A stretch of 64,000 nt of DNA, taken from assembly GCF_024691275.1 (NCBI RefSeq), contig NZ_JAILNU010000065.1:1-64000 (forward strand), read 5' to 3'. The notes under the pieces were generated by a model. The model did not search any database and had not been told where the DNA came from. It saw nothing but the letters and a program-made list of their open reading frames with translations. The stretch is from Ruminococcus sp. GTDB lineage: Bacteria > Bacillota > Clostridia > Oscillospirales > Ruminococcaceae. Shown in pieces: positions 1 through 64,000 of the stretch. The position numbers and the translations under genes are program-made. Numbering within the stretch: the stretch's first letter is position 1; every line of letters starts with the position of its first letter.

Positions 1-2
1 TC

Positions 3-62
3 GTTCTTAATATGAACTGCAGCTCATCTTACCGCATCGACTCGACCATGAATAATGATTAG
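3..62 (+). pseudogene. possible 3' end of an istB-like transposition ATPase gene
   Basis: An open frame enters the window and stops at a TAG at 60-62. Its last residues include a SSYRID stretch, which recalls the AYRI-type tail of IstB ATPases of IS21 elements. It is immediately followed by IS21-like terminal repeats, which is where istB would sit. Only 19 codons are visible, so the assignment is an inference from position and a weak motif. It could equally be non-coding. Confidence 0.25.
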
Positions 63-118
63 TGGCTCATTATTTTTTTATCAAAACCGGCTCACTTTTT
101 TATTAGCGCTGTGGCTCA
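62..118. repeat. three direct repeats, probable right end of an IS21-like element
   Basis: Three copies of a GGCTCA-N-TTTTTTAT-like unit begin at about 62, 87 and 111, with a 24-25 bp period. On the minus strand the outermost copy begins TGAGCC, so the element would end in CA on the plus strand. Multiple short terminal repeats and TG...CA ends are typical of the IS21 family. The last repeat abuts the broken acyltransferase reading frame, so this is a plausible insertion boundary. The element body lies outside the window. Confidence 0.45.
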
Positions 119-514
119 GTTTTTTATTGACAAAGGCATCAATGAAAAAGCAGTATATCCGCTTAGCCAAAAAATCAAAAAGAACAACATCTTATAGAAA
201 TACACTTCACAAAACAGCTTAGCAAACTTCTTTGCGGTGATTTGAGACTTACACATAAAATATCCGGTTATCATCACAAAGCAATTGATTCCGATTTTTC
301 CCCATGCACCAAACAGAAACAAAAACAGTGAATTTCCAGACATAGGATTTTCAGCAATCGGTCCATCATCACTCATTAATCCAGAATTAACAACAAAATG
401 ATGTGCAACAATCAATAGCATGGTAATGATTCGGAATAACTCCAAATTCGATTCGCGGATTTTAGGTTGATACCCACCTTTATTATTCATCGATAACTCT
501 TTACAATCTACCAT
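116..514 (-). pseudogene. truncated acyltransferase-3 family gene (N-terminal fragment)
   Basis: The translated fragment matches the N terminus of the intact acyltransferase at 4390-5541: both share the ELFRIITMLLIVAHH block, the FGAWGKIGINCFVMITGYFM block and the ITAKKFAKL segment. After about 130 residues the similarity ends, a few unrelated residues follow, and the frame stops inside the IS21-like repeats. The start is taken at 514, preceded by a GGAGGA ribosome site; an ATG at 490 is an alternative. The fragment is a paralogue, not an exact copy, because many residues differ. It lacks most of the transmembrane helices of the family and is almost certainly inactive. Confidence 0.8.
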
Positions 515-548
515 AGTTACTTCTTGTCCTCCAAAATCACATCGCAAA

Positions 549-907
549 GTAAGCGCCACCCCCACCCATACGTTTACGAGGCTCAAAAAATGCGATTAAA
601 TAGTTCCAAAGGGTTCTACCCGAAAGGAGCTGAGAATATGCCAACGATCAGAGAAGTAAAGACCAAGCTACGTCACAGGAAGTGGTCAGAGCAGATACAG
701 GAATGCCAAAGCAGCAGCATGACCGTAACTGCTTGGTGCAAGGAAAAAGGTATCAGCCAGCACACATACTACTCCCGCTTGAATACGGTGAGGAAGGAAC
801 TGCTGAAAAGAGCTGACTTTCCCTTGCAGTAGATCGTACCGCTGAGTGTCTCTCAAAGCGTCACCTGCACGACAGCTACGGTGCAAGCAACAATGTTCAT
901 ATCTTAA
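549..907 (+). mobile_element. IS66-family remnant, left end and first ORF only
   Basis: The segment opens with GTAAGCGCC at 549-557, the form of an IS66 terminal inverted repeat, just upstream of the broken acyltransferase start. It carries an IS66 accessory ORF and then runs directly into the stop codon of rmlA. No TnpB or DDE transposase ORF follows, so the element is deleted on its right side. The exact right boundary cannot be set by eye; it lies at or before about 907. Confidence 0.6.
638..832 (+). pseudogene. IS66 accessory protein (TnpA-like), disrupted by a nonsense codon
   Basis: The product is 64 aa with the WSEQIQEC...GMSV-like, WCKEKGIS...YY arrangement typical of the small helix-turn-helix TnpA protein of IS66 elements. 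The start is the ATG at 638, set by AAAGGAG 8-10 bases upstream; the frame is open further upstream but without a ribosome site. A TAG at 830-832 ends it, yet the same frame continues for 24 sense codons (IVPLSVSQSVT...) to a TAA at 905-907. That tail resembles the C terminus expected for the family, so the TAG looks like a nonsense mutation in a decaying gene. Confidence 0.65.
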
Positions 908-1791
908 TACTTCACTCTGCCTTCAGCCACAGCCTTTAAATGCGCCCCATAAGGGCTCTTGCCATATGCCTCTGCAGATTTCAGTAGACCTTCTTTATCA
1001 ATCCACCCATTAATGAATGCGATCTCCTCCGGCGCAGAAATGGTAATGCCCTGTCTGTTCTGAACCATCTCAACAAAGTTTGCTGCTTCAAGCAAACTCT
1101 GCATTGTTCCAGTATCGAGCCATGCAAAACCACGTCCGAGGAGCTGAACATCAAGAAGTCCATCTGAAAGATACATATCATTCAGCGTGGTGATTTCCAA
1201 CTCGCCTCGTGCAGACGGCTTCACTTGATTTGCTCTGTCGCTCACGCCAGCCGGATAGAAATACAAACCGGTCACCGCGTAGTTCGATTTCGGATTCTTC
1301 GGCTTTTCCTCAATTGAAAGCGCCTTGCCATTCTCGTCAAACTCTACCACGCCGAAACGCTCCGGATCCGGTACATAATAACCAAACACGGTTGCTCTTC
1401 CTTTTTCTTCCGCATCGGAAACAGCAGCTTTCAACAGCTTCCTGAATCCATTACCATAGAAAATATTATCTCCAAGTACCATTGCTCCTGCTTCTCTGTT
1501 AAGGAACTCCTCACCGAGAATAAATGCCTGAGCAAGTCCATCAGGACTTGGTTGAACTTTATAAGACAAATTAATACCGTATTGACTTCCTTCACCGAGC
1601 AGTGCTTCAAAGCGCGGAGTATCATCCGGTGTACTGATAATCAAGATATCCTTGATCCCTGCAAGCATCAACGTACTGAGCGGATAATAGATCATCGGCT
1701 TATCATAAATCGGAAGCAACTGCTTCGATGTCACCTTTGTCAGCGGATAAAGACGTGTACCGCTGCCTCCTGCAAGAACAATACCCTTCAT
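904..1791 (-). CDS. rmlA: glucose-1-phosphate thymidylyltransferase
   Basis: This 295-aa protein makes dTDP-glucose from glucose-1-phosphate and dTTP, the first step of dTDP-L-rhamnose synthesis. The N terminus has the nucleotidyltransferase signature [16 protein letters not shown], followed by [18 protein letters not shown] and the VLGDNIFYG segment, all characteristic of RmlA. Length equals that of typical family members. It is the last gene of the minus-strand polysaccharide operon, 16 bases after rmlC, and its stop codon touches the IS66 remnant. Its product also feeds the VioA-like aminosugar branch through RmlB. The assignment is firm; regulation is presumably with the operon. Confidence 0.97.
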
Positions 1792-1807
1792 ATCAATTCA
1801 CAACCTT

Positions 1808-2416
1808 TCAGAATTTAAATGTATCCTTGAAGCCGAGCCACTTCTGATCCTTATCAGAGAGATTTAGCTTTGTGCCATCAGTGAGCGTATAGCCCTCTGC
1901 GCTTGCGCTGCCGTTGTATGTACCGACAAGCTCCGGCCACTCGATGCCGATTTCCGGATCGTTCCATGCCATGCCGCCCTCGTCATTTGCATGATAGAAG
2001 TCATCGCACTTATAGCAGAACTCCGCCACATCGGAGAGCACAAGGAAACCGTGTGCAAAGCCCTTCGGAATCAGAAACTGCTTTTTGTTTTCCTCAGTCA
2101 ATTCCACACCGTACCACTTGCCGTATGTCGCGGAACCGGTTCGGAGATCGACTGCAACGTCAAACACTCTGCCCTTGATTGCACGGACAAGCTTTGTCTG
2201 CGGAAACTGCTTCTGGAAGTGCAAACCGCGAAGCACACCCTTCGTCGAACATGACTGATTGTCCTGCACAAACACGATGTCGATGCCTGCTTCCGCCATG
2301 TCACGCTGGCTGTAGGTCTCCATGAAATAACCGCGGTTATCGCCGTGAACTGCTGGCGTGATAACACAAAGTCCCTCGATACCGCCGACATTTTTCTCAA
2401 CTATGATCTGTCCCAT
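1808..2416 (-). CDS. rmlC: dTDP-4-dehydrorhamnose 3,5-epimerase
   Basis: RmlC epimerises dTDP-4-keto-6-deoxyglucose at C3 and C5. The protein of about 202 aa shows the cupin motifs of the family: GDNRGYFMETY, VQDNQSCSTKGVLRGLHFQ with the catalytic His, KGRVFDVAVDLR and IPKGFAHGF. The start is taken at 2416, where AAAGGAG lies 8 bases upstream; the frame is open further upstream but that part overlaps rmlD. Its ATG overlaps the TAA of rmlD (TAATG), indicating translational coupling. It is slightly longer than many RmlC proteins at the C terminus but otherwise ordinary. Confidence 0.96.
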   Translation of the reverse strand: MGQIIVEKNVGGIEGLCVITPAVHGDNRGYFMETYSQRDMAEAGIDIVFVQDNQSCSTKGVLRGLHFQKQFPQTKLVRAIKGRVFDVAVDLRTGSATYGKWYGVELTEENKKQFLIPKGFAHGFLVLSDVAEFCYKCDDFYHANDEGGMAWNDPEIGIEWPELVGTYNGSASAEGYTLTDGTKLNLSDKDQKWLGFKDTFKF

Positions 2417-3303
2417 TACTGAATCTCCTTTAAATATCTTGCAAGCGCATCCTGCCATGTCGGCAGCGGCGCAAAGCCGTTCTCGACGAGCTTGGACTTA
2501 TCCAGTCGGCTATTGAACGGTCTTGCAGCCTTGGAAAGACCGTATTCCGCAGTTGTAACTGGTGTCACCTTTGTAGACATCCCAGCCTGCTTGTAAATTT
2601 CAACTGTGAAGTCGTACCACGAAATATAGCCGCCCTCGTTGGTTGCATGATAATAGCCGTACTTATCCGTTTCAGCCATATCCACTAGCAGCCGCGCAAG
2701 ATCATAAGTATAGGTCGGCGTGCCGATCTGGTCGCTAACAACGCGCACCTCATCATGCGTCTTGCCAACATTGACCATCGTCTTGATGAAATTCTTGCCG
2801 TTCACGCCGAATACCCATGCAATACGCACGATGAAATACTTATCCAGTGTGTTCGCAACGGCGAGCTCACCATCGAGCTTGGATTGACCGTAGACATTCT
2901 GCGGCGCATAGTCCTTGCAGTCCGGCTGCCACGGCTCTTCACCCTGACCGTTGAAAACGTAATCAGTCGAGATATAGATCATCTTGCAGTCCAGTTTCTT
3001 GCAAACATTGGCAATATTCTGCGTACCGTCCACATTGATTGCTTTGACCTTTGGCTGATTCTCTTCGTCCTCAGCAGCATCCACGGCTGTCCATGCAGCG
3101 CAGTGAATCACAACGTCCGGCTTGACCTCGGAAATCACCTTATCAACTGCCACTGCATCCGTAATATCCAGCTTGACATACTCGCATTCAGCAGCCGTCT
3201 CGTCCAGAATATCGCTTCCAATCGCGGTATAGCCGCGCTTTTTCAGCTCATTTACCACATCAAATCCGAGCTGTCCGCCGACACCTGTTACAAACGCTTT
3301 CAC
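2416..3303 (-). CDS. rmlD: dTDP-4-dehydrorhamnose reductase
   Basis: RmlD reduces dTDP-4-keto-rhamnose to dTDP-L-rhamnose using NAD(P)H. The 295-aa protein has an N-terminal Rossmann signature GVGGQLGFD, the HCAAWTAVDAAE segment and the catalytic YGQSKLDGE triad region of short-chain dehydrogenase/reductases. The start is a GTG at 3303 with GGAGG 7 bases upstream; a longer frame exists but would overlap rmlB and lacks support. It lies 2 bases after the rmlB stop and overlaps the rmlC start. A rare start codon is the only unusual point. Confidence 0.95.
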   Translation of the reverse strand: MKAFVTGVGGQLGFDVVNELKKRGYTAIGSDILDETAAECEYVKLDITDAVAVDKVISEVKPDVVIHCAAWTAVDAAEDEENQPKVKAINVDGTQNIANVCKKLDCKMIYISTDYVFNGQGEEPWQPDCKDYAPQNVYGQSKLDGELAVANTLDKYFIVRIAWVFGVNGKNFIKTMVNVGKTHDEVRVVSDQIGTPTYTYDLARLLVDMAETDKYGYYHATNEGGYISWYDFTVEIYKQAGMSTKVTPVTTAEYGLSKAARPFNSRLDKSKLVENGFAPLPTWQDALARYLKEIQ

Positions 3304-3305
3304 AA

Positions 3306-4334
<1,029 letters not shown>

Positions 4335-4389
4335 GATTTAAATACCTCCATAAAAAATCTTCACACAGGTTACTTCAATAACCCGTCAT

Positions 4390-5541
4390 TTACATAATAC
4401 TCATTTTATCAAGAAATGCTTTTTCTTTTCGAGTTATCCAAGAGCTAACTCCATTCCAATACTTATCCCACAATTTGAAAAACGGCTTCTCAAGCAAATT
4501 GATTCTTATAATATCAATCACACTACAAATTGTAAAGATACCAATCATGCATCCTATAGCATACAACGGCATCAGTTCATCACCAAAATGACCAACAACA
4601 TCCAATGTATCGTTCCAGAGCCAACGCCGCATTGTGTCACTGTTAGCATGAATCAACAAAACACCGAATGTAGACGCAGCAACAGTGTTTATAAACCTGT
4701 TATATGGAATTCTGAGATTCTTGAAGAAAAGAAATGCAAGCACGCCAACTGCTACTGCCAAAAAGCTGTTAGAATCTGTTACAAAATAAAAAGGGATAAA
4801 AATATTGAATCTTTCACCTAAATATGCGCAACATATAACACTTGCCGCGGACATAAGTACAAACAACAGTAATAATATTCCGCATATCTTAGTGTTATCA
4901 AACCACTTCTTGGGATAAAGCCTAATATAAGATGCTATAACATACAACACCATAAACCATGACACATAGTTCATGTTCAAAGCAAAAAGCCCACATTTAA
5001 GTGTTCCAAACAAAACATATGTTAAGCAACTCAGTAGTATTAGAAAGAAATGTGTTCGCTCGCTGATATGCTTTATCAAATAATTCAAAAACGGAATAAA
5101 CAAAAAGAATACCATATAACAATCATCAAATTTATATTTAATTGATGTGATAGGTACAATTGTTTTGACAAATGCAGTGACTGAAAAATTTTCATACTCG
5201 GTTAACAGAAAAATAAGAAAGAGAACTATGCGATAAAGCATTATTTCACATAAGAGCTTTGCAAATTTCTTAGCGGTAATATTAGATTTACACATAAAGT
5301 ATCCTGTTATCATTACAAAGCAATTGATGCCGATTTTACCCCACGCTCCAAATAACAAAAGAAAAATAGAAAGTGGCGAAGTCGGAGACTCGGCTATTGG
5401 ACCATCAACTGCTGTTAAGCCAGAATTAACAACATAATGATGTGCCACAATCAGCAACATCGTAATAATGCGAAACAACTCGATGTTTGATGCTCTTTTT
5501 GAGGAGGCGGCCTCTCCCCCACCTGCTAACATTTTTGACAT
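4390..5541 (-). CDS. acyltransferase-3 family membrane protein
   Basis: This 383-aa integral membrane protein belongs to the acyltransferase-3 (OafA/NolL-like) family, which O-acylates or acetylates sugars of surface polymers. The N terminus has the ELFRIITMLLIVAHH block with the conserved helix-1 His, and about ten hydrophobic segments follow to the end. It sits between rmlB and the aminotransferase, so a sugar in the polysaccharide repeat is the likely acceptor; the donor is probably acetyl-CoA (inference). AAAGGTG precedes the start. A truncated paralogue lies at 116-514, which suggests that acyl modification at this locus has been duplicated and partly lost. Confidence 0.85.
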   Translation of the reverse strand: MSKMLAGGGEAASSKRASNIELFRIITMLLIVAHHYVVNSGLTAVDGPIAESPTSPLSIFLLLFGAWGKIGINCFVMITGYFMCKSNITAKKFAKLLCEIMLYRIVLFLIFLLTEYENFSVTAFVKTIVPITSIKYKFDDCYMVFFLFIPFLNYLIKHISERTHFFLILLSCLTYVLFGTLKCGLFALNMNYVSWFMVLYVIASYIRLYPKKWFDNTKICGILLLLFVLMSAASVICCAYLGERFNIFIPFYFVTDSNSFLAVAVGVLAFLFFKNLRIPYNRFINTVAASTFGVLLIHANSDTMRRWLWNDTLDVVGHFGDELMPLYAIGCMIGIFTICSVIDIIRINLLEKPFFKLWDKYWNGVSSWITRKEKAFLDKMSIM

Positions 5542-5558
5542 ACTTTATTCACCTTTAA

Positions 5559-6671
5559 TTATTTTTTACAGCATAGTATTACATCACATATACGATTCAC
5601 ATCATCCATACTCAAATCAGCATACAACGGCAATGTAAGCACGCGCTTGCTGATATGCAAAGCAACAGGTGTCTGATTCACATCATATGCTCCATGGAAG
5701 CAATCAAATGTATTGGTCAGCGGATAGAAATACTTTCTTGCACCGATGCCCTGTTCCGCGAGAGCATCAAACACTTCATTGCGGGTTGCACCAAACTGTG
5801 TCGGCTCAAATACCACCGGGAAATATGCATAATTAGGTTCAACATCACTCTGAGTAGGGCAAAGAATAATGCCATCAACACCAGAGAGTCTTGAACGATA
5901 CTGTTCCACAACCGCTTTACGCTTTGCAACCTCTTCATCAAGATGCCGCAGATTGCAAATGCCCATTGCCGCTTGGAACTCGTTCATCTTTGCATTGCCG
6001 CCGACAAATTCAACCGTCTCAGGTCCTCTGATACCAAAGTTCTTCATATCATTTAGCGTCTGTACAAGAGCGTCATTCGAGAAACACACAGAGCCGCCCT
6101 CAATGGTATTAAATACCTTTGTAGCATGGAAACTGTACATCGATGCATCGCCAAAGCAAGCCGTGCTTATCCCCTTGTACTTTACACCAAACGCATGTGC
6201 TGCATCATAGATAACTTTTAAGCCATACTTCTTGGCAATTCGCTCAATCTCCTCGACATTGCAGACATTACCGTACACATGCACGGGAACAATTGCACAG
6301 GTCTTATCCGTAATCAATGACTCAATCTTTGTTGCATCCATCGTATAGTATGTAGGATCAATGTCGCAGAAAACAGGATTCAAACTATTGCGAACGATTG
6401 CGTGCGTAGTCGAAGCAAAAGTGAACGGGCTGGTGATAACCTCTCCACCCTTCGGCAGATTCATTGCTGCAAGAACATTTTCAAGTGCAAGATGGCCGTT
6501 GGTGTAAAGAACAACATGTGGAACGTTCAGCAAGTTCTCAAGTTTAGCTTGAAGCTGCTTGTGCTTTGTTCCCATATTGGTCAGCCAATGGCTATCCCAT
6601 AATTCTTTGATTTCTTCACAATATTCCTCATAGTCAGGCATTGAGGAACGTGTTACTAATATATTACTCAT
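5559..6671 (-). CDS. DegT/DnrJ/EryC1 aminotransferase, VioA-like
   Basis: This PLP enzyme of 370 aa belongs to the sugar aminotransferase family. The internal aldimine lysine is in SFHATKVFNTIEGG (about Lys185), and IYDAAHAFG carries the PLP-binding Asp. The N-terminal WDSHWLTNMG and LYTNGHLALE motifs recall VioA, which makes dTDP-4-amino-4,6-dideoxyglucose from the RmlB product; assignment to this exact substrate is by resemblance and by the presence of rmlA and rmlB. Its ATG overlaps the stop of the upstream GNAT gene (ATGA), so the two are translationally coupled. Alternatives are other dTDP-keto-sugar aminotransferases. Confidence 0.85.
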   Translation of the reverse strand: MSNILVTRSSMPDYEEYCEEIKELWDSHWLTNMGTKHKQLQAKLENLLNVPHVVLYTNGHLALENVLAAMNLPKGGEVITSPFTFASTTHAIVRNSLNPVFCDIDPTYYTMDATKIESLITDKTCAIVPVHVYGNVCNVEEIERIAKKYGLKVIYDAAHAFGVKYKGISTACFGDASMYSFHATKVFNTIEGGSVCFSNDALVQTLNDMKNFGIRGPETVEFVGGNAKMNEFQAAMGICNLRHLDEEVAKRKAVVEQYRSRLSGVDGIILCPTQSDVEPNYAYFPVVFEPTQFGATRNEVFDALAEQGIGARKYFYPLTNTFDCFHGAYDVNQTPVALHISKRVLTLPLYADLSMDDVNRICDVILCCKK

Positions 6672-7150
6672 AAATAATCACCTATTTTTTTGATATAATA
6701 AAATGAAGACTGGCTCGCTTCACCTATACAACGCATTCCCATTTTATTGTAAAATGCTATTGCATTATTATTTGATTTATTTACTTCAAGTTTTAAATAA
6801 AGCATATCCTTTTTAATTGCTAAGTCACACGCTTTATCAAACAATAATCTTCCCACACCTTTTCCTCTATACGCCGGATCTACAGCAATAAAAGGTATGT
6901 ATGCCGTTCGAGTCAAAACATCGTTTGCGTATACAGCAACAAATCCCGCAACTTCATCACCTATTTTAACTACAAGGAAGCAAGCGTATTCAGCTAATTT
7001 TAGAGCCATCTTATGCCTAAACTCATCATTGTTTCGTAAAGAAGTAAGTTCATTTTGAAAAGAATTCAGGACCACTTCAATATCTGCATAATTATCACAG
7101 ATTACAAAGCAAATACTTGGATGACCTGAATCTGTATGTCCTAATCTCAC
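6668..7150 (-). CDS. GNAT-family N-acetyltransferase
   Basis: This 160-aa protein shows the acetyl-CoA binding GNAT core: FIAVDPAYRGKGVGRLLFDKA (motif A, R-G-K-G-V-G) and the LKLEVNKSNNNAIAFYNKMG motif B. The start is a GTG at 7150, supported by AAGGTGG seven bases upstream and by GTGA overlap with the ATP-grasp stop. It ends in an ATGA overlap with the VioA-like aminotransferase. The arrangement predicts N-acylation of the 4-amino sugar made by its neighbour, though GNAT substrates cannot be read from sequence. It is a free-standing GNAT domain, unlike the left-handed beta-helix acetyltransferases usually seen for such sugars. Confidence 0.8.
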   Translation of the reverse strand: MRLGHTDSGHPSICFVICDNYADIEVVLNSFQNELTSLRNNDEFRHKMALKLAEYACFLVVKIGDEVAGFVAVYANDVLTRTAYIPFIAVDPAYRGKGVGRLLFDKACDLAIKKDMLYLKLEVNKSNNNAIAFYNKMGMRCIGEASQSSFYYIKKIGDYL

Positions 7151-8340
7151 TTCAATACCACCTTAACATAGTCATTCATGTGGTTCATCTTGTCATACAT
7201 TTCATCAGCACTCGAAAACTTCAAGAAGATAATTCCAAGTGCTTTAGCGGCATTATCAAAGCACTCTACGGAATCGCCTTCTTTTTTATACAATTCCTTT
7301 CGGAAAATATTCTTTTCTATCTCATCAGAAAAGACGATATCCTGATAGATTCCATCTGCATCAGAATGAAGAACATAATGTGAACAGTAAGGTATCTCAA
7401 TATGAGGATTAATGTTCAGTTTCTCACCCATAGCAGCCAACACGGACATCTCAACAATGTCCACACCGAAAATTGCGCTAAGTTGTATTGGTATCATATT
7501 CCCACCGGCTCTCGGTCCGATATCGATCAGATAAACCTTGTCATCATTATCAATCATCAGCTCAACATTCATACTGCCACTCTGAATGTTTAATTTCGTC
7601 ACCAGATTTTGTAATACGGCTTTAGCTTTCTCCAAATCCGAATCGCTCAGCAATACCGGAAAGATTTCCCCTCCTGGAACAAGTGGATTGGGCGAATGCT
7701 CTCGAAAGCAATTCATTAATCCCCAAATAATGACCTTACCGTTATCAATGAAGATATCCCCACCGATATTGTACTTATGCTTTTGAACGATGAACTTTTC
7801 AATAATGATTCTCTTGGAATGTGAGAACGAAAACGCAAACTCCACAGCATTCTCAAATCCATTTGAGGATTGAAGGATTGTCACGCCTTTGCTTCCCGAA
7901 GAATCAACTGGCTTCATGATGATAGGATAATCAAAACTATCCTTATCCTGAATTGCCGATTCAGCGCTTGAATATCCCTTTGCAAAAGGACAATCAAAAC
8001 CGTTATCCGATAAAAATGTCCTAAACTTGTCCTTATTGCAAAGAATATCCACAGATTTATAAGGATTTGTCGGAAGACCAAGCTTTTCCGCAACATAAGC
8101 TGCTGTTGGAGCGGCAGGATCAGAAGCATATGCAATCACGCCATTAACATTTTCTTCCTCGGCAACCCTCAATACCGCATCCTTATCAGTCGTACTCACA
8201 AGATAAAATCTATCAGCTACAAACTGTCCTGGGTTGTCTGAAAGATAATCACAAACAACAGTATAATAACCTAATCGCTTGGCGGTTTCGATTGCTACAA
8301 CCTGTTGTGCAGAACCGCCCAATAAAAGTATTTTTTTCAT
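7147..8340 (-). CDS. ATP-grasp ligase
   Basis: This 397-aa protein has the ATP-grasp architecture: an N-terminal Rossmann-like preATP domain starting KKILLLGGSAQQVVAI, a central segment with YPIIMKPVDSSGSKGV (ATP-binding Lys and glycine-rich loop) and a C-terminal metal site ELMIDNDDKVYLIDIGPRAGG. The family forms amide or thioester bonds via acyl phosphates; the carboxylate and amine here are unknown. It is locked by overlapping codons to the GNAT and aminotransferase genes, so attaching an amino acid or other carboxylate to an aminosugar, or preparing the acyl donor, is a reasonable inference. A PurK-like or carnosine-synthase-like activity cannot be excluded. Confidence 0.8.
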   Translation of the reverse strand: MKKILLLGGSAQQVVAIETAKRLGYYTVVCDYLSDNPGQFVADRFYLVSTTDKDAVLRVAEEENVNGVIAYASDPAAPTAAYVAEKLGLPTNPYKSVDILCNKDKFRTFLSDNGFDCPFAKGYSSAESAIQDKDSFDYPIIMKPVDSSGSKGVTILQSSNGFENAVEFAFSFSHSKRIIIEKFIVQKHKYNIGGDIFIDNGKVIIWGLMNCFREHSPNPLVPGGEIFPVLLSDSDLEKAKAVLQNLVTKLNIQSGSMNVELMIDNDDKVYLIDIGPRAGGNMIPIQLSAIFGVDIVEMSVLAAMGEKLNINPHIEIPYCSHYVLHSDADGIYQDIVFSDEIEKNIFRKELYKKEGDSVECFDNAAKALGIIFLKFSSADEMYDKMNHMNDYVKVVLK

Positions 8341-8342
8341 AA

Positions 8343-9815
8343 TTACGCTTCTTTCTTTTTTTTATGAAGTAATCCCTTAACAGTATTGATAAGATATTCA
8401 AAGCTATCAATATGGAACAGTTTTGATAATACAATATATATTGTAGCTCCAACAGGAACTTGAATGAGCAATGTCAATACACTACTCAATCCAATAAACT
8501 GAACACAAAACACAATTACGCCCATAAAAAGGGAAAGGCAAATCTGAGGCATCATATCCTTTAGCTGTTCAAGATAACTATAATTCATAAGCTTTTTATT
8601 TGGCCATGAATTAATAATTTGACCAAGAACAGATGTTACTAACAAGCTATATGCCATAGCCAAAGGACTAATCCACATTGTGGATAATATTGCAATTATA
8701 CCAATAACCTTTTTTATTATCTCTAGAATTAAAAACAAATCACTTCGTCCCATAGCCTTAATAGCATTAAGATTTGCTGTGTGTATTGGATAGAAAGCAA
8801 ACGTAAAGCAGAATATTCGTAAAAACGGTACACACGGCAACCACTTATCTGTTAATATCAGTGAAATCAATGGTTCTGCACATACTGCCAAACCAACCAT
8901 AAAAGGCATCATGATATATGTGCTAATTTTAATTGATCTTCGCGTCATACTTTTAACGGCTTCTGGATTATCCTGAACTTTAGACATTGCAGGCAAGAGA
9001 ACACTATCTATCGAGGTATTAATGTTTGTCACAATGAACTGCGGAAACTTTTTTCCTTGATTATAATATGCCAAATCAGACGAACTGTACATCTTACCAA
9101 TTATTAATTGTCTTAAATCATTATATACTGTATCAATCAAAGCTGAAACAAGCAATTTCCAGCCATATGAGAATAATCCTTTCAATCTTTGAAGTGAAAA
9201 CTTTTTTTGTGGACGCCATTTTACCGTAAACCACAAAATGGTTGTATCTATCGCCGCATTAAATAACATCTGTGCAACTAATGCCCATACTCCATAGCCC
9301 AAGTATGCCATGAGTATACCTAAAACCGCCGCTCCTATCGTACCGCCTAATGTTGAAAAGAAAAACTTCTTAAACAGCATATTTCGAGACACATATGCTT
9401 GCTGGACATTTTTTACTCCTGAAATAACTAGAATCAAACTCAAAACACGAATAACGGGTGTTAATTCCGGCATTTTATAAAAAGCTGAAATAAACGGAGC
9501 AGCTACAAACATTATAATATAGAGAACAGTACATACTACTATATTAAAATAGAACACACTGGAGAAGTCCAGATCATCAGCATCTTTCTTCTGAATCAAT
9601 GCATTACCCATGCCACTATCAACAAATACCTGCATGATCGTAGTAAAAACGGTTACTAACGCAATAGTGCCGTAAACTGATGGATCAAGCAATCTTGCAA
9701 GTACTATTGATACAATGAATGTTACTCCTTGGGCTCCACAACGTTCAAAAAAGCGCCATAAGAAATTTGATAGAACTGAGTTGCTTTTTTTTGTTCTCGT
9801 GTTATTGTCCTTCAT
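8343..9815 (-). CDS. polysaccharide repeat-unit flippase (Wzx/TuaB-like)
   Basis: A 490-aa integral membrane protein with about 12-14 hydrophobic segments, related to the oligosaccharide flippases of the MOP superfamily. The N-terminal segment with SIVLARLLDPSVYG, VDSGMGNALIQKKDAD and the paired central helices is typical of the WzxC/TuaB branch. It is expected to move the lipid-linked repeat unit across the membrane. It lies between the ATP-grasp gene (2 bp gap) and a glycosyltransferase, and together with the Wzy-like gene at 10845 identifies a Wzx/Wzy-dependent pathway. AGGAGG is about 15 bases upstream of the ATG, rather far. Confidence 0.9.
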   Translation of the reverse strand: MKDNNTRTKKSNSVLSNFLWRFFERCGAQGVTFIVSIVLARLLDPSVYGTIALVTVFTTIMQVFVDSGMGNALIQKKDADDLDFSSVFYFNIVVCTVLYIIMFVAAPFISAFYKMPELTPVIRVLSLILVISGVKNVQQAYVSRNMLFKKFFFSTLGGTIGAAVLGILMAYLGYGVWALVAQMLFNAAIDTTILWFTVKWRPQKKFSLQRLKGLFSYGWKLLVSALIDTVYNDLRQLIIGKMYSSSDLAYYNQGKKFPQFIVTNINTSIDSVLLPAMSKVQDNPEAVKSMTRRSIKISTYIMMPFMVGLAVCAEPLISLILTDKWLPCVPFLRIFCFTFAFYPIHTANLNAIKAMGRSDLFLILEIIKKVIGIIAILSTMWISPLAMAYSLLVTSVLGQIINSWPNKKLMNYSYLEQLKDMMPQICLSLFMGVIVFCVQFIGLSSVLTLLIQVPVGATIYIVLSKLFHIDSFEYLINTVKGLLHKKKKEA

Positions 9816-9872
9816 TTAATCTACCACACGCCTCCTAATGAATTAATAGATACAGATTGACATATGAAACTA

Positions 9873-10826
9873 TTATAAACCGAACCTATAAATGAAGCAT
9901 TTTATAATCAGATTTATTTTCCGCTTAGTAGGCAACTCATTCCAGCAGTCAATCGTCCACACCCTCGATAAATACTCTTTTCCCGAAGCTAAATACAAAG
10001 TGATTTCTTTTCGCTTAATTACATGATCAATCGTTTTCGAATACTTCTTTTTTGTACGACTATTAAATTCTTTAAGAATGGTAACATGTAAATCAAAAAA
10101 ATTCTTTTTAAGTTTTTCATATGAATGTTGTATACTCCCCGACGCTGATTGTTCATTTCCAACTCTATACGCTGTAAAAATCTCATTGTGATAATGTGCA
10201 TAGCCCATATTTGTAGCTACCAATCTAGTCAGCAAATCCAAACTTTTCTGATAATTGAATAGTTCCACCAGTGTGTCATATCGAAATACTGTAGAAGCTG
10301 TTGGGGTAAAATCTAACAAAAGCATTTCATCAACATCAAAATCGGCTCCATTGCTGTTCTTAAGTTTTTTAATAATCATTCTATCATTCCAAGATGGTTT
10401 AGAGTAAAACTTTCTAATTGGATTTCCATCAACATCAACTATACTAGCATTGCTAAAACAAAATGTACATTCATCATGTTTTTCCATATAATCAATCTGT
10501 TTTTGCAGTTTATTTGTATCTATCCAATAATCATCTCCTTCACAAATTGCCACATACTTACCATGAGCCATAGGATACAAAAATGAACGACTAACACTCA
10601 CTCCTTGAGAATATTGGTTTTCTTTTTGATAAATACAGCATATCACGTCAGGGTATTCGCTCTCAAGTTTTCTTATTATGTCTTGAGTTCCGTCTGTTGA
10701 AGCATCGTCATGAATATACAACTTGAAACTATACTGTGTTTCTTGCGCTAAAATACTACGAATGGCTTTTTCAACCCATCTTGCATGATTATATGTTGGC
10801 ATTAATATCGAAACCAATTCAGACAT
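9873..10826 (-). CDS. family 2 glycosyltransferase
   Basis: This 317-aa cytoplasmic protein has a GT-A fold start, VSILMPTYNHARWVEKAIRS, the nucleotide-binding DDASTDGTQDI segment and the metal-binding-type EGDDYWID motif. It should add one sugar to the lipid-linked repeat unit. AAGGAGAA precedes the ATG. It follows the Wzy-like gene by 18 bp on the minus strand. Donor sugar and linkage cannot be read from the sequence. Confidence 0.9.
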   Translation of the reverse strand: MSELVSILMPTYNHARWVEKAIRSILAQETQYSFKLYIHDDASTDGTQDIIRKLESEYPDVICCIYQKENQYSQGVSVSRSFLYPMAHGKYVAICEGDDYWIDTNKLQKQIDYMEKHDECTFCFSNASIVDVDGNPIRKFYSKPSWNDRMIIKKLKNSNGADFDVDEMLLLDFTPTASTVFRYDTLVELFNYQKSLDLLTRLVATNMGYAHYHNEIFTAYRVGNEQSASGSIQHSYEKLKKNFFDLHVTILKEFNSRTKKKYSKTIDHVIKRKEITLYLASGKEYLSRVWTIDCWNELPTKRKINLIIKCFIYRFGL

Positions 10827-10844
10827 TTTCAGTTCTCCTTTTTT

Positions 10845-12113
10845 TCAAAAATGATAAACATGATTCTCATTTTCATTGCAATCATCATTTATAATTACGG
10901 CAAGCCAAGTAAAAATAATGAAATTACCACACGGATTTCCTATCGAATACAATTTATATAAATACACAAAAAATATTAATCCCGCACATATCGAAAAACA
11001 TTTCTGTTCTTTCGATTTTGCTTTTACGTATGCCAATTTGAATACTCTAAAAAAACCATACAGTAGCAGGGCAGTTCCAATTAAACCAAATCTCCAAATG
11101 CACTGAACATATCCAATATCTGTTGCTCCTCTTCCAAGTGATTCGGGAGAACAACATTCGCCAATAATAAAATGCTCTGGAATACCTATCATTCTGTCCA
11201 TAACAGCAAATCCTGATGTTTTTTCCCCTGAAGAAAAAAGAACATATATCGATTCAAAGCCGTCCTCAATCCACTCTTTAGTATCCTCTGGAACAATTGA
11301 ATATAGAGCCATGACGCATAACATAATTATTATGACTGTTGCAGCTGTTCTTAACCACTTTTTTATGAACACGGTTGAATAAAAATACAAAGCAACTAGG
11401 GCACCACAAATGCCAACTAACAATATTCCAGTCCTTGTGTTTAATAATGGCATTAAAAGCATTGCTAAAAAAATCAGAATATACTTTATGTTTTTTGAGA
11501 TTGAAAGGATAAAAGTATAAACAATTATAAATGAAGTTGTATATCCAAAAGAGTCAAATAGATTATCAGCCAATCCAAATGATCTTTGATTATTCATTAA
11601 TACATAGTTCTTCATGTGCTGACTTTGACTATTGGCAATCGTAAAGCCATTGAAAACATTGCGAATGGGAGGACTAATCAATGCAATTATAACACAAATT
11701 GTTTGAATAATTCCAACCATCACCAAAAGGCTCATATAATCATTTGTATCAAGCTTGTATGATAGGGTTATATAATAAAAAACTAAATATGCAACATACC
11801 ATTTAGACAAAGGAATAATGTAGGCTGTAAAATTATTTAGAAATCCCCCCCTTTGCCCAATTGAAGAAAAGCAAAAAATAAACGTTATAGACAAGAAGTA
11901 TACTAGGAATGGTGAAAACACACGAAGTGGGTAGATTAACTCCTTTCTAAAAGTAATACCATTCTGATTGCAAATAAATAATAAAACAATAGTAATACCT
12001 ACATAAGTCATTAATGACACCATTTCTAAAGGAAAAAAATCAGGATTAAATATGCATAAAAACATGTATATTATTAATCCGATTCTTAGAGGAATACTAA
12101 TTTCTTTTTTCAT
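10845..12113 (-). CDS. Wzy-like O-antigen/capsule polymerase
   Basis: A polytopic membrane protein of about 422 aa with roughly ten hydrophobic helices and a hydrophilic loop near residues 260-320, as in O-antigen polymerases and ligases. Members share little sequence, so the call rests on topology and on position among flippase and glycosyltransferase genes. The start is taken at 12113 (MKKEISIPLRIG) with AAGGAA upstream; the open frame extends ten codons further. The gene and its neighbours are AT-rich compared with the rml genes, as is usual for repeat-unit-specific genes. It would join repeat units on the outer face. Confidence 0.8.
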   Translation of the reverse strand: MKKEISIPLRIGLIIYMFLCIFNPDFFPLEMVSLMTYVGITIVLLFICNQNGITFRKELIYPLRVFSPFLVYFLSITFIFCFSSIGQRGGFLNNFTAYIIPLSKWYVAYLVFYYITLSYKLDTNDYMSLLVMVGIIQTICVIIALISPPIRNVFNGFTIANSQSQHMKNYVLMNNQRSFGLADNLFDSFGYTTSFIIVYTFILSISKNIKYILIFLAMLLMPLLNTRTGILLVGICGALVALYFYSTVFIKKWLRTAATVIIIMLCVMALYSIVPEDTKEWIEDGFESIYVLFSSGEKTSGFAVMDRMIGIPEHFIIGECCSPESLGRGATDIGYVQCIWRFGLIGTALLLYGFFRVFKLAYVKAKSKEQKCFSICAGLIFFVYLYKLYSIGNPCGNFIIFTWLAVIINDDCNENENHVYHF

Positions 12114-12279
12114 TATATCATTCCTTAACCAAAAGTTTCTCAACTTTCAACATTTTCAGCTCAATTATAAGGGAATAAGTAATTCAATCGATTAAAATAG
12201 ATTTATGAAAGTCGAAACAAAGACAGACACCTTGATTTTCAATTTTATAAAAAAGTAGACTGCTATAACTAATCATCTG

Positions 12280-13128
12280 CTATTTTTTTACTTGCATACA
12301 ATACCCATCAATCAATCCTTTTATCCACGCTTTCATCTTTTTCATCTTATTATCCTCGAACAACAAATATACTATGATTCTCGTCCATGCGGTACGCCGA
12401 TATCTTAACGCTTTCCTCCAACCGAATGACTTCTGATGTTTTCTTCCAAAGTATATTTGATTCCTTACTAAATAATAGCACCTAAAAGGAGAATGATTAA
12501 ACACCACAATCTCTTTTCCAAATAGTTTACGCCTTTTTGTATTATATCCAACTTCATGTAAAATCCCTAGAAATGGGATTCTAACAATCTTATATCCAGC
12601 TTGAAGCAGCCTATAACAAAAATCAGTATCAACAGAATCGATAAAGAAAGACTCATCAAAGCCGCCTATTTTAGCCCATGCATCAATATTAATATAGTTT
12701 CCAGAAGTAATGCACTTATCTATAATTGTGTAGTTTGCATTAGAAGAATCATCTATGCTATAACTGAAATTCCTGTCTTCTATTTCACACGTTAATGATG
12801 CAACGTTGTCTAAACAGACAAATTGTTGATACTGAGCAATCAAACCTTCCCTGCATACCGTGTCCTGATCTAACGTCAAAACCCATTTTACGCCATTATT
12901 TCTAGCTACTTCTACAATTTGATTTAAAGCTTTTGCGATTCCTAAGTTTTTGTTGTTTTCAATCAATTCTATATTTGAATAACACGACAATAGCTTTTTA
13001 ATATCTATTAGATTATTTGATCCATTATCAATTAAGACAGTAAAATCGACTTGAACTGTAATTGCATCAAGATTTTCTTTAAGTCTTTGGATCAAAGGGT
13101 TGAATAATACAATTCCAGCACCAGTCAT
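12280..13128 (-). CDS. family 2 glycosyltransferase, rhamnosyltransferase-like
   Basis: A 282-aa GT2 protein with a compact N terminus (GIVLFNP, VLIDNGSNN) and the TLDQDTVCREG motif. The LDQD form of the metal-binding motif and the following FIDSVDTDFCYRL segment are typical of rhamnosyltransferases of the RfbF/WbbL type. With a complete rml set in the same operon, dTDP-rhamnose is a likely donor, though this is inference. It is separated from the Wzy-like gene by about 165 bases in which no other gene was seen. Confidence 0.85.
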   Translation of the reverse strand: MTGAGIVLFNPLIQRLKENLDAITVQVDFTVLIDNGSNNLIDIKKLLSCYSNIELIENNKNLGIAKALNQIVEVARNNGVKWVLTLDQDTVCREGLIAQYQQFVCLDNVASLTCEIEDRNFSYSIDDSSNANYTIIDKCITSGNYINIDAWAKIGGFDESFFIDSVDTDFCYRLLQAGYKIVRIPFLGILHEVGYNTKRRKLFGKEIVVFNHSPFRCYYLVRNQIYFGRKHQKSFGWRKALRYRRTAWTRIIVYLLFEDNKMKKMKAWIKGLIDGYCMQVKK

Positions 13129-13166
13129 TATCTCACCTCATATTTTATATTGTTAAAAAGGGGTAA

Positions 13167-14105
13167 TTAGCTTTGCTTGTTTTTCATTACATCAATCAAA
13201 AGCCAATTATCCATATACAACCCAATTTTTTTTCCATTAGTAAACCACGCATTAGGTGCAATAACTATTTTATCCTTGTTTTTGCTCAGATACTGTGCCC
13301 ACCAACTAAATGTGCTATTAGATATTATAAAGTTTTTACACATAGTCATCAACCTAATTTTTTCTTCAACAGAATCAGTACCTGTTTCATAGAAAAACCT
13401 AACATGAGGGAATCGCTTTTCAAAATCAATATACTCCCTCACCCAGTTTAGATCATCTGAAAAAATTATAAACTCTGGTTTATCAAGTTTTTTTAGCATG
13501 ATTTCAACCGCTTCGTAGAAATAATTATTGTCGCAAACAAATAATTTTTTTTTCACCTTTGGAACAAGATAATTTCCTCCGCGAATTGAAATGCATACTG
13601 AATTAGTATTTTGTGCGACATTATACAAAGCCTGATTAGCTTCAACGCAAGGAGTTGTCGGCACAATTTCGTCTGATAGTTCTTTTTCAACTTCGTGAAA
13701 GAATTGAAAATTTTGCCACCAACCATTAAGAAACAAACTATCGCATTTCAACTTTGGAATATCTATGTAATCATTACTTTGCCATACAAGATAACCTTTT
13801 TTTGATAAGATTTTAAAGTATAGCTTAGGACAAACTTTTTTTAATACTCTTACCACTGGGTGGTATAGATCAGCAAACCATGCTGGCTTTTCATCTTCAA
13901 TCTGAACATTTTCATTGAGCTTATAATTGGTCATATCGTAACTGAATTTATACGGAATATGTTTCATCTTTTGACTTCTATGTTCAAGATCATATACATT
14001 ACATATTATTTTTCCACCATATTGCTTTTGACATCTGCGTGCAAAAGCATATTGAAATAATTGATTTCCAAGTCTTCCAGTTAAATAAACGTGTATTTCA
14101 TTCAT
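13167..14105 (-). CDS. GT11-family glycosyltransferase (alpha-1,2-fucosyltransferase-like)
   Basis: A 312-aa protein with the GT11 hallmarks GRLGNQLFQYAFARR at the N terminus, a basic donor-binding loop, and FIISNSTFSWWAQYL near the C terminus. The family transfers fucose, or sometimes other sugars, in alpha-1,2 linkage from GDP-sugars. The donor-binding motif, usually H-x-R-R-G-D-Y, reads SIRGGNYL here, so an Arg and the Asp are replaced. No GDP-fucose synthesis genes occur in the window, so the donor is uncertain. It lies between two GT2 genes in the repeat-unit block. Confidence 0.8.
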   Translation of the reverse strand: MNEIHVYLTGRLGNQLFQYAFARRCQKQYGGKIICNVYDLEHRSQKMKHIPYKFSYDMTNYKLNENVQIEDEKPAWFADLYHPVVRVLKKVCPKLYFKILSKKGYLVWQSNDYIDIPKLKCDSLFLNGWWQNFQFFHEVEKELSDEIVPTTPCVEANQALYNVAQNTNSVCISIRGGNYLVPKVKKKLFVCDNNYFYEAVEIMLKKLDKPEFIIFSDDLNWVREYIDFEKRFPHVRFFYETGTDSVEEKIRLMTMCKNFIISNSTFSWWAQYLSKNKDKIVIAPNAWFTNGKKIGLYMDNWLLIDVMKNKQS

Positions 14106-14154
14106 ATTTAATATTCAAACGCTCCTCGCCGATTAATTAAAACCTCATTTATAA

Positions 14155-15126
14155 TTATTGCAGCCCCATTTGCTGCCTTTGATAAGGAGCTGAAAGAATA
14201 GAGAAAAATGGCTGCCCTAAATATGAAAGTAAAGCCATAAGACGTTCCCTTTTTCTTGCTTCTTTATCAAAGATCACAGTTTTTCTATATTTTTTCATTT
14301 CTTCCCATACCGCATCCCGTTCTCTTTTATATTTTCTCGGAATTTGCAAATATACAGCACGGTTAACATTGAATGCTCTTGATCCAACAGCGTTTTTCAA
14401 ATTAGGATACATTTCAATCACTTTTTTGTACAAATCCTGTGACACTGCAATGCAAGACATTTTTTTTGATGAAAAACCTTGCCGCATTGTACTTACGGCA
14501 CGAATTCGATAGCCATACATTTTTTCAGTTGTAAATGCTACTTTCGAAGCTTTCGCTAACAACTTATACGTTGTAGCTAAATCTTCATAATACAGTCCAA
14601 CAGGATACTCAATTCCATTGAATAATTCTCGCTTATATATTTTTCCATGTGGTCCGGTATGGAACACTCTACTTTGATAAAGTAATTGTTTAACAGCTTT
14701 CTCAGAGTCCTCAATACCTGTTTTCACATCGCACTCATCAAAGAGTTGTTCTTTATTATTGAACTTTTGATATGGGCTACACGCAATCAAAGTGTTATAC
14801 TTGTTAATCAAGCACAATAACGATTCTATTAGATTTTTCTTTGCAATGTCATCGCTGTCAACAAAAACAATATACTCTCCATTGCATTGATTGATTGCAA
14901 TATTTCTCGCCTCAGATTGTCCTCCATTTTGTTTGTGAATAGTTCTAACACGGTGATCATTTAAGGCATACTTGTCACATATTTTGCCGCTTTGATCTGT
15001 TGAACCATCGTCAACGAGAATAACTTCTATGTTTTTATATGACTGGTGAATTACACTTTCTAAACAATCAGGTAGTTCATTCTCAACATTATACACCGGA
15101 ATGATTACACTAATTAACGGATTCAT
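14155..15126 (-). CDS. family 2 glycosyltransferase
   Basis: A 323-aa GT2 enzyme with the canonical start ISVIIPVYNVENELPDCLESV, the VDDGSTDQSG nucleotide-binding segment, NGGQSEARNIAI and the VDSDD metal-binding motif. It should add a sugar to the repeat unit. It is 17 bp downstream of the iron-sulfur protein gene and begins with the common WcaA-like module. A basic C-terminal region may aid membrane association. Donor sugar unknown. Confidence 0.92.
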   Translation of the reverse strand: MNPLISVIIPVYNVENELPDCLESVIHQSYKNIEVILVDDGSTDQSGKICDKYALNDHRVRTIHKQNGGQSEARNIAINQCNGEYIVFVDSDDIAKKNLIESLLCLINKYNTLIACSPYQKFNNKEQLFDECDVKTGIEDSEKAVKQLLYQSRVFHTGPHGKIYKRELFNGIEYPVGLYYEDLATTYKLLAKASKVAFTTEKMYGYRIRAVSTMRQGFSSKKMSCIAVSQDLYKKVIEMYPNLKNAVGSRAFNVNRAVYLQIPRKYKRERDAVWEEMKKYRKTVIFDKEARKRERLMALLSYLGQPFFSILSAPYQRQQMGLQ

Positions 15127-15143
15127 TTATAGTTTCTCCTATA

Positions 15144-16322
15144 TTAGCCTTTTCTCATAGCTCGTTTTATCAGAACATCAAGTCCCATAAAATTTAATCC
15201 CCTTCGAGCAATCGTTTTCGCTCGAACCTTTACTGTAATGGGGACGTATTTTTGCAAAAGATCGCCAAATGTCAGAGTATTATAATCTTCATAAAACTTC
15301 TTATGCTTTTCATGCATTTTCGGCGACTCTTTCATTTCCTTTACGCCGTCAATAGCTATAGCATAAGGAATTTCCTCAATTATTAAGTCATCGTGTAAAG
15401 CGTCGATTATAGCCTTTGCTTTCGGTGTGTGAATTAATACACGCGTAATACCCTTCTTTTCGTTTAATTTTGTTCGGAATTTATGTGCATTAAAACAGTC
15501 CCAAATTGTGAAATCGGACACTCTATCAGGTGATCTGAATTTGCATTTAGTACATGAAGGACGGATAATCAATCCAGAAAAGAATAATCTAAGCCATTGG
15601 TTCTGTTCAATGCCGCTTCGATTTGTATTACCATTCTTACTTTTTATTTCCATTGTTGAGTACTGATAGCCGAATGCTTTATCGCGAAAATGAACTGAAC
15701 TAACCGGGTTATGCTCGCTAACCAATTTCATATAAGAATTCCACACTCCTGGTGAGGGAACTGCTCTGCACACCACATCTACAGTTATTAAGTTATCATA
15801 TTCTTTTCCGAGAAATTGTTTCAGACCCTCAATCTGACATGGTGTTCCGCTATAACATACCATTCTGCCACTTTTAAGTAATTGCTTGGTCTCGGAATAA
15901 GTAGCTAAAGGATTGCTCTGAACATATTTACTATTACGAAAAACTGATAAATCAGCTTCTTTCTCCGCACAAGTATGTATTACTCTGAATTTATCATCAA
16001 AAGCTGCACCAAAGACAATTCCGCCATGCTTTAATACATATCTCGCAATTGCCGAAAACGCACCGCCAGACGTACTCTCCCGTAAAATTTTCTCATCCGT
16101 ATTCTGAACAAGAAAGGCTCTTTTCACTTTTGCTTCTATCGTTTTTTTATTGATTATTGGACATACTTTTTCGCAGAGTCCACATTCAACACACGATTTC
16201 TTCGCAATAGTCGGGTAAAGAAAACCTTCCGAGTCACTTTTGAGTGTAATTGCGTTCTTGGGACAAATACTATAACACGCTGTACATCCGCAGCAATCAC
16301 TTTTATTTTTTAATTCAATCAT
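15144..16322 (-). CDS. F420-hydrogenase beta-subunit-like iron-sulfur protein
   Basis: A 392-aa protein with two N-terminal 4Fe-4S clusters (CCGCTACYSICP at about residues 10-21 and CVECGLCEKVCP at about 40-51), followed by the FrhB/FdhB N- and C-terminal domains, including the ESTSGGAFSAIARYVL segment and CYSGTPCQIEGLKQFL. Such proteins occur beside polysaccharide pyruvyl transferases in many capsule loci, but their reaction is not established. Here the gene overlaps the pyruvyl transferase gene by 8 bases, which supports a joint function. A role in reducing or activating a precursor is an inference. It is unlikely to use F420 in this organism. Confidence 0.8.
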   Translation of the reverse strand: MIELKNKSDCCGCTACYSICPKNAITLKSDSEGFLYPTIAKKSCVECGLCEKVCPIINKKTIEAKVKRAFLVQNTDEKILRESTSGGAFSAIARYVLKHGGIVFGAAFDDKFRVIHTCAEKEADLSVFRNSKYVQSNPLATYSETKQLLKSGRMVCYSGTPCQIEGLKQFLGKEYDNLITVDVVCRAVPSPGVWNSYMKLVSEHNPVSSVHFRDKAFGYQYSTMEIKSKNGNTNRSGIEQNQWLRLFFSGLIIRPSCTKCKFRSPDRVSDFTIWDCFNAHKFRTKLNEKKGITRVLIHTPKAKAIIDALHDDLIIEEIPYAIAIDGVKEMKESPKMHEKHKKFYEDYNTLTFGDLLQKYVPITVKVRAKTIARRGLNFMGLDVLIKRAMRKG

Positions 16323-17517
16323 CGTTTATCGCCCGACACCCTTCCAACGCCTTTTGAAGGAAAGACATAGAGTGCGTCCTGAACTCTTCAAGTTTTTCAT
16401 CAATCTGCGTATAATCTATTTTCTTTTTTATTTGGGTACTGAAATCGTTTTCTTCATTAATAATCCTAGATTCCAATCCCAGAACACTTAATAGCGAATC
16501 AATTCTACTGTTTGTAGACATAGAAGTAGACTGAACGAATCTTCTGAAAGAATAAAACTCTTTATGATTAATAATTGAGAAAACGGTTCCATGAAAAGAG
16601 TCCGTACAGACGCACTCCGCATTCTTGATCAGATTTACGAATCCTGCTGGATCAACATCGTATGGAGCTATATCCGCAAATTCCTCATCTGACTTGATAT
16701 AAGAATCAAGCTGCTGGAGTGCAACAGTTTTTAGACCTCTTTTTTTAGCCAACCTTTTTGCACACATACGAGAAAAATGATTATCTCCCAAAAAATAACA
16801 AAACAAATAAGGCTCTTTAATCCGTTTCTCACTTTTTATAATTGAGTCCCATTGCTCACAATTAAGCAATAATGTCGGATCACACACCAATTCAGCGTTG
16901 ATCCCAGCTATATCTTTAATCAATTTAACGCCTGACTTTTCCCGGACAGACAAATAGTCAAACCTCGGCAGGAACTTTCTGGCACTCTCTGCCTGTTTCT
17001 TTGGTAAAGAAGAAACACCAAAACTTGTGGCGTAAGCGATTTTACGAATATTATCCGGAACAAAACTTAAAGTATAATAATTTGCGGCTATGTTAGAGGG
17101 CAGCCATAATTGATCACTTCCAACCAGAAAAGCCGCATACTCGCTTGCATTTTGCCCAAGTTCTTTTTTGGAATGATATGCCTTAGACAACTTAAATTGT
17201 TTTTTAGAAAAAGCTTCAAAACATCGGTTTCTTATAATGATATTGTGTTTCAACTCTTTGTTTACTTTTTTAGCCAAGGCAAGTTTAACAAATCCTAATT
17301 TATCTTTAATAACATCAATTGATAAAATCCTGCTACGAAAGTATTTCACTTTTTCCGCACGAATTTCTTGCTTGAGCCCCTCTATATCTATTGTTTCATT
17401 TGGTATTCCCAATAAATCCAAGACGGATTGTGTAGCTAATGCCTGAAGCATACTTCCATAATTGGGCTGAAAATAACATGAAACAACCGCGACTTTTTTC
17501 TTTTTCATCATAATCAC
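16315..17517 (-). CDS. polysaccharide pyruvyl transferase family protein
   Basis: A 400-aa protein of the PS_pyruv_trans family, which places pyruvate ketals on sugars using PEP or acts on related substrates. Visible features are the N-terminal SCYFQPNYGSMLQALATQ, the LVGSDQLWLPSN segment and the CTDSFHGTVFSIIN motif near residue 300. The start may be the GTG at 17517, which overlaps the GT4 stop (GTGA), or the ATG at 17511. It overlaps the iron-sulfur protein gene at its 3' end. Members of this family in such pairs may have functions other than ketal formation. Confidence 0.85.
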   Translation of the reverse strand: MIMMKKKKVAVVSCYFQPNYGSMLQALATQSVLDLLGIPNETIDIEGLKQEIRAEKVKYFRSRILSIDVIKDKLGFVKLALAKKVNKELKHNIIIRNRCFEAFSKKQFKLSKAYHSKKELGQNASEYAAFLVGSDQLWLPSNIAANYYTLSFVPDNIRKIAYATSFGVSSLPKKQAESARKFLPRFDYLSVREKSGVKLIKDIAGINAELVCDPTLLLNCEQWDSIIKSEKRIKEPYLFCYFLGDNHFSRMCAKRLAKKRGLKTVALQQLDSYIKSDEEFADIAPYDVDPAGFVNLIKNAECVCTDSFHGTVFSIINHKEFYSFRRFVQSTSMSTNSRIDSLLSVLGLESRIINEENDFSTQIKKKIDYTQIDEKLEEFRTHSMSFLQKALEGCRAINDD

Positions 17518-18644
17518 ACTCTTAACATACTCTTAAACAACTTACTAGTTGCACTAGCCATTTTTGAAGCATCAAACAGCCCTATTCTCTCTTTTCCATT
17601 TGTAGTCAATCGTTTTCTTAATTCTGCATCACCATATAATTCCAAGACAGCTTGCGCCGCGGATTTATAATCATCTATATCCACAAGAACACCAGCATCT
17701 CCAATGACATATGGAATCGCATCAGCTCTTGTAGCCACAATTGGCTTACCAAGCAACATATATTCAGGGAGTACTAATCCAAATCCTTCCCAACGACTAA
17801 GTAACACAGCAATATCAAAGCATGCAGCATATGCAAAAGGATCATTTACCCATCCTGTGATAAGGAAACTATCTGATAATCCCGCTTCTTTGACTTGTAT
17901 TTCAGCAGAATCTCGGAATTGACCTCCACCTATATCATCACCAACAATGATAAAAAATGCTTCTGGTATTGTTTTTTTCACAATTGAAGCCATATTAATA
18001 AAAATGTCATGCGCTTTTTGCTTTGAAAGACGCCCTGTCATGCCAATAACCAAGGCATTCTCCGGAATTCCTAGTTCCGCCCGACTCTTCGGTTGAAAGC
18101 ATTGATATTCTTCAATATTAATTCCGTTATTTATCAGAACGAGTTTATCAATTTTACATATCTTATGCTCTAAAGCGCTCTTTTTCTCATATTCCGAAAT
18201 ACATACAATCTTATCTGTCAAAGGTGCAAGCATACGCTCTATCATTTCATACACAAATAGCTTTTTCTTACTTGCGCTTTTCATATTGAAAGCCCAACCA
18301 TGTGCATTATAGATTACTTTATTCTTTATACCCAGATCAGCTATTCTTCCAATTGCCCCAGCTTTTGAACTATGGCAATATACTACATCCGGCTTATAAT
18401 GCTTGATTGCTTTGCGTACTGCAAATACGGCCTTTGTATCGTTCTTAATCGAAATCGCATTATGCATCGAGTCGATAACTATAATCGACTTAACCAAGCC
18501 TTTGAACTTGTCCCTGTCCAGAAGAGAAGAACATACCAGAACATACTCAAACTCAGTATATTTCTTCATTTTAGTCAGCAGTGTGACCAAGTATCTTTCC
18601 ACACCACCCGGAGCTTCTACGATATGCATTATTGTTTTTGCCAC
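17514..18644 (-). CDS. family 4 glycosyltransferase
   Basis: A 376-aa GT-B enzyme. The N-terminal domain has APGGVERYLVTLL and PDVVYCHSSKAGAIGR, and the C-terminal donor-binding domain has IGMTGRLSKQKAHDIF and SRWEGFGLVLPEYM, the E-x7-E region of GT4. It should use an NDP-sugar to extend the repeat unit, probably early in assembly because it is the first glycosyltransferase after the initiating enzyme. The start is a GTG at 18644; an ATG at 18629 is possible but lacks a better ribosome site. It overlaps the pyruvyl transferase gene by 4 bases. Confidence 0.9.
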   Translation of the reverse strand: MAKTIMHIVEAPGGVERYLVTLLTKMKKYTEFEYVLVCSSLLDRDKFKGLVKSIIVIDSMHNAISIKNDTKAVFAVRKAIKHYKPDVVYCHSSKAGAIGRIADLGIKNKVIYNAHGWAFNMKSASKKKLFVYEMIERMLAPLTDKIVCISEYEKKSALEHKICKIDKLVLINNGINIEEYQCFQPKSRAELGIPENALVIGMTGRLSKQKAHDIFINMASIVKKTIPEAFFIIVGDDIGGGQFRDSAEIQVKEAGLSDSFLITGWVNDPFAYAACFDIAVLLSRWEGFGLVLPEYMLLGKPIVATRADAIPYVIGDAGVLVDIDDYKSAAQAVLELYGDAELRKRLTTNGKERIGLFDASKMASATSKLFKSMLRV

Positions 18645-19089
18645 GTTTTCTTCTGACCTCTTTCACAATTAATGTTCTTATATAACAACAAAGAAACGCG
18701 TGCTTTACGCTCGTCTCTGAGTCATTTAATCTCTTTCCCGGCAACTCTTCCACAAAGATCAACCAGTAAACATCCTTTTCAAAGCCTTCAAAAATAGACT
18801 CTCAACGAGTTTCTACCCTTCAATCCGCAGAGTGTCATATTTCGCTCTTTACGTTCACAATGTACCAAACCGGTTCGTTCACAAAAGCCACGTATTTTCG
18901 CTATTTTACAAGCATATCCCATATGCTGACATTCAACCTGCTTCAGCGTCAACTCAATAAGTTCAAAATGTCTGCCCAAATGGGCAGACATCCGATATGA
19001 CTATGTAATTATATGGGTGATAAATGCTGCATCTCAAACGACGCTTTTCCGCCTCATAATTTAGCAGTTATATTATTACAAAGCCGCTT
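18645..19089 (-). other. intergenic gap inside the polysaccharide operon
   Basis: About 445 bases separate the initiating transferase from the GT4 gene, in contrast to the near-zero gaps elsewhere. A 67-codon minus-strand frame at 18788-18991 has no ribosome site, and its ATG lies inside an inverted repeat, so I do not call it a gene. The repeat (18968-18991, 11-bp arms, 2-base loop) reads as a hairpin followed by TTTT on the minus strand, so it may reduce transcription into the downstream genes. No transfer RNA or insertion-sequence feature was seen. Confidence 0.5.
18968..18991 (-). terminator. inverted repeat, possible weak intrinsic terminator
   Basis: Arms ATGTCTGCCCA and TGGGCAGACAT are perfectly complementary with an AA loop. 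On the minus strand the hairpin is followed by TTTT, a short U-run. It lies just past the initiating transferase and could set a polarity step within the operon. It could also be a protein-binding palindrome. Confidence 0.4.
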
Positions 19090-19752
19090 TTAACCGTTCT
19101 TTCCAACAACTACTACTACCATAGTTTTTATAATAATCTTTACATCAACAATAACAGATCTTTCTCTGACGTATTTTCGATCAAGTTCTATCTGTTCTCC
19201 GAGAGTAAGTGAATTCTTACCGCTGATCTGCCAGTAACATGAAAGTCCCGGTCTTACAGCAAGACGATCGCTTGGCAGATTTTTCTGTTCTTCCTCTATA
19301 AATGGACGCGGACCTATCACAGCCATATCGCCCTTTAGTATATTGATAAGCTGAGGAAGTTCATCTATTGAAGTAGTACGAATGATACGTCCTACTCTTG
19401 TTATTCTCGGATCGTGGTCTATCTTGAAGTTTGCACCCTTGTCCTGATTCTGCTTTATAAGAGTAGCCTTCAGTTCTTCGGCATTAACTTTCATCGAACG
19501 AAATTTAAGTATCTGAAAAGGTTTATTATCCTTGCCTATGCGCGTTTGCTTAAACAGCACAGGACCGGGATCATCTATAAATATAGCGATTGCCGTTATC
19601 AGCAACAGAGGTGACAACAGTATCAAAGCGAGCAATGAACAAGCGATATCCATTCCTCTTTTTATAACATTATAAAAAGGCTTGTTATCAATTTTGAGTG
19701 ACGACTTTATCTTTGCCGGATTATCGCATTCTTTTACATATGCAGCATTCAT
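19090..19752 (-). CDS. initiating sugar-phosphate transferase (monotopic phosphoglycosyl transferase)
   Basis: A 220-aa enzyme of the bacterial sugar transferase family that starts repeat-unit synthesis by moving a sugar-1-phosphate to undecaprenyl phosphate. It has one hydrophobic re-entrant segment at about residues 35-58 (MDIACSLLALILLSPLL), then DDPGPVLFKQTRIG, KFRSM, the catalytic TSIDELPQLINIL region with the Asp-Glu pair, and VIGPRPF. The size matches the short PglC-like catalytic core, with no extra N-terminal helices. TAGGAGG lies 7-8 bases before the ATG. It is the first full enzyme gene after the promoter and attenuator at 20.0-20.5 kb. Confidence 0.93.
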   Translation of the reverse strand: MNAAYVKECDNPAKIKSSLKIDNKPFYNVIKRGMDIACSLLALILLSPLLLITAIAIFIDDPGPVLFKQTRIGKDNKPFQILKFRSMKVNAEELKATLIKQNQDKGANFKIDHDPRITRVGRIIRTTSIDELPQLINILKGDMAVIGPRPFIEEEQKNLPSDRLAVRPGLSCYWQISGKNSLTLGEQIELDRKYVRERSVIVDVKIIIKTMVVVVVGKNG

Positions 19753-19819
19753 CTGATTTTCCTCCTAACTTTACCAATTACATATAACTGATTACTTATA
19801 AAATGTATAGGATATTATT

Positions 19820-19963
19820 TCAGACAATGCAATTAAGATTGCATCCTGCAACAAGGGCATTGTCGTCATGGAAAATCAACTTGCAGGTTTCCTTCGATGA
19901 CATTACAATTTCCTTATTCACCATCACGTATTGCGTTGCGCCTAAAACAAGCAATTTTTTCAT
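19820..19963 (-). CDS. small hypothetical protein, 47 aa
   Basis: An ATG at 19963 preceded by AGGGGG eight bases upstream opens a 47-codon frame ending at a TGA. The product starts MKKLLVLGATQYVMV, is mildly hydrophobic at its N terminus, and has three Cys residues, two of them in the GCNLNC tail. It lies between the attenuator and the initiating transferase gene, 67 bases upstream of the latter. I do not recognise it. It may be a leader or regulatory peptide, a small Cys-containing natural peptide or a small protein of the polysaccharide machinery; translation is supported only by the ribosome site and position. Confidence 0.5.
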   Translation of the reverse strand: MKKLLVLGATQYVMVNKEIVMSSKETCKLIFHDDNALVAGCNLNCIV

Positions 19964-20457
19964 ACATATGCCCCCTAAAAAATAATATTATTAAGTTTTT
20001 GAGGAAAAATAAAAAATGCAGATACTTCTGTATCTGCATTTAACATAAAGCCCCCAGATACAGAATTTTCTGACGTACAAGCGCAGTTATTCCCAATCTG
20101 AAGCCGATCATATATGACTTATAATATAAAAATATATTCTCTTAATAGTCACTCCGCAATGACCTGCTTACGAAATAAGCATACATCTCATACATACCCC
20201 TCAAAAACATTAATTCAACTTGCCGTAATATCACACCGTCTATGTAATACGCTGCTCAAATCTCACCCCTGATATTCGAGCCGGCATCATATGTGAAAAA
20301 CGTTTAATGGATTAAGAGTTAAGTGTTTTCTTGATTTTTTAATGTAACTCAGCAATTATTCTTTTATGACATTCATATGCAAGAAAGTAATTGATTTCAT
20401 GCATATTTATTCATTTAAGTCAATCGCTGTTTTGAAGTTGAATTTTGTTTTTTGACA
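19964..20457 (-). promoter_or_regulatory. long 5' leader of the polysaccharide operon
   Basis: From the predicted start near 20457 to the small ORF there are about 490 untranslated bases, containing the attenuator near its 3' end. No known riboswitch core was recognised: I saw no GEMM-type c-di-GMP, T-box or TPP signature. Long leaders ending in terminators are known upstream of Firmicute polysaccharide operons controlled by processive antitermination factors such as LoaP, so that is one hypothesis; ligand or peptide-controlled attenuation is another. Confidence 0.5.
20014..20065 (-). terminator. attenuator: intrinsic terminator with competing antiterminator
   Basis: On the minus strand, arms at 20041-20030 and 20025-20014 form a 12-bp stem with a 4-base loop followed by TTTTTTATTTTT, a strong intrinsic terminator. 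The segment at 20065-20055 (TTCTGTATCTG in the transcript) is perfectly complementary over 11 bases to 20036-20026, which is part of the terminator's 5' arm and loop. The two hairpins exclude each other. This is the layout of a transcription attenuator upstream of the polysaccharide genes. Confidence 0.75.
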
Positions 20458-20463
20458 TGTCAC

Positions 20464-20493
20464 ATTATAGCATAAAACTGTACTTCATGTCAA
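20464..20493 (-). promoter_or_regulatory. sigma-A-type promoter of the polysaccharide operon
   Basis: The minus strand has a consensus TTGACA (20493-20488) and a consensus TATAAT (20469-20464) separated by 18 bases. Transcription would start near 20457 and run through the attenuator into the operon. It is the only strong minus-strand promoter seen ahead of the cluster. Confidence 0.8.
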
Positions 20494-20972
20494 TAATCGA
20501 GAAGTAATATTGTAGAATATTACCAACGTAAAACTTTATTTAAGTTTGAATTTATATATTATTTTTATGGCTGTATATCAAGTCTGTAATATAGCTATAT
20601 CTTATTACAAAATGTAAATCAACAATTTTTTTAACTTGTCTATTTTTAGGTAAAATCCACACTTTATATCGAAGTGAATTTTTTAAAATATATTAGTTGT
20701 TAAAAAAATAGCACTCTTTTCATTCATTTATCACAATTCAAAATCAGACGACTTGTATTTTACATTTTTTCACTAAAAATGCATTATTATCACATATGCA
20801 ATTGTGAAAGTTCAGTTATCGAAATAGTAAAATAATGACATATCAATAATTTAAGCGGCATTGCCGCTGATTTTCTGTTAACGCCCCGTATTTTGCAGTA
20901 ATATGTCCGACCAAAGTACGCTATTTCTTCAATTTATGCCACTCTCGCTGCTCGATTATAAGCATAAAAAAG
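20494..20972. other. AT-rich intergenic region without genes
   Basis: Between the polysaccharide promoter and the terminator of the GH127-like gene there are about 480 AT-rich bases. No open frame with a ribosome site, no RNA gene and no mobile element was recognised in it. It may hold upstream control sites for the operon promoter. Confidence 0.5.
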
Positions 20973-21001
20973 AACAGTCTGTGCAAATTGCACAGACTGT
21001 T
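20973..21001 (-). terminator. intrinsic terminator of the GH127-like gene
   Basis: Fourteen-base arms AACAGTCTGTGCAA and TTGCACAGACTGTT with almost no loop, followed on the minus strand by TCTTTTTTATG. It lies 37 bases after the stop codon of the dockerin-bearing glycosidase. Confidence 0.85.
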
Positions 21002-21037
21002 TTAACACAAACGCCCTGTTTGAGTTTCAACTTTCTG

Positions 21038-24000
21038 TTATTCAAGAGAACTGATAAGCCCTAACAGATACATCTGTATACTCAGTGCATCGTTTGATGT
21101 GATGCCCTTGAACGTTTTATCTGCATCACCGTTGAGAAGCCCCTGAGCTGTTATATGATGCTCGTCAGTACCGTTTACGCCGTATTTGTCAGGATTAGCC
21201 AGAGACTGCATAATGATGACCACATCTGACATATCCACACCGCCGTCACAGTTTGCATCACCAAGAAGCGTAACTGTTTGTTTCGGCTCAACTGTAGACA
21301 GAGGAGCAGTCTCTATAGTACGGATAATGATGTAATTCAGGTTTATCGCCTTGTCATCGCTGTTTATGCAGATATCTACCACACCGTCAGCGCCGACTTC
21401 CAGTTCGCAGACAGAAGGAGTTTTTCCGTCTGTTACACAGTCTCTCATTAGTATCTTCTCAAAATTCGTACCGCAAGCTGTTCTTACATAAGGCTTCTTC
21501 GAGCAGTTCCACGGATCACTGAAACACATTTCTATTTCATATTTGCCCTTTGGCAGCCAGAATCCATAAACGAGCTGACGGTCGATATTATTTTCATACT
21601 GGTTCTTGGTGTAACGGAAGGACGCTGTTTTGTCCCTGTTGTCGATAGTATTGTACTCGTCGCACCATGTATTCGCGGTATAAATGCCACTGCTCTTTGA
21701 GCTGCCGTTGTACTGGTCGGTAGGATCGTCCATAAGCCCCCAGTAAGCGCCTGTTACCTCATCAGCTCCGAAAAGCTGTTCAGTAACGCTGTTGTAGTAG
21801 CCAAGCTTGTCCTCGCCTGTTACAGTATAGGTGTTGTGGTCGCCGCAGTCAACAAAATAAGCAATGCTGCTGTCATACTCATAAAGCGGCTTAACGGCTG
21901 TCATATAGATGAAGTCGCACACCTTTGCGGATTCCTTATCGTCATTTGCTGAGAATGTAACTGTGAGAACATCATAATTTGTTCCGTCAGCTGTTATAGC
22001 CTCCACATTTTTGTCCATTACATCAGCTGGAACAATAAGGTCAACGTCGTAAATGTCCTTATTGCCTGTGTAATCCAGTGTACCTGCATAGAGGATAGTG
22101 TCGCCGACTACTATGCGGATAGACTTGCCGTTGTCAGCCTTGCGGAATTTAACGGTAAGGATAGTGTAATCAGCTTCCTTATCGACTGCCATGCGGTAGC
22201 TGAACGAGCCTCCGCTCTTTGCGTAGCGGTATGTACTGTCGTCGATAACGCTCTGAGTGTTGAACTCCTGCATATTGTGGAGATTATCGTTTTCGTACTG
22301 TCCGTAACCCGGCTGTACAGTATCGGTAACGGTCTTCTTTGAACGTGCAGGTCTGTCGATAGCTGAGCTGCTGCTCTGGAAATTCCAGTAGATACCGTAT
22401 CTCTGCTGATACTGCTTGTAGTGTGGAGTAAATACCAGATCATGGTCAGTATCCTTCAGAGTGAATTTCAGTGAGCTGTTGTCCTTGACCAGATGATCGT
22501 TTATATCAGCCATGAAGGTGCTTACTGTTGTACTATTGTCGGAAATGCGGATATTCTCGGAAGGTGTAACCTTTTCCTTCGGGATAGTTACCCACATACC
22601 CGTGGAGCTTGTCTGCATATCCTGCTTGCCAAGCTCTGCGCTGAGAACTACAGGGCCGTACTTGAAGCCGTATACCGTATTCTTGTCAGGAAGCGAATAT
22701 GCCTTGACTTCCTCGGGAATAGTTACCTCGATAACATCGCCTGTCTTGAAGTCGCCTGTTACCTGAGCATAGCCGTTGACAGTCTTGTAGCTGTACTTCT
22801 CCCCATCTACCTTGACAGTCATATTGCCTGCCTTCCAGTCAGGTATGCGGAAGCGGAAATCAACTGCACCTGTACCGTCGATAGTGAACTTTGAAGTAAT
22901 ACCCTCAGGAATAGTGCTCTCCTGAGTTATCTTCATATTCTTGTCAGCCCAGTTCAGAATGGAACTCTGATACATATTTACATAGAGGGTATTTTCACCG
23001 TGCATATAGATAGTATCACCAAGCTTTGTGAAGCTCTCCATGCCGCTGCCTGTACAGCACCAGAAGTGGTCGAACTGTGAGCTGTATACCTTGAAGTAGC
23101 CTGTAGCCATAGGCTGGAAGTAGGTAGTCATACCTGTTTCGGGATTCTGAGAGGAGAGAATAGAATTATAATATGTATTCTCGTAGTAATCCATGTATTT
23201 GCTGTCGCCTGTTATCTTGAACAGCTCACGGCTGAGCTTCAGCATATTGTAGGAGTTGCAGGTCTCGCAGTTGCAGTTGGTACGCTCCTTGTCAAGAATA
23301 TCATCTTCACCGAAGTGCTCCCACTCACTGTTTCCGCCTGTGATGTAGGTATGATGAGTATTTACCATTTCCCAGAAAGCCTCTGCGTATTGCAGATAAC
23401 GTGAAGCGTCTATCTTCTGACCGTTGACAGTCTTTCCGTCAAGAGCTATATAGCGTTTGAGAGCTCCGAGGAACTTAGGGATAGTAGTATTTGCGTGTTT
23501 GTTGTTGAGGACGTTTGAACCGCCTTTCAGTACAGCTTCGTGGAGATTTGTCTCGTCAAAGTAATGAGCAGCTTCTGCGTGATCGTCCTTGCCTGTTATC
23601 ATGTACAGGTCATACAAACAGTCATTCATGCCGCCGTACTCGATAGAGAGTACCGTGTTGTGCTTCTGCTGGTTCCATGTCTTGCATCGGTTGTAGACCC
23701 AATCGCCTAAATTCGAGCCCAGTTCCTTTGCGGGATCATAGCCTGTTGCATTGTAGATATCAACTATACCTGCAATGAGCTTATGCATCGTGTACCACGG
23801 TACCCATGCCTCGTTGATGATGTTGGACTTTCCTGCTTCGATGTTGTCGAACTGCACTTCAACGCCTGTGCCGTTAGGGTGAGCAGCTGCCCATATAAAG
23901 CCTGCCTTTCCTTTTGAATTCTTCTGGCACTCGCGGAGTCCGTCAATGAGCGCCGTCATCTTTGACAATATCTCCTGCCGCTGAGTATCCGTAAGTTCGG

Positions 24001-24349
24001 GGTGCTGATAAGCCTGAGACAGCGCTGTGAGGTAATGTCCCACTGAGTGACCTGCGATATTGGTGTTTTCCCAGCCGCCGTATCGCTTTGCTCCCCCTGT
24101 GTTCAGCCCTGCATTCTCACGGAAGCCAGCAAGCAGCCTGTTGTTGTCAAAAAACAACAGGTACTTGATCTCCTTGCTGAATGCATTGGTGCAGTAATCA
24201 TCAGTCATGGTTATGTCTGCAAGACTGAAATTCTGAATGTGCATATCGTCTTCCGCAGCTGCTTCGGGGAGAGGGAACGCTGTAAGCGTCATGAGAAGCG
24301 CAGCGGACAGTCCCAGTGATGTCATACGAGAATATTTTTCTGTTCGCAT
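21038..24349 (-). CDS. secreted GH127/GH146-like beta-L-arabinofuranosidase with dockerin
   Basis: A protein of about 1103 aa starting at MRTEKYSRM (AGGAGG just upstream), with an export signal ending near AAAED. The catalytic domain of the DUF1680 superfamily fills residues about 40-600; the metal/catalytic residues are visible as NCNCETCNSYNMLKL (about residues 353-372) and FWCCTGSGMES (about 430). Two beta-rich domains follow; the second (FVDCGDHNTYTV... FWLPKGKYEIEMCF) resembles a malectin-like or carbohydrate-binding module. The C terminus is a dockerin with two repeats (GDANCDGGVDMSD; GDADKTFKGITSNDALS), which would attach it to a cohesin scaffold. It should remove arabinofuranose from plant arabinans, extensins or arabinoxylans outside the cell. 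Confidence 0.88.
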   Translation of the reverse strand: MRTEKYSRMTSLGLSAALLMTLTAFPLPEAAAEDDMHIQNFSLADITMTDDYCTNAFSKEIKYLLFFDNNRLLAGFRENAGLNTGGAKRYGGWENTNIAGHSVGHYLTALSQAYQHPELTDTQRQEILSKMTALIDGLRECQKNSKGKAGFIWAAAHPNGTGVEVQFDNIEAGKSNIINEAWVPWYTMHKLIAGIVDIYNATGYDPAKELGSNLGDWVYNRCKTWNQQKHNTVLSIEYGGMNDCLYDLYMITGKDDHAEAAHYFDETNLHEAVLKGGSNVLNNKHANTTIPKFLGALKRYIALDGKTVNGQKIDASRYLQYAEAFWEMVNTHHTYITGGNSEWEHFGEDDILDKERTNCNCETCNSYNMLKLSRELFKITGDSKYMDYYENTYYNSILSSQNPETGMTTYFQPMATGYFKVYSSQFDHFWCCTGSGMESFTKLGDTIYMHGENTLYVNMYQSSILNWADKNMKITQESTIPEGITSKFTIDGTGAVDFRFRIPDWKAGNMTVKVDGEKYSYKTVNGYAQVTGDFKTGDVIEVTIPEEVKAYSLPDKNTVYGFKYGPVVLSAELGKQDMQTSSTGMWVTIPKEKVTPSENIRISDNSTTVSTFMADINDHLVKDNSSLKFTLKDTDHDLVFTPHYKQYQQRYGIYWNFQSSSSAIDRPARSKKTVTDTVQPGYGQYENDNLHNMQEFNTQSVIDDSTYRYAKSGGSFSYRMAVDKEADYTILTVKFRKADNGKSIRIVVGDTILYAGTLDYTGNKDIYDVDLIVPADVMDKNVEAITADGTNYDVLTVTFSANDDKESAKVCDFIYMTAVKPLYEYDSSIAYFVDCGDHNTYTVTGEDKLGYYNSVTEQLFGADEVTGAYWGLMDDPTDQYNGSSKSSGIYTANTWCDEYNTIDNRDKTASFRYTKNQYENNIDRQLVYGFWLPKGKYEIEMCFSDPWNCSKKPYVRTACGTNFEKILMRDCVTDGKTPSVCELEVGADGVVDICINSDDKAINLNYIIIRTIETAPLSTVEPKQTVTLLGDANCDGGVDMSDVVIIMQSLANPDKYGVNGTDEHHITAQGLLNGDADKTFKGITSNDALSIQMYLLGLISSLE

Positions 24350-24383
24350 TTTCAATTCCTCCTTAAATTTAATATCCAATATT

Positions 24384-24412
24384 ATTTTATAACATCGCAT
24401 ACTGAATAACAA
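24384..24412 (-). promoter_or_regulatory. probable promoter of the GH127-like gene
   Basis: The minus strand shows TTGTTA and TAAAAT with 17-base spacing, about 35 bases before the ATG at 24349. It lies downstream of the recombinase terminator, so the glycosidase is likely transcribed alone. Confidence 0.5.
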
Positions 24413-24471
24413 CCCATAAAAATACAGAAAAGGTTGAATATTTTTATATCCTTTGACCTGATTTAAGAAAA

Positions 24472-24519
24472 AAGAACAGCTATTGAAACTTCTTGCACAG
24501 GTTCTTTACAGCTGTTCTT
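24472..24519 (-). terminator. intrinsic terminator after the serine recombinase gene
   Basis: Ten-base arms AAGAACAGCT and AGCTGTTCTT enclose a 28-base loop, followed by TTTTTTCTTAA on the minus strand. The loop is long but the position, five bases past the recombinase stop, fits a terminator. Confidence 0.6.
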
Positions 24520-24524
24520 CCTCT

Positions 24525-26093
24525 TTACAGTTTCCAGTAAATATGTATCTCCCTATCGCCATTATCGCCGACCATTCCGATCTCGATATGGTCTATGAAC
24601 TCCTCAGTCAGAGCTCTGTCCAGTTTGTCGAAATGAGTATACTTTTCGATGATCACTTTACGCCCTTCAGAGTTCCTGATATGTTCTCGGCATTCCTTTA
24701 TCTGCTCGGTCATCTCAGCCATACGGGCAGTAATCTCCTGCTCCTCATCGCTCAGGCTTTTACGGAACAGCGAATACTCCTTATCGGAGATGACTCCGTC
24801 GAGCTTGTCCTTATACATATTTAAAAGGCGCTTCTCCGCTGCATCATGACGCTCGTTTAATTTAGCACGATCTGCTTCAAGTCGTTTCAGCTGTTCGGCA
24901 TATATATCACAGACACCTATCTTATCTGACTGACAGTACAGCTCAACTATAGCATTCAGCTCATCAAGTATCTTTTTCTCAAGCACAAGTCCGCTTATGC
25001 TCGAATTGTTTGTACAGTTCATAGCACCTGTCTTATATGAGGCGCATTGCAGACCATAATATTTTTTAGTCCTTTCCTTATTATAATATACATTTCTTTT
25101 CATCGGACGACCGCAGACTGCACATCTAACTTTTCCCGACAAAGGTGAAAGTTCCTGCGAACGCTTTCCCACTCTTGCATGACTGCTGAGCCGTTCCTGT
25201 GTGCGCGACCATGTTTCCGCGTCGATAATCGCCTCATGGGCATCAGGTATACGTATCCAGTCAGCCTGCTCCACCTTTTTCCGCTTCTTGTTCTTATAGC
25301 TGATATGGTGAGACTTTCCCTGCACGAGCGTTCCCGTGTACATCTCGTTGGCAAGTATCCTTGCAACAGTCGACTGTGTCCACAGCCCGCGGCTGCTGCT
25401 CGTGTCGGCATTAACATTGACATATTTCGAGCCTCTCTGCCTTTTGTATTCGGCAGGACTGACTATACCGTCCTCGTTCAGCTTTAGAACTATGCCGCGA
25501 TAGCCTTCGCCGCTGACATACATATCAAATATCAGCCGTACAATCTGTGCAGCTTCTTCATCTATGATAAGATGATGTTTATCATTCGGGTCTATCATAT
25601 ATCCGTATGGCGCAAATGAACCTATGAACTGTCCCTGTTCACGCTTATATGCAAGAGTTCGGCGTATCTTTGACGAGATATCCTTCACATACATCTCATT
25701 ATAAGCGGAAGTGAACAGCCGCATGGTACTGTAGCTCTCGCTTTCGGAGTCAGCATTGTCCGCAACTCCGATAAAACGGATCCCCCATTCAAGGAACTTG
25801 TCATTTATATACTGCTCTACCACAACTGTATCACGGGAAAAACGCGACTGATCCTTGCACAGAACGATGTCTATTTGCCCCGATTCACAGTCGTGCAGAA
25901 GTCGGTTGAACTCGGGACGGCTACGGTCAATGCCGCTGTAGCCGTCATCAGTATATATATCGTATATCTCCCAGCCGCGTTCATGGCAATAATCACGCAG
26001 CATAGCTTTCTGGTTCTGTATACTTGCGCTGTCATCACCTGACTTGTCCCTGTCCTCAATGGACAGGCGGCAGTAGATACCTACTTTCGGCAT
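24525..26093 (-). CDS. large serine recombinase
   Basis: A protein of about 522 aa with the domain order of large serine recombinases: an N-terminal resolvase domain (VGIYCRLSIEDRDKSGDD with the catalytic Ser in RLS; CKDQSRFSRDTV), a recombinase domain (about residues 165-290, ending YKNKKRKK), a zinc ribbon with GKVRCAVCGRPMKRN and a second Cys near residue 350, and a C-terminal coiled coil (about 385-460). The start is the ATG at 26093 with GGGAGGTGAGG just ahead; a GTG nine bases upstream is too close to the ribosome site. Such enzymes integrate and excise mobile elements. No other mobile-element genes are visible beside it. Confidence 0.92.
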   Translation of the reverse strand: MPKVGIYCRLSIEDRDKSGDDSASIQNQKAMLRDYCHERGWEIYDIYTDDGYSGIDRSRPEFNRLLHDCESGQIDIVLCKDQSRFSRDTVVVEQYINDKFLEWGIRFIGVADNADSESESYSTMRLFTSAYNEMYVKDISSKIRRTLAYKREQGQFIGSFAPYGYMIDPNDKHHLIIDEEAAQIVRLIFDMYVSGEGYRGIVLKLNEDGIVSPAEYKRQRGSKYVNVNADTSSSRGLWTQSTVARILANEMYTGTLVQGKSHHISYKNKKRKKVEQADWIRIPDAHEAIIDAETWSRTQERLSSHARVGKRSQELSPLSGKVRCAVCGRPMKRNVYYNKERTKKYYGLQCASYKTGAMNCTNNSSISGLVLEKKILDELNAIVELYCQSDKIGVCDIYAEQLKRLEADRAKLNERHDAAEKRLLNMYKDKLDGVISDKEYSLFRKSLSDEEQEITARMAEMTEQIKECREHIRNSEGRKVIIEKYTHFDKLDRALTEEFIDHIEIGMVGDNGDREIHIYWKL

Positions 26094-26131
26094 CGACCTC
26101 ACCTCCCTTCATTTATATGTAGTTGTCAGTT

Positions 26132-26245
26132 TTACTTGATAAGATTGCTGTTTATCAGCTTTTCGACCTTGGCTGTAACAGCTGCTTTAAGCTGTTCTAA
26201 GCTTTGCGACTTGAAACTGTTCGTTGTATATATTACGTCTTTCAT
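26132..26245 (-). CDS. small ORF (37 aa) upstream of the serine recombinase
   Basis: An ATG at 26245 follows a strong GGGAGGAGG ribosome site and encodes MKDVIYTTNSFKSQSLEQL..., 37 residues with a predicted amphipathic helix in the second half and no membrane segment. It ends about 38 bases before the recombinase start, so the two are probably co-transcribed. I do not recognise it. A recombination directionality factor or a small regulator of the recombinase is possible, purely by position. Confidence 0.6.
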   Translation of the reverse strand: MKDVIYTTNSFKSQSLEQLKAAVTAKVEKLINSNLIK

Positions 26246-26332
26246 TGTTTTCGCCTCCTCCCTTTCATATATATGTTACATCTGAATTGTATATGCACTA
26301 AATTAATACTTGAGCTGTAGAAATGCAATTGT

Positions 26333-26347
26333 CTCCCATTATGGGAG
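26333..26347. repeat. short inverted repeat upstream of the recombinase operon
   Basis: CTCCCAT and ATGGGAG flank a single T. It sits about 90 bases before the small ORF, in the presumed promoter region. It could be an operator or part of an attachment site; no matching copy was noticed on the other side of the recombinase. Confidence 0.35.
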
Positions 26348-26417
26348 GCGACTGTTTGATTATATTCAAAGACTAAAAAGCTATATATTTTTTAATTTCC
26401 GACAAAATTGCATATAA

Positions 26418-26453
26418 AAAAGCAATCTGTACAAAAAAGTACAGATTGCTTTT
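26418..26453 (-). terminator. intrinsic terminator of the transglutaminase-like dockerin gene
   Basis: Fifteen-base perfect arms with a six-base loop, followed by TTATATG on the minus strand; the arms' outer A/T runs supply the U-tract. It is 17 bases after the stop codon at 26470. Confidence 0.8.
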
Positions 26454-26469
26454 GGTCAATAAGAATATT

Positions 26470-28371
26470 TTATTTTCTGAGCTCCTCAGGAAAAGACTGA
26501 AGTAATTTATCTAAACAACGTTCAAAGAAAGACTGACGTATCAATGTACGATCATTTTCTCGTGTCTGTCCATACATTGATCCGATAGCATCAAGATCGG
26601 CTTCATCGATATTACCATCCATATTTACATCTGCTGCAATCTTCATATATTTAGCCATTCTGTGGATACCTATCTCGATATAATTATTCAAGGAAAGATG
26701 ATCGGCTTCATTGACGATACCATCTCCGTTAACATCTCCAATTCTTGAATAAACATATTCAGAAAGAATATCAACATCAGTATTTTCGATAACTCCGTCA
26801 AAGTTCAGATCAGCATTTGCTTTCTGTACATCTGTCAGGTAGCTGCCATTCATGTAGTCTTCAAGAACCTTGAGATCGGCACCTGTTACAAATCCGTCTT
26901 CATTTATATCGCCAAGTCTCTTAATTGAATATGTCTTATAAGGTATTTCAGTCAATTGACCATTTGAATGCTTTGTGTAAATTCGCCAATTTATAAAGTC
27001 TTTTGAATGATCAAAGTCGTCAGGATTAGTTGAACACATGAAAAAATCATATTTCCATCCCTGATCTTTATCGTCCCATGTAGTATCAACATAGTAACAC
27101 CTGTCGTTTGTCGGATCATTGTCATATGCATATAACTTTACTACATTCCATGCATGACCGTATTTACCTCCATTAGGATCACCATCCACTGCTTCACAGC
27201 ATACACCCGCAGCATTCAGCAGGAGACTGTATGCTCTTGAATATCCGTCACAAACTGTATAGAAACCTGCTTCAGGATATTCGTCACTTGCTTTTTCATA
27301 ATGGAGAAAAGCAGATGCATCACAATGATTCTTTTCGTCACCTGTATATACTTCGTTGTTATCAAGTATTTTTTTCACAACGGGGTCATATTGTACATGG
27401 TTGCATAACCAGTTATGAAGCTTTAATGCCCTAACCATTTCGTTATCATTTTCCATATCAACATATTTCTTTGCGATATAAGCAGCGTAACGCTTAGCAT
27501 AATAATCTGAAATATTAGTATAATTCTGGAAAGTTTCATATATTCCATCCTGGAAAACAGGTACTATCTGTGGTTCTTCCGAATCATCTTCTGAATATAC
27601 AAATGGATCGATACCGTTTACAGTGAAAGAAGTGCCTTGGATTCCGCTAATAATATTACTGCATCGATTTAGTACTTCAGTTGCATTGCTTTCTGTGATT
27701 TGTTCAGGAACAATGATATTCTTAAGATATTTAAGATTTTGAAAAGCGTTGAATCTTACAGAAATACCATCATTTAATGTAAATGTTTCACCTGTCTTTG
27801 CAGAAGGATATTTGATAATTTCTGTATTATCTTCATTATAAATAACGCCGTCGATCACGTTGTAATGATTTGGATATCTTGACGTAAATTCTCTTAATGA
27901 ATCACAGTTATAAAATACTGTATTGAAATTATCATGTATTTCCATATTTTTAGGAAGAGCCACTGTTACAAGATTTGAGCAGTTCCAAAATGCTGAATCC
28001 GCTATTCCTGTAATGCCTGATGCATACTGCATATCAACTGAGGTAATATTTGCATTATCTTTGAATGCCTCATATTCGATTGCTGTAACAACGTAATATG
28101 TACCATCTGCATAGATAGCATTAGGGATCTGAACTGTTCCTGATGCATCTTTTCCGCTCTTGACATGAGCCACATTGCCTTCATAAAGTGAGTAAACTAT
28201 GTCGTTCTGAGTGATATCACAAATCGGTCTCATTACTTCTCCAGTCTCGGGATTTGTGTATATCGGACGCTTAGGTGGTGCAGCAGCAGCATTTAATGCT
28301 GTCTGCATTGAAAGTGCCATTGTTGCAGTAGCTAAAACTGTTGCGATACGTGCTGATAATTTTTTGCTCAT
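26470..28371 (-). CDS. secreted transglutaminase-like protein with leucine-rich and dockerin modules
   Basis: About 633 aa. The start MSKKLSARIATVL at 28371 has AAAGGA nine bases upstream and begins a signal peptide ending near LNAAAA. Residues about 75-250 look like BspA-type leucine-rich repeats (ITGIADSAFWNCSNLVTVALP). A transglutaminase-like fold follows with a visible triad: Cys374 in VCDGYSRAYS, His406 in GKYGHAWNVV and Asp429 in YYVDTTWDD. The C terminus has two pairs of EF-hand repeats (GDINEDGFVTGAD / ADLNFDGVIENTD and GDVNGDGIVNEAD / ADVNMDGNIDEAD). Such proteins may act as extracellular proteases or peptide crosslinkers; which one is unknown. It should be displayed on a cohesin scaffold or the cell surface. 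Confidence 0.85.
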   Translation of the reverse strand: MSKKLSARIATVLATATMALSMQTALNAAAAPPKRPIYTNPETGEVMRPICDITQNDIVYSLYEGNVAHVKSGKDASGTVQIPNAIYADGTYYVVTAIEYEAFKDNANITSVDMQYASGITGIADSAFWNCSNLVTVALPKNMEIHDNFNTVFYNCDSLREFTSRYPNHYNVIDGVIYNEDNTEIIKYPSAKTGETFTLNDGISVRFNAFQNLKYLKNIIVPEQITESNATEVLNRCSNIISGIQGTSFTVNGIDPFVYSEDDSEEPQIVPVFQDGIYETFQNYTNISDYYAKRYAAYIAKKYVDMENDNEMVRALKLHNWLCNHVQYDPVVKKILDNNEVYTGDEKNHCDASAFLHYEKASDEYPEAGFYTVCDGYSRAYSLLLNAAGVCCEAVDGDPNGGKYGHAWNVVKLYAYDNDPTNDRCYYVDTTWDDKDQGWKYDFFMCSTNPDDFDHSKDFINWRIYTKHSNGQLTEIPYKTYSIKRLGDINEDGFVTGADLKVLEDYMNGSYLTDVQKANADLNFDGVIENTDVDILSEYVYSRIGDVNGDGIVNEADHLSLNNYIEIGIHRMAKYMKIAADVNMDGNIDEADLDAIGSMYGQTRENDRTLIRQSFFERCLDKLLQSFPEELRK

Positions 28372-28507
28372 AATAAAATTCCTTTCTGTATTACATATTT
28401 TTCTGAAAGCAGCCATTTTCATTTGATTTAACTGCTCATTAATTACAATCGTAATGTTTATTTATCATCGGACAAAAAAATATTGATAAGTCTGTTTTAT
28501 TTCCACA

Positions 28508-28536
28508 TTGACATTTATAGTAACGAATGGTATAAT
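28508..28536 (+). promoter_or_regulatory. consensus sigma-A promoter of the XRE-Ugd gene
   Basis: TTGACA at 28508 and TATAAT at 28531 with a 17-base spacer, both perfect consensus. Transcription would start near 28543, about 60 bases before the ATG. Confidence 0.88.
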
Positions 28537-28562
28537 ATTTGTAATTAAAATTCCGATGAAGA

Positions 28563-28579
28563 TGTTGCTGCGAGCAACA
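28563..28579. promoter_or_regulatory. inverted repeat in the 5' untranslated region, candidate operator
   Basis: TGTTGCT and AGCAACA form perfect 7-bp arms around GCG, some 20 bases after the predicted transcription start. Symmetry and size suit binding by a dimeric XRE-type domain, and the gene immediately downstream encodes one. It could alternatively be an RNA hairpin near the ribosome site. Confidence 0.5.
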
Positions 28580-28602
28580 CGTTCCATAAAGGAGAGTAAA
28601 TT

Positions 28603-30093
28603 ATGAAACACTTATCATTACAGCTTCTGGCACAGACTGTTGCAGACAAACGTAAGGAAATGAAGCTTTCTCAGGCTGTTATATCAGAAAAAACAGGGAT
28701 AAACCGTTCACTTATGTCCCGACTTGAAGCTGCGGACTTCAGTCCTTCTGTGGAACAGCTCCTTGCGCTGTCGGAGGTGCTCGGATTTGAGATCTCGGAC
28801 GTACTGACAGACGATACATCTGCGGTCAATCCCGTCGATCGAAAAAAAATAGCCGTCGCAGGAACAGGCTACGTGGGACTCTCTCTTGCAGTTCTGCTCG
28901 CACAGCACAACGATGTTACTGCTGTGGATATAATTCCCGAAAAGGCAGAAAAGCTTAATAACTGGACAAGTCCCATACAGGACGACTATATCGAAAAGTA
29001 CCTTGCCGAACACGAAGAGCGAGGGCTCTCCCTTAAAGCTACTACCGACGGTGAAACCGCCTACAAAGACGCTGATATCATAATCATAGCAGCTCCTACG
29101 AACTATGATCCCAAGACCAATTTCTTCGACTGCTCGGCTGTTGAAGCCGTCCTTGAACTCATAAAAAAGGCGACCTCCGAACGCAGCAGTAAGCCTGCCA
29201 TTGTTATCAAGTCCACGATACCTGTTGGCTATACAATGCAGGTGAGACAGAAAATGGGCATGGATAATATCATTTTCAGTCCCGAATTCCTGCGCGAATC
29301 AAAGGCGCTCTATGATAATCTCTATCCTTCACGTATAATCGTAGGCTCTGACGAAGAAAACAAACAAGCTGCGGAAACTTTTGCGGTTCTGCTTCAGCAG
29401 GGCGCTATAAAGACGAATATCCCCGTTCTGTTCATGGCTACAACAGAAGCAGAAGCAACAAAGCTCTTTGTCAATACCTACCTTGCCCTGCGCGTATCCT
29501 ACTTCAACGAGCTTGACACCTATGCAGAAGTAAAGGGACTTGATACTGCCAATATTATCAAAGGAGTGTGCCTCGACCCCCGTGTAGGCGATTTCTATAA
29601 CAATCCGTCCTTCGGTTACGGCGGATACTGCCTGCCAAAAGACACAAAACAGCTCCTTGCAAACTATCAGAACGTTCCGCAGAATATGATGTCCGCTATA
29701 GTAGAATCAAACCGCACTCGCAAGGACTTCATTGCTGACCGTGTACTTGAAAAAGCAGGCTATTACAACTACGGCGATAACAACGTATACGACAGCAGCA
29801 TGGAAAAAGAGATCGTCGTAGGAGTTTACAGACTTACTATGAAATCCAACAGCGATAACTTCCGACAGTCATCAATACAGGGCGTAATGAAGCGTATCAA
29901 GGCAAAGGGCGCTACTGTCATAATATATGAGCCTACTCTCGAAAACGGCAGCACTTTCTTCGGCTCACTTGTGGTAAATGACCTGAAAAAATTCAAGAGC
30001 AAATGCAGTTGTATAGTAGCCAACCGCTACGACTCAGCTCTCGACGATGTTGCAGAAAAGGTCTATACACGCGATCTTTTCAAGAGAGACTGA
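28603..30093 (+). CDS. ugd: UDP-glucose 6-dehydrogenase with N-terminal XRE DNA-binding domain
   Basis: A 496-aa fusion. Residues 1-75 are a helix-turn-helix XRE domain ([32 protein letters not shown]... [12 protein letters not shown]). Residues 82-496 are a complete UDP-glucose dehydrogenase of the E. coli Ugd type: Rossmann motif [12 protein letters not shown] (87-98), [24 protein letters not shown], catalytic Cys343 in [13 protein letters not shown], and the C-terminal VYTRDLF. It oxidises UDP-glucose to UDP-glucuronate for surface polymers. AAAGGAGAG precedes the ATG. The link of a DNA-binding domain to a metabolic enzyme suggests a regulator that senses UDP-sugar or NAD state. Confidence 0.93.
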
Positions 30094-30404
30094 TAAGCTG
30101 ACAAAGCCTTACAAATACAACTCTGAGCTAAGATCAGAAATCCAAAGTAGGATATCGAATATTTAAACCAGTACAAGTTATATATTATAGCTATTAATAT
30201 GATAACGAAGCACTTCCTTGTCAAAACATAGATTTATGTATATATATCACTTTCAGCTTTAGTATTTAAAACATTTATACTTAGTTCATATTTTCATATT
30301 AAAAAATACGAAAAAATATGTTATAATAACATAAATCTATTTCAGACTATTTTTACGATTGAATATGATATATTAATCGTTTTAACAGCGAGGTGAAGCG
30401 GAAT
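30094..30404 (+). other. intergenic region upstream of the diguanylate cyclase
   Basis: About 310 AT-rich bases. A TATAAT at 30322-30327 is a likely -10 box, but no clear -35 partner was seen. No terminator for the upstream gene and no additional ORF was recognised. Confidence 0.4.
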
Positions 30405-32003
30405 ATGAAATTTTCATTGGGGCAAAAAATAGTTATGCTGATTACTGTTGTCGCTGTCATTCTGACAGGAACCTGTGTCACGGTCAGTACTGCCGCACAT
30501 CGCAAAACAATCAGAAACGAATATATGATAACAGCTGATTCTATGGCTTCTACAGTTGCCGTTTCCGTGAACGCCGAACAAATGGAAAAGATCTGCGATC
30601 AGGTAATGGAAATTTATCGCGGTTCGGATTTAAAACTGAACAGTACACAATATGAAGACCCACGCTATGACAGCTATATGGAGCAGTATCTTTCGATCAT
30701 GGACGAACCTGAATATCAGTCGATACAGAATGAACTGCGTGAGATCCAGGATGTCAGTGAAGTCGATTGCATTTATACCGTCATGATCTGTCCGGAAGAT
30801 GAAACCTATATTTATCTCGTAGATGCTGCTTATGACGATGAGTTTGTTCCTCCGGGCTGCATTGATTCCGTGGAAGAATCATGCCTTAAATATTTGCATG
30901 ATCCTGAGAAGGGCTTCCCTGCGATAGTGACCAATACTCCTGAATACGGCTGGATGGTTACTTCATTCGTGCCGATCCACAGCGAAAGTGGAAAAATCGT
31001 CGGTTATGCAGGCATTGATATTGACATGAACGAGATCGTAAAAAAGGAACAGCACTTTTTGATACTTCTGACAGCGATCCTCTCAGGTCTGACAATTTTA
31101 ATTTGTATGTTTGCTATATTATTTGTGCGAAAGAAGGTCGTCAAGCCTATAAATATGCTTTCTGAGGCCGCAGGCAGATACGGAAAAAATCAGGCAGCTG
31201 CATCGGAGGATAAACGCAATGAATTCAGTACACTTAACATTCACACGGGCGATGAACTTGAAATACTTCTCCGCTCTATGATACAGATGGAAAAGGATAT
31301 CGACAACTATATCCAGAATCTGACCAATACCAGACAGCAGCTGAGTTCCGTGCGTCAGCAGGCGGACGATATGCACGAGCTGGCACATAAGGATTCGATT
31401 ACAGGCATTCGTAACAGAATGGCATATGACAAAGAGGTCATGCAGCTTGAAGCAGATTTTAAGAACGGTTTGCAGGAATTCGGAATCGCCGTGATAGACC
31501 TGAATTTCTTAAAGCGCATAAATGATGAATACGGACATGAATACGGAAATATTTCAATAAAATTGCTTAGTAAGCTGGTTTGCACAATTTTTACGCATTC
31601 TCCTGTCTTTCGTATCGGCGGAGATGAATTTGCAGTTATTCTGCAGGGACATGATTTTGAAAACATAGAGCAGCTCAAAGATGAATTTAACGATAACCTT
31701 GACGAATATAAGCGTGATACGGCGCTCCAGCCGTGGGAAAAGATTTCTGCCGCATTGGGGTATGCGCTATTTGAACCGAATAAGGATAACTGCGTAGAGG
31801 ATGTATTCAAACGTGCCGATCAGAATATGTATGAACGCAAAAAAAGCAATGAAAGCAAATCGGATCGGATAATATCAGTAACAGAAAAACGACGAAAATT
31901 CAACATCATAAAAAACAAGATCTCCCACTCGATCGAGTGGGAGATCATTTTGTACAGTCATAGATTTATTTCCGTTTTCACCTCGGAAAGCTTACTACAC
32001 TGA
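30405..32003 (+). CDS. membrane diguanylate cyclase with extracellular sensor
   Basis: About 532 aa. The start is the ATG at 30405 (GAGGTGAAG upstream); the frame also opens four codons earlier with a GTG. A transmembrane helix near the N terminus, an extracellular Cache-like region (about 30-210), a second helix (about 220-245, LTAILSGLTILICMFAILFV), a HAMP-like linker (KPINMLSEAAGRY), and a C-terminal GGDEF domain with FRIGGDEFAVIL follow. It should make cyclic di-GMP in response to an outside signal. No RxxD inhibitory site precedes GGDEF. The last ~40 residues run through a perfect palindrome that acts as a terminator, so the true end may be shorter in function. Confidence 0.88.
   Translation: MKFSLGQKIVMLITVVAVILTGTCVTVSTAAHRKTIRNEYMITADSMASTVAVSVNAEQMEKICDQVMEIYRGSDLKLNSTQYEDPRYDSYMEQYLSIMDEPEYQSIQNELREIQDVSEVDCIYTVMICPEDETYIYLVDAAYDDEFVPPGCIDSVEESCLKYLHDPEKGFPAIVTNTPEYGWMVTSFVPIHSESGKIVGYAGIDIDMNEIVKKEQHFLILLTAILSGLTILICMFAILFVRKKVVKPINMLSEAAGRYGKNQAAASEDKRNEFSTLNIHTGDELEILLRSMIQMEKDIDNYIQNLTNTRQQLSSVRQQADDMHELAHKDSITGIRNRMAYDKEVMQLEADFKNGLQEFGIAVIDLNFLKRINDEYGHEYGNISIKLLSKLVCTIFTHSPVFRIGGDEFAVILQGHDFENIEQLKDEFNDNLDEYKRDTALQPWEKISAALGYALFEPNKDNCVEDVFKRADQNMYERKKSNESKSDRIISVTEKRRKFNIIKNKISHSIEWEIILYSHRFISVFTSESLLH
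31919..31946. terminator. 28-bp perfect palindrome, convergent terminator
   Basis: A perfect 28-base palindrome centred on GATC (14-bp arms). On the minus strand it is followed by TTGTTTTTTATG, serving the SH3/dockerin gene; on the plus strand it is followed by ATTTTG. It lies inside the last codons of the diguanylate cyclase frame. Confidence 0.8.
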
Positions 32004-32020
32004 ATCAGTTTTATATTATC

Positions 32021-34045
32021 TTACTTAACAGGTATCTCAGGAACTAATCCGAGAAGATATTTCTGTATAATTCCTGCATCCTCTGTGGTCATACCATTGT
32101 TTCCGACAACATCGGCATTCTTTATGCCCTGAGCTGTAATGTGGCTCTTTTCTGTTCCGTTAAGACCATACTTATTAGGATTTGCAAGTGCCTGCATTAT
32201 CATTACAACATCGGAAAGATCAACTCCCCTATCACAGTTAGCATCGCCATAGATCGCGGGAGTAACATCTGAATCAGGTATCTTTTTGATATAATCAGCG
32301 CTTACATAACCGATACTGCCGTTATACACTGTCTTGTACCAGCCCTTTGTATCGCAGGCAAAGATATCAAGCTGAGTACGGTCAGAAATTGAAGCAAGTA
32401 TCGTCGAAGATGTATTCGGCTGGCTTCTGAGGTTGAGAGTGCTCGAATTTACGTCCACATAGCCTCCAAAGAGCCTTTCCTCGGGATAACTGCTGAGTGA
32501 ATAACCAGAGATATACCACTTATCTCCGTCGCCTGCTTCAAGGTCAAATATTCCATATCCGCTAAGCTTACTGTCGCCTACAGTTACTACCTTGAACTTG
32601 TTCACACCTGAGCTGAGTATCTTCAGACCTTTTTCGAGATTGAAATCAGGTGAGCCTTTTCCTCCGACTTCAATATATACAACGCCGTCCTTTTCGATAA
32701 GGTGACTTTCCATTCTTCTGCTAAGGCTGGTTTTCAGCTCACCTGTACAAGTTCTTTCAATATACTCCTTCATGATTTTTGGAGTGATTTCCTGCTTTTT
32801 TGCCTTGCCGTATTCAATGCCGTTAACTTTGATATTATTTGCTGCACCGGATTCAGCTCCTTCTGAAATGATAGAAAGAATAAATCCAAGGCTTTCAATT
32901 CTTATTTGTGCTGCGCTTGTAAGATCATTATCTGCTTTGTTTGTTGTAAAGTAGCCGAATTCATAGTCACTTATCTTCCATTCGCCGTTATCGTTGTTGA
33001 AAACTGCTCTGCCGTAATCATTCATCTGATCACTTTTCTTTGTAATAGCTGCGTAGTAGTCCATAGCAGGCTCAACGATATCTACACCGTTATCTGTAAG
33101 GAATGTGGAGAATGAACAACCTGCACTTCTGAAATAAAGTTCACCGTTTTTTTCAAGCAGGCTGGTCTTGCACTTTTCAAGAAGCTCATCTCTCAGTTCA
33201 CCGGTACAGGTATCATTTATGAGAGCCTTAGCGCTTTCAATAGATGTCAGACCTTTATAATCAACCTTGTAGAACTCATCTAATTTTGAATCACTTCCAT
33301 GCGTTAATTTAATAATGATGTTCATATTATTTATTTTCTCTATAGCTGCCTTTTCGCGGTCAGAGACTACCTTTGGCTCGTAATCCTCTATCTTCTTGAT
33401 ATAATCAGCACTTACATAACCTATTTTGCCATTGTACTTTGTCTTGTACCAGCCCTCAACAGCACTGTCAAATATATTCAGCTGAGTTCCCTGAGGTATG
33501 GTATCAAGTATAGCAGACGCTGTAGTTGCCGAGCTTCTTAAATTAAGACCGCCTATCTGTGTTGCTACACTGCCGCCGAATAAGTAGTGCATAAAATACG
33601 GATCTCCTGACTGACCTGCGCTTATGTAATCAAGCTGAATAGAGCTTTGCGCTATAAATGCGTTCCAGAGCTTACCGTTGCTCTCATAGAATGTATACCA
33701 GTACTCCCTGGTATTATCAGGTTTAAGGCTGTATTCAAACTTAATATAACCGCTTATAGTTTTGCCGTTTTTATCTGTGAAAGAAAAATTGCCGTTATAA
33801 ATGTCTTCCCCTTTTGTGATAACGAGTTTTTCAAAAGAATCTACGTCTGTCCATGTTCCTGCTATTGATGCAACGCTGATGCTGGTAGCTATCGGATCTG
33901 TTATTGGGTAATAACCATATTCATTTGCCTTTTCCGCAGCTGCTGCAACAACAGGAGCAGTATCGGCTGCAAAAACAGAAGCTGTAGGTGCTGATGCAAG
34001 CATTGCAAGAACTGTTAAACAAGTAATCATTTTTTTCATATCCAT
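32021..34045 (-). CDS. secreted protein with two SH3 domains and dockerin
   Basis: A 674-aa exported protein with a signal peptide ending near VFAAD. After an N-terminal beta domain (about 35-150), there is a bacterial SH3 domain (LNLRSSATTASAIL... YVSADYIKKI), then two related alpha/beta units each containing a CTGEL(R/K) segment, a second SH3 domain (LNLRSQPNTSSTIL... YVSADYIKKI), and a C-terminal dockerin (GDANCDRGVDLSDVVMIMQ and DVVGNNGMTTEDAGIIQ). SH3b domains bind cell-wall peptides or glycans. The repeated middle unit was not recognised. No catalytic motif was found, so a structural or binding role is likely. It is transcribed away from the sigma operon. Confidence 0.85.
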   Translation of the reverse strand: MDMKKMITCLTVLAMLASAPTASVFAADTAPVVAAAAEKANEYGYYPITDPIATSISVASIAGTWTDVDSFEKLVITKGEDIYNGNFSFTDKNGKTISGYIKFEYSLKPDNTREYWYTFYESNGKLWNAFIAQSSIQLDYISAGQSGDPYFMHYLFGGSVATQIGGLNLRSSATTASAILDTIPQGTQLNIFDSAVEGWYKTKYNGKIGYVSADYIKKIEDYEPKVVSDREKAAIEKINNMNIIIKLTHGSDSKLDEFYKVDYKGLTSIESAKALINDTCTGELRDELLEKCKTSLLEKNGELYFRSAGCSFSTFLTDNGVDIVEPAMDYYAAITKKSDQMNDYGRAVFNNDNGEWKISDYEFGYFTTNKADNDLTSAAQIRIESLGFILSIISEGAESGAANNIKVNGIEYGKAKKQEITPKIMKEYIERTCTGELKTSLSRRMESHLIEKDGVVYIEVGGKGSPDFNLEKGLKILSSGVNKFKVVTVGDSKLSGYGIFDLEAGDGDKWYISGYSLSSYPEERLFGGYVDVNSSTLNLRSQPNTSSTILASISDRTQLDIFACDTKGWYKTVYNGSIGYVSADYIKKIPDSDVTPAIYGDANCDRGVDLSDVVMIMQALANPNKYGLNGTEKSHITAQGIKNADVVGNNGMTTEDAGIIQKYLLGLVPEIPVK

Positions 34046-34232
34046 AACCTCATTTCATATAATTCCGACACGTTCATAACAAGTCCCCTTCGTGTGATTA
34101 TATAATAACATATTTATTTTGCTTTGTGTTAAGAATTACAAAATTGTAATTTTCTTATAGTGATGAAATTACTTCTTATGTACGATCTCACTTTTCAGCG
34201 CTGACTGCCTCTCGCAGATAAAGTAACACGCC
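34046..34232 (+). other. intergenic region, possible small RNA
   Basis: Holds the upstream region of the SH3/dockerin gene. The next feature is a plus-strand terminator with no plus-strand gene before it, so a short untranslated transcript may end there. A TATAAT at 34101-34106 is present but without a convincing -35 element. Nothing else was recognised. Confidence 0.35.
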
Positions 34233-34266
34233 AAAGCTCCCTGTGCAAAAACAGAGAGCTTTTTTG
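34233..34266 (+). terminator. orphan plus-strand intrinsic terminator
   Basis: Arms AAAGCTCcCTGT and ACAGaGAGCTTT with one mismatch and a six-base loop, followed by TTTTTG. The nearest plus-strand gene upstream ends 2.2 kb away, on the far side of a minus-strand gene, so it must belong to an unannotated transcript. Confidence 0.65.
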
Positions 34267-34296
34267 TATCAACGCGGCAATATCAGATTGTAATTA

Positions 34297-34325
34297 TTGA
34301 AAGAATGTATGTCTGATGGTATAAT
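34297..34325 (+). promoter_or_regulatory. promoter of the ECF sigma/membrane protein operon
   Basis: TTGAAA and TATAAT with 17-base spacing; the predicted start is about 130 bases before the sigma ATG. The vegetative-looking motif suggests housekeeping transcription, though an ECF promoter could also exist in the leader. Confidence 0.7.
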
Positions 34326-34461
34326 AAAAACAGAACTTTCACAGCCGATAAATCGGATAAATATAAGTACGGGAAAATATTTCCTTTTTTTCTAAGACAT
34401 TTGCCCTGCAAAACTCGTCTAATAAGTGAAAGGCAAAATATTTCCGGAAAGGAGCCGTTCA

Positions 34462-35019
34462 ATGGATAATGGTGCAAGTAGCTACAGCCGTTATCTTGTC
34501 GGAGACGATTCAGCTCTTGGAGACATTGTCCGTGAATATAAGGACGGTCTCACTATCTATCTGAATAGTTTTACCAATAATATCCACGATGCTGAGGAAC
34601 TCATGGAGGAGACCTTCTTCAAGCTTGCGTATAAAAAACCAAAGTATACGGGGAAAAGCTCGTTCAAGACATGGCTTTATTCCATTGGAAGGAATCTTGC
34701 CATAGACTATCTCAGGCGTATGAAGAAAAAGGGCAATACCTCGCTGGACGAGTGCTCCGAACTGAATTCAGGACTGGATATCGAGGAAAACTATATCAAA
34801 GAAGAACAAAAGCTGATGATACACAGAGCTCTGAAAAAAATGCGAAGCCAGTACAGTCAGGCTATATGCCTTACGTATATCGAGGGCTTCAGCAATTCAG
34901 AGGCGGCGTGTATAATGCATAAAAGCAGCCGACAGATGACAAATTTGCTATATCAGGCGAAAAAAGCTCTTCGTGAAGAGTTGGAAAAGGAGGGAATAAA
35001 GTATGCGGGAATGGGATGA
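34462..35019 (+). CDS. ECF-family RNA polymerase sigma factor
   Basis: A 185-aa protein with sigma region 2 (about residues 20-90, including the NIHDAEELMEETFFKLAYKK -10 recognition helix and WLYSIGRNLAIDYLRR) and region 4 (about 120-175, LTYIEGFSNSEAACIMHKSSRQMTNLLYQAKKALRE). The start at 34462 is set by GGAG eight bases upstream. Its 3' end overlaps the next gene by 17 bases, the usual arrangement for a sigma factor and its membrane anti-sigma partner. Targets are unknown; nearby dockerin and cell-wall genes are candidates. Confidence 0.92.
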   Translation: MDNGASSYSRYLVGDDSALGDIVREYKDGLTIYLNSFTNNIHDAEELMEETFFKLAYKKPKYTGKSSFKTWLYSIGRNLAIDYLRRMKKKGNTSLDECSELNSGLDIEENYIKEEQKLMIHRALKKMRSQYSQAICLTYIEGFSNSEAACIMHKSSRQMTNLLYQAKKALREELEKEGIKYAGMG

Positions 35020-37315
35020 GATAACCCGTGATCTGCTCAGAAGACGAGACGAAAAGATCGCTCGGAAAAAAGCGCAACTGAGCGTCGTGAAAAGAACGGC
35101 GCTGTCTGCTTTGTGTCTTTGCATTACTGTTGCAGCAGGAGCAGGTATATGGAAGAATATGCCTGAGTACAAAAAACTGACCGACAGCCATACCGAGCCG
35201 ACTACTGTTACTGTAGAACCAACTTCAGACAGCAATGTACCGCCGACTGTTACTTCATCGGTAAACAGCGTTACAGCCGCGACAAAGGGAAATCATGACA
35301 TAGTTACAACTGCTGCGGCAGAAACAACTTCTGCCCGTATTACTTTTACAGCGGCTTCTGCTTCTGCACAGCAGACAACTGCTGCGGTTCCGTCAGCTCT
35401 CACAAACGGGCATGAGAACATTGTTACGACTGATATTGATGTATTACCTAACGAACCACAAATCGAAAGTGAAAGGAATGTTGTTATGAGGAAATTTCTG
35501 GCTGTTTTAGCAGCAACTTCAACAATGGCAAATCCAATTCTCGCAAACTCTTCACCTATAGTCCGCTTTGATCAGAAAGAGGATTATGTTTATTCCGCTA
35601 CATTGAATTACAGCAAGATCGAATCAGGCGAGCTTGATCCCGATTTTAACGGCGACGGAAAATTCGATATCTTCGATGCCCGTGATGCCTTTGCAGCAAA
35701 AGCGCCTGATATGAATACCATCTACAATTATTATCTGCTCAATAATGGTATTGTTCCCGAGGATTTTGACGCTTACAAGTATAAAGATGAGAACGGCAAG
35801 GTATCTGATGATTCATGGCGCTTTATTGATTGGATCGCAAGTATGCCCCAGCCGAATTTAAAATACGATCATGCTGTAAACTATGACCGTGAGAATAACG
35901 TAAGTCTTGATTTCAATGACGACGGCGTTGTTGATTACAAGGACTGCCTTGATTACTGGGTATTCAACAATTACCTTTCAGGCTATGTACTGTGGAACCT
36001 TGATTTTGACATAAGCGACGGATTCGCAGAAAAATACGGCGTCGATCCGAATAACAAGGGCTGGGCGGTTGAACACAGACTGGATTCCATACTCGGAACT
36101 GTCTCGGAGGATATCGGCTTCTGCATACCTGACGATATGTTCTATCAGGACTTCCCTATGAAGGAGTCTACCCTGAAAAACTGCGCTCAGTATTACAGAG
36201 AGCACAGATACATCGGTCATGATTTCGACGCGGGCGCTGTCATTGTTACCAAGGAGATCATAAATAACTATGATTTCACCGAGGAATGGCTTGATCCCGA
36301 TAAATGCTATGAGTACCTCATCTCAAATGCCGAGGACGAGTATCTTGATGATATTCGCTTCAGAGAATGTGTAGCTTGCATCTCGGGACATGATGAGAAA
36401 TTCACCAATTCAAAGGGTCAGTCATTTGAGCGGAAAAAGTATGAGTATGATTACATGGGCGAAGCAAGAGTTGACGCTATCGAAGCAGGTCTTGTAAAAT
36501 ATGAGGACTACTGCGACATACTCAGCTGGCACAGCAACAATCAGAACTATATGTCTGCTACCTATCCCGAGTACGAAAAAGCTGTCATGGAGGGCAGGAC
36601 AGCTGCTCCGGATATGAACGCCGACTGGAAGCTCGACGACATGGATATCGAGATACTCTCTGCCTGCTACAGAGTCATTACTGTCAAGGAGTATACTACC
36701 GACGAGGTGGTAGATACCGTAAAGCGCTGGTACGATCCGACTATGTTCTCACGCGCAAATAACGGAAGATTTAACGTGGATTATAACAGACCCGACTGGA
36801 ATCCCGACGGCGATGCCATAGCTTCACTTGACTGCAACGAAAACGGTATCATCTGCGACGATTATGACGTTCTTTTTGCAGGTATCTATATCGCCAAGTA
36901 CGGAACAGTTGATTTCGACTTGTACAACGAGTTCTTTGCTTCAGAGCTGTATACTCAGTTCGAGAACAGAGACTGGAGATATTACGACCGTCATTCGGGC
37001 TTCTTCCATGATATGCCATACGGAGTTTACTATGATTACATAGTGTCACTGGGCGATCTCCTGTTTGATATGGACAAGGCTAACAAAAACGAGCCGAAGC
37101 TTCCGAAGGCAGCGCCTTACAGAACAGGCGACGCATCTGCTGACGGCGATGTTAAGATGAACGACGTTGTTCTCATAATGCAGACGCTTTGTAATCCGAA
37201 TAAGTACAGACTGTCCATAAGAGGCGAATTTAATGCCGATGTATACAATACAAATGACGGAATCACACCTAATGATGCGCTGACAGTCCAGCAAAGACTT
37301 CTTGGACTTATTTGA
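35003..37315 (+). CDS. putative membrane anti-sigma factor with EF-hand/dockerin ectodomain
   Basis: A 770-aa protein translationally coupled to the sigma factor (AGGAGGG before its ATG, 17-bp overlap). Residues 1-29 are charged and cytoplasmic, 30-50 are a transmembrane helix, and 55-160 form a Thr/Ser-rich spacer. The ectodomain has several Ca-binding-like loops (DFNGDGKFDIFD at about 212; DFNDDGVVDYKD at about 303) and ends with a dockerin (GDASADGDVKMND at about 709). At residue 162 an internal ATG with AAAGG upstream starts a second signal-peptide-like stretch (MRKFLAVLAATSTMA), so this may be a fusion of an anti-sigma gene and a secreted dockerin gene, or encode two products. The known RsgI proteins of Clostridium thermocellum, with extracellular binding modules, are an analogy only. 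Confidence 0.75.
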   Translation: MREWDEITRDLLRRRDEKIARKKAQLSVVKRTALSALCLCITVAAGAGIWKNMPEYKKLTDSHTEPTTVTVEPTSDSNVPPTVTSSVNSVTAATKGNHDIVTTAAAETTSARITFTAASASAQQTTAAVPSALTNGHENIVTTDIDVLPNEPQIESERNVVMRKFLAVLAATSTMANPILANSSPIVRFDQKEDYVYSATLNYSKIESGELDPDFNGDGKFDIFDARDAFAAKAPDMNTIYNYYLLNNGIVPEDFDAYKYKDENGKVSDDSWRFIDWIASMPQPNLKYDHAVNYDRENNVSLDFNDDGVVDYKDCLDYWVFNNYLSGYVLWNLDFDISDGFAEKYGVDPNNKGWAVEHRLDSILGTVSEDIGFCIPDDMFYQDFPMKESTLKNCAQYYREHRYIGHDFDAGAVIVTKEIINNYDFTEEWLDPDKCYEYLISNAEDEYLDDIRFRECVACISGHDEKFTNSKGQSFERKKYEYDYMGEARVDAIEAGLVKYEDYCDILSWHSNNQNYMSATYPEYEKAVMEGRTAAPDMNADWKLDDMDIEILSACYRVITVKEYTTDEVVDTVKRWYDPTMFSRANNGRFNVDYNRPDWNPDGDAIASLDCNENGIICDDYDVLFAGIYIAKYGTVDFDLYNEFFASELYTQFENRDWRYYDRHSGFFHDMPYGVYYDYIVSLGDLLFDMDKANKNEPKLPKAAPYRTGDASADGDVKMNDVVLIMQTLCNPNKYRLSIRGEFNADVYNTNDGITPNDALTVQQRLLGLI

Positions 37316-37322
37316 ATATTGA

Positions 37323-37349
37323 AAAAAGCTCCGTAATACGGAGCTTTTT
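37323..37349. terminator. intrinsic terminator of the sigma/anti-sigma operon
   Basis: Arms AAAAAGCTCCGT and ACGGAGCTTTTT around a short loop, nine bases after the stop codon. The A and T runs make it usable on both strands. Confidence 0.88.
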
Positions 37350-37472
37350 CGTTTATCAGTGATAATCCCGACTGCCATTTAGTGCATAGCAAAAATACTG
37401 ATACCTTCGTGAACTGAGATAAAAAAGAGCATTTCTGCTATAAGACAATAAGTATTAAAAAAATTCAATCCT

Positions 37473-37506
37473 AAAAAATAGTGCAGCCTTGCTGCACTAT
37501 TTTTTC
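37473..37506 (-). terminator. intrinsic terminator of the phosphonate operon
   Basis: AAAAAATAGTGCAGC and GCTGCACTATTTTTT with a three-base loop, followed by more T on the minus strand. A second inverted repeat (GAGAACGGCA at 37520-37529 with TGCCGTTCTC at 37551-37560) lies between it and the last stop codon; it may be a 3' stabilising stem. Confidence 0.88.
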
Positions 37507-37570
37507 CAAACAATCCTCCGAGAACGGCACGAGCCTCATGAATCCAAAGCTGCCGTTCTCAATCGGGCTA

Positions 37571-38692
37571 TTATAAAGTCTTTAAATACTCCATGAAGTT
37601 CTGCTTGTTCTCGAGTGCAGTCGTAGTAGGTCTGCCGAGATCATCACGCGCACCGATAGAACACTTGACTTCGATAAGACTGAGTTCATTTCTGCCCTTT
37701 GCTGCCTCGAGTTCCTTGTCAAGATCATCGAAATTGTCAACGCATACTGCATTCGGATAGCCGCAAGCCTTTGCAATGCCCACAAGGTCTATCTGTGCAG
37801 CAACTGTCGGCATACCGCCAACTGTCTCATGTGCGCCGTTGTTGATGACAACGTGTACGACGTTCTTCGGCTTGTTTGCGCCAAGCACTGCCATGCTGCC
37901 CATATGCATGAGAACAGCTCCGTCGCCGTCTACGCACCATATTCTCTGATCGGGCTTGTTGATAGCAACACCAAGCGCAATAGAAGAAGTATGTCCCATA
38001 GAACCAACTGTCAGGAAGTCATATTTATGGCTCTGACCGTTAGCAACACGGGTCTCGAACAGCTCACGGCTTGGCTTACCTGTTGTGGAAACGATCGGGT
38101 CTTCACCTGTTGCCTTGACGATATGCTGAATTATCTCCTCGCGTATCATCTTGTTGTCATTCTTATATGCAACTTCGGGAGCATTTGTCAGTGCGCCCTT
38201 GCGGACAACTATCGCAACTTGCTTGCCTGTTTCCAGTACCTTGCGGAAATCAGCCATTACAGCAGTAAGCTCGTCCTCGGTAGTATCCTTGCTGAGGATA
38301 AACGTCTTAATATCCATATCCTCCAGCAGCTTGACAGTTACTTCGCCCTGATAGATATGCTGAGGTTCATCGTGAACACCCGGCTCTCCACGCCAACCCA
38401 CAATGAAGATCATAGGTATAGCGTACACCTTGTCATTCAGCAGTGAAGCCACTGGATTGATGATATTGCCTTCGCCTGAATTCTGCATATACACAGCAGG
38501 CACTTTGCCTGTAGCAAGATGATAGCCTGCTGCAAGAGCTGTACAGTTGCCCTCGTTTGCAGCAATTATATGATGCTTCTGGTCTATGCCGTAGGTATCC
38601 ATAAGATAATTACAAAGCGCCTTCAGCTGTGAATCAGGAACACCTGTATAGAAGTCAGCTCCGATAATATTTACAAAACTTTCTACTTTCAT
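37571..38692 (-). CDS. aepY: phosphonopyruvate decarboxylase
   Basis: A protein of about 373 aa, ThDP-dependent, which decarboxylates phosphonopyruvate to phosphonoacetaldehyde and so pulls the unfavourable PEP mutase reaction forward. Visible are the N-terminal YTGVPDSQLKALC and AANEGNCTALAAGYHLATG segments, and the ThDP motif GDGAVLMHMGSMAVLG with INNGAHETVGGMPT. The start at 38692 follows GAGGAG by seven bases; the annotated frame also opens at an upstream TTG. It overlaps or abuts the NTP-transferase gene (4-base overlap region) and is the last gene of the operon. Confidence 0.95.
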   Translation of the reverse strand: MKVESFVNIIGADFYTGVPDSQLKALCNYLMDTYGIDQKHHIIAANEGNCTALAAGYHLATGKVPAVYMQNSGEGNIINPVASLLNDKVYAIPMIFIVGWRGEPGVHDEPQHIYQGEVTVKLLEDMDIKTFILSKDTTEDELTAVMADFRKVLETGKQVAIVVRKGALTNAPEVAYKNDNKMIREEIIQHIVKATGEDPIVSTTGKPSRELFETRVANGQSHKYDFLTVGSMGHTSSIALGVAINKPDQRIWCVDGDGAVLMHMGSMAVLGANKPKNVVHVVINNGAHETVGGMPTVAAQIDLVGIAKACGYPNAVCVDNFDDLDKELEAAKGRNELSLIEVKCSIGARDDLGRPTTTALENKQNFMEYLKTL

Positions 38693-38703
38693 TAGTATAC
38701 TCC

Positions 38704-39414
38704 TCAATTATATTTCGCATAGTCAGGATCAAATTCCTCAAGTTCAGCAACGGAATCTATCTCAACGATCTGATCGGCAGTTACCTCATTTATCACAAGC
38801 TGTAACTTTTCTAACTGCTGGTCAACGATCTCGTCCCAATAGAGCTGTTCATGACCTTCGTGCTGATATGCTTCCTGTACGGCATTTGCTATGATCTCAG
38901 CATCTTTCTGCCTGAAGTAGGATACTCCGACCATATTGTAGGTATCTGTGCCGCACTTGCCCACTCTTGTGATGATCCCATTATCATCAAGATCAAACAC
39001 CCAGTCATCGGAATAGCCCTTTACCATCTTGCCATAGTAGCAGGAGCGGTCAAGCTTTGCCGTGAAGATCGAGGGATCAGAAACGAACAGGTCTGCCTCA
39101 CAAATAAAGCAGTTTGCTGTTTTCATGACTTCGGCAGCCGCAAAAATGGAAGAAATATTGTTTTTCACGGTATATTCCTTGTTCTCGATGATAGAAACAT
39201 TCGGGTATTCTTCTGTCAGATAGCGAAACTGTTCGCCGAGATAGCCCACAACGATATAGATATGCTCAACGCCGCGCTGTTCTAATCCGTCTATAACGGT
39301 GCTTATCATAGAACGTCCATGCGCTTTGACCAAGGGCTTAGGCACTTTCTGAGTCAGCGGAGCCATTCTGGTTCCGAGACCTGCTGCCATTAATATTGCG
39401 ATCTCTTTTTCCAT
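38704..39414 (-). CDS. nucleotidyltransferase, probable CTP:phosphonate cytidylyltransferase (PntC-like)
   Basis: A 236-aa MobA/LicC-type enzyme: LMAAGLGTRMAPLTQKVPKPLVKAHG is the nucleotide-binding signature, and CEADLFVSDP and EQLYWDEIVDQ follow. In phosphonate gene clusters this family (PntC) makes CMP-2-aminoethylphosphonate from CTP and 2-aminoethylphosphonate, by analogy with CMP... choline activation by LicC. The substrate is inferred from its operon partners. The start is the ATG at 39414 with AAGGTG ahead. It lies between the PEP mutase and decarboxylase genes. Confidence 0.85.
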   Translation of the reverse strand: MEKEIAILMAAGLGTRMAPLTQKVPKPLVKAHGRSMISTVIDGLEQRGVEHIYIVVGYLGEQFRYLTEEYPNVSIIENKEYTVKNNISSIFAAAEVMKTANCFICEADLFVSDPSIFTAKLDRSCYYGKMVKGYSDDWVFDLDDNGIITRVGKCGTDTYNMVGVSYFRQKDAEIIANAVQEAYQHEGHEQLYWDEIVDQQLEKLQLVINEVTADQIVEIDSVAELEEFDPDYAKYN

Positions 39415-39423
39415 AGTCACACC

Positions 39424-40719
39424 TTACAGTTCGTCGATCAATGTGATGATATTCTTTATAGACATCAAGCGGTCGTCAACTTCCTTCGCTCTGTGATTTT
39501 TAAGAATATCAATTGCTGTCTGCTGCATTGCAGGGAATGCGCTTCTGGTGAGCTGATTAGCATAAATAACGATATTTACGCCGTGTGCAGCGAGCTCATC
39601 TTCTGTGATGATATTGAAAGATGTAGGTACGACAACTATCGGTGTCTTCTTATCCTTTTCGCGGAATTTATCGCAGAATTCAAGTATCTCAGCAGGATCC
39701 TTCTTACGGCTGTGTATCATGATGCCGTCAGCACCTGCTTCTGCAAAAGCAAAGGCTCTTGCAAGTGCATCGTCCATTCCCTTTTCGAGGATAAGGCTCT
39801 CGATACGTGCGATTATCATGAAATCATCGGTAAGCTGTGCTTCCTTGCCTGCTCTTATCTTGGCGCTCATCTCTTCGATAGTAGCCTGTGTCTGCTCGAC
39901 CTCAGTACCGAAAAGCGAGTTCTTCTTCAGTCCCTTCTTGTCCTCGATGATGATAGCGCTTACGCCCATTCTTTCAAGTGAACGGACAGTATATACGAAA
40001 TGCTCTGTAAGTCCGCCTGTATCGCCGTCAAAGATGATAGGCTTAGTAGTTACTTCCATGATATCATCAATTGTACGGAAGCGCGAAGTCATATCAACAA
40101 GTTCGATGTCAGGCTTGCCCTTTGCTGTAGAATCGCAGAGGGAAGATACCCACATTGCATCAAACTGATCCAGTTTGCCGTCTACCTCAACAACTGTCTT
40201 TTCTGCGATAAGACCTGTCAGACCGCTGTGTGCCTCGATAGTCTTGACAACAGGACACATCTCGATAAGCTGACGAAGTCTTTTTCTGCGGTACTCAGGC
40301 ATAGCAAGCTTTTCTCTGAGCTGCCTGTCGATCTTCTTTACGACAGGATTATATGTGTACGGAACATCAATTATCTCGCCGCCGTATTCAGAGAGCTTCT
40401 TCTCAACATTGGCACGAATAGCTGATGCAGCGCCTTCCTTCCAGTTGTCACCGTGAATAATATAGTCAGGATGAAGTTTTTCGATAACGTCATCATACAT
40501 TGCACTTTCCTGGATCACAACTTCATCTACGCCGTCCAGCTGCTGATAAAGCTTTACTCTATCCTCTAAAGAGATAGTCGGGAACTTGTTAAAACGGATC
40601 AGTGCTTTGTCGCAAAGGGCTCCGACCACGACTCTGCCATACTTTTTGGCATTTTGAATTATATTGATATGCCCCTCGTGAATCACATCGGTGCAAAAAC
40701 AAGTATAAACAGTTTTCAT
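39424..40719 (-). CDS. aepX: PEP phosphomutase with N-terminal nucleotidyltransferase-like domain
   Basis: A 431-aa two-domain protein. Residues 1-130 form a cytidylyltransferase-like domain with the HEGH (14-17) motif. Residues about 150-425 are a PEP mutase of the isocitrate-lyase superfamily: metal-binding FDGDTGG (230-236) and the mutase-specific EDKKGLKKNS (259-268), which distinguishes it from PEP-sugar lyases. It makes the carbon-phosphorus bond of phosphonopyruvate. GGAGG precedes the ATG. This fused form is known in phosphonate clusters; the role of the N-terminal domain is not settled. Confidence 0.95.
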   Translation of the reverse strand: MKTVYTCFCTDVIHEGHINIIQNAKKYGRVVVGALCDKALIRFNKFPTISLEDRVKLYQQLDGVDEVVIQESAMYDDVIEKLHPDYIIHGDNWKEGAASAIRANVEKKLSEYGGEIIDVPYTYNPVVKKIDRQLREKLAMPEYRRKRLRQLIEMCPVVKTIEAHSGLTGLIAEKTVVEVDGKLDQFDAMWVSSLCDSTAKGKPDIELVDMTSRFRTIDDIMEVTTKPIIFDGDTGGLTEHFVYTVRSLERMGVSAIIIEDKKGLKKNSLFGTEVEQTQATIEEMSAKIRAGKEAQLTDDFMIIARIESLILEKGMDDALARAFAFAEAGADGIMIHSRKKDPAEILEFCDKFREKDKKTPIVVVPTSFNIITEDELAAHGVNIVIYANQLTRSAFPAMQQTAIDILKNHRAKEVDDRLMSIKNIITLIDEL

Positions 40720-40731
40720 CTTAATCCTCCA

Positions 40732-41865
40732 TTAATCCTTATATATTACAGGGATCTGAATGTTGTTTTCTTTTAATGCCTCTTTGAATACAACAAAGAA
40801 ATCCTTGATATCCTGCTCGTCGATGGCACCGAGTGCGCAAAGGCGGAATGTATTCGTAGTGGATATCTTACCCGGATAGATAGTGAAGCCTCTGTCATAG
40901 CAATAATCATGAACAGCCTCAAAGCTCCAGTTTGGATCATCAGGATATACAGCAGAAGAAACAAGTCCTGTTCTCCATTCAGGCTTTATCACCTGACGGA
41001 AGCCAAGCTCGTCCAGACCGTCATTTATAGCATTGAATACTCTTGTATGACGAGCCCACTTTGCTTCTTCACCCTCAGCCCAGTATTCCTTCAACGCCTG
41101 AATAGTGGAATAGATCGTCTGAACAGGAGGAGTGAAGTGCATCTCGCCTGTACGCTCAAAGAAGTCGTACTGAAGCCAGAGATTGCAGTAGTAGGAGCGC
41201 TTCGGGTATTCCTTTGATTTCTCGATGATATCCTTTCTGCCTACAACAAACGAAAGACCTGTGAATGCCATCAGACCCTTCTGAGCGGAAGCCATGCAGA
41301 AATCAATATTGTCCTCATGAACATTGATAGGACGCATTGCATAAGTCGATGTAGTATCAACAGTGAAAACTGCACCGTATTTATGTGCCAGAGCACCGAT
41401 CTCACGAATAGGATTCAGGATACCTGTTCCTGTTTCGTTATGAGTAGTATGAACAAGTGCGATATCGGGATTATTTTTCAGCGTCTCCTCCACAACAGCA
41501 AGGTCAGGACGCTGATCTACAGGAAATTGCAGATCAATGTGAGGCAAGCCGTAAAACTGGCATATCTCTACAGCTCTTGTACTGTAAGCACCATTATTTA
41601 CAACAAGCACCTTCTTTCCCTCGGGAAGAAGCGAATTAATGCATACGTCAATATTTATAGTACCGCTGCCGCAGAAAAGTACAGATGTGTACTCATCAAG
41701 ATCACCATGAACGATCTTGACAAGATCCTCACGCAGTCCCTTCATAAGTCCGCCAAACTCCTTTTCACGCGGACAGATATCAGGTACGACCTGTGCATAC
41801 TTTACAGTATCAGTCGTGGTTGAAGGACCCGGGTTCAAAAGGATATTTCTTTTAATAGACTCCAT
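40732..41865 (-). CDS. phnW: 2-aminoethylphosphonate-pyruvate transaminase
   Basis: A PLP enzyme of about 377 aa of the class V family. Motifs: NILLNPGPSTTT at the N terminus, LFCGSGTINIDV, FTVDTTSTYAMRP with the PLP Asp and ASAQKGLMAFTG with the Schiff-base lysine (about Lys196). It interconverts phosphonoacetaldehyde plus alanine with 2-aminoethylphosphonate plus pyruvate; here, with PEP mutase and decarboxylase, it runs in the biosynthetic direction. The start at 41865 follows GGAG; an upstream codon at 41898 would overlap the previous gene. Confidence 0.93.
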   Translation of the reverse strand: MESIKRNILLNPGPSTTTDTVKYAQVVPDICPREKEFGGLMKGLREDLVKIVHGDLDEYTSVLFCGSGTINIDVCINSLLPEGKKVLVVNNGAYSTRAVEICQFYGLPHIDLQFPVDQRPDLAVVEETLKNNPDIALVHTTHNETGTGILNPIREIGALAHKYGAVFTVDTTSTYAMRPINVHEDNIDFCMASAQKGLMAFTGLSFVVGRKDIIEKSKEYPKRSYYCNLWLQYDFFERTGEMHFTPPVQTIYSTIQALKEYWAEGEEAKWARHTRVFNAINDGLDELGFRQVIKPEWRTGLVSSAVYPDDPNWSFEAVHDYCYDRGFTIYPGKISTTNTFRLCALGAIDEQDIKDFFVVFKEALKENNIQIPVIYKD

Positions 41866-41894
41866 TTTAATACAATCTCCTCTAATATATATTT

Positions 41895-43001
41895 TCAATC
41901 AGTTTCACTGTGATATAAGGCATATATATCTTCAACTGAAGTGATTCCAAACTCTGCTAATTTCAGTGAGTTCATCTCGCCGCTCACTTTTCTGTACCAA
42001 TCCATAGTATCCTTAACATTTGGCACATCTACGCCAACTATCTTTGCAAATTCCTCGATAATAGCAAGTCCGTAAGGGAAATCAGCCGTGAAATACCTTG
42101 ACTGAAGATCAGGTATCCAGCCGTTCGGAGTTTCGATCATCGGAGAAGTCAGATTATGCAGGCTTTTAATAGTGCTTATCTTCTGTGTCATAGCCTGTAC
42201 GGTTTCGCTTTCATAATGTATCTTCAAAGAGCGTACATAGGAAAGATCCATTTTATCAAGCTTATGGCATATCTCCTGAAGTTCCTGATCGCAGGCAAGC
42301 AGGAGTTCCGACGATCTGTCGCTCCAGTCGCCGTAGAACAAAGGATTTCTTTCGTAAAATACGCCTTCTTTGTAATCCTCGAACAGTGTCTTCAGTCTTG
42401 TTGTATGAAGGATAGGATTGCTTGGTGTAAGAGTAACGTTCAGATAGTTAGGGAGCGGGATACAAGGGATATCCCATACATACTCAAAGAACGGGCTCCA
42501 CTTTTCTGCCTGATCGGCAGGAATGGAAGCAAGGAACAGCTCACTGCGCAAGCCTTCGCAGCGTACTCTCTTTCCATACTGCTCAAGTCTCGCAACAGAA
42601 GGTACTCTCTGTAAACCGAGAAGTATCGCGCCAGCCTGTATACATTTCCTGAATGCGAACTCCGCACCGCCTGTACCGGGAATAACGCAAATGCACATTC
42701 CTTTTTCGATGAATGGCAGCATATCCTCTGCAAGTTCGGGCAGCTTAAAGGCAGGATATGTGACTAAAACGATCTGACAGCCGCTTATTGCTTCTTTAAG
42801 ATCGTCAGTAACGAGACTTATATTTCCGTGCGTTACTTCGTCGAACTCATTTACTATTTCAAGCTCCTTGCTGAATTTATCGGCTTTTGAAGAAAACATA
42901 CTGACTTCATAGCCCTTTGAGGCACAGATACACGCAAACTGTGTACCGATATTTCCGCCGCCGATAACCGCAGCTTTACTAACCTTATTACAGAACTGCA
43001 T
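41895..43001 (-). CDS. opine/octopine dehydrogenase-like protein in the phosphonate operon
   Basis: A 368-aa NAD(P)-binding protein. The N terminus (AVIGGGNIGTQFACICASKG) is a Rossmann nucleotide site; the C-terminal half matches the octopine/nopaline dehydrogenase domain, with SNPILHTTRL (the Asn-Pro...His active-site motif) and FPYGLAIIEEFAKIVGV near residue 320. This family reductively joins an amine to a 2-oxo acid. It is the first gene after the operon promoter and abuts the transaminase, so 2-aminoethylphosphonate, an amine, is a natural candidate substrate, giving an N-carboxyalkyl phosphonate. That reaction is a hypothesis. GGGAGAA precedes the ATG. Confidence 0.8.
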   Translation of the reverse strand: MQFCNKVSKAAVIGGGNIGTQFACICASKGYEVSMFSSKADKFSKELEIVNEFDEVTHGNISLVTDDLKEAISGCQIVLVTYPAFKLPELAEDMLPFIEKGMCICVIPGTGGAEFAFRKCIQAGAILLGLQRVPSVARLEQYGKRVRCEGLRSELFLASIPADQAEKWSPFFEYVWDIPCIPLPNYLNVTLTPSNPILHTTRLKTLFEDYKEGVFYERNPLFYGDWSDRSSELLLACDQELQEICHKLDKMDLSYVRSLKIHYESETVQAMTQKISTIKSLHNLTSPMIETPNGWIPDLQSRYFTADFPYGLAIIEEFAKIVGVDVPNVKDTMDWYRKVSGEMNSLKLAEFGITSVEDIYALYHSETD

Positions 43002-43221
43002 ACAATTCTCCCTTCATTAATGAGTAACAAGATGCACTCACATTGATAAATAATTATTATTTAACATAATTCGGACCATTTGATCCAAAAGAAAAATCTT
43101 ATCTATCATGATCTTGCCATGCCGAACAATATATGTTCTGCCCCTGTTATACGAACTTTTTCCCTGATCGGGTCCGCCTTCTTCAAAAGCCGTATTGCGA
43201 GCGGGCAGACCACAGCAACTA
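43002..43221 (-). promoter_or_regulatory. structured 5' leader of the phosphonate operon
   Basis: About 220 bases lie between the predicted transcription start and the first ATG. In the transcript, GGTCTGCC (43211-43204) can pair with GGCGGACC (43178-43171), an 8-bp stem with one G-U pair. Other short stems exist. No T-box, SAM or other familiar riboswitch core was recognised and no terminator was seen, so translational or RNA-stability control is more likely than attenuation. Confidence 0.35.
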
Positions 43222-43227
43222 TATTTA

Positions 43228-43256
43228 AGTATAGCAAAAACCATACAATAAGTCAA
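43228..43256 (-). promoter_or_regulatory. promoter of the phosphonate operon
   Basis: TTGACT and TATACT on the minus strand with 17-base spacing. It is the only strong minus-strand promoter upstream of the five genes. Confidence 0.75.
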
Positions 43257-43466
43257 GTCTTATCAACGCTTTTTCGGCATTCCGCTTTCCCCCACCCTGC
43301 TAAAGAAAAATCAGGCAGCTATATAAAAATTCTGACGATATCTGCCTCCTGACGACAGTCTCTCTTTTTGTTCATAGAAAATTTTCATTTGCTTCGCACA
43401 TTTCATTCTTCTGATACGTTAAACTATTATAAAAAAGCGTCTCAGCCTGCAAAGGAGGGTATTTAT
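43257..43466 (+). other. intergenic region upstream of the split dockerin gene
   Basis: About 210 bases between the divergent phosphonate promoter and the next plus-strand gene. TATTATAAAA near 43425-43434 may be a -10 region, without a clear -35 partner. No other feature was seen. Confidence 0.4.
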
Positions 43467-45518
43467 ATGAAGCTGACCACCAAAATACTATCCGCGATCA
43501 CCGCAGCGGCAATATCTGCGGGAACTTCCCCATTGTTCCCCGCAGCCGCCAATGCAGCAGATACTATGGCAGTAAAACTGCCGAACTGGATACCGCAAGA
43601 CTTTGAATCCGCTCTTGAATTCCGCAATACATATGGTGATACACATATACAAAACGGCTGTTTATGCGTTTTGTTTACCGAGTCATCGAAAGAAGTGGAA
43701 CTACCTGACGACGAAAAAGTACGCTATACCGTCTGCGAAAACGAATATGCCGATTACGGCGATCATACAGAAACGCTCTCAAACGTGTTTGCGAAGGAGA
43801 TATTCCACGAGACCTTCACTGTCCCAGATGAAATGGGAACTTCCGACCTGCAATTCGAGGTTGTGGTTTATCTTCCCGAAATATCGGGAAGATTCGATGT
43901 CACACTGTACGATGCGACAAAAAAATACGTGAACTGCATCATGCCTACATATTCTTTCTGGACAGACGGCAATTATACTATAACAGAGACCGATCTTCAC
44001 GGCTGAGTGCCTGACTGTATGACAGAATTCAAGGACTACCGCGAAAAACACGGTGATATCGCCGTAGTTGACAATTACGTGACATTCTGTCTGGAAACCG
44101 CAGGCGGTACGAACTATTCATGGACAAATACCAGCAATTACGACTACGGCGAGGGAATATTCGGCAGTTACAGCCAGTTTAACTGTTCCGAAGTTGCTGT
44201 ATCACCGCCTCCAGGTTCGCCCGAGTACGTTGTTGATGTAAATCAGGCCGATAATGATGGTCTCGCCAACTTATCGTGGAGCTATGCTCCTCGTCACGCT
44301 TCAGAAAAGGTCGCAAAAGTACTGAATGCTGACTGTATGATAACCGATAATACCAAAACCGTGCTCCTGCCCGAAATGGTGCGCATAAAAATAGTCGATG
44401 CCGATACAGGCGAGCTTCTCACAGACCCTGTTCCGCAGATAACTCCACAGATAAAGGTCAGCGAAGACGGCATCTATGTAGATCATTCATTTGAATTCGA
44501 CTCCAATCCATACATCTGGAACGACGATATACACCTGAACTCAGACTACTTCAAGCTTGAACTCAAACAGAACAATATCCCTGACGGGTACACCCTTCCC
44601 GAGGACTTTGAGGAAGTCACGAAATACGTCAACGGCGCTATGGATATAGTCTTTAAGCTGAAAAAAAGCCAAACAGACCTTCCGACAGGCGCAACGCGCA
44701 TAACCCTGTTGGACAGCACTACAGGCAAGCCCGTGCCGAATTATGTCCTCGTGAACCGTCCGTACTCTTTCAGGATCGACATACGTATCCGCGATATGTA
44801 CACAGGTCCGATATATACTGTAAATTCCAATCCGTGTACTTATGTCGACAATCTTGCTGCTGTCTATAAAGATGCGGACAGCTTCACTTTCAGCTGTGAC
44901 GAGCAGCCCGAGATCACAGTAAATGATAACGACTCTATGGAGATTGTACTAAGGATAAAGCCAGACAGGATCGGCGACGTGAACAGCGACGGCATATTCA
45001 GTCTCTCCGATCTGGTAATGCTGCAAAGATGGCTGCTGGGAAGAACTGATGCCAAGCTTACCAACTGGGAGGCAGCAGATTTCTGCAAGGACGACAAGAT
45101 AGATGTGTTTGACCTCTGTCTTATGAGAAAAGCTCTTTTGATAAAAGGCAATGTGCCTTATGCTCTCAGCGTTATCTTATCAGGCGGAGTAGAGGGCATA
45201 TTCAAAGAGTACAAGGTCTACAGCAAAGACGACGGGTATTTTCTTTCATATTACAATAGGCAAAGCCGCATGAAAGAACCTTTAGTCATAGAATTATCCG
45301 AGGAAGAATACCATAAACTGATGTCGCTGGACTATTCAAAGTATATCTCATATGAAGACTATGACAAATACAGCCCGACAATTTCAGATGCAATATATTC
45401 CCTCGGAAGTATCTCCTGTGTCAACGGATATGACCTTGATCTCAACCATAACGTCGGCAGTCTTATCAAAAGGCTGGAAGACATCGTAATAGATTACACA
45501 AGGAATCAAAAGATATAA
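43467..45518 (+). pseudogene. secreted dockerin protein split by an in-frame TGA
   Basis: One reading frame from the ATG at 43467 (AAAGGAGGG upstream) to the stop at 45516-45518 is interrupted only by a TGA at 44004-44006; codons before and after are in the same frame and both parts look coding (about 179 and 503 codons). The first part has a signal peptide (MKLTTKILSAITAAAISAG) and two beta-rich segments; the second contains more beta domain, a dockerin (GDVNSDGIFSLSDLVMLQR... DKIDVFDLCLMRKAL) and a unique C-terminal domain of about 120 residues rich in Tyr, Asp and Lys. A nonsense mutation or sequence error is most likely; readthrough is possible. The overall protein, about 683 aa, was not recognised. 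Confidence 0.7.
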
Positions 45519-45538
45519 CAATAGTATAAAGCGTTATA

Positions 45539-45574
45539 TAAGGCGGTATCACCAAAAGCTGTGATACCGCCTTA
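45539..45574 (+). terminator. intrinsic terminator after the split dockerin gene
   Basis: Perfect 14-base arms TAAGGCGGTATCAC and GTGATACCGCCTTA with an eight-base loop. The trailing sequence (TTAATTG) is only weakly T-rich. Confidence 0.75.
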
Positions 45575-45667
45575 TTAATTGAAAAGCTGCAAACGAACAT
45601 GAACATCACGCTCAACAAAGGTGCAACCAATTTTGGTGATTGCCGTTAGTTTTTTACTTATTGTTCA

Positions 45668-45696
45668 TTGATTTTTCAGTAAAAATATGATACAAT
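45668..45696 (+). promoter_or_regulatory. promoter of the second diguanylate cyclase gene
   Basis: TTGATT and TACAAT with 17-base spacing, about 85 bases before the ATG at 45782. Confidence 0.6.
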
Positions 45697-45781
45697 TAAT
45701 ATGATAAAAATCCCCCTTTTGAGGGATCACATATATTTCACGGTAATAAACGGCTATATACTGGAAATCTTTGGAGGAACT

Positions 45782-47431
45782 ATGAAAAAATCATCTCATT
45801 CCGGATTGCTTATGCTGTCAGACATAGCTACGCCGTTCCTGACGCTTTTCATTGTTATATTTGTGTATATCTTCTTTTGTCCGCCAAGCAGCCACCCCGA
45901 TAATGAAGTTATAGATATGACAAAAGGCTGGATCAGTCAGGACGGACAGGCAATCTCAATACACAACCTGCCAAAAGGTGATCTTGTTCTGACGCAAAGC
46001 ATTAAGGATATCCAAAAGTATAATCAGAGCATTTGCCTGAAAAGCTCCGATACATGGCTCGAAATAGCATTTGACGGTCAGACTGCCTACAAGTATGCAC
46101 CTGTACAGGCGCCTATCTTCGGCGCGTCATACGGTATGTATGTACATATGGTCTCCATACCTACCGATGCATCAGAGATCACATTGACGCTGCACCCTAT
46201 TTACAAGGATAAAACTGCGAATATATCGTCTATCTGTATCGAAGATGCTGCCTTATTCATTGCGGACGTATACCATCAGGGTATGTTTAATTTCTTCCTG
46301 TGCATCATCATCGTCGCATTCGGAATAGTCATGATGATAATGGGTCTGACCACACGAAGACTGAACGAAAGCAAAATGCTGAACTTCTTCTCGCTCAGTT
46401 CATTTGCAATACTGGTAGGTACATGGTCGTCAAACGACACATATCTTCTTCAGACCTTTACCAATCACCCTGAGATGGTGAAAATGCTCAGCTATCTGTG
46501 CCTTATTTTTATCGCTTATCCGCCTGTATCCTTCATGGCAAGCGCGACCGAAAACAAGCACACGAAGTTCCTGCCTGCAATGGTCGTACTCATTGCGCTT
46601 AATCTCGGAGCTAATATGCTCCTTTCGTGCTTCGGCATATTCGACCCGCATGATATGCTCATATTGTCACATATTAATATAGGTGTGGCAATGGTCATGG
46701 TTATCCTGCTTATGGTAAAGGCTATCCGCAGAAAGAGCCTGAATAAATTCTTCATAAAGATGACGCTGTTAGGTATGACCGCGGCTTTGCTTGGTGTCAG
46801 CATAGACCTTGTACGCTTCTGGACGGACAAGAACGGATCATACGGTGCAAGTCCGTACACAAAGCTCGGTGTGCTCATCTTCATCTTCCTTGAAGGCGCA
46901 TACCTTATAAAGGAACGAGGCCGTCTTGCTGTTGAACGCGAACGAGCTGAACTCATGGAGAAAATGGCTTACACCGACGGACTTACCGAGCTCGCCAACC
47001 GTGCTGCTTTCCACGAGAAGGAAACTGCAATAAGCAGCGAAAAGAAGCCCTGCTTCATCGTTCAGCTGGATATCAACTACCTGAAAACAGTCAACGATAA
47101 ATACGGTCATGCCGAAGGCGACAAACACATAATCGCAGCCGCTGACTCTATCCGCGAAAGCTTCTCGGATATCGGCACCTGCTACAGAACAGGCGGCGAT
47201 GAATTCATCGTCATTGCGGTCAATACCAACGAATCTGCTGTCAGACAGGCTCTCGACAAGCTTGAAAAGGCTGCTGCAAAGTACAACCAGAAGGAAGACC
47301 CACCTGTACCGCTTGAACTGGCTTACGGCTACGCGGAATATATCCCCGAAAAAGATGTGCTGGAAGCCGCAGAAAAGCTCGCCGATGAGCGTATGTACGT
47401 CAAAAAGCGCAGAATGAAAGAGGGAAAATAA
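45782..47431 (+). CDS. membrane diguanylate cyclase with multi-helix sensor
   Basis: About 549 aa. The start at 45782 follows TTTGGAGGA; the upstream frame lacks a ribosome site. One N-terminal helix (about 15-35) is followed by an extracellular beta-rich domain (about 36-180) and seven hydrophobic helices (about 190-385), the layout of 7TMR-DISM sensors. A cytoplasmic GGDEF domain fills the last 150 residues (GGDEFIVIAV). It should make cyclic di-GMP. It lies directly upstream of the giant-adhesin operon, with its own terminator in between, so regulatory association is only positional. Confidence 0.88.
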   Translation: MKKSSHSGLLMLSDIATPFLTLFIVIFVYIFFCPPSSHPDNEVIDMTKGWISQDGQAISIHNLPKGDLVLTQSIKDIQKYNQSICLKSSDTWLEIAFDGQTAYKYAPVQAPIFGASYGMYVHMVSIPTDASEITLTLHPIYKDKTANISSICIEDAALFIADVYHQGMFNFFLCIIIVAFGIVMMIMGLTTRRLNESKMLNFFSLSSFAILVGTWSSNDTYLLQTFTNHPEMVKMLSYLCLIFIAYPPVSFMASATENKHTKFLPAMVVLIALNLGANMLLSCFGIFDPHDMLILSHINIGVAMVMVILLMVKAIRRKSLNKFFIKMTLLGMTAALLGVSIDLVRFWTDKNGSYGASPYTKLGVLIFIFLEGAYLIKERGRLAVERERAELMEKMAYTDGLTELANRAAFHEKETAISSEKKPCFIVQLDINYLKTVNDKYGHAEGDKHIIAAADSIRESFSDIGTCYRTGGDEFIVIAVNTNESAVRQALDKLEKAAAKYNQKEDPPVPLELAYGYAEYIPEKDVLEAAEKLADERMYVKKRRMKEGK

Positions 47432-47449
47432 CAACACATGATATATCAG

Positions 47450-47478
47450 GAAGGCAGCTTGTGCTGCCTTCTTTTTTA
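47450..47478 (+). terminator. intrinsic terminator after the second diguanylate cyclase gene
   Basis: GAAGGCAGC and GCTGCCTTC with a TTGT loop and a TTTTTTATTC tail, 20 bases after the stop codon. It separates this gene from the surface operon. Confidence 0.9.
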
Positions 47479-47580
47479 TTCATGGTTTTTTCTGAGATCA
47501 CTGATGCAGCAAGTTATTTTCTTGGTGTATAATACTAATAGTTTATTTTAGCATATATTGTAAACTTTTAGTGAAACTGC

Positions 47581-47609
47581 TTGTATAAACTTTAGGTTTA
47601 TGTTATAAT
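47581..47609 (+). promoter_or_regulatory. promoter of the surface-protein operon
   Basis: TTGTAT and a consensus TATAAT with 17-base spacing, about 75 bases before the first gene. No further promoter or terminator was seen before 61.1 kb, so the four genes are probably one transcript. Confidence 0.75.
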
Positions 47610-47682
47610 CAATATGGATAACTATGCTTTTGAGATAATTATTTTTTGTTTTATGTAAAATGTATCTACGAGGTGAGGCAGT

Positions 47683-48699
47683 ATGAAAAAACATAAATCA
47701 GACAACATATCAGCCTTTTCTGATGAAGATATAAGAAATATCCGCAGGTCAGCCATTATAAAGTTCGCTATAGTCTGCATTTTCATTGTTATCATGATCG
47801 TCTTTAATACAATAAGCTGGTTCACAATGAACACCGACGTAAAAGGCTCGGGAATGTCCATAGCCGCAAGAGGTCCCGATTATGAGATACTGGTGCTGGA
47901 AAATGGTTCTAACGGTCAATACTATGCCGATTATCATCGTTTGGTGGCGGATTCCTCCGCCGTAGTCTGGCAAATGGTTGATGCCAATAATATGGGAAAT
48001 TATAATGATACCTCAGAAAACCCGGGCATTAAACCCGGCTCTTATGGAATGGTCTCATTTTATGTAAAACCGTTGGTCAACTCTGTTGATCTTAGCTTTA
48101 ACTTTGAAATATTCGGGTATAAGTATGATAAAGATGCTGCAAATTCAGCAGATAAGATGAAACTGCTCGATTCCGATGAGTCGCCTGCTGTATTCCTTAA
48201 CGGTCATATTCTTCTATTTGAAGAAAGAACAGGTACATCTGAGGATAATTTCATTTACAGCAAACCTATCCTCTCAAATAAAGATATGCAGAGAGTTATA
48301 AGCCAAAAAACATACACGAAGAAGGCTAATGATGCTCCTACGCAAGTTGATATATACTGGATCTGGCCTACAACTCTAAGTAAGGTTATTGACGCAAGAG
48401 ATTGCACAAAAATATCTGTTACCGAAGCGCCTTTTACAAACAAGACTCCATACAGCGAATCATCAGGCACAAATGCTTATAACGAAGTCGTTGACAATAT
48501 CAGGACTTTTCCCGATTATTACTGTAAGGGCGTGAACCGTCCTGCTAATACGAGTGCGATGCTTTCTGAGGCAACAATAGTTACAGATTATGATAAATAC
48601 GGAGATTACTACGATCAGGCAGATAATGATATTGGAATGGGTGTCGATTTTATCCTGTTAAAATTATCTGTTTCGCAAGTGTCTTCCTCCGGGGAGTGA
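47683..48699 (+). CDS. membrane-anchored surface protein, TasA-like N terminus
   Basis: A 338-aa protein with a short charged N terminus (about 25 residues), a transmembrane helix (about 27-46) and an extracellular body. Immediately after the helix comes NTISWFTMNTDVKG, which recalls the S-x-A-W-F-T segment at the start of TasA/camelysin-like fibre proteins that follow a SipW-processed signal. The rest is beta-rich with no recognised domain. It is the first gene of the operon; the next gene starts four bases past its stop region. Function unknown; a fibre subunit or scaffold for the giant protein is an inference. Confidence 0.6.
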   Translation: MKKHKSDNISAFSDEDIRNIRRSAIIKFAIVCIFIVIMIVFNTISWFTMNTDVKGSGMSIAARGPDYEILVLENGSNGQYYADYHRLVADSSAVVWQMVDANNMGNYNDTSENPGIKPGSYGMVSFYVKPLVNSVDLSFNFEIFGYKYDKDAANSADKMKLLDSDESPAVFLNGHILLFEERTGTSEDNFIYSKPILSNKDMQRVISQKTYTKKANDAPTQVDIYWIWPTTLSKVIDARDCTKISVTEAPFTNKTPYSESSGTNAYNEVVDNIRTFPDYYCKGVNRPANTSAMLSEATIVTDYDKYGDYYDQADNDIGMGVDFILLKLSVSQVSSSGE

Positions 48700-48704
48700 T
48701 ACAA

Positions 48705-49508
48705 GTGAATAAAATTCTCGAAAAATTCAGAAAAATGAAAACAAGTCAGAAAATAGAGTTCTTACTTGCATCACTTTGTACTATCTCCTTTTTAATAGGA
48801 ATGCCTGTCTGGGCTTGGTTTTCAGGCGAGAACAAAATGGAGACTATGACAAAGATAAAAGAACCCGAAAATCTCGACATAAGAGCCGGTCACTATCATT
48901 CTATTATAAATTTTGAACTCAGCGATATCAGTATTGAAGATATGTATGACACAGCAAATAATGTCTCAAAACCTGAATATCGTGTATTCAGCGTAAGTGC
49001 AGGTGACTATAGGATACCATATAAGCTACAGCTTGCACATACAACAAATATCCCGTTCAAGTATTCAATATATAAAGCAACAGAGGTCGATTCAGCCGGA
49101 ACAAATACTGTTGCATATAAACCAATTTATAAGGATCCTGATGACCCTACAACAAACGGCAGAAACTACTATTATCAGATCGGTGAAGAAGTCACTCTTT
49201 CAGCTCTTAACGGAGATGAAACAAACGAAGTATATTACGGCAGACAAATCGCAAAAAATGGAGATGCCTGCTATATCAAGACCTATGAGGACGAAAACGA
49301 TGAACCTGAAATATATGCAGTTCCCGTGTATCTGCAATCGGAAACTATAACGCCGACCGAGAAGGGCGAGGAAGCACATGATTACTTCATTCTGAAAATA
49401 GAGTGGGATCATGAAAACTCAGCAACGAATTTTACCAACTGGAATAAGGCGGAAAACAACAAAGAAACAGATATTATCTATATCACAGCAAGCCGAAGCA
49501 CAGGCTGA
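48705..49508 (+). CDS. membrane-anchored surface protein, second TasA-like subunit
   Basis: About 267 aa. The start is taken at the GTG at 48705, with GGGGAG eight bases upstream; another GTG at 48696 overlaps the previous stop. A hydrophobic helix (about residues 18-40) is followed directly by VWAWFSGENKME, again like the W-F-S/T start of TasA-type mature proteins, and a beta-rich ectodomain of about 220 residues. Not recognised beyond that. It overlaps or abuts both neighbours, which indicates co-translation. Confidence 0.6.
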   Translation: MNKILEKFRKMKTSQKIEFLLASLCTISFLIGMPVWAWFSGENKMETMTKIKEPENLDIRAGHYHSIINFELSDISIEDMYDTANNVSKPEYRVFSVSAGDYRIPYKLQLAHTTNIPFKYSIYKATEVDSAGTNTVAYKPIYKDPDDPTTNGRNYYYQIGEEVTLSALNGDETNEVYYGRQIAKNGDACYIKTYEDENDEPEIYAVPVYLQSETITPTEKGEEAHDYFILKIEWDHENSATNFTNWNKAENNKETDIIYITASRSTG

Positions 49509-49527
49509 TGAAAACGAGGTGAAGATC

Positions 49528-50619
49528 ATGGAAAAAATACTGAAAACGTTAAGAAAGCACTGGACGAGAGTTTGGCTGATAGCCATTCTGTTGATCTCAG
49601 GCGGCGTTTATGTGACCTATTCGATCTATACAGAGGTATCATCTGTAAAACGCGTTGTTTCGACACAGGCTTCACCTGTTGATATGTTCTCATCAAACTG
49701 TATGCGCCCAGATATTTCGAGCAGACGGCTTTCTTCGGCTGAATACAGCATTACAGTATGTAATTTCGATCAGGACAAGCCGACTATATATAACCCTTCA
49801 ACTATCAGCTACACACTTCACGCTGAACTTCAAGTGGGAGAAAATCATACTAATCTGGCAACATATCTCGCTGCTCTGGATCAAACAAATGCTGAGCAGA
49901 AAGCCAAATATGACAGCTACTTAGGAAAAGCTGAATTATACTTTATATACAAAACAGAGGACGATGCAACAGGAGCAGTTGCAAGATCAGCGAACGGTTT
50001 TACTCCCAACAACGGCTTTACAGTAAATCTGGATTCTGATACTCTTGCACCTCAGAAGTCTTCTGTCGATATGTATAAAGTTGAAATAGACAGTTCTTCA
50101 ATCAATGATCCCGACACTGACATTTTTGTCCATGTTTGGGCAGTTCCGACACCTCCGACCACACTCAGGACTATCGAAACAAGATTGTATGGTGCGGCAT
50201 CTTCATCAAATACAGCCACATGGACAGGAACATTTATCGAAACAGACTGTGCTGCCGTTGATTATGACTTCTATAACTATGTTATTACAGGCAGCGGCGA
50301 GGGAACGGTCGATATCTTATGGGATCCAAGCAAATTCAATATAAACGAATTTTTCTTCAACGAGTCCCTTTCAGGCAATACATTTGTCGGCAGGAATACT
50401 CCCACAGAGATCGCAGGATCTGATACGAAGTACGGAAGCGAAAAATATGACGGAAAATATGTCGGCTGGAGCAAGATAACTCTCAGCGTCGGAGCTGTCA
50501 ACTCAAAAAACAGATATGAACTACAGCTATATAAGACTGCATCGGACTCTCTTACGGGAGTTTCCTATACGGGTGACAATGCAGCGACAAAATATATCGA
50601 CTGCTTCTTCAACACATAA
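49528..50619 (+). CDS. membrane-anchored surface protein, third operon subunit
   Basis: About 363 aa from the ATG at 49528 (GAGGTGAAG upstream); the frame is open to 49411 but that part overlaps the previous gene. A single N-terminal helix (about 12-32, VWLIAILLISGGVYVTYSIY) precedes an extracellular beta-rich body with Thr/Ser-rich segments. Unlike the first two genes it lacks a W-F-T/S motif after the helix. No domain was recognised. It sits directly before the giant gene. Confidence 0.6.
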   Translation: MEKILKTLRKHWTRVWLIAILLISGGVYVTYSIYTEVSSVKRVVSTQASPVDMFSSNCMRPDISSRRLSSAEYSITVCNFDQDKPTIYNPSTISYTLHAELQVGENHTNLATYLAALDQTNAEQKAKYDSYLGKAELYFIYKTEDDATGAVARSANGFTPNNGFTVNLDSDTLAPQKSSVDMYKVEIDSSSINDPDTDIFVHVWAVPTPPTTLRTIETRLYGAASSSNTATWTGTFIETDCAAVDYDFYNYVITGSGEGTVDILWDPSKFNINEFFFNESLSGNTFVGRNTPTEIAGSDTKYGSEKYDGKYVGWSKITLSVGAVNSKNRYELQLYKTASDSLTGVSYTGDNAATKYIDCFFNT

Positions 50620-50682
50620 ATCCAATGATTATAAGCCGATATTCCATAAAGAACTTTCCGTGAATACAAGAGTGGTGATAAT

Positions 50683-53600
50683 ATGAAATTATCTTTCAAT
50701 AAAAAAGCAAAGAAAAGGATAATAAGTCTCACAACTGCCTTTGCTATAATAACTAATGCTTTTCCGTTAGGAGAACTGTCAGGTATAATATCGCCTTTGA
50801 TCTCTCTGAAAGCAAAAGCAGCAGAATTCCTGCCTGCCGATGAAATTTCTGCGGACGGTCTTGCACATTTCAAAGCATTAACATTTGGAGCTTCTCCGAC
50901 TTATGCTCCGACTACGGGTGCAGAAGAATTTGAAAACACCGCTAATAGCTATGTTGCATATAATTCAGCTGCAAATAATTATACTATTTCTTTTGGTGAC
51001 ACATCCCTGTTTATAGATTACTGCTGGCATTATAGCAATACAGACGGCTTTGCAGCCTCACACTGCAATGATACTCTGATAATCGGTTTCGTCGGCGGCA
51101 GCGAATTATCGGACGATTTCGTCGGATTGGGTACTTCCGATTCTCCGTTCGGCGGAATGCTAAGATTTGGTGGCGAGAACTATCAGTTCAACGCTCACAG
51201 AGCTTTGTTCAATTATGTATATGATTCGGTAGAACTTCTGGTCGATGCAACAGGAGCTGCGGAAAATCTTGTTATCAAAAGGCTGTCAAATGTTGGCGCA
51301 AGCGAGAGCTCCCCTCTTCTGGCAGACCATGTACGCCATGATACAAGAGAAGGAAAATCGTCGGCTCAATGGCAGATCGAATTGAATACTTCAAACGCTA
51401 AGACCTATTCGGGTGTTATTGGAGAAACTGAAAGTAATACCGTTGTAAAACTGAATTATACGAACAATTCATCTGCTGATATCGCATCTTCTTCTGATGC
51501 AGGTGAGATCTGCGGAACGATGCAAAGCGGCTCATCAATAGAACTGACCTATTCCGCAGCAAGCGGTCATGCCATTACTTCATCAGGCGGCAACGCAGGC
51601 GGTCTTGTGGGTACTATGAATGGCTCATCGACCTTGACTGTCAAGGCAATGCCGTCCGTATCACTTAATGCTGAGTCAGCATCTGATTATGCAGGCGGTC
51701 TTGTAGGCGAACTGACTTCGGAGGCAGCGATAGATAATCAGACAGGTTCACGAATTCCTGTCAGCGGAAGTATTAAAGGCTTCAGCGGTGCGGGTGGACT
51801 GTTCGGACACTATACCAACTATACGACAGAGTTTGATCTGGCAAATTACAATAATACTGCTACCGCAGACGGAACGTATTGCGGCGGTGTTTTCGGTGTG
51901 CTTGAAAATATCAAAGATGCCTCCGCAGCATCTTTATCTCTGACAATAAAAAATACAGGCAACGCAGGAACACTCATGGCAAATTCGGGAACAACGGGTG
52001 CTAAAAGCGGATATTTCGGCGGAATCGCAGGAAAATACACCACTAATGCACTTGCGAACAGTCTGATCCTTGATAATTTGACACTGACAGCAAATGCAAA
52101 TGCTGCTTACAGTGCTTTCGGCGGAGCAATAGGAACTGTTGACTCTGCTGCTTATGTGAAGACTGTCGGTACAATAAGCGTAACTGCAAAAGGCACGACT
52201 TCATCAGCTTATTTCGGCGGTCTTGTTGGTGCAGCATCGGCAGGTAACGGCGTATTTGTTGATCTTGACAGTTTTACTTTAAATACAGGCAATGAGCAAT
52301 TTAAGGGCGGCGGTCTTGTCGGTCTGTTTAACAGGGGCGTACTGCGACTTAGCGGAACGACTACCATGACCGGCGCAAAGCCTGCAAGCGCAGCTAATTG
52401 CGGACAGCTTGTCGGCAATAATGACAACGTTCTTGTTTACGCCCCCACGTCCGGCAACTGGACATTTGTACGTTCAAGCGGTGCTAAAACAGACGACCTC
52501 GGTACATGGGGCGAGGTGGTTCGCGGAATAGATGACAGCAGTTCATCAAATACTGTTTATTTCAACAGCACAGCCCACACAGCAACAATTGCTGCCGCAA
52601 AGACTTCTATGGGCAGTACCGACGACTTCATCAGAACAGCTCTTAATATTCAGCTCAATCAGGGCAGTGGCTATGACTGCTTGCTGTTTACTTCTGGTTC
52701 TGGCAATACAAGAGCAACGCTCCTTGCGAGTAATTCCCTGTCCTTAAGTAATGATATTTCTCTTGTCGGAACGGGCATTACAGGTTTCATGCGCGATGGC
52801 GGCGCTGTTTCGGATATCGGAACATTTACAGGAACATTCGACGGAAACGATCACTCGATAACCCTTGCTATAGGCGAAAAGTATGGCAGCGGAGTTACCT
52901 CTGCTTCTACTGCCGAGGGTGTTGGTCAGATATACCGTCATCAGCATAATGGTCTGTTCGCAGTTCTCGCAGGAACGGTAAAGGAACTTACTGTTACAGG
53001 TACGATCAATGTAAACAACTGCGTTGATGGAATGAATATCGGCGGAATAGCTTCCCGCAACGGCGGCAATGTCACGCTGACAAAAGTCATTGCAAATGAA
53101 ACAGTAAACTATAATGAAAGCTCCAAAGTTACAGGAACGGAAGCTGCGGGAAAGAATATCGGCGGTTATATCGGCTTCGTGGGAACAAACGGCACTATTA
53201 CGATAAACGGTGTCAGCTCTATCGGTGCGACCTTCAATCTCAGCGGCTCCCATGAAAGCTGGAATGTTTACGGCGGTGCTATCGGAAAGATCACAGCAGG
53301 ATCATTCACGGTCAATATAGGAACAGCTGGCGATAATAATAACAAGCTGACCGACAGCCTGACCACTTCCATAACAGGCATAACTGCCGTTGGTTCAAAC
53401 AGCGACGGCGGAGGTCTTATCGGTCATATTATAAATGTAGGAAGTTACTCCGCTCGTCAGGTGAATATCAACAACCTTGCAATCAGCGGCTGTACGATAG
53501 GAAATGCTGCAAGCACAAATGGCGGCGGCTTTCTCGGCTATTCATGGCTGAACACCACCACTAACATAAACGGCGTTACAGCAAGCGGTACTATCAATAA

Positions 53601-56600
53601 TTCGGCTGCGGCAAATGTCGGCGTTATGCTTTACAGCTCAACAGGAAAAATGGTCGTCAATTCACTTGCTATCAACGGACTTACTATGTCCTCGGGCGGC
53701 GGTGCTTCACTTGGCATGATCGTAAACAGAGCTTTTGCCGGCGAAACTAAAGACGGCAAAACAACTTACAGCGGAGGTCTGTACCTCGATGTTTTGAACA
53801 GCGGTTATTCGCTGACCTGTGCAGCTCCTTCCTCTGCTGTCGGAGTTTTTGACGAAATCGCCGCTTATTCCGCAATGAATCCAAGCGAAGTTATCAAGGG
53901 CGGTGCCGGTGTTATCTCGATCAATATGAACGCAACGAGAAATGGCACACTCGTTAACATCAATCAAACAGGCACTTATCAGAACAGATTGAAAACAGGT
54001 GATGCCTGCGCAAATTCCAATTCAAGATACTACTATAATATTGATAAAATGAGTTCCTCAGACGGCGGACAAAACCTTGTATTGTGGAGCTTGAGCAAGT
54101 ATGCATATTCGGGTATCAAAAGCGAATTCGGCACATCACTTAATACGACACTCAGCGGAACAGCTGATCTGACAGGACTGTCATTCTATCCCCTTGCAAG
54201 TGCAAATGAAAACTATACAATAGGAAATCTGACTATTACCTTTGATTATAACGGTGTAAGAGGAACTGCCGAAGGTCTGTTCGGAACTGCTAATCCTACA
54301 GACAGCTATGTCCGCGATCCTGCTGCGGCAAACCAGCACTATCTTATGCATTCGGGATTGTTTATAGATCAGCCGAGCGGAAAGTCCCTGACTGTAACGG
54401 GAACACTGTCTCTTGGCGGTACCTTCATGGAGGACAGCAGTCATCTGGGTGTTATCATAAGCGGAACGATGAAGGGTACTTTCCTCTGTAATACAGGTTC
54501 GATCATACTTGACGGTATAAAGCCTATGAACGGTGCTTCTGCTTACACAAGCGGCTATCTGCTGATAAATAATATTCGCAGAACAGACGATCTGGCTGCT
54601 CCGCCTTCTGTTACAATAAAGAATTTAAGCAATACAGATAAATATTCCTCTACTACAGGTTCAGCATATTCTGCATCAGGAACAACAGATAATGTTGCCA
54701 ATAGCCTTATCGGAAGTGCTTCAGGTAAAGGTATTACAATCATCTTCTCAAAAATAAAACTCGACGGCAGAGATAAAACTAAGTCTGATGCAAATTTAAA
54801 TGCTCAGGAGCTTTACAATGCTTACAAAACATACAATTCTATATTCTCAGCCTCTACATTGCTGGCAGAGATCAATACCGATCAAAGTGCAAAGCTCGAA
54901 TACAATTTCACAAAATCCGATGACTGGGGAACTAACACTCCACGAGAAGTAACTTATGGTGCGGAGATCAAGAACTCTTTGGAGTATGTTGATGAAGAAC
55001 AGAAATACTCCCCTGAATCAGGAGCATCGAATGGCGAATATGTTAATCCTGTTAATAGTACAGCCAGATCAGAGGTATACGATTTTGCGGCAGGTTTTCT
55101 GCCTTACGTCAAAACACCTTACAGTGATACTACAGATGCAAACGGCTGTTTTAAGCGTGAGCTGAAAGTCAATGTTCAGTCCGTATCTCTCAGCAGCGGC
55201 TGCGGAACTTATAACGATCCCTATTTGATAAGTGATCCGAAGGTCTTTGAAGCTGTAGCAAAGTTTATTGCAAGCGGTGATACTAATGACCTGAAAGAAG
55301 TAGTTCTGCCAAAAACTCCTGACAGTGATGACATTATATCAGGAAATCGCTGGCATAGCGGAACAGATTACCACGCAGCTTTCAAGGCAAGCGGAGATGA
55401 TTATGTTAAGGGTTCTTACACATGGAATGGAAATAATGTCCGTAAGTATCTTGCAAGTGCATATTATATGATCACTGATGATATTGAGCTAACCAATAGT
55501 TATGTGGGGCTTGGTCTGGCAACAGAAAATTCAAATGTTACAGCAAATGGTGACTATGCTTTTCGCGGCGTTATCGTTGGTGCTGATGTTCCTGACAGCG
55601 ATGCCGAAAACGCTCCTACACACAAGGCAAGGATAACAAATGGAAGTGCGAATCCTTTCATAAACGTTTCCAACGGCAGCGTTGTCAAAGACTTAAATAT
55701 AACTGTGTCCAGTAATATAACGCTAAGTCAGGCAAACGCCGCTTACAACAATGCGTTCTTCGGATATTATCATTTGTGTAAGTATTATGGCGGTATCTTC
55801 GGCGAAGTTATGGGCGGAGATAACATAATAGACAACAGCTACGTAACATATAGCAATTCAACCATTACACTTAGCGGCAGTAAAGGAACTATCGTACCTG
55901 TTGGCGGATATGTGGGCGTTGTCGTGTTCGGAGGAGTAATATTCAAGAATATGACAGCTACTACCAGTGCAACTTCGACAGAATTGAAGGTCAATAACTC
56001 AGGACTAAACGTAAAATACACAGGAAAATCTGAAAATCTTGCTGATAATGACAAGCAAGCGGATTGGGCTGCTATTTATGTTAATCCCATTGTAGGCAGA
56101 GTTATCAATGGCTATGCAGTCAATGAGACCACTCGATTCTCTACATCAGAAAATGGAAAATACCATAATGATGGAGGTTTTAATTCAGGAACAGCAAGAA
56201 CAGGCGCTGAACTCCACACACTGAAAAACGGTACAAAGCATTATTCCATAGCAGACATCAACAAGAATGAAACCAATAAACTCGATGTCAGCGCAGTGCC
56301 TTCAAGCACATCTTCCGACGGAACGATAAATATCCCGAATTCTCAGGCTTTCTTTATTCTTTCACTTATCACGCAGTCCTGTGCCGGAACGTCTCAGGGT
56401 GCGAATACAGGTTATATCAATTCCCTATCTTATGGCACAAATTCTACGGTCTACGGTATGAGCCGTAATGCCGACTATACAAATGTTGGAACCGCAACCG
56501 AGAACAGTGATCCTGATTTTGCACTTGCAGGCAATGATACTACATCAAATTACGCAACTCCGTACATTATTGACCGCTACTGCACTAACCATAATGCACG

Positions 56601-59600
56601 CTGCGTTACAAGTACAAAAGGATATTATGACATCAACCTCAATGCAAAGACGATCTACTCTGTAGATTCATATACCTATCAACTTCCTGATAGTTTCAGA
56701 GGACTTGGTAGTGTGGGGTATTATGATAATGCAGATAGCAATTACTATCAAAACCGATACAGTGTAAAAGTTGACTTGTTTGATGGAAAGGGCTGTATTA
56801 TTGATGAGGATATTTATTTAAACAGATACAGAACAGATAATTATTTCTCTATACTTCACAAAGGAAATGCCGCAACCCAATCAGTTCAATCAGAAGTTGC
56901 AACCTATAATGTTAATCAAGAAAATCTTAATCATGGCATAGGACTGTTTGATAGCATAATAACCAGAAATGCAAATAGCAATATTTCCAATTTTACAATA
57001 AGTGGTTCTGTAAATACTGAAATATATAAAAATGGCTACAATACCTCATCACAAGAAGACACTATTCCTGCAAATAGCGAAGCAAAATTCCTTAGCGTAG
57101 GCGGCGTTGTCGGTGAATGCAGAGGAGGATTATATTTACGTTTTTATCAAATATCATTAAACAATCTGTCTGTATGTGGTTCGTGTGTTGTGGGAGGTAT
57201 TTTAGGATATTCAGGAATCAATAGTACTTCTATAAATGTTACTCTCCGTCAATGCTCTGCTGAAGGATTATCTGTTAAGATGGTTTCTTCTTCCGATCAG
57301 GATAATGTTGAAAAATCAAGAAATGCAATTGGCGGTTTAATTGGTAAAATCTTTGGTGGTAAAGCTATCATTTATGGAACATCATTAGAAGACAGTAATA
57401 ATGATTTGAATAACTATTCTACAGTTACAATCAAAGCATTTGAATTCCAAAATCCTTCAGCAACATACAGAGCAGCTGCAGGCGGTCTTGTTGGCTTTGC
57501 CGGTGACGGCTGTCGTGTGTATGATATGAAATTACAATCATCACCTAATACAAATGTCACTATCGGCGGAAATGGAGTACGCTTTGTAGGCGGCTTAGTT
57601 GGTGCTATGCAGTCGCAGGCCAGTGGTGGTAAGACCGGTGTTGCAGTATTTAAAAACAGTACTGTTAAAGAAATAAACCTCAATGGAAGTTTCGTAGGTG
57701 GCTTTTATGGCGGTAAATGGGATTCACACTGGACAACGTATTCAATTACTTTGGATAACTGTAAACTGTTAGGTTCATCAACTGCACATAATACAATTTA
57801 TGCTAATAATGTGTTTAACACAGGATATGCAGGCGGATTTGTAGGTAAACTATATCCTTACACAAATAAGGATAACAACAAGGTCACACACAATGTTTTG
57901 ATAAGAGACTGTTCTATTTCAAATTATGACATCACAGCAGGAACAGCATCTCAAAGTTATGTAGGAGGTTTTATTGGTAATGCAAGCTCTGATAATGATA
58001 GTGTAACCTGCTATATTCATGATAGTTCAGTTGAAAACTGCCTCATTGGTGCAAGCGGTAATTATGCCGGTGGTATTATTGGTAAGATTGAGCAAAAGAA
58101 CGATAACCAATTATTGGGATATAACATCAAGCTCAACACAATATCATCAAACGCAGGCACAAAGATGGGAGCATGGATTGGTTATGCGCCTGATGATACA
58201 TCGTCCAAGAAAACAAGTATTCAATTTGCTGGTCTTGCGATCTATGGTACAGGTTTTACAAAAAATGTAGGAAATAGTGCTACTCTTGGTACAGCCTCCT
58301 TCGTATTTGCCGACTATACGGGCAAATGTAAAGGCACAGAAACGACTGATCCTGTAACAAATGAGAGCACGATCAATTATCCCACAGATATTTCAGGCTT
58401 TAACTACAGTTCTTCTACACACGTTGATATGCCTAAATATCCTTATATAAATATCAACCCTCAGTCCGATATAGGTGCTAATGAGACCATCTCCGGCGAC
58501 GGTGCAGTATTGTATGGCAGCAGCGTAACCGGATTCAACGGAAAAACAGCTGATAAAACTATGGCAGCTAAGATATATGCTGATCTTAGCGACACATCCA
58601 ATACAAGACGCTATACTACTTTCGATAAAACAGTTGTGATCTATGACAATAAAACAATTGAAGACTATCTTAAAGTTGCACCCGGTACCGATGGAGATAA
58701 GATCTCAACTTACAGGACCGAAAAAGGCAGTCTTCCGACAGGAGTCGCAGACTTTGCGGTAGTAGTAATCGCTAATCAGACAACTGATGAGACGACCAAT
58801 CTCATAAACAGCTATATTCAGCTTGTCACAAATACATCAACAGATTATACAGCTTCAAGCGACTATTATTCTATAAACATACAGACCTGTAAGTTTAACG
58901 GAAATGATTTTGTAATAGACACATCGGCTGCAAATCACGGTTTAACATTTTCAGGCGGCAAATTTGCTTTGAATGGCAGTTATGCTGATTCAAATAATAA
59001 TATTGATACATTTACTCTTGTTGATGTTCAGTTCAAAGACCCGTTTGATAAGTCAAAGATCGCATATCACCTCTATGTTCCTGTGTACACCATAAAGCAG
59101 ATCGAGGTCGATTTCCGTTCAGCGGTCAGAACAGGCACTTATTCTGTTAAGAATAATTCAGAAACAAATGATTATTCAGGTCTTATGACAGCTAACGGCA
59201 AGCACGTTGACAGCCTTAATACATGGATCACACAGTATATTCGTTATTCATATAAGGCAGAGGATATAAATATGCTGCTCAGCAGCAATGATTTAAAATG
59301 GAACAACAATAAATGGGTCGTTTTTAAAACAGATGCGACCAGTACATCATTCAACAGACTTCCTCAGAATACATATATGATCCTTGTTGATCCAAATGGA
59401 AATGCTGACCGAGAGTACTATGTTGAAAACCTCAATTCTTTCGACACTTATTATGATTCCGCAAACAGTAATAAGGAAGGCTGGATCATAGACCTGAGTA
59501 AATTTAAAGACGGCAGCAATAATTCGTTTACAGTCAGCAATTTCAATGCTCTTATCGCAAGAAGTATTATAGAAAGCACAAACGGAGAACTCCTGTATAC

Positions 59601-61092
59601 AGACGGTTCTGCATCAGATTATGATGTATACAAGATACAGGGCGATCAAATCAAGTATTATAAATATGCTAATGGAAATACTGCAAAATATAATCTTTCT
59701 GTAGCAGATGATTATGTTCTTAATGAAGATTATTACATCAGTATGTATATACCCAATTCTGCTGATCTGTACTTCTATCAGATCAAAGCACCATCTGAGC
59801 TGACCGGAGCAAAAATAGCTAAGGTAAATGAAAAGAATATATATACTGTTATTGCTGCGGACCTTTACACGCAGGAAACCTCCAACCGTTTGACTGTAGC
59901 CCCCGACGATCAACAGATCAACGCATCAAATAAAACGATCTATGTTAATACATCATCTTCGATAACTATTAATAATGCCTATGCAAGAACATATCTCAAT
60001 GGCGTTGATCTCTATCATTCCTTTGATCTGAAATTAAACAGGTATTCCGAAACAGAAGTATTAAATGATATCATCGGTCTTGGAAACAGCGACAATACAA
60101 GCAGAATTACAGCTACATACAGTATCGGTTCTCCCGCAAATGAAAACAGTTCTTCAGTACTGAAAAAAGACCTTCAGACGAACTATTTGAATATTGAAAC
60201 TGCTGAAATCATGAGCGATCTTATTACAGCTTCGACTAATGGACAGCCTTTAGTCGTATATTCGTATATTGCGATGAACTTTGAAGAAAGCAAACTTGAA
60301 GCTGAATTCCCTCAGAAAAATTCCGAGGGAACGATAGGCGTAAATGTTTCAGCAACATCAAATCTTGCGTATGATGAAAACAAATTAGCATACTCAAGTA
60401 TGTCTGTTCCTTTTGCAGCAGACAGCCACTATTATTACAGAGAAGCTGTCAACTCTGCAAAGCTTGATTATACCGCTGTAACCGAACTTGATGATAGTGA
60501 TAATATCGGTAATATGAGTCAGAATCAGTCAAGGTTGGGTATAAACGGTTATAAGTCCAACTGCTATCAGCAGCAATATATGCAGATCAACACAGAAGCA
60601 AAGTATAATGTATCAGCTATCTCAGAAGCTGATCTGAGTAAAGCAGAAATGCTGCGATTAACAATTTCGTTAAGCAAAAAAACAGATACTATTGCAAATG
60701 GTGTTGTTACAGGAGTAGAATATGTTTCAGTGAGTGATCTGCTGACATATCTGAATTCAAGTGTTCTGATAACATCAGGTTCAGCATACGGAACTAACGG
60801 TGAAGGCGTAACGCATACTATCAGCGCCAATTCATCATCGCTTGTTGTGGATATTCCCATAGATCAATGTGCAGTTGAGGATAATATCTATTCTATCGGT
60901 GTTGATCTCAGTGCTAAAACAGGTACAGGATTCTATGAATATGCAAACTATATGGTTACACTAAGAACAGAGCTGATCTATACTGATACTAAAACAAATC
61001 AGGAAAAAGCTGTAGAAAACAGCGGCATTAGTGACTACGTTGTTTATACAAATGCTAAAGTTTTCCCGACATTAATTACAAACGCAAGCTAA
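50683..61092 (+). CDS. giant secreted GLUG-repeat surface protein, 3469 aa
   Basis: A 10.4-kb gene encoding a protein with an N-terminal signal peptide (KKRIISLTTAFAIITNA). Three blocks rich in GGLVG-type GLUG motifs are visible at about residues 270-1250, 1570-1850 and 2080-2560; each suggests a beta-helix or beta-solenoid. The last ~900 residues lack GLUG motifs. I saw no LPxTG sorting signal, dockerin, SLH module or C-terminal transmembrane helix, so the attachment mode is unclear. AT content rises sharply from about 56.7 to 58.3 kb, matching the third block. It is the last gene of the operon, followed by a strong terminator. An adhesin, or the core of a surface fibre, is the best guess. 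Confidence 0.8.
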   Translation: MKLSFNKKAKKRIISLTTAFAIITNAFPLGELSGIISPLISLKAKAAEFLPADEISADGLAHFKALTFGASPTYAPTTGAEEFENTANSYVAYNSAANNYTISFGDTSLFIDYCWHYSNTDGFAASHCNDTLIIGFVGGSELSDDFVGLGTSDSPFGGMLRFGGENYQFNAHRALFNYVYDSVELLVDATGAAENLVIKRLSNVGASESSPLLADHVRHDTREGKSSAQWQIELNTSNAKTYSGVIGETESNTVVKLNYTNNSSADIASSSDAGEICGTMQSGSSIELTYSAASGHAITSSGGNAGGLVGTMNGSSTLTVKAMPSVSLNAESASDYAGGLVGELTSEAAIDNQTGSRIPVSGSIKGFSGAGGLFGHYTNYTTEFDLANYNNTATADGTYCGGVFGVLENIKDASAASLSLTIKNTGNAGTLMANSGTTGAKSGYFGGIAGKYTTNALANSLILDNLTLTANANAAYSAFGGAIGTVDSAAYVKTVGTISVTAKGTTSSAYFGGLVGAASAGNGVFVDLDSFTLNTGNEQFKGGGLVGLFNRGVLRLSGTTTMTGAKPASAANCGQLVGNNDNVLVYAPTSGNWTFVRSSGAKTDDLGTWGEVVRGIDDSSSSNTVYFNSTAHTATIAAAKTSMGSTDDFIRTALNIQLNQGSGYDCLLFTSGSGNTRATLLASNSLSLSNDISLVGTGITGFMRDGGAVSDIGTFTGTFDGNDHSITLAIGEKYGSGVTSASTAEGVGQIYRHQHNGLFAVLAGTVKELTVTGTINVNNCVDGMNIGGIASRNGGNVTLTKVIANETVNYNESSKVTGTEAAGKNIGGYIGFVGTNGTITINGVSSIGATFNLSGSHESWNVYGGAIGKITAGSFTVNIGTAGDNNNKLTDSLTTSITGITAVGSNSDGGGLIGHIINVGSYSARQVNINNLAISGCTIGNAASTNGGGFLGYSWLNTTTNINGVTASGTINNSAAANVGVMLYSSTGKMVVNSLAINGLTMSSGGGASLGMIVNRAFAGETKDGKTTYSGGLYLDVLNSGYSLTCAAPSSAVGVFDEIAAYSAMNPSEVIKGGAGVISINMNATRNGTLVNINQTGTYQNRLKTGDACANSNSRYYYNIDKMSSSDGGQNLVLWSLSKYAYSGIKSEFGTSLNTTLSGTADLTGLSFYPLASANENYTIGNLTITFDYNGVRGTAEGLFGTANPTDSYVRDPAAANQHYLMHSGLFIDQPSGKSLTVTGTLSLGGTFMEDSSHLGVIISGTMKGTFLCNTGSIILDGIKPMNGASAYTSGYLLINNIRRTDDLAAPPSVTIKNLSNTDKYSSTTGSAYSASGTTDNVANSLIGSASGKGITIIFSKIKLDGRDKTKSDANLNAQELYNAYKTYNSIFSASTLLAEINTDQSAKLEYNFTKSDDWGTNTPREVTYGAEIKNSLEYVDEEQKYSPESGASNGEYVNPVNSTARSEVYDFAAGFLPYVKTPYSDTTDANGCFKRELKVNVQSVSLSSGCGTYNDPYLISDPKVFEAVAKFIASGDTNDLKEVVLPKTPDSDDIISGNRWHSGTDYHAAFKASGDDYVKGSYTWNGNNVRKYLASAYYMITDDIELTNSYVGLGLATENSNVTANGDYAFRGVIVGADVPDSDAENAPTHKARITNGSANPFINVSNGSVVKDLNITVSSNITLSQANAAYNNAFFGYYHLCKYYGGIFGEVMGGDNIIDNSYVTYSNSTITLSGSKGTIVPVGGYVGVVVFGGVIFKNMTATTSATSTELKVNNSGLNVKYTGKSENLADNDKQADWAAIYVNPIVGRVINGYAVNETTRFSTSENGKYHNDGGFNSGTARTGAELHTLKNGTKHYSIADINKNETNKLDVSAVPSSTSSDGTINIPNSQAFFILSLITQSCAGTSQGANTGYINSLSYGTNSTVYGMSRNADYTNVGTATENSDPDFALAGNDTTSNYATPYIIDRYCTNHNARCVTSTKGYYDINLNAKTIYSVDSYTYQLPDSFRGLGSVGYYDNADSNYYQNRYSVKVDLFDGKGCIIDEDIYLNRYRTDNYFSILHKGNAATQSVQSEVATYNVNQENLNHGIGLFDSIITRNANSNISNFTISGSVNTEIYKNGYNTSSQEDTIPANSEAKFLSVGGVVGECRGGLYLRFYQISLNNLSVCGSCVVGGILGYSGINSTSINVTLRQCSAEGLSVKMVSSSDQDNVEKSRNAIGGLIGKIFGGKAIIYGTSLEDSNNDLNNYSTVTIKAFEFQNPSATYRAAAGGLVGFAGDGCRVYDMKLQSSPNTNVTIGGNGVRFVGGLVGAMQSQASGGKTGVAVFKNSTVKEINLNGSFVGGFYGGKWDSHWTTYSITLDNCKLLGSSTAHNTIYANNVFNTGYAGGFVGKLYPYTNKDNNKVTHNVLIRDCSISNYDITAGTASQSYVGGFIGNASSDNDSVTCYIHDSSVENCLIGASGNYAGGIIGKIEQKNDNQLLGYNIKLNTISSNAGTKMGAWIGYAPDDTSSKKTSIQFAGLAIYGTGFTKNVGNSATLGTASFVFADYTGKCKGTETTDPVTNESTINYPTDISGFNYSSSTHVDMPKYPYININPQSDIGANETISGDGAVLYGSSVTGFNGKTADKTMAAKIYADLSDTSNTRRYTTFDKTVVIYDNKTIEDYLKVAPGTDGDKISTYRTEKGSLPTGVADFAVVVIANQTTDETTNLINSYIQLVTNTSTDYTASSDYYSINIQTCKFNGNDFVIDTSAANHGLTFSGGKFALNGSYADSNNNIDTFTLVDVQFKDPFDKSKIAYHLYVPVYTIKQIEVDFRSAVRTGTYSVKNNSETNDYSGLMTANGKHVDSLNTWITQYIRYSYKAEDINMLLSSNDLKWNNNKWVVFKTDATSTSFNRLPQNTYMILVDPNGNADREYYVENLNSFDTYYDSANSNKEGWIIDLSKFKDGSNNSFTVSNFNALIARSIIESTNGELLYTDGSASDYDVYKIQGDQIKYYKYANGNTAKYNLSVADDYVLNEDYYISMYIPNSADLYFYQIKAPSELTGAKIAKVNEKNIYTVIAADLYTQETSNRLTVAPDDQQINASNKTIYVNTSSSITINNAYARTYLNGVDLYHSFDLKLNRYSETEVLNDIIGLGNSDNTSRITATYSIGSPANENSSSVLKKDLQTNYLNIETAEIMSDLITASTNGQPLVVYSYIAMNFEESKLEAEFPQKNSEGTIGVNVSATSNLAYDENKLAYSSMSVPFAADSHYYYREAVNSAKLDYTAVTELDDSDNIGNMSQNQSRLGINGYKSNCYQQQYMQINTEAKYNVSAISEADLSKAEMLRLTISLSKKTDTIANGVVTGVEYVSVSDLLTYLNSSVLITSGSAYGTNGEGVTHTISANSSSLVVDIPIDQCAVEDNIYSIGVDLSAKTGTGFYEYANYMVTLRTELIYTDTKTNQEKAVENSGISDYVVYTNAKVFPTLITNAS

Positions 61093-61100
61093 AACAAAAG

Positions 61101-61134
61101 CACGGTTCTCCAGATAAGGAGAGCCGTGTTTTTC
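61101..61134 (+). terminator. intrinsic terminator of the surface-protein operon
   Basis: CACGGTTCTCC and GGAGAGCCGTG with a six-base loop and a TTTTTC tail, nine bases after the stop codon of the giant gene. Confidence 0.9.
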
Positions 61135-61160
61135 TTTGATCCCGTGGGAGTCAAAAATAC

Positions 61161-61189
61161 TTGAATCCGCAATATTTGTATGCTATAAT
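61161..61189 (+). promoter_or_regulatory. promoter of the DUF5131-DUF4186 gene
   Basis: TTGAAT and a consensus TATAAT with 17-base spacing, about 35 bases before the ATG. Confidence 0.75.
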
Positions 61190-61224
61190 GAATGCAAAAC
61201 ATCTTATAAAAGGAGCAGTCAAGC

Positions 61225-62328
61225 ATGACAATATGGAATCCGTGGCACGGCTGCCACAAAATAAGTCAGGGATGTGGGAATTGTTATGTTTATCGCCGCG
61301 ACGAAAGTATAGGCAAAGACGCTTCTATCGTATCGAAAACAGGTGACTATGACCTGCCAATGAAAAAGAATCGTCAGGGACAGTATAAACTTACTTCTGA
61401 TGACGGGGTGGTATTCACCTGTATGACATCGGATTTCTTCCTCGAAGATGCAGACCCATGGCGACAGGGCTGCTGGGATATGATACGAAAGCGATGCGAT
61501 CTGCAATTCTATATAATTACAAAAAGGATTGATCGTTTTGCTGAGTGCATACCGCCTGACTGGGGCGACGGCTGGGATCATGTAACGATATGCTGCACCT
61601 GCGAAAATCAGGACAGAGCTGACTACAGGCTCCCGATATTCTTAAAGCTCCCAATAAAGCACAGGGAGATAATCTCTGAGCCCATGCTCGAAGAGATAAA
61701 TATCGAAAAGTATCTTTCCTCAGACCTGATAGAACACGTCTGCTGCGGCGGTGAATCTGGAAACAATGCGCGACCTTGCGACCTGCGCTGGATACAGGAA
61801 CTGCGCCGTCAGTGTATACGTCGCGGCATTCCCTTCACTTTCCGACAGACAGGTGCTGTATTTATCAAAGAAGGAAAGGTATACCGTCTGGAGCGAAAAC
61901 TTCATAGCTCACAGGCTCAAAAGTCGGGATACAGCTATGTACCTGGCTGTAATTCGGGAGCTGCGATAAAGTATCAGCTGCCTGACAGGAATGAGCTTTT
62001 CGCGGGACTGAGCCGTTCCGATTTCAGGAGCCGTTTTCACCTAACCGAAAAGGATAAGGCGTATATCAGCGAAAAAGGCATGGATACTATCCGAAGCCAT
62101 GCAAAGGACTTCATTGAAAAGCGCCTGTCTCCTGAAAATCCCGAAAATGACGGCAAGCAGACTCCTATGAAAGGACACCCTGTTTTCATAGCTCAACACG
62201 CAGCCGCCTGCTGCTGCCGCGGCTGCCTTGAAAAATGGCATAAGATCCCCTCAGGAAAGGTACTTACACAGACAGAACAGGCATATATCGTCGATGTACT
62301 TATGGAATGGATAGAAAGAGCGTTATAA
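61225..62328 (+). CDS. DUF5131 (phage Gp37/Gp68) and DUF4186 fusion protein
   Basis: A 367-aa protein with two domains. Residues 1-270 match the phage Gp37/Gp68 (DUF5131) family: IWNPWHGCHKISQGCGNCYV at the start with three Cys, TCMTSDFFLEDADPWRQ, FYIITKRIDRF and CCGGESGNNARPCDLRWIQEL. Residues about 275-367 match DUF4186: RFHLTEKDKAYISEKG, GKQTPMKGHPVFIAQHA, CCCRGCLEKWH. Both families are Cys-rich and of unknown biochemical function; DUF5131 is thought by resemblance to be radical-SAM-like, which I cannot confirm. AGGAG precedes the ATG. Confidence 0.85.
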   Translation: MTIWNPWHGCHKISQGCGNCYVYRRDESIGKDASIVSKTGDYDLPMKKNRQGQYKLTSDDGVVFTCMTSDFFLEDADPWRQGCWDMIRKRCDLQFYIITKRIDRFAECIPPDWGDGWDHVTICCTCENQDRADYRLPIFLKLPIKHREIISEPMLEEINIEKYLSSDLIEHVCCGGESGNNARPCDLRWIQELRRQCIRRGIPFTFRQTGAVFIKEGKVYRLERKLHSSQAQKSGYSYVPGCNSGAAIKYQLPDRNELFAGLSRSDFRSRFHLTEKDKAYISEKGMDTIRSHAKDFIEKRLSPENPENDGKQTPMKGHPVFIAQHAAACCCRGCLEKWHKIPSGKVLTQTEQAYIVDVLMEWIERAL

Positions 62329-62333
62329 ATGAA

Positions 62334-62355
62334 AAGTGCCTCCGAGGAGGCACTT
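62334..62355. terminator. bidirectional intrinsic terminator between convergent genes
   Basis: Perfect ten-base arms AAGTGCCTCC and GGAGGCACTT around GA. It lies between the stop codons of the DUF5131 gene and the oxidoreductase gene, with modest T-runs on both sides. Confidence 0.75.
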
Positions 62356-62364
62356 CTTGAAACA

Positions 62365-64000
62365 TTATTTGCATTCAGTACAGACATATTCCGGTACTGT
62401 CCGATCATTTATGACCGATTCATACAACCTCCAACCGCCTGCAAGGTTATAGCAGTCATATCCGTTTCCGCTCAGAATACGGCAGGCTATATAGCTGCGC
62501 AGACCACTGTGACAGTGAACATATACAGGCTTGTCCTTTGGAAGCTTGTCAAGGTTATCGCGCAGAGTATCAAGAGGAATATTGATAAAGCCGTCTATCA
62601 TTCCTCTGGCAATTTCGGTCTTGGTCCTGACATCAAGAAGAGAAACGCTTCCGTCCCTCGGAAGTTTCTCAACATCGTGCCAGAAAAACTGCTTAACTGT
62701 TCCGTTTATAACGTTCTCAGCAATGAATCCAGCCATATTCACAGGATCCTTTGCACTTCCGAACGGCGGAGCATAGCAGAGTTCAAGCTCTTTCAGATCA
62801 GTTACCTTTGCGCCGAAGCGGATAGCTGACGCAAGTACGTCCATACGCTTGTCTACCCCGTCAAAGCCTACTATCTGAGCTCCAAGCAGCTTATGAGTTT
62901 TCTTGTCCCACAATACCTTTATTGACATATTCGTCGCATTGGGATAATATGATGCGTGAGAAGCAGAATAGGTATACGTCTTATCGTAGTCAATACCTTC
63001 AGCATCAGCTCTCTTTTCATTAAGACCTGTAGTCGCAACTGTCATATCAAACAGCTTCAGCACTGCCGAGCCTTGAGTACCTGTGTACTCTGAGGGAATA
63101 TCGGCGATATTATCAGATGCTATTCTTCCCTGCTTATTTGCAGGGCCTGCCAAAGGTATGAACGAAGCCGCGCCTGTTACGAAGTCCTTTACCTCGACTG
63201 CATCACCGACAGCGTAAATATCAGGATAGTTTGTCTGCATATGACTGTTTACGATTATGCTTCCACGCGAGTTAAGCGCAATACCGCATTCCTTGGCAAG
63301 AGAAGTTTCAGGACGAACTCCCACTGACATTATCACCATATCGGCTTCGATACTCCCCTTTTGCAGAATGACTTTATCAGCGGTTATCTCCGTAACTCCG
63401 TTGTTAAGGAACAACTTTATACCTTTGCTCCTTATATAACGGTGAACATCGGCTGCCATGTCTGCATCAAGAGGTGCGATAAGATGATCTGCAAGCTCTA
63501 CTATTGATACTTCAAGACCTGCATTTACGAGATTCTCAGCCATTTCTACTCCGATATATCCGCCGCCGACAATTACAGCTCTCTTTGGCTTGCTGCTGTC
63601 AATGAAGCTCTTGATCTTCATGGTATCAGGAATATTGCGCAGCGTGAATACATGAAAAAGATCCATGCCGCTGATATTGGGGCGAATGGGTTCAGCTCCC
63701 GGTGAGAGTATGAGTTTGTCGAAAGCTTCCTCGTATTCTTCACCTGTGTCGACATTGCGCACGGTAACTGTATGAGTATCGGGAGATATCTTCACCGCTT
63801 CACTCTTTACCCGCACATCAATATTGAATCGCCTGCGAAAGCCCTCGGGTGTCTGCAATGTCAGCATATTCCTGTCAGTTATCTCGCCGCCGATAAAATA
63901 CGGCAGACCACAATTTGCAAAGGAGATATAATCTCCGCGCTCAAGAATGATTATCTCATCATTTTCTTTTAATCGTCTCAGTCTTGCGGCTGCGGAAGCT
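62365..64000 (-). CDS. CoA-disulfide reductase-like flavoprotein with C-terminal rhodanese, 5' end outside window
   Basis: At least 544 codons are visible; the gene begins upstream of the window end, because the frame stays open to base 64000 and reads ...LERGDYISFANCGLPYFIGG, with the single redox Cys typical of CoA-disulfide reductases. The main domain has an FAD/NAD-binding core (AVIVGGGYIGVEMAENL and YAVGDAVEV), a dimerisation domain (YYPNATNMSIKVLWDKKTHKLLGAQIVG), and a C-terminal rhodanese (LLDVRTKTEIARG; active loop HCHSGLRS). Enzymes of this fused type reduce CoA disulfides or persulfides and help in thiol redox balance or sulfur metabolism. Confidence 0.92.
   Translation of the reverse strand, partial: ASAAARLRRLKENDEIIILERGDYISFANCGLPYFIGGEITDRNMLTLQTPEGFRRRFNIDVRVKSEAVKISPDTHTVTVRNVDTGEEYEEAFDKLILSPGAEPIRPNISGMDLFHVFTLRNIPDTMKIKSFIDSSKPKRAVIVGGGYIGVEMAENLVNAGLEVSIVELADHLIAPLDADMAADVHRYIRSKGIKLFLNNGVTEITADKVILQKGSIEADMVIMSVGVRPETSLAKECGIALNSRGSIIVNSHMQTNYPDIYAVGDAVEVKDFVTGAASFIPLAGPANKQGRIASDNIADIPSEYTGTQGSAVLKLFDMTVATTGLNEKRADAEGIDYDKTYTYSASHASYYPNATNMSIKVLWDKKTHKLLGAQIVGFDGVDKRMDVLASAIRFGAKVTDLKELELCYAPPFGSAKDPVNMAGFIAENVINGTVKQFFWHDVEKLPRDGSVSLLDVRTKTEIARGMIDGFINIPLDTLRDNLDKLPKDKPVYVHCHSGLRSYIACRILSGNGYDCYNLAGGWRLYESVINDRTVPEYVCTECK

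Follow-up and report, generated by a model that had tools for sequence, protein, structure and literature searches.

What does an opine dehydrogenase do at the head of a phosphonate operon? The question is raised by five genes in the first 64,000 nucleotides of a Ruminococcus sp. contig (the whole stretch analysed, hereafter the window), for which a preliminary description had proposed that the leading enzyme joins 2-aminoethylphosphonate (AEP) to a 2-oxo acid. Our answer, which we hold to be probable, is that this enzyme carries out the reductive N-carboxyalkylation of AEP, or of its CMP-activated form (CMP-AEP), for surface tailoring.

The operon and its predicted product

The operon consists of five intact reading frames on the minus strand (37571–43001), transcribed in the order opine-dehydrogenase homologue (ODH), AEP transaminase (PhnW), cytidylyltransferase–PEP mutase fusion, LicC/PntC-like nucleotidyltransferase and phosphonopyruvate decarboxylase (Ppd), with intergenic gaps of 26, 12, 3 and 11 bp that depend on the chosen start codons. 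The ODH (41895–43001, minus strand) is an opine-dehydrogenase-family enzyme of 368 aa. A promoter-like site 5′ of it (43228–43256, minus strand; TTGACT-17-TATACT) agrees with 10 of 12 consensus positions and has a TG before the second hexamer; it is a consensus match only and no proof of function, as the region holds 21 such sites against a shuffle mean of 12.2.

PhnW (PhnW/AepZ type, ATG start, 40732–41868), the PEP mutase (39424–40719) and Ppd (ATG start, 37571–38692), all on the minus strand, score above their curated NCBIfam cut-offs (TIGR03301, 451.6 bits vs 360.8; TIGR02320, 409.5 bits vs 319.55; TIGR03297, 470 bits vs 312.5). The mutase, decarboxylase, transaminase and NTP-transferase named in the preliminary description are all borne out. 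The best solved relative of the nucleotidyltransferase (38704–39420, minus strand; PF12804), which is predicted to form CMP-AEP, is the CTP:phosphocholine cytidylyltransferase 1jyk (2e-32); 6pd1, which we take to be PntC, matches at 3e-9. At its N terminus the PEP mutase protein has a cytidylyltransferase-like domain (PF01467), which matches 5x3d, a structure annotated as phosphoenolpyruvate phosphomutase and presumably representing the cytidylyltransferase domain of Fom1. The mutase part contains EDKKGLKKNS, an instance of the PEP mutase motif EDKX5NS as given in an excerpt of PMC6697681. Judged from sequence, the operon should therefore make AEP, through the combined action of PEP mutase, Ppd and PhnW, and a cytidylyltransferase would convert AEP to CMP-AEP.

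The same excerpt of PMC6697681 describes how AEP is activated with CMP and what part this plays in tailoring the cell surface. The Pnt pathway presented there resembles the operon in combining a PEP mutase–cytidylyltransferase fusion, AEP genes and a LicC-like nucleotidyltransferase, whereas the operon is led by an opine-dehydrogenase homologue, and the main text of PMC6697681 contains neither “opine” nor “dehydrogenase”. The LicD-like transferase of the Pnt pathway was not found in the neighbourhood of the operon; there is no transferase gene inside it, and the genome has its two LicD genes on other contigs. As to other routes to activated amino alcohols, a search of the Ruminococcus sp. genome with PF01633 alone returned no match for a kinase route, and a LicC-like/CobD-like fusion protein (see below) was not found at the threshold of E 1e-60.

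Partner pathways of related ODHs

A contig scan of genomes yielded 77 ODH loci, of which 76 have a scorable ODH. Six of the 76 (L002, L011, L016, L036, L047 and L067) carry phosphonate genes in the vicinity of the ODH, five of them at a distance of at most 1.5 kb and L067 at 4–7 kb; L011 has only the nucleotidyltransferase and PhnW before the contig ends. The co-occurrence is hence not confined to the genome in which it was first described, but recurs at six other loci in scattered branches. A far larger group, 43 of the 76 loci, has a LicC-like cytidylyltransferase and a CobD-like decarboxylase within 1.5 kb of the ODH. These are usually fused into one protein of about 600 residues, a LicC-like cytidylyltransferase joined to a CobD-like PLP enzyme, which in 41 of the 76 loci is encoded at most 1.5 kb from the ODH and on its strand; among these 41, the contig of L041 carries only the CobD-like half. 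The other two loci of the 43 are L053, where the fusion is on the strand opposite to the ODH, and L075, where one gene encodes a nucleotidyltransferase and another a class I/II aminotransferase-fold protein. Because more relatives adjoin this LicC-like/CobD-like pair than phosphonate genes (43 vs 6 of 76), we rejected the notion of a phosphonate-specific ODH.

The PLP half of the fusion in L028 is nearest to the threonine-phosphate decarboxylase family TIGR01140, below its cut-off (177.6 vs 290.55 bits), and the nucleotidyltransferase half matches 6pd1 and LicC (1jyk). Its expected product would be CDP-ethanolamine if it starts from O-phosphoserine, or CDP-aminopropanol if it starts from O-phosphothreonine. 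Another ODH (L050) adjoins a fusion of a nucleotidyltransferase with a choline/ethanolamine kinase. FrbH of FR-900098 biosynthesis, which we take to unite a cytidylyltransferase and a PLP decarboxylase in one protein as the fusion does, presumably differs from it in acting on a phosphonate; of the 42 genomes in which the ODH is close to the fusion or to its separate parts, 32 show no above-cutoff PEP mutase.

Within flanks of up to 10 kb, no ODH locus contains both pathways. Common to the two is an aminoalkyl phosphate or phosphonate activated with CMP, and this suggests that the ODH takes its amine from that group. The earlier proposal that AEP is the amine used by the ODH stands as the best reading of this operon and gains comparative support, whereas its phosphonate focus does not carry over to the relatives, which more often accompany a pathway expected to yield a CMP-activated amino-alcohol phosphate.

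The remaining 27 loci have neither pathway near the ODH, and their genomes were searched for the fusion and for an above-cutoff PEP mutase. The fusion is present elsewhere in four genomes (nearly full length for L021, L029 and L068; residues 1–431 of 602 for L031), a count from which six more genomes with a match to the PLP half alone (27–31% identity) were left out, and a PEP mutase in ten (L007, L008, L009, L013, L031, L033, L046, L057, L063 and L076), so that 13 of the 27 have one or the other. Altogether, 62 of the 76 loci have a partner pathway nearby or in the genome, with L011 counted by its PhnW. Of nine inspected PEP mutase loci away from the ODH, eight include PhnW and Ppd, and one, on a short contig, has Ppd only. 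Ten of the 42 genomes whose ODH is close to the fusion or its parts likewise have an above-cutoff PEP mutase; co-occurrence within genomes is therefore partly background, and we rejected exclusivity of the two pathways at the genome level, the zero overlap holding only within flanks. The genomes of the other 14 loci yielded no match to either partner. Seven of the 14 (L061, L064, L065, L066, L069, L071 and L073) belong to a single divergent clade whose ODH is longer, and three of the seven have annotated neighbours: a histidine kinase and an aldehyde dehydrogenase in L064 and a radical SAM protein in L061 and L071. For L003, L014, L017 and L018, from whose genomes both pathways are absent, the assemblies may be incomplete.

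A sample of 391 genomes, drawn evenly from the class, was scored for ODH at E≤1e-30, for the fusion at E≤1e-60 and for PEP mutase above its cutoff. PEP mutase was found in 32, ODH in eight and the fusion in 11 of the 391 genomes. Seven of the eight ODH genomes hold PEP mutase or the fusion, compared with 41 of 391 overall (hypergeometric 6e-7), and six of seven do so if the Ruminococcus sp. genome of the window is left out (hypergeometric 5e-6); the test assumes independent genomes, which does not fully apply, as two of the eight ODH genomes share a genus. The sample also overlaps with the locus set, from which L047 corresponds to genome G513 and L008 to genome G281. ODH and PEP mutase share one locus in two of the eight ODH genomes, Ruminococcus sp. 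and G513, equivalent to two of the 32 PEP-mutase genomes, and the ODH and fusion genes are adjacent in all three ODH-bearing fusion genomes of the sample. Since only three of the 11 fusion genomes and four of the 32 PEP-mutase genomes carry an ODH, the enzyme is optional to both pathways.

In a tree of 74 ODHs, the seven phosphonate-linked sequences (window included) require six label changes, which can be gains or losses and at least four of which are forced by well-supported branches. These sequences lie on scattered branches and are not more clustered than shuffled labels. The ODH has thus changed its partner pathway more than once or twice in the course of evolution.

The same neighbourhoods offer some support to a different reading, in which the ODH acts on another amine of surface polysaccharides, such as an amino sugar or an amino acid like lysine, and shares loci with the two pathways through transport and transferases only. 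N-(1-carboxyethyl)lysine occurs in O-antigens, and many neighbours of ODHs are general polysaccharide genes, among them glycosyltransferases, flippases, LicD (25 loci) and CDP-glycerol phosphotransferase-like genes. Their arrangement argues against this reading: the fusion is the most frequent neighbour family, present in 37 of 72 clustered loci and, for 33 of the 37, directly next to the ODH (position −1 or +1). By contrast, the glycosyltransferase cluster that was the largest among those identified is present in 13 of the 72 at scattered positions. In the window, moreover, only phosphonate genes accompany the ODH, and the operon has no glycosyltransferase. Together with the frequency of PEP mutase or the fusion among the ODH genomes of the class sample, this makes another surface amine unlikely.

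Fold, catalytic residues and substrate pocket

The assignment of the first gene to the octopine/nopaline dehydrogenase family, already made in the preliminary description, is confirmed by its Octopine_DH domain (PF02317, 3.5e-27, 95.7 bits vs a cut-off of 30) and accompanied by an N-terminal Rossmann domain (PF01210, 36.3 bits vs 23.1). Among solved proteins its sequence is closest to the octopine dehydrogenase of Pecten maximus (3.6e-23), followed by N-(1-D-carboxylethyl)-L-norvaline dehydrogenase (8.5e-11). We compared an AlphaFold model (mean pLDDT 90.5) with solved structures by VIA-align; opine dehydrogenases occupy the first 12 rows and ketopantoate reductases rank below, from which the ODH is predicted to have the opine dehydrogenase fold. 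H199 and R302 of the ODH pair with His212 and Arg324 of octopine dehydrogenase in the alignment, and D307 is, as we assume, the Asp of the His-Asp dyad; all three are kept in 67 of 67 aligned family members, with the one divergent clade left out. In octopine dehydrogenase, His212 is catalytic and Arg324 senses NADH (excerpt of PMC2924402). The catalytic His is also kept in seven of eight further distinct relatives from other genomes, the exception being an Asn in L080.

By alignment, the substrate pocket differs from that of octopine dehydrogenase, in which Glu142 and Trp278 bind the guanidinium group of the substrate (excerpt of PMC2924402). Neither residue is kept in the ODH, where Glu142 aligns with Q131 and Trp278 stands opposite a gap, so that by a strict definition through these two residues the ODH would not be classed as an octopine dehydrogenase. 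Gln at the Glu142 position was considered as a diagnostic residue and rejected, as the position varies between Q, E and D among relatives. R132 and K274, by comparison, are invariant (67 of 67 family members) and H262 is kept in 65 of 67. Octopine dehydrogenase has Thr and Ala at the positions of R132 and K274, which adjoin its Glu142 and Trp278 in an alignment of about 22% identity, not in measured geometry, and neither R132 nor K274 is found in any of 14 more distant homologues that keep the catalytic H, R and D. Among the eight further relatives, K274 is kept in all and R132 in seven (K in L083). Read through this distant alignment, the pocket residues would fit an anionic head group. The ODH thus differs from octopine and N-(1-D-carboxylethyl)-L-norvaline dehydrogenases in its subfamily-specific R132 and K274 as well as in its location at phosphonate or CDP-aminoalcohol-type loci.

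Sharing its fold with octopine, yersinopine, pseudopaline and staphylopine dehydrogenases, the ODH might instead use a free amino acid to form an ordinary opine that serves redox balance or metal binding, its position in the operon being incidental, and the divergent clade of seven loci, linked to neither pathway, would agree with such a role. The same clade speaks against it for the other members: it keeps R132, but in seven of seven loci H262 is replaced by F and K274 by A, two positions conserved in 65 and 67, respectively, of the 67 other family members. This difference and the repeated pairing with CMP-aminoalkyl pathways make an ordinary opine quite improbable. That the ODH reduces phosphonoacetaldehyde to 2-hydroxyethylphosphonate, or acts on another phosphonate intermediate, and forms no C–N bond would suit an NAD(P)-dependent-type dehydrogenase inside a phosphonate operon and a fold shared with ketopantoate reductases, but seems very improbable to us as phosphonoacetaldehyde would already be consumed by PhnW, as ODHs are more often found next to a route of the decarboxylase type, which is not expected to involve an aldehyde, and as even the lowest-ranked opine dehydrogenase lies 4.7 Z units above the best ketopantoate reductase.

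The predicted surface group and its known counterparts

Returning to N-carboxyalkylation of AEP, we start from gene content, family, modelled fold, catalytic residues and the repeated pairing with two CMP-aminoalkyl pathways, and infer which amine and oxo acid are used, in what sequence the steps follow and that the product is destined for the surface. With NAD(P)H, the ODH would condense a 2-oxo acid, pyruvate being the likeliest, with the amine of AEP, whether free or CMP-activated, to give N-(1-carboxyalkyl)-AEP. A LicD-type or similar transferase encoded elsewhere in the genome would then move this group onto a surface glycan; five of the six related phosphonate loci have a LicD on the same strand at a distance of at most 10 kb. 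In most other hosts the same ODH subfamily would act likewise on an ethanolamine-phosphate-type group. Against this reading weigh the small share of ODH loci near phosphonate genes (six of 76), the 14 loci with neither partner pathway, the partly background nature of co-occurrence within genomes and the optional presence of the ODH in both pathways. A further point against it is that PntC is reported to discriminate sterically against phosphocholine (excerpt of PMC6697681); AEP that already bears a substituent may therefore be poorly accepted, unless activation comes before the ODH step. The surroundings of the ODH point to surface decoration and not to a free, secreted opine.

The phosphate counterpart of the predicted group is on record: the review PMC9630907 names N-[(R)-1-carboxyethyl]ethanolamine phosphate (R-Cet-EtnP) in the legend of a figure on Klebsiella capsules and Proteus O-polysaccharides. 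It is an ethanolamine phosphate with an N-(1-carboxyethyl) substituent and is named for Gram-negative polysaccharides; its C-O-P bond contrasts with the C-P bond of the predicted group. In the open-access literature, we found no paper naming an enzyme for R-Cet-EtnP, no report of N-(1-carboxyalkyl)-AEP among the matches listed (titles and abstract openings) and no paper combining phosphonate biosynthesis with an opine dehydrogenase; AEP together with opine matched one paper, on a Klebsiella marker.

More tentatively, and with somewhat less than even confidence, we suggest that the ODH subfamily N-carboxyalkylates CMP-activated aminoethyl phosphate or phosphonate as a widespread, undescribed surface chemistry of gut and rumen Firmicutes that would make a zwitterionic surface tag acidic; the phosphonate form, N-(1-carboxyalkyl)-AEP, would be made in Ruminococcus sp. 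and in other, scattered branches of the family. If so, the subfamily would provide a candidate enzyme type for the N-(1-carboxyethyl)ethanolamine phosphate of polysaccharides together with a predicted phosphonate twin, opine dehydrogenases would gain a role in surface tailoring, and gut and rumen bacteria would carry a phosphatase-resistant charged group on their surface. References to pyruvate acetals and one AEP glycolipid are found in an excerpt of PMC6801904.

A divergent clade of opine-dehydrogenase homologues

Among relatives in other genomes of the opine-dehydrogenase homologue (ODH) that opens the phosphonate operon, those of loci L061, L064, L065, L066, L069, L071 and L073 form a divergent clade. 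These ODHs are longer (408-432 aa), and in the alignment residues H262 and K274 of the window ODH are replaced by phenylalanine and alanine, respectively. Neither the LicC-like cytidylyltransferase-CobD-like PLP enzyme fusion nor PEP mutase, the phosphonate-biosynthesis marker, was found in the genomes of these seven loci.

Fused and paired proteins near related ODHs

At several loci, a 60KD_IMP (YidC-type) protein and a CDP-glycerol phosphotransferase-like gene were repeatedly seen as a pair near the ODH; at L018:12300-15020 the 60KD_IMP domain belongs to a 906-residue protein adjoining the phosphotransferase-like gene. Also close to ODHs are two fusions, of a LicC-like nucleotidyltransferase with a winged-helix-like domain (L012:4192-5085) and of choline/ethanolamine kinase with a nucleotidyltransferase (L050:12010-13788).

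Other features of the window

By eye, the long stretch at 904-19752 (-) resembles a surface-polysaccharide locus: besides putative genes of dTDP-rhamnose type, it appears to encode glycosyltransferases and a flippase, together with an initiating sugar transferase. Bordering this region is a 525-residue frame (24525-26102, -), a putative large serine recombinase. The protein encoded at 28603-30093 (+) fuses an N-terminal helix-turn-helix domain (PF01381) to a UDP-glucose/GDP-mannose dehydrogenase (PF03721, PF00984, PF03720). Finally, three smaller frames (47683-50619) precede a single frame of 3469 residues (50683-61092, +), in which inspection by eye revealed a signal-like start and numerous GG-rich repeats.
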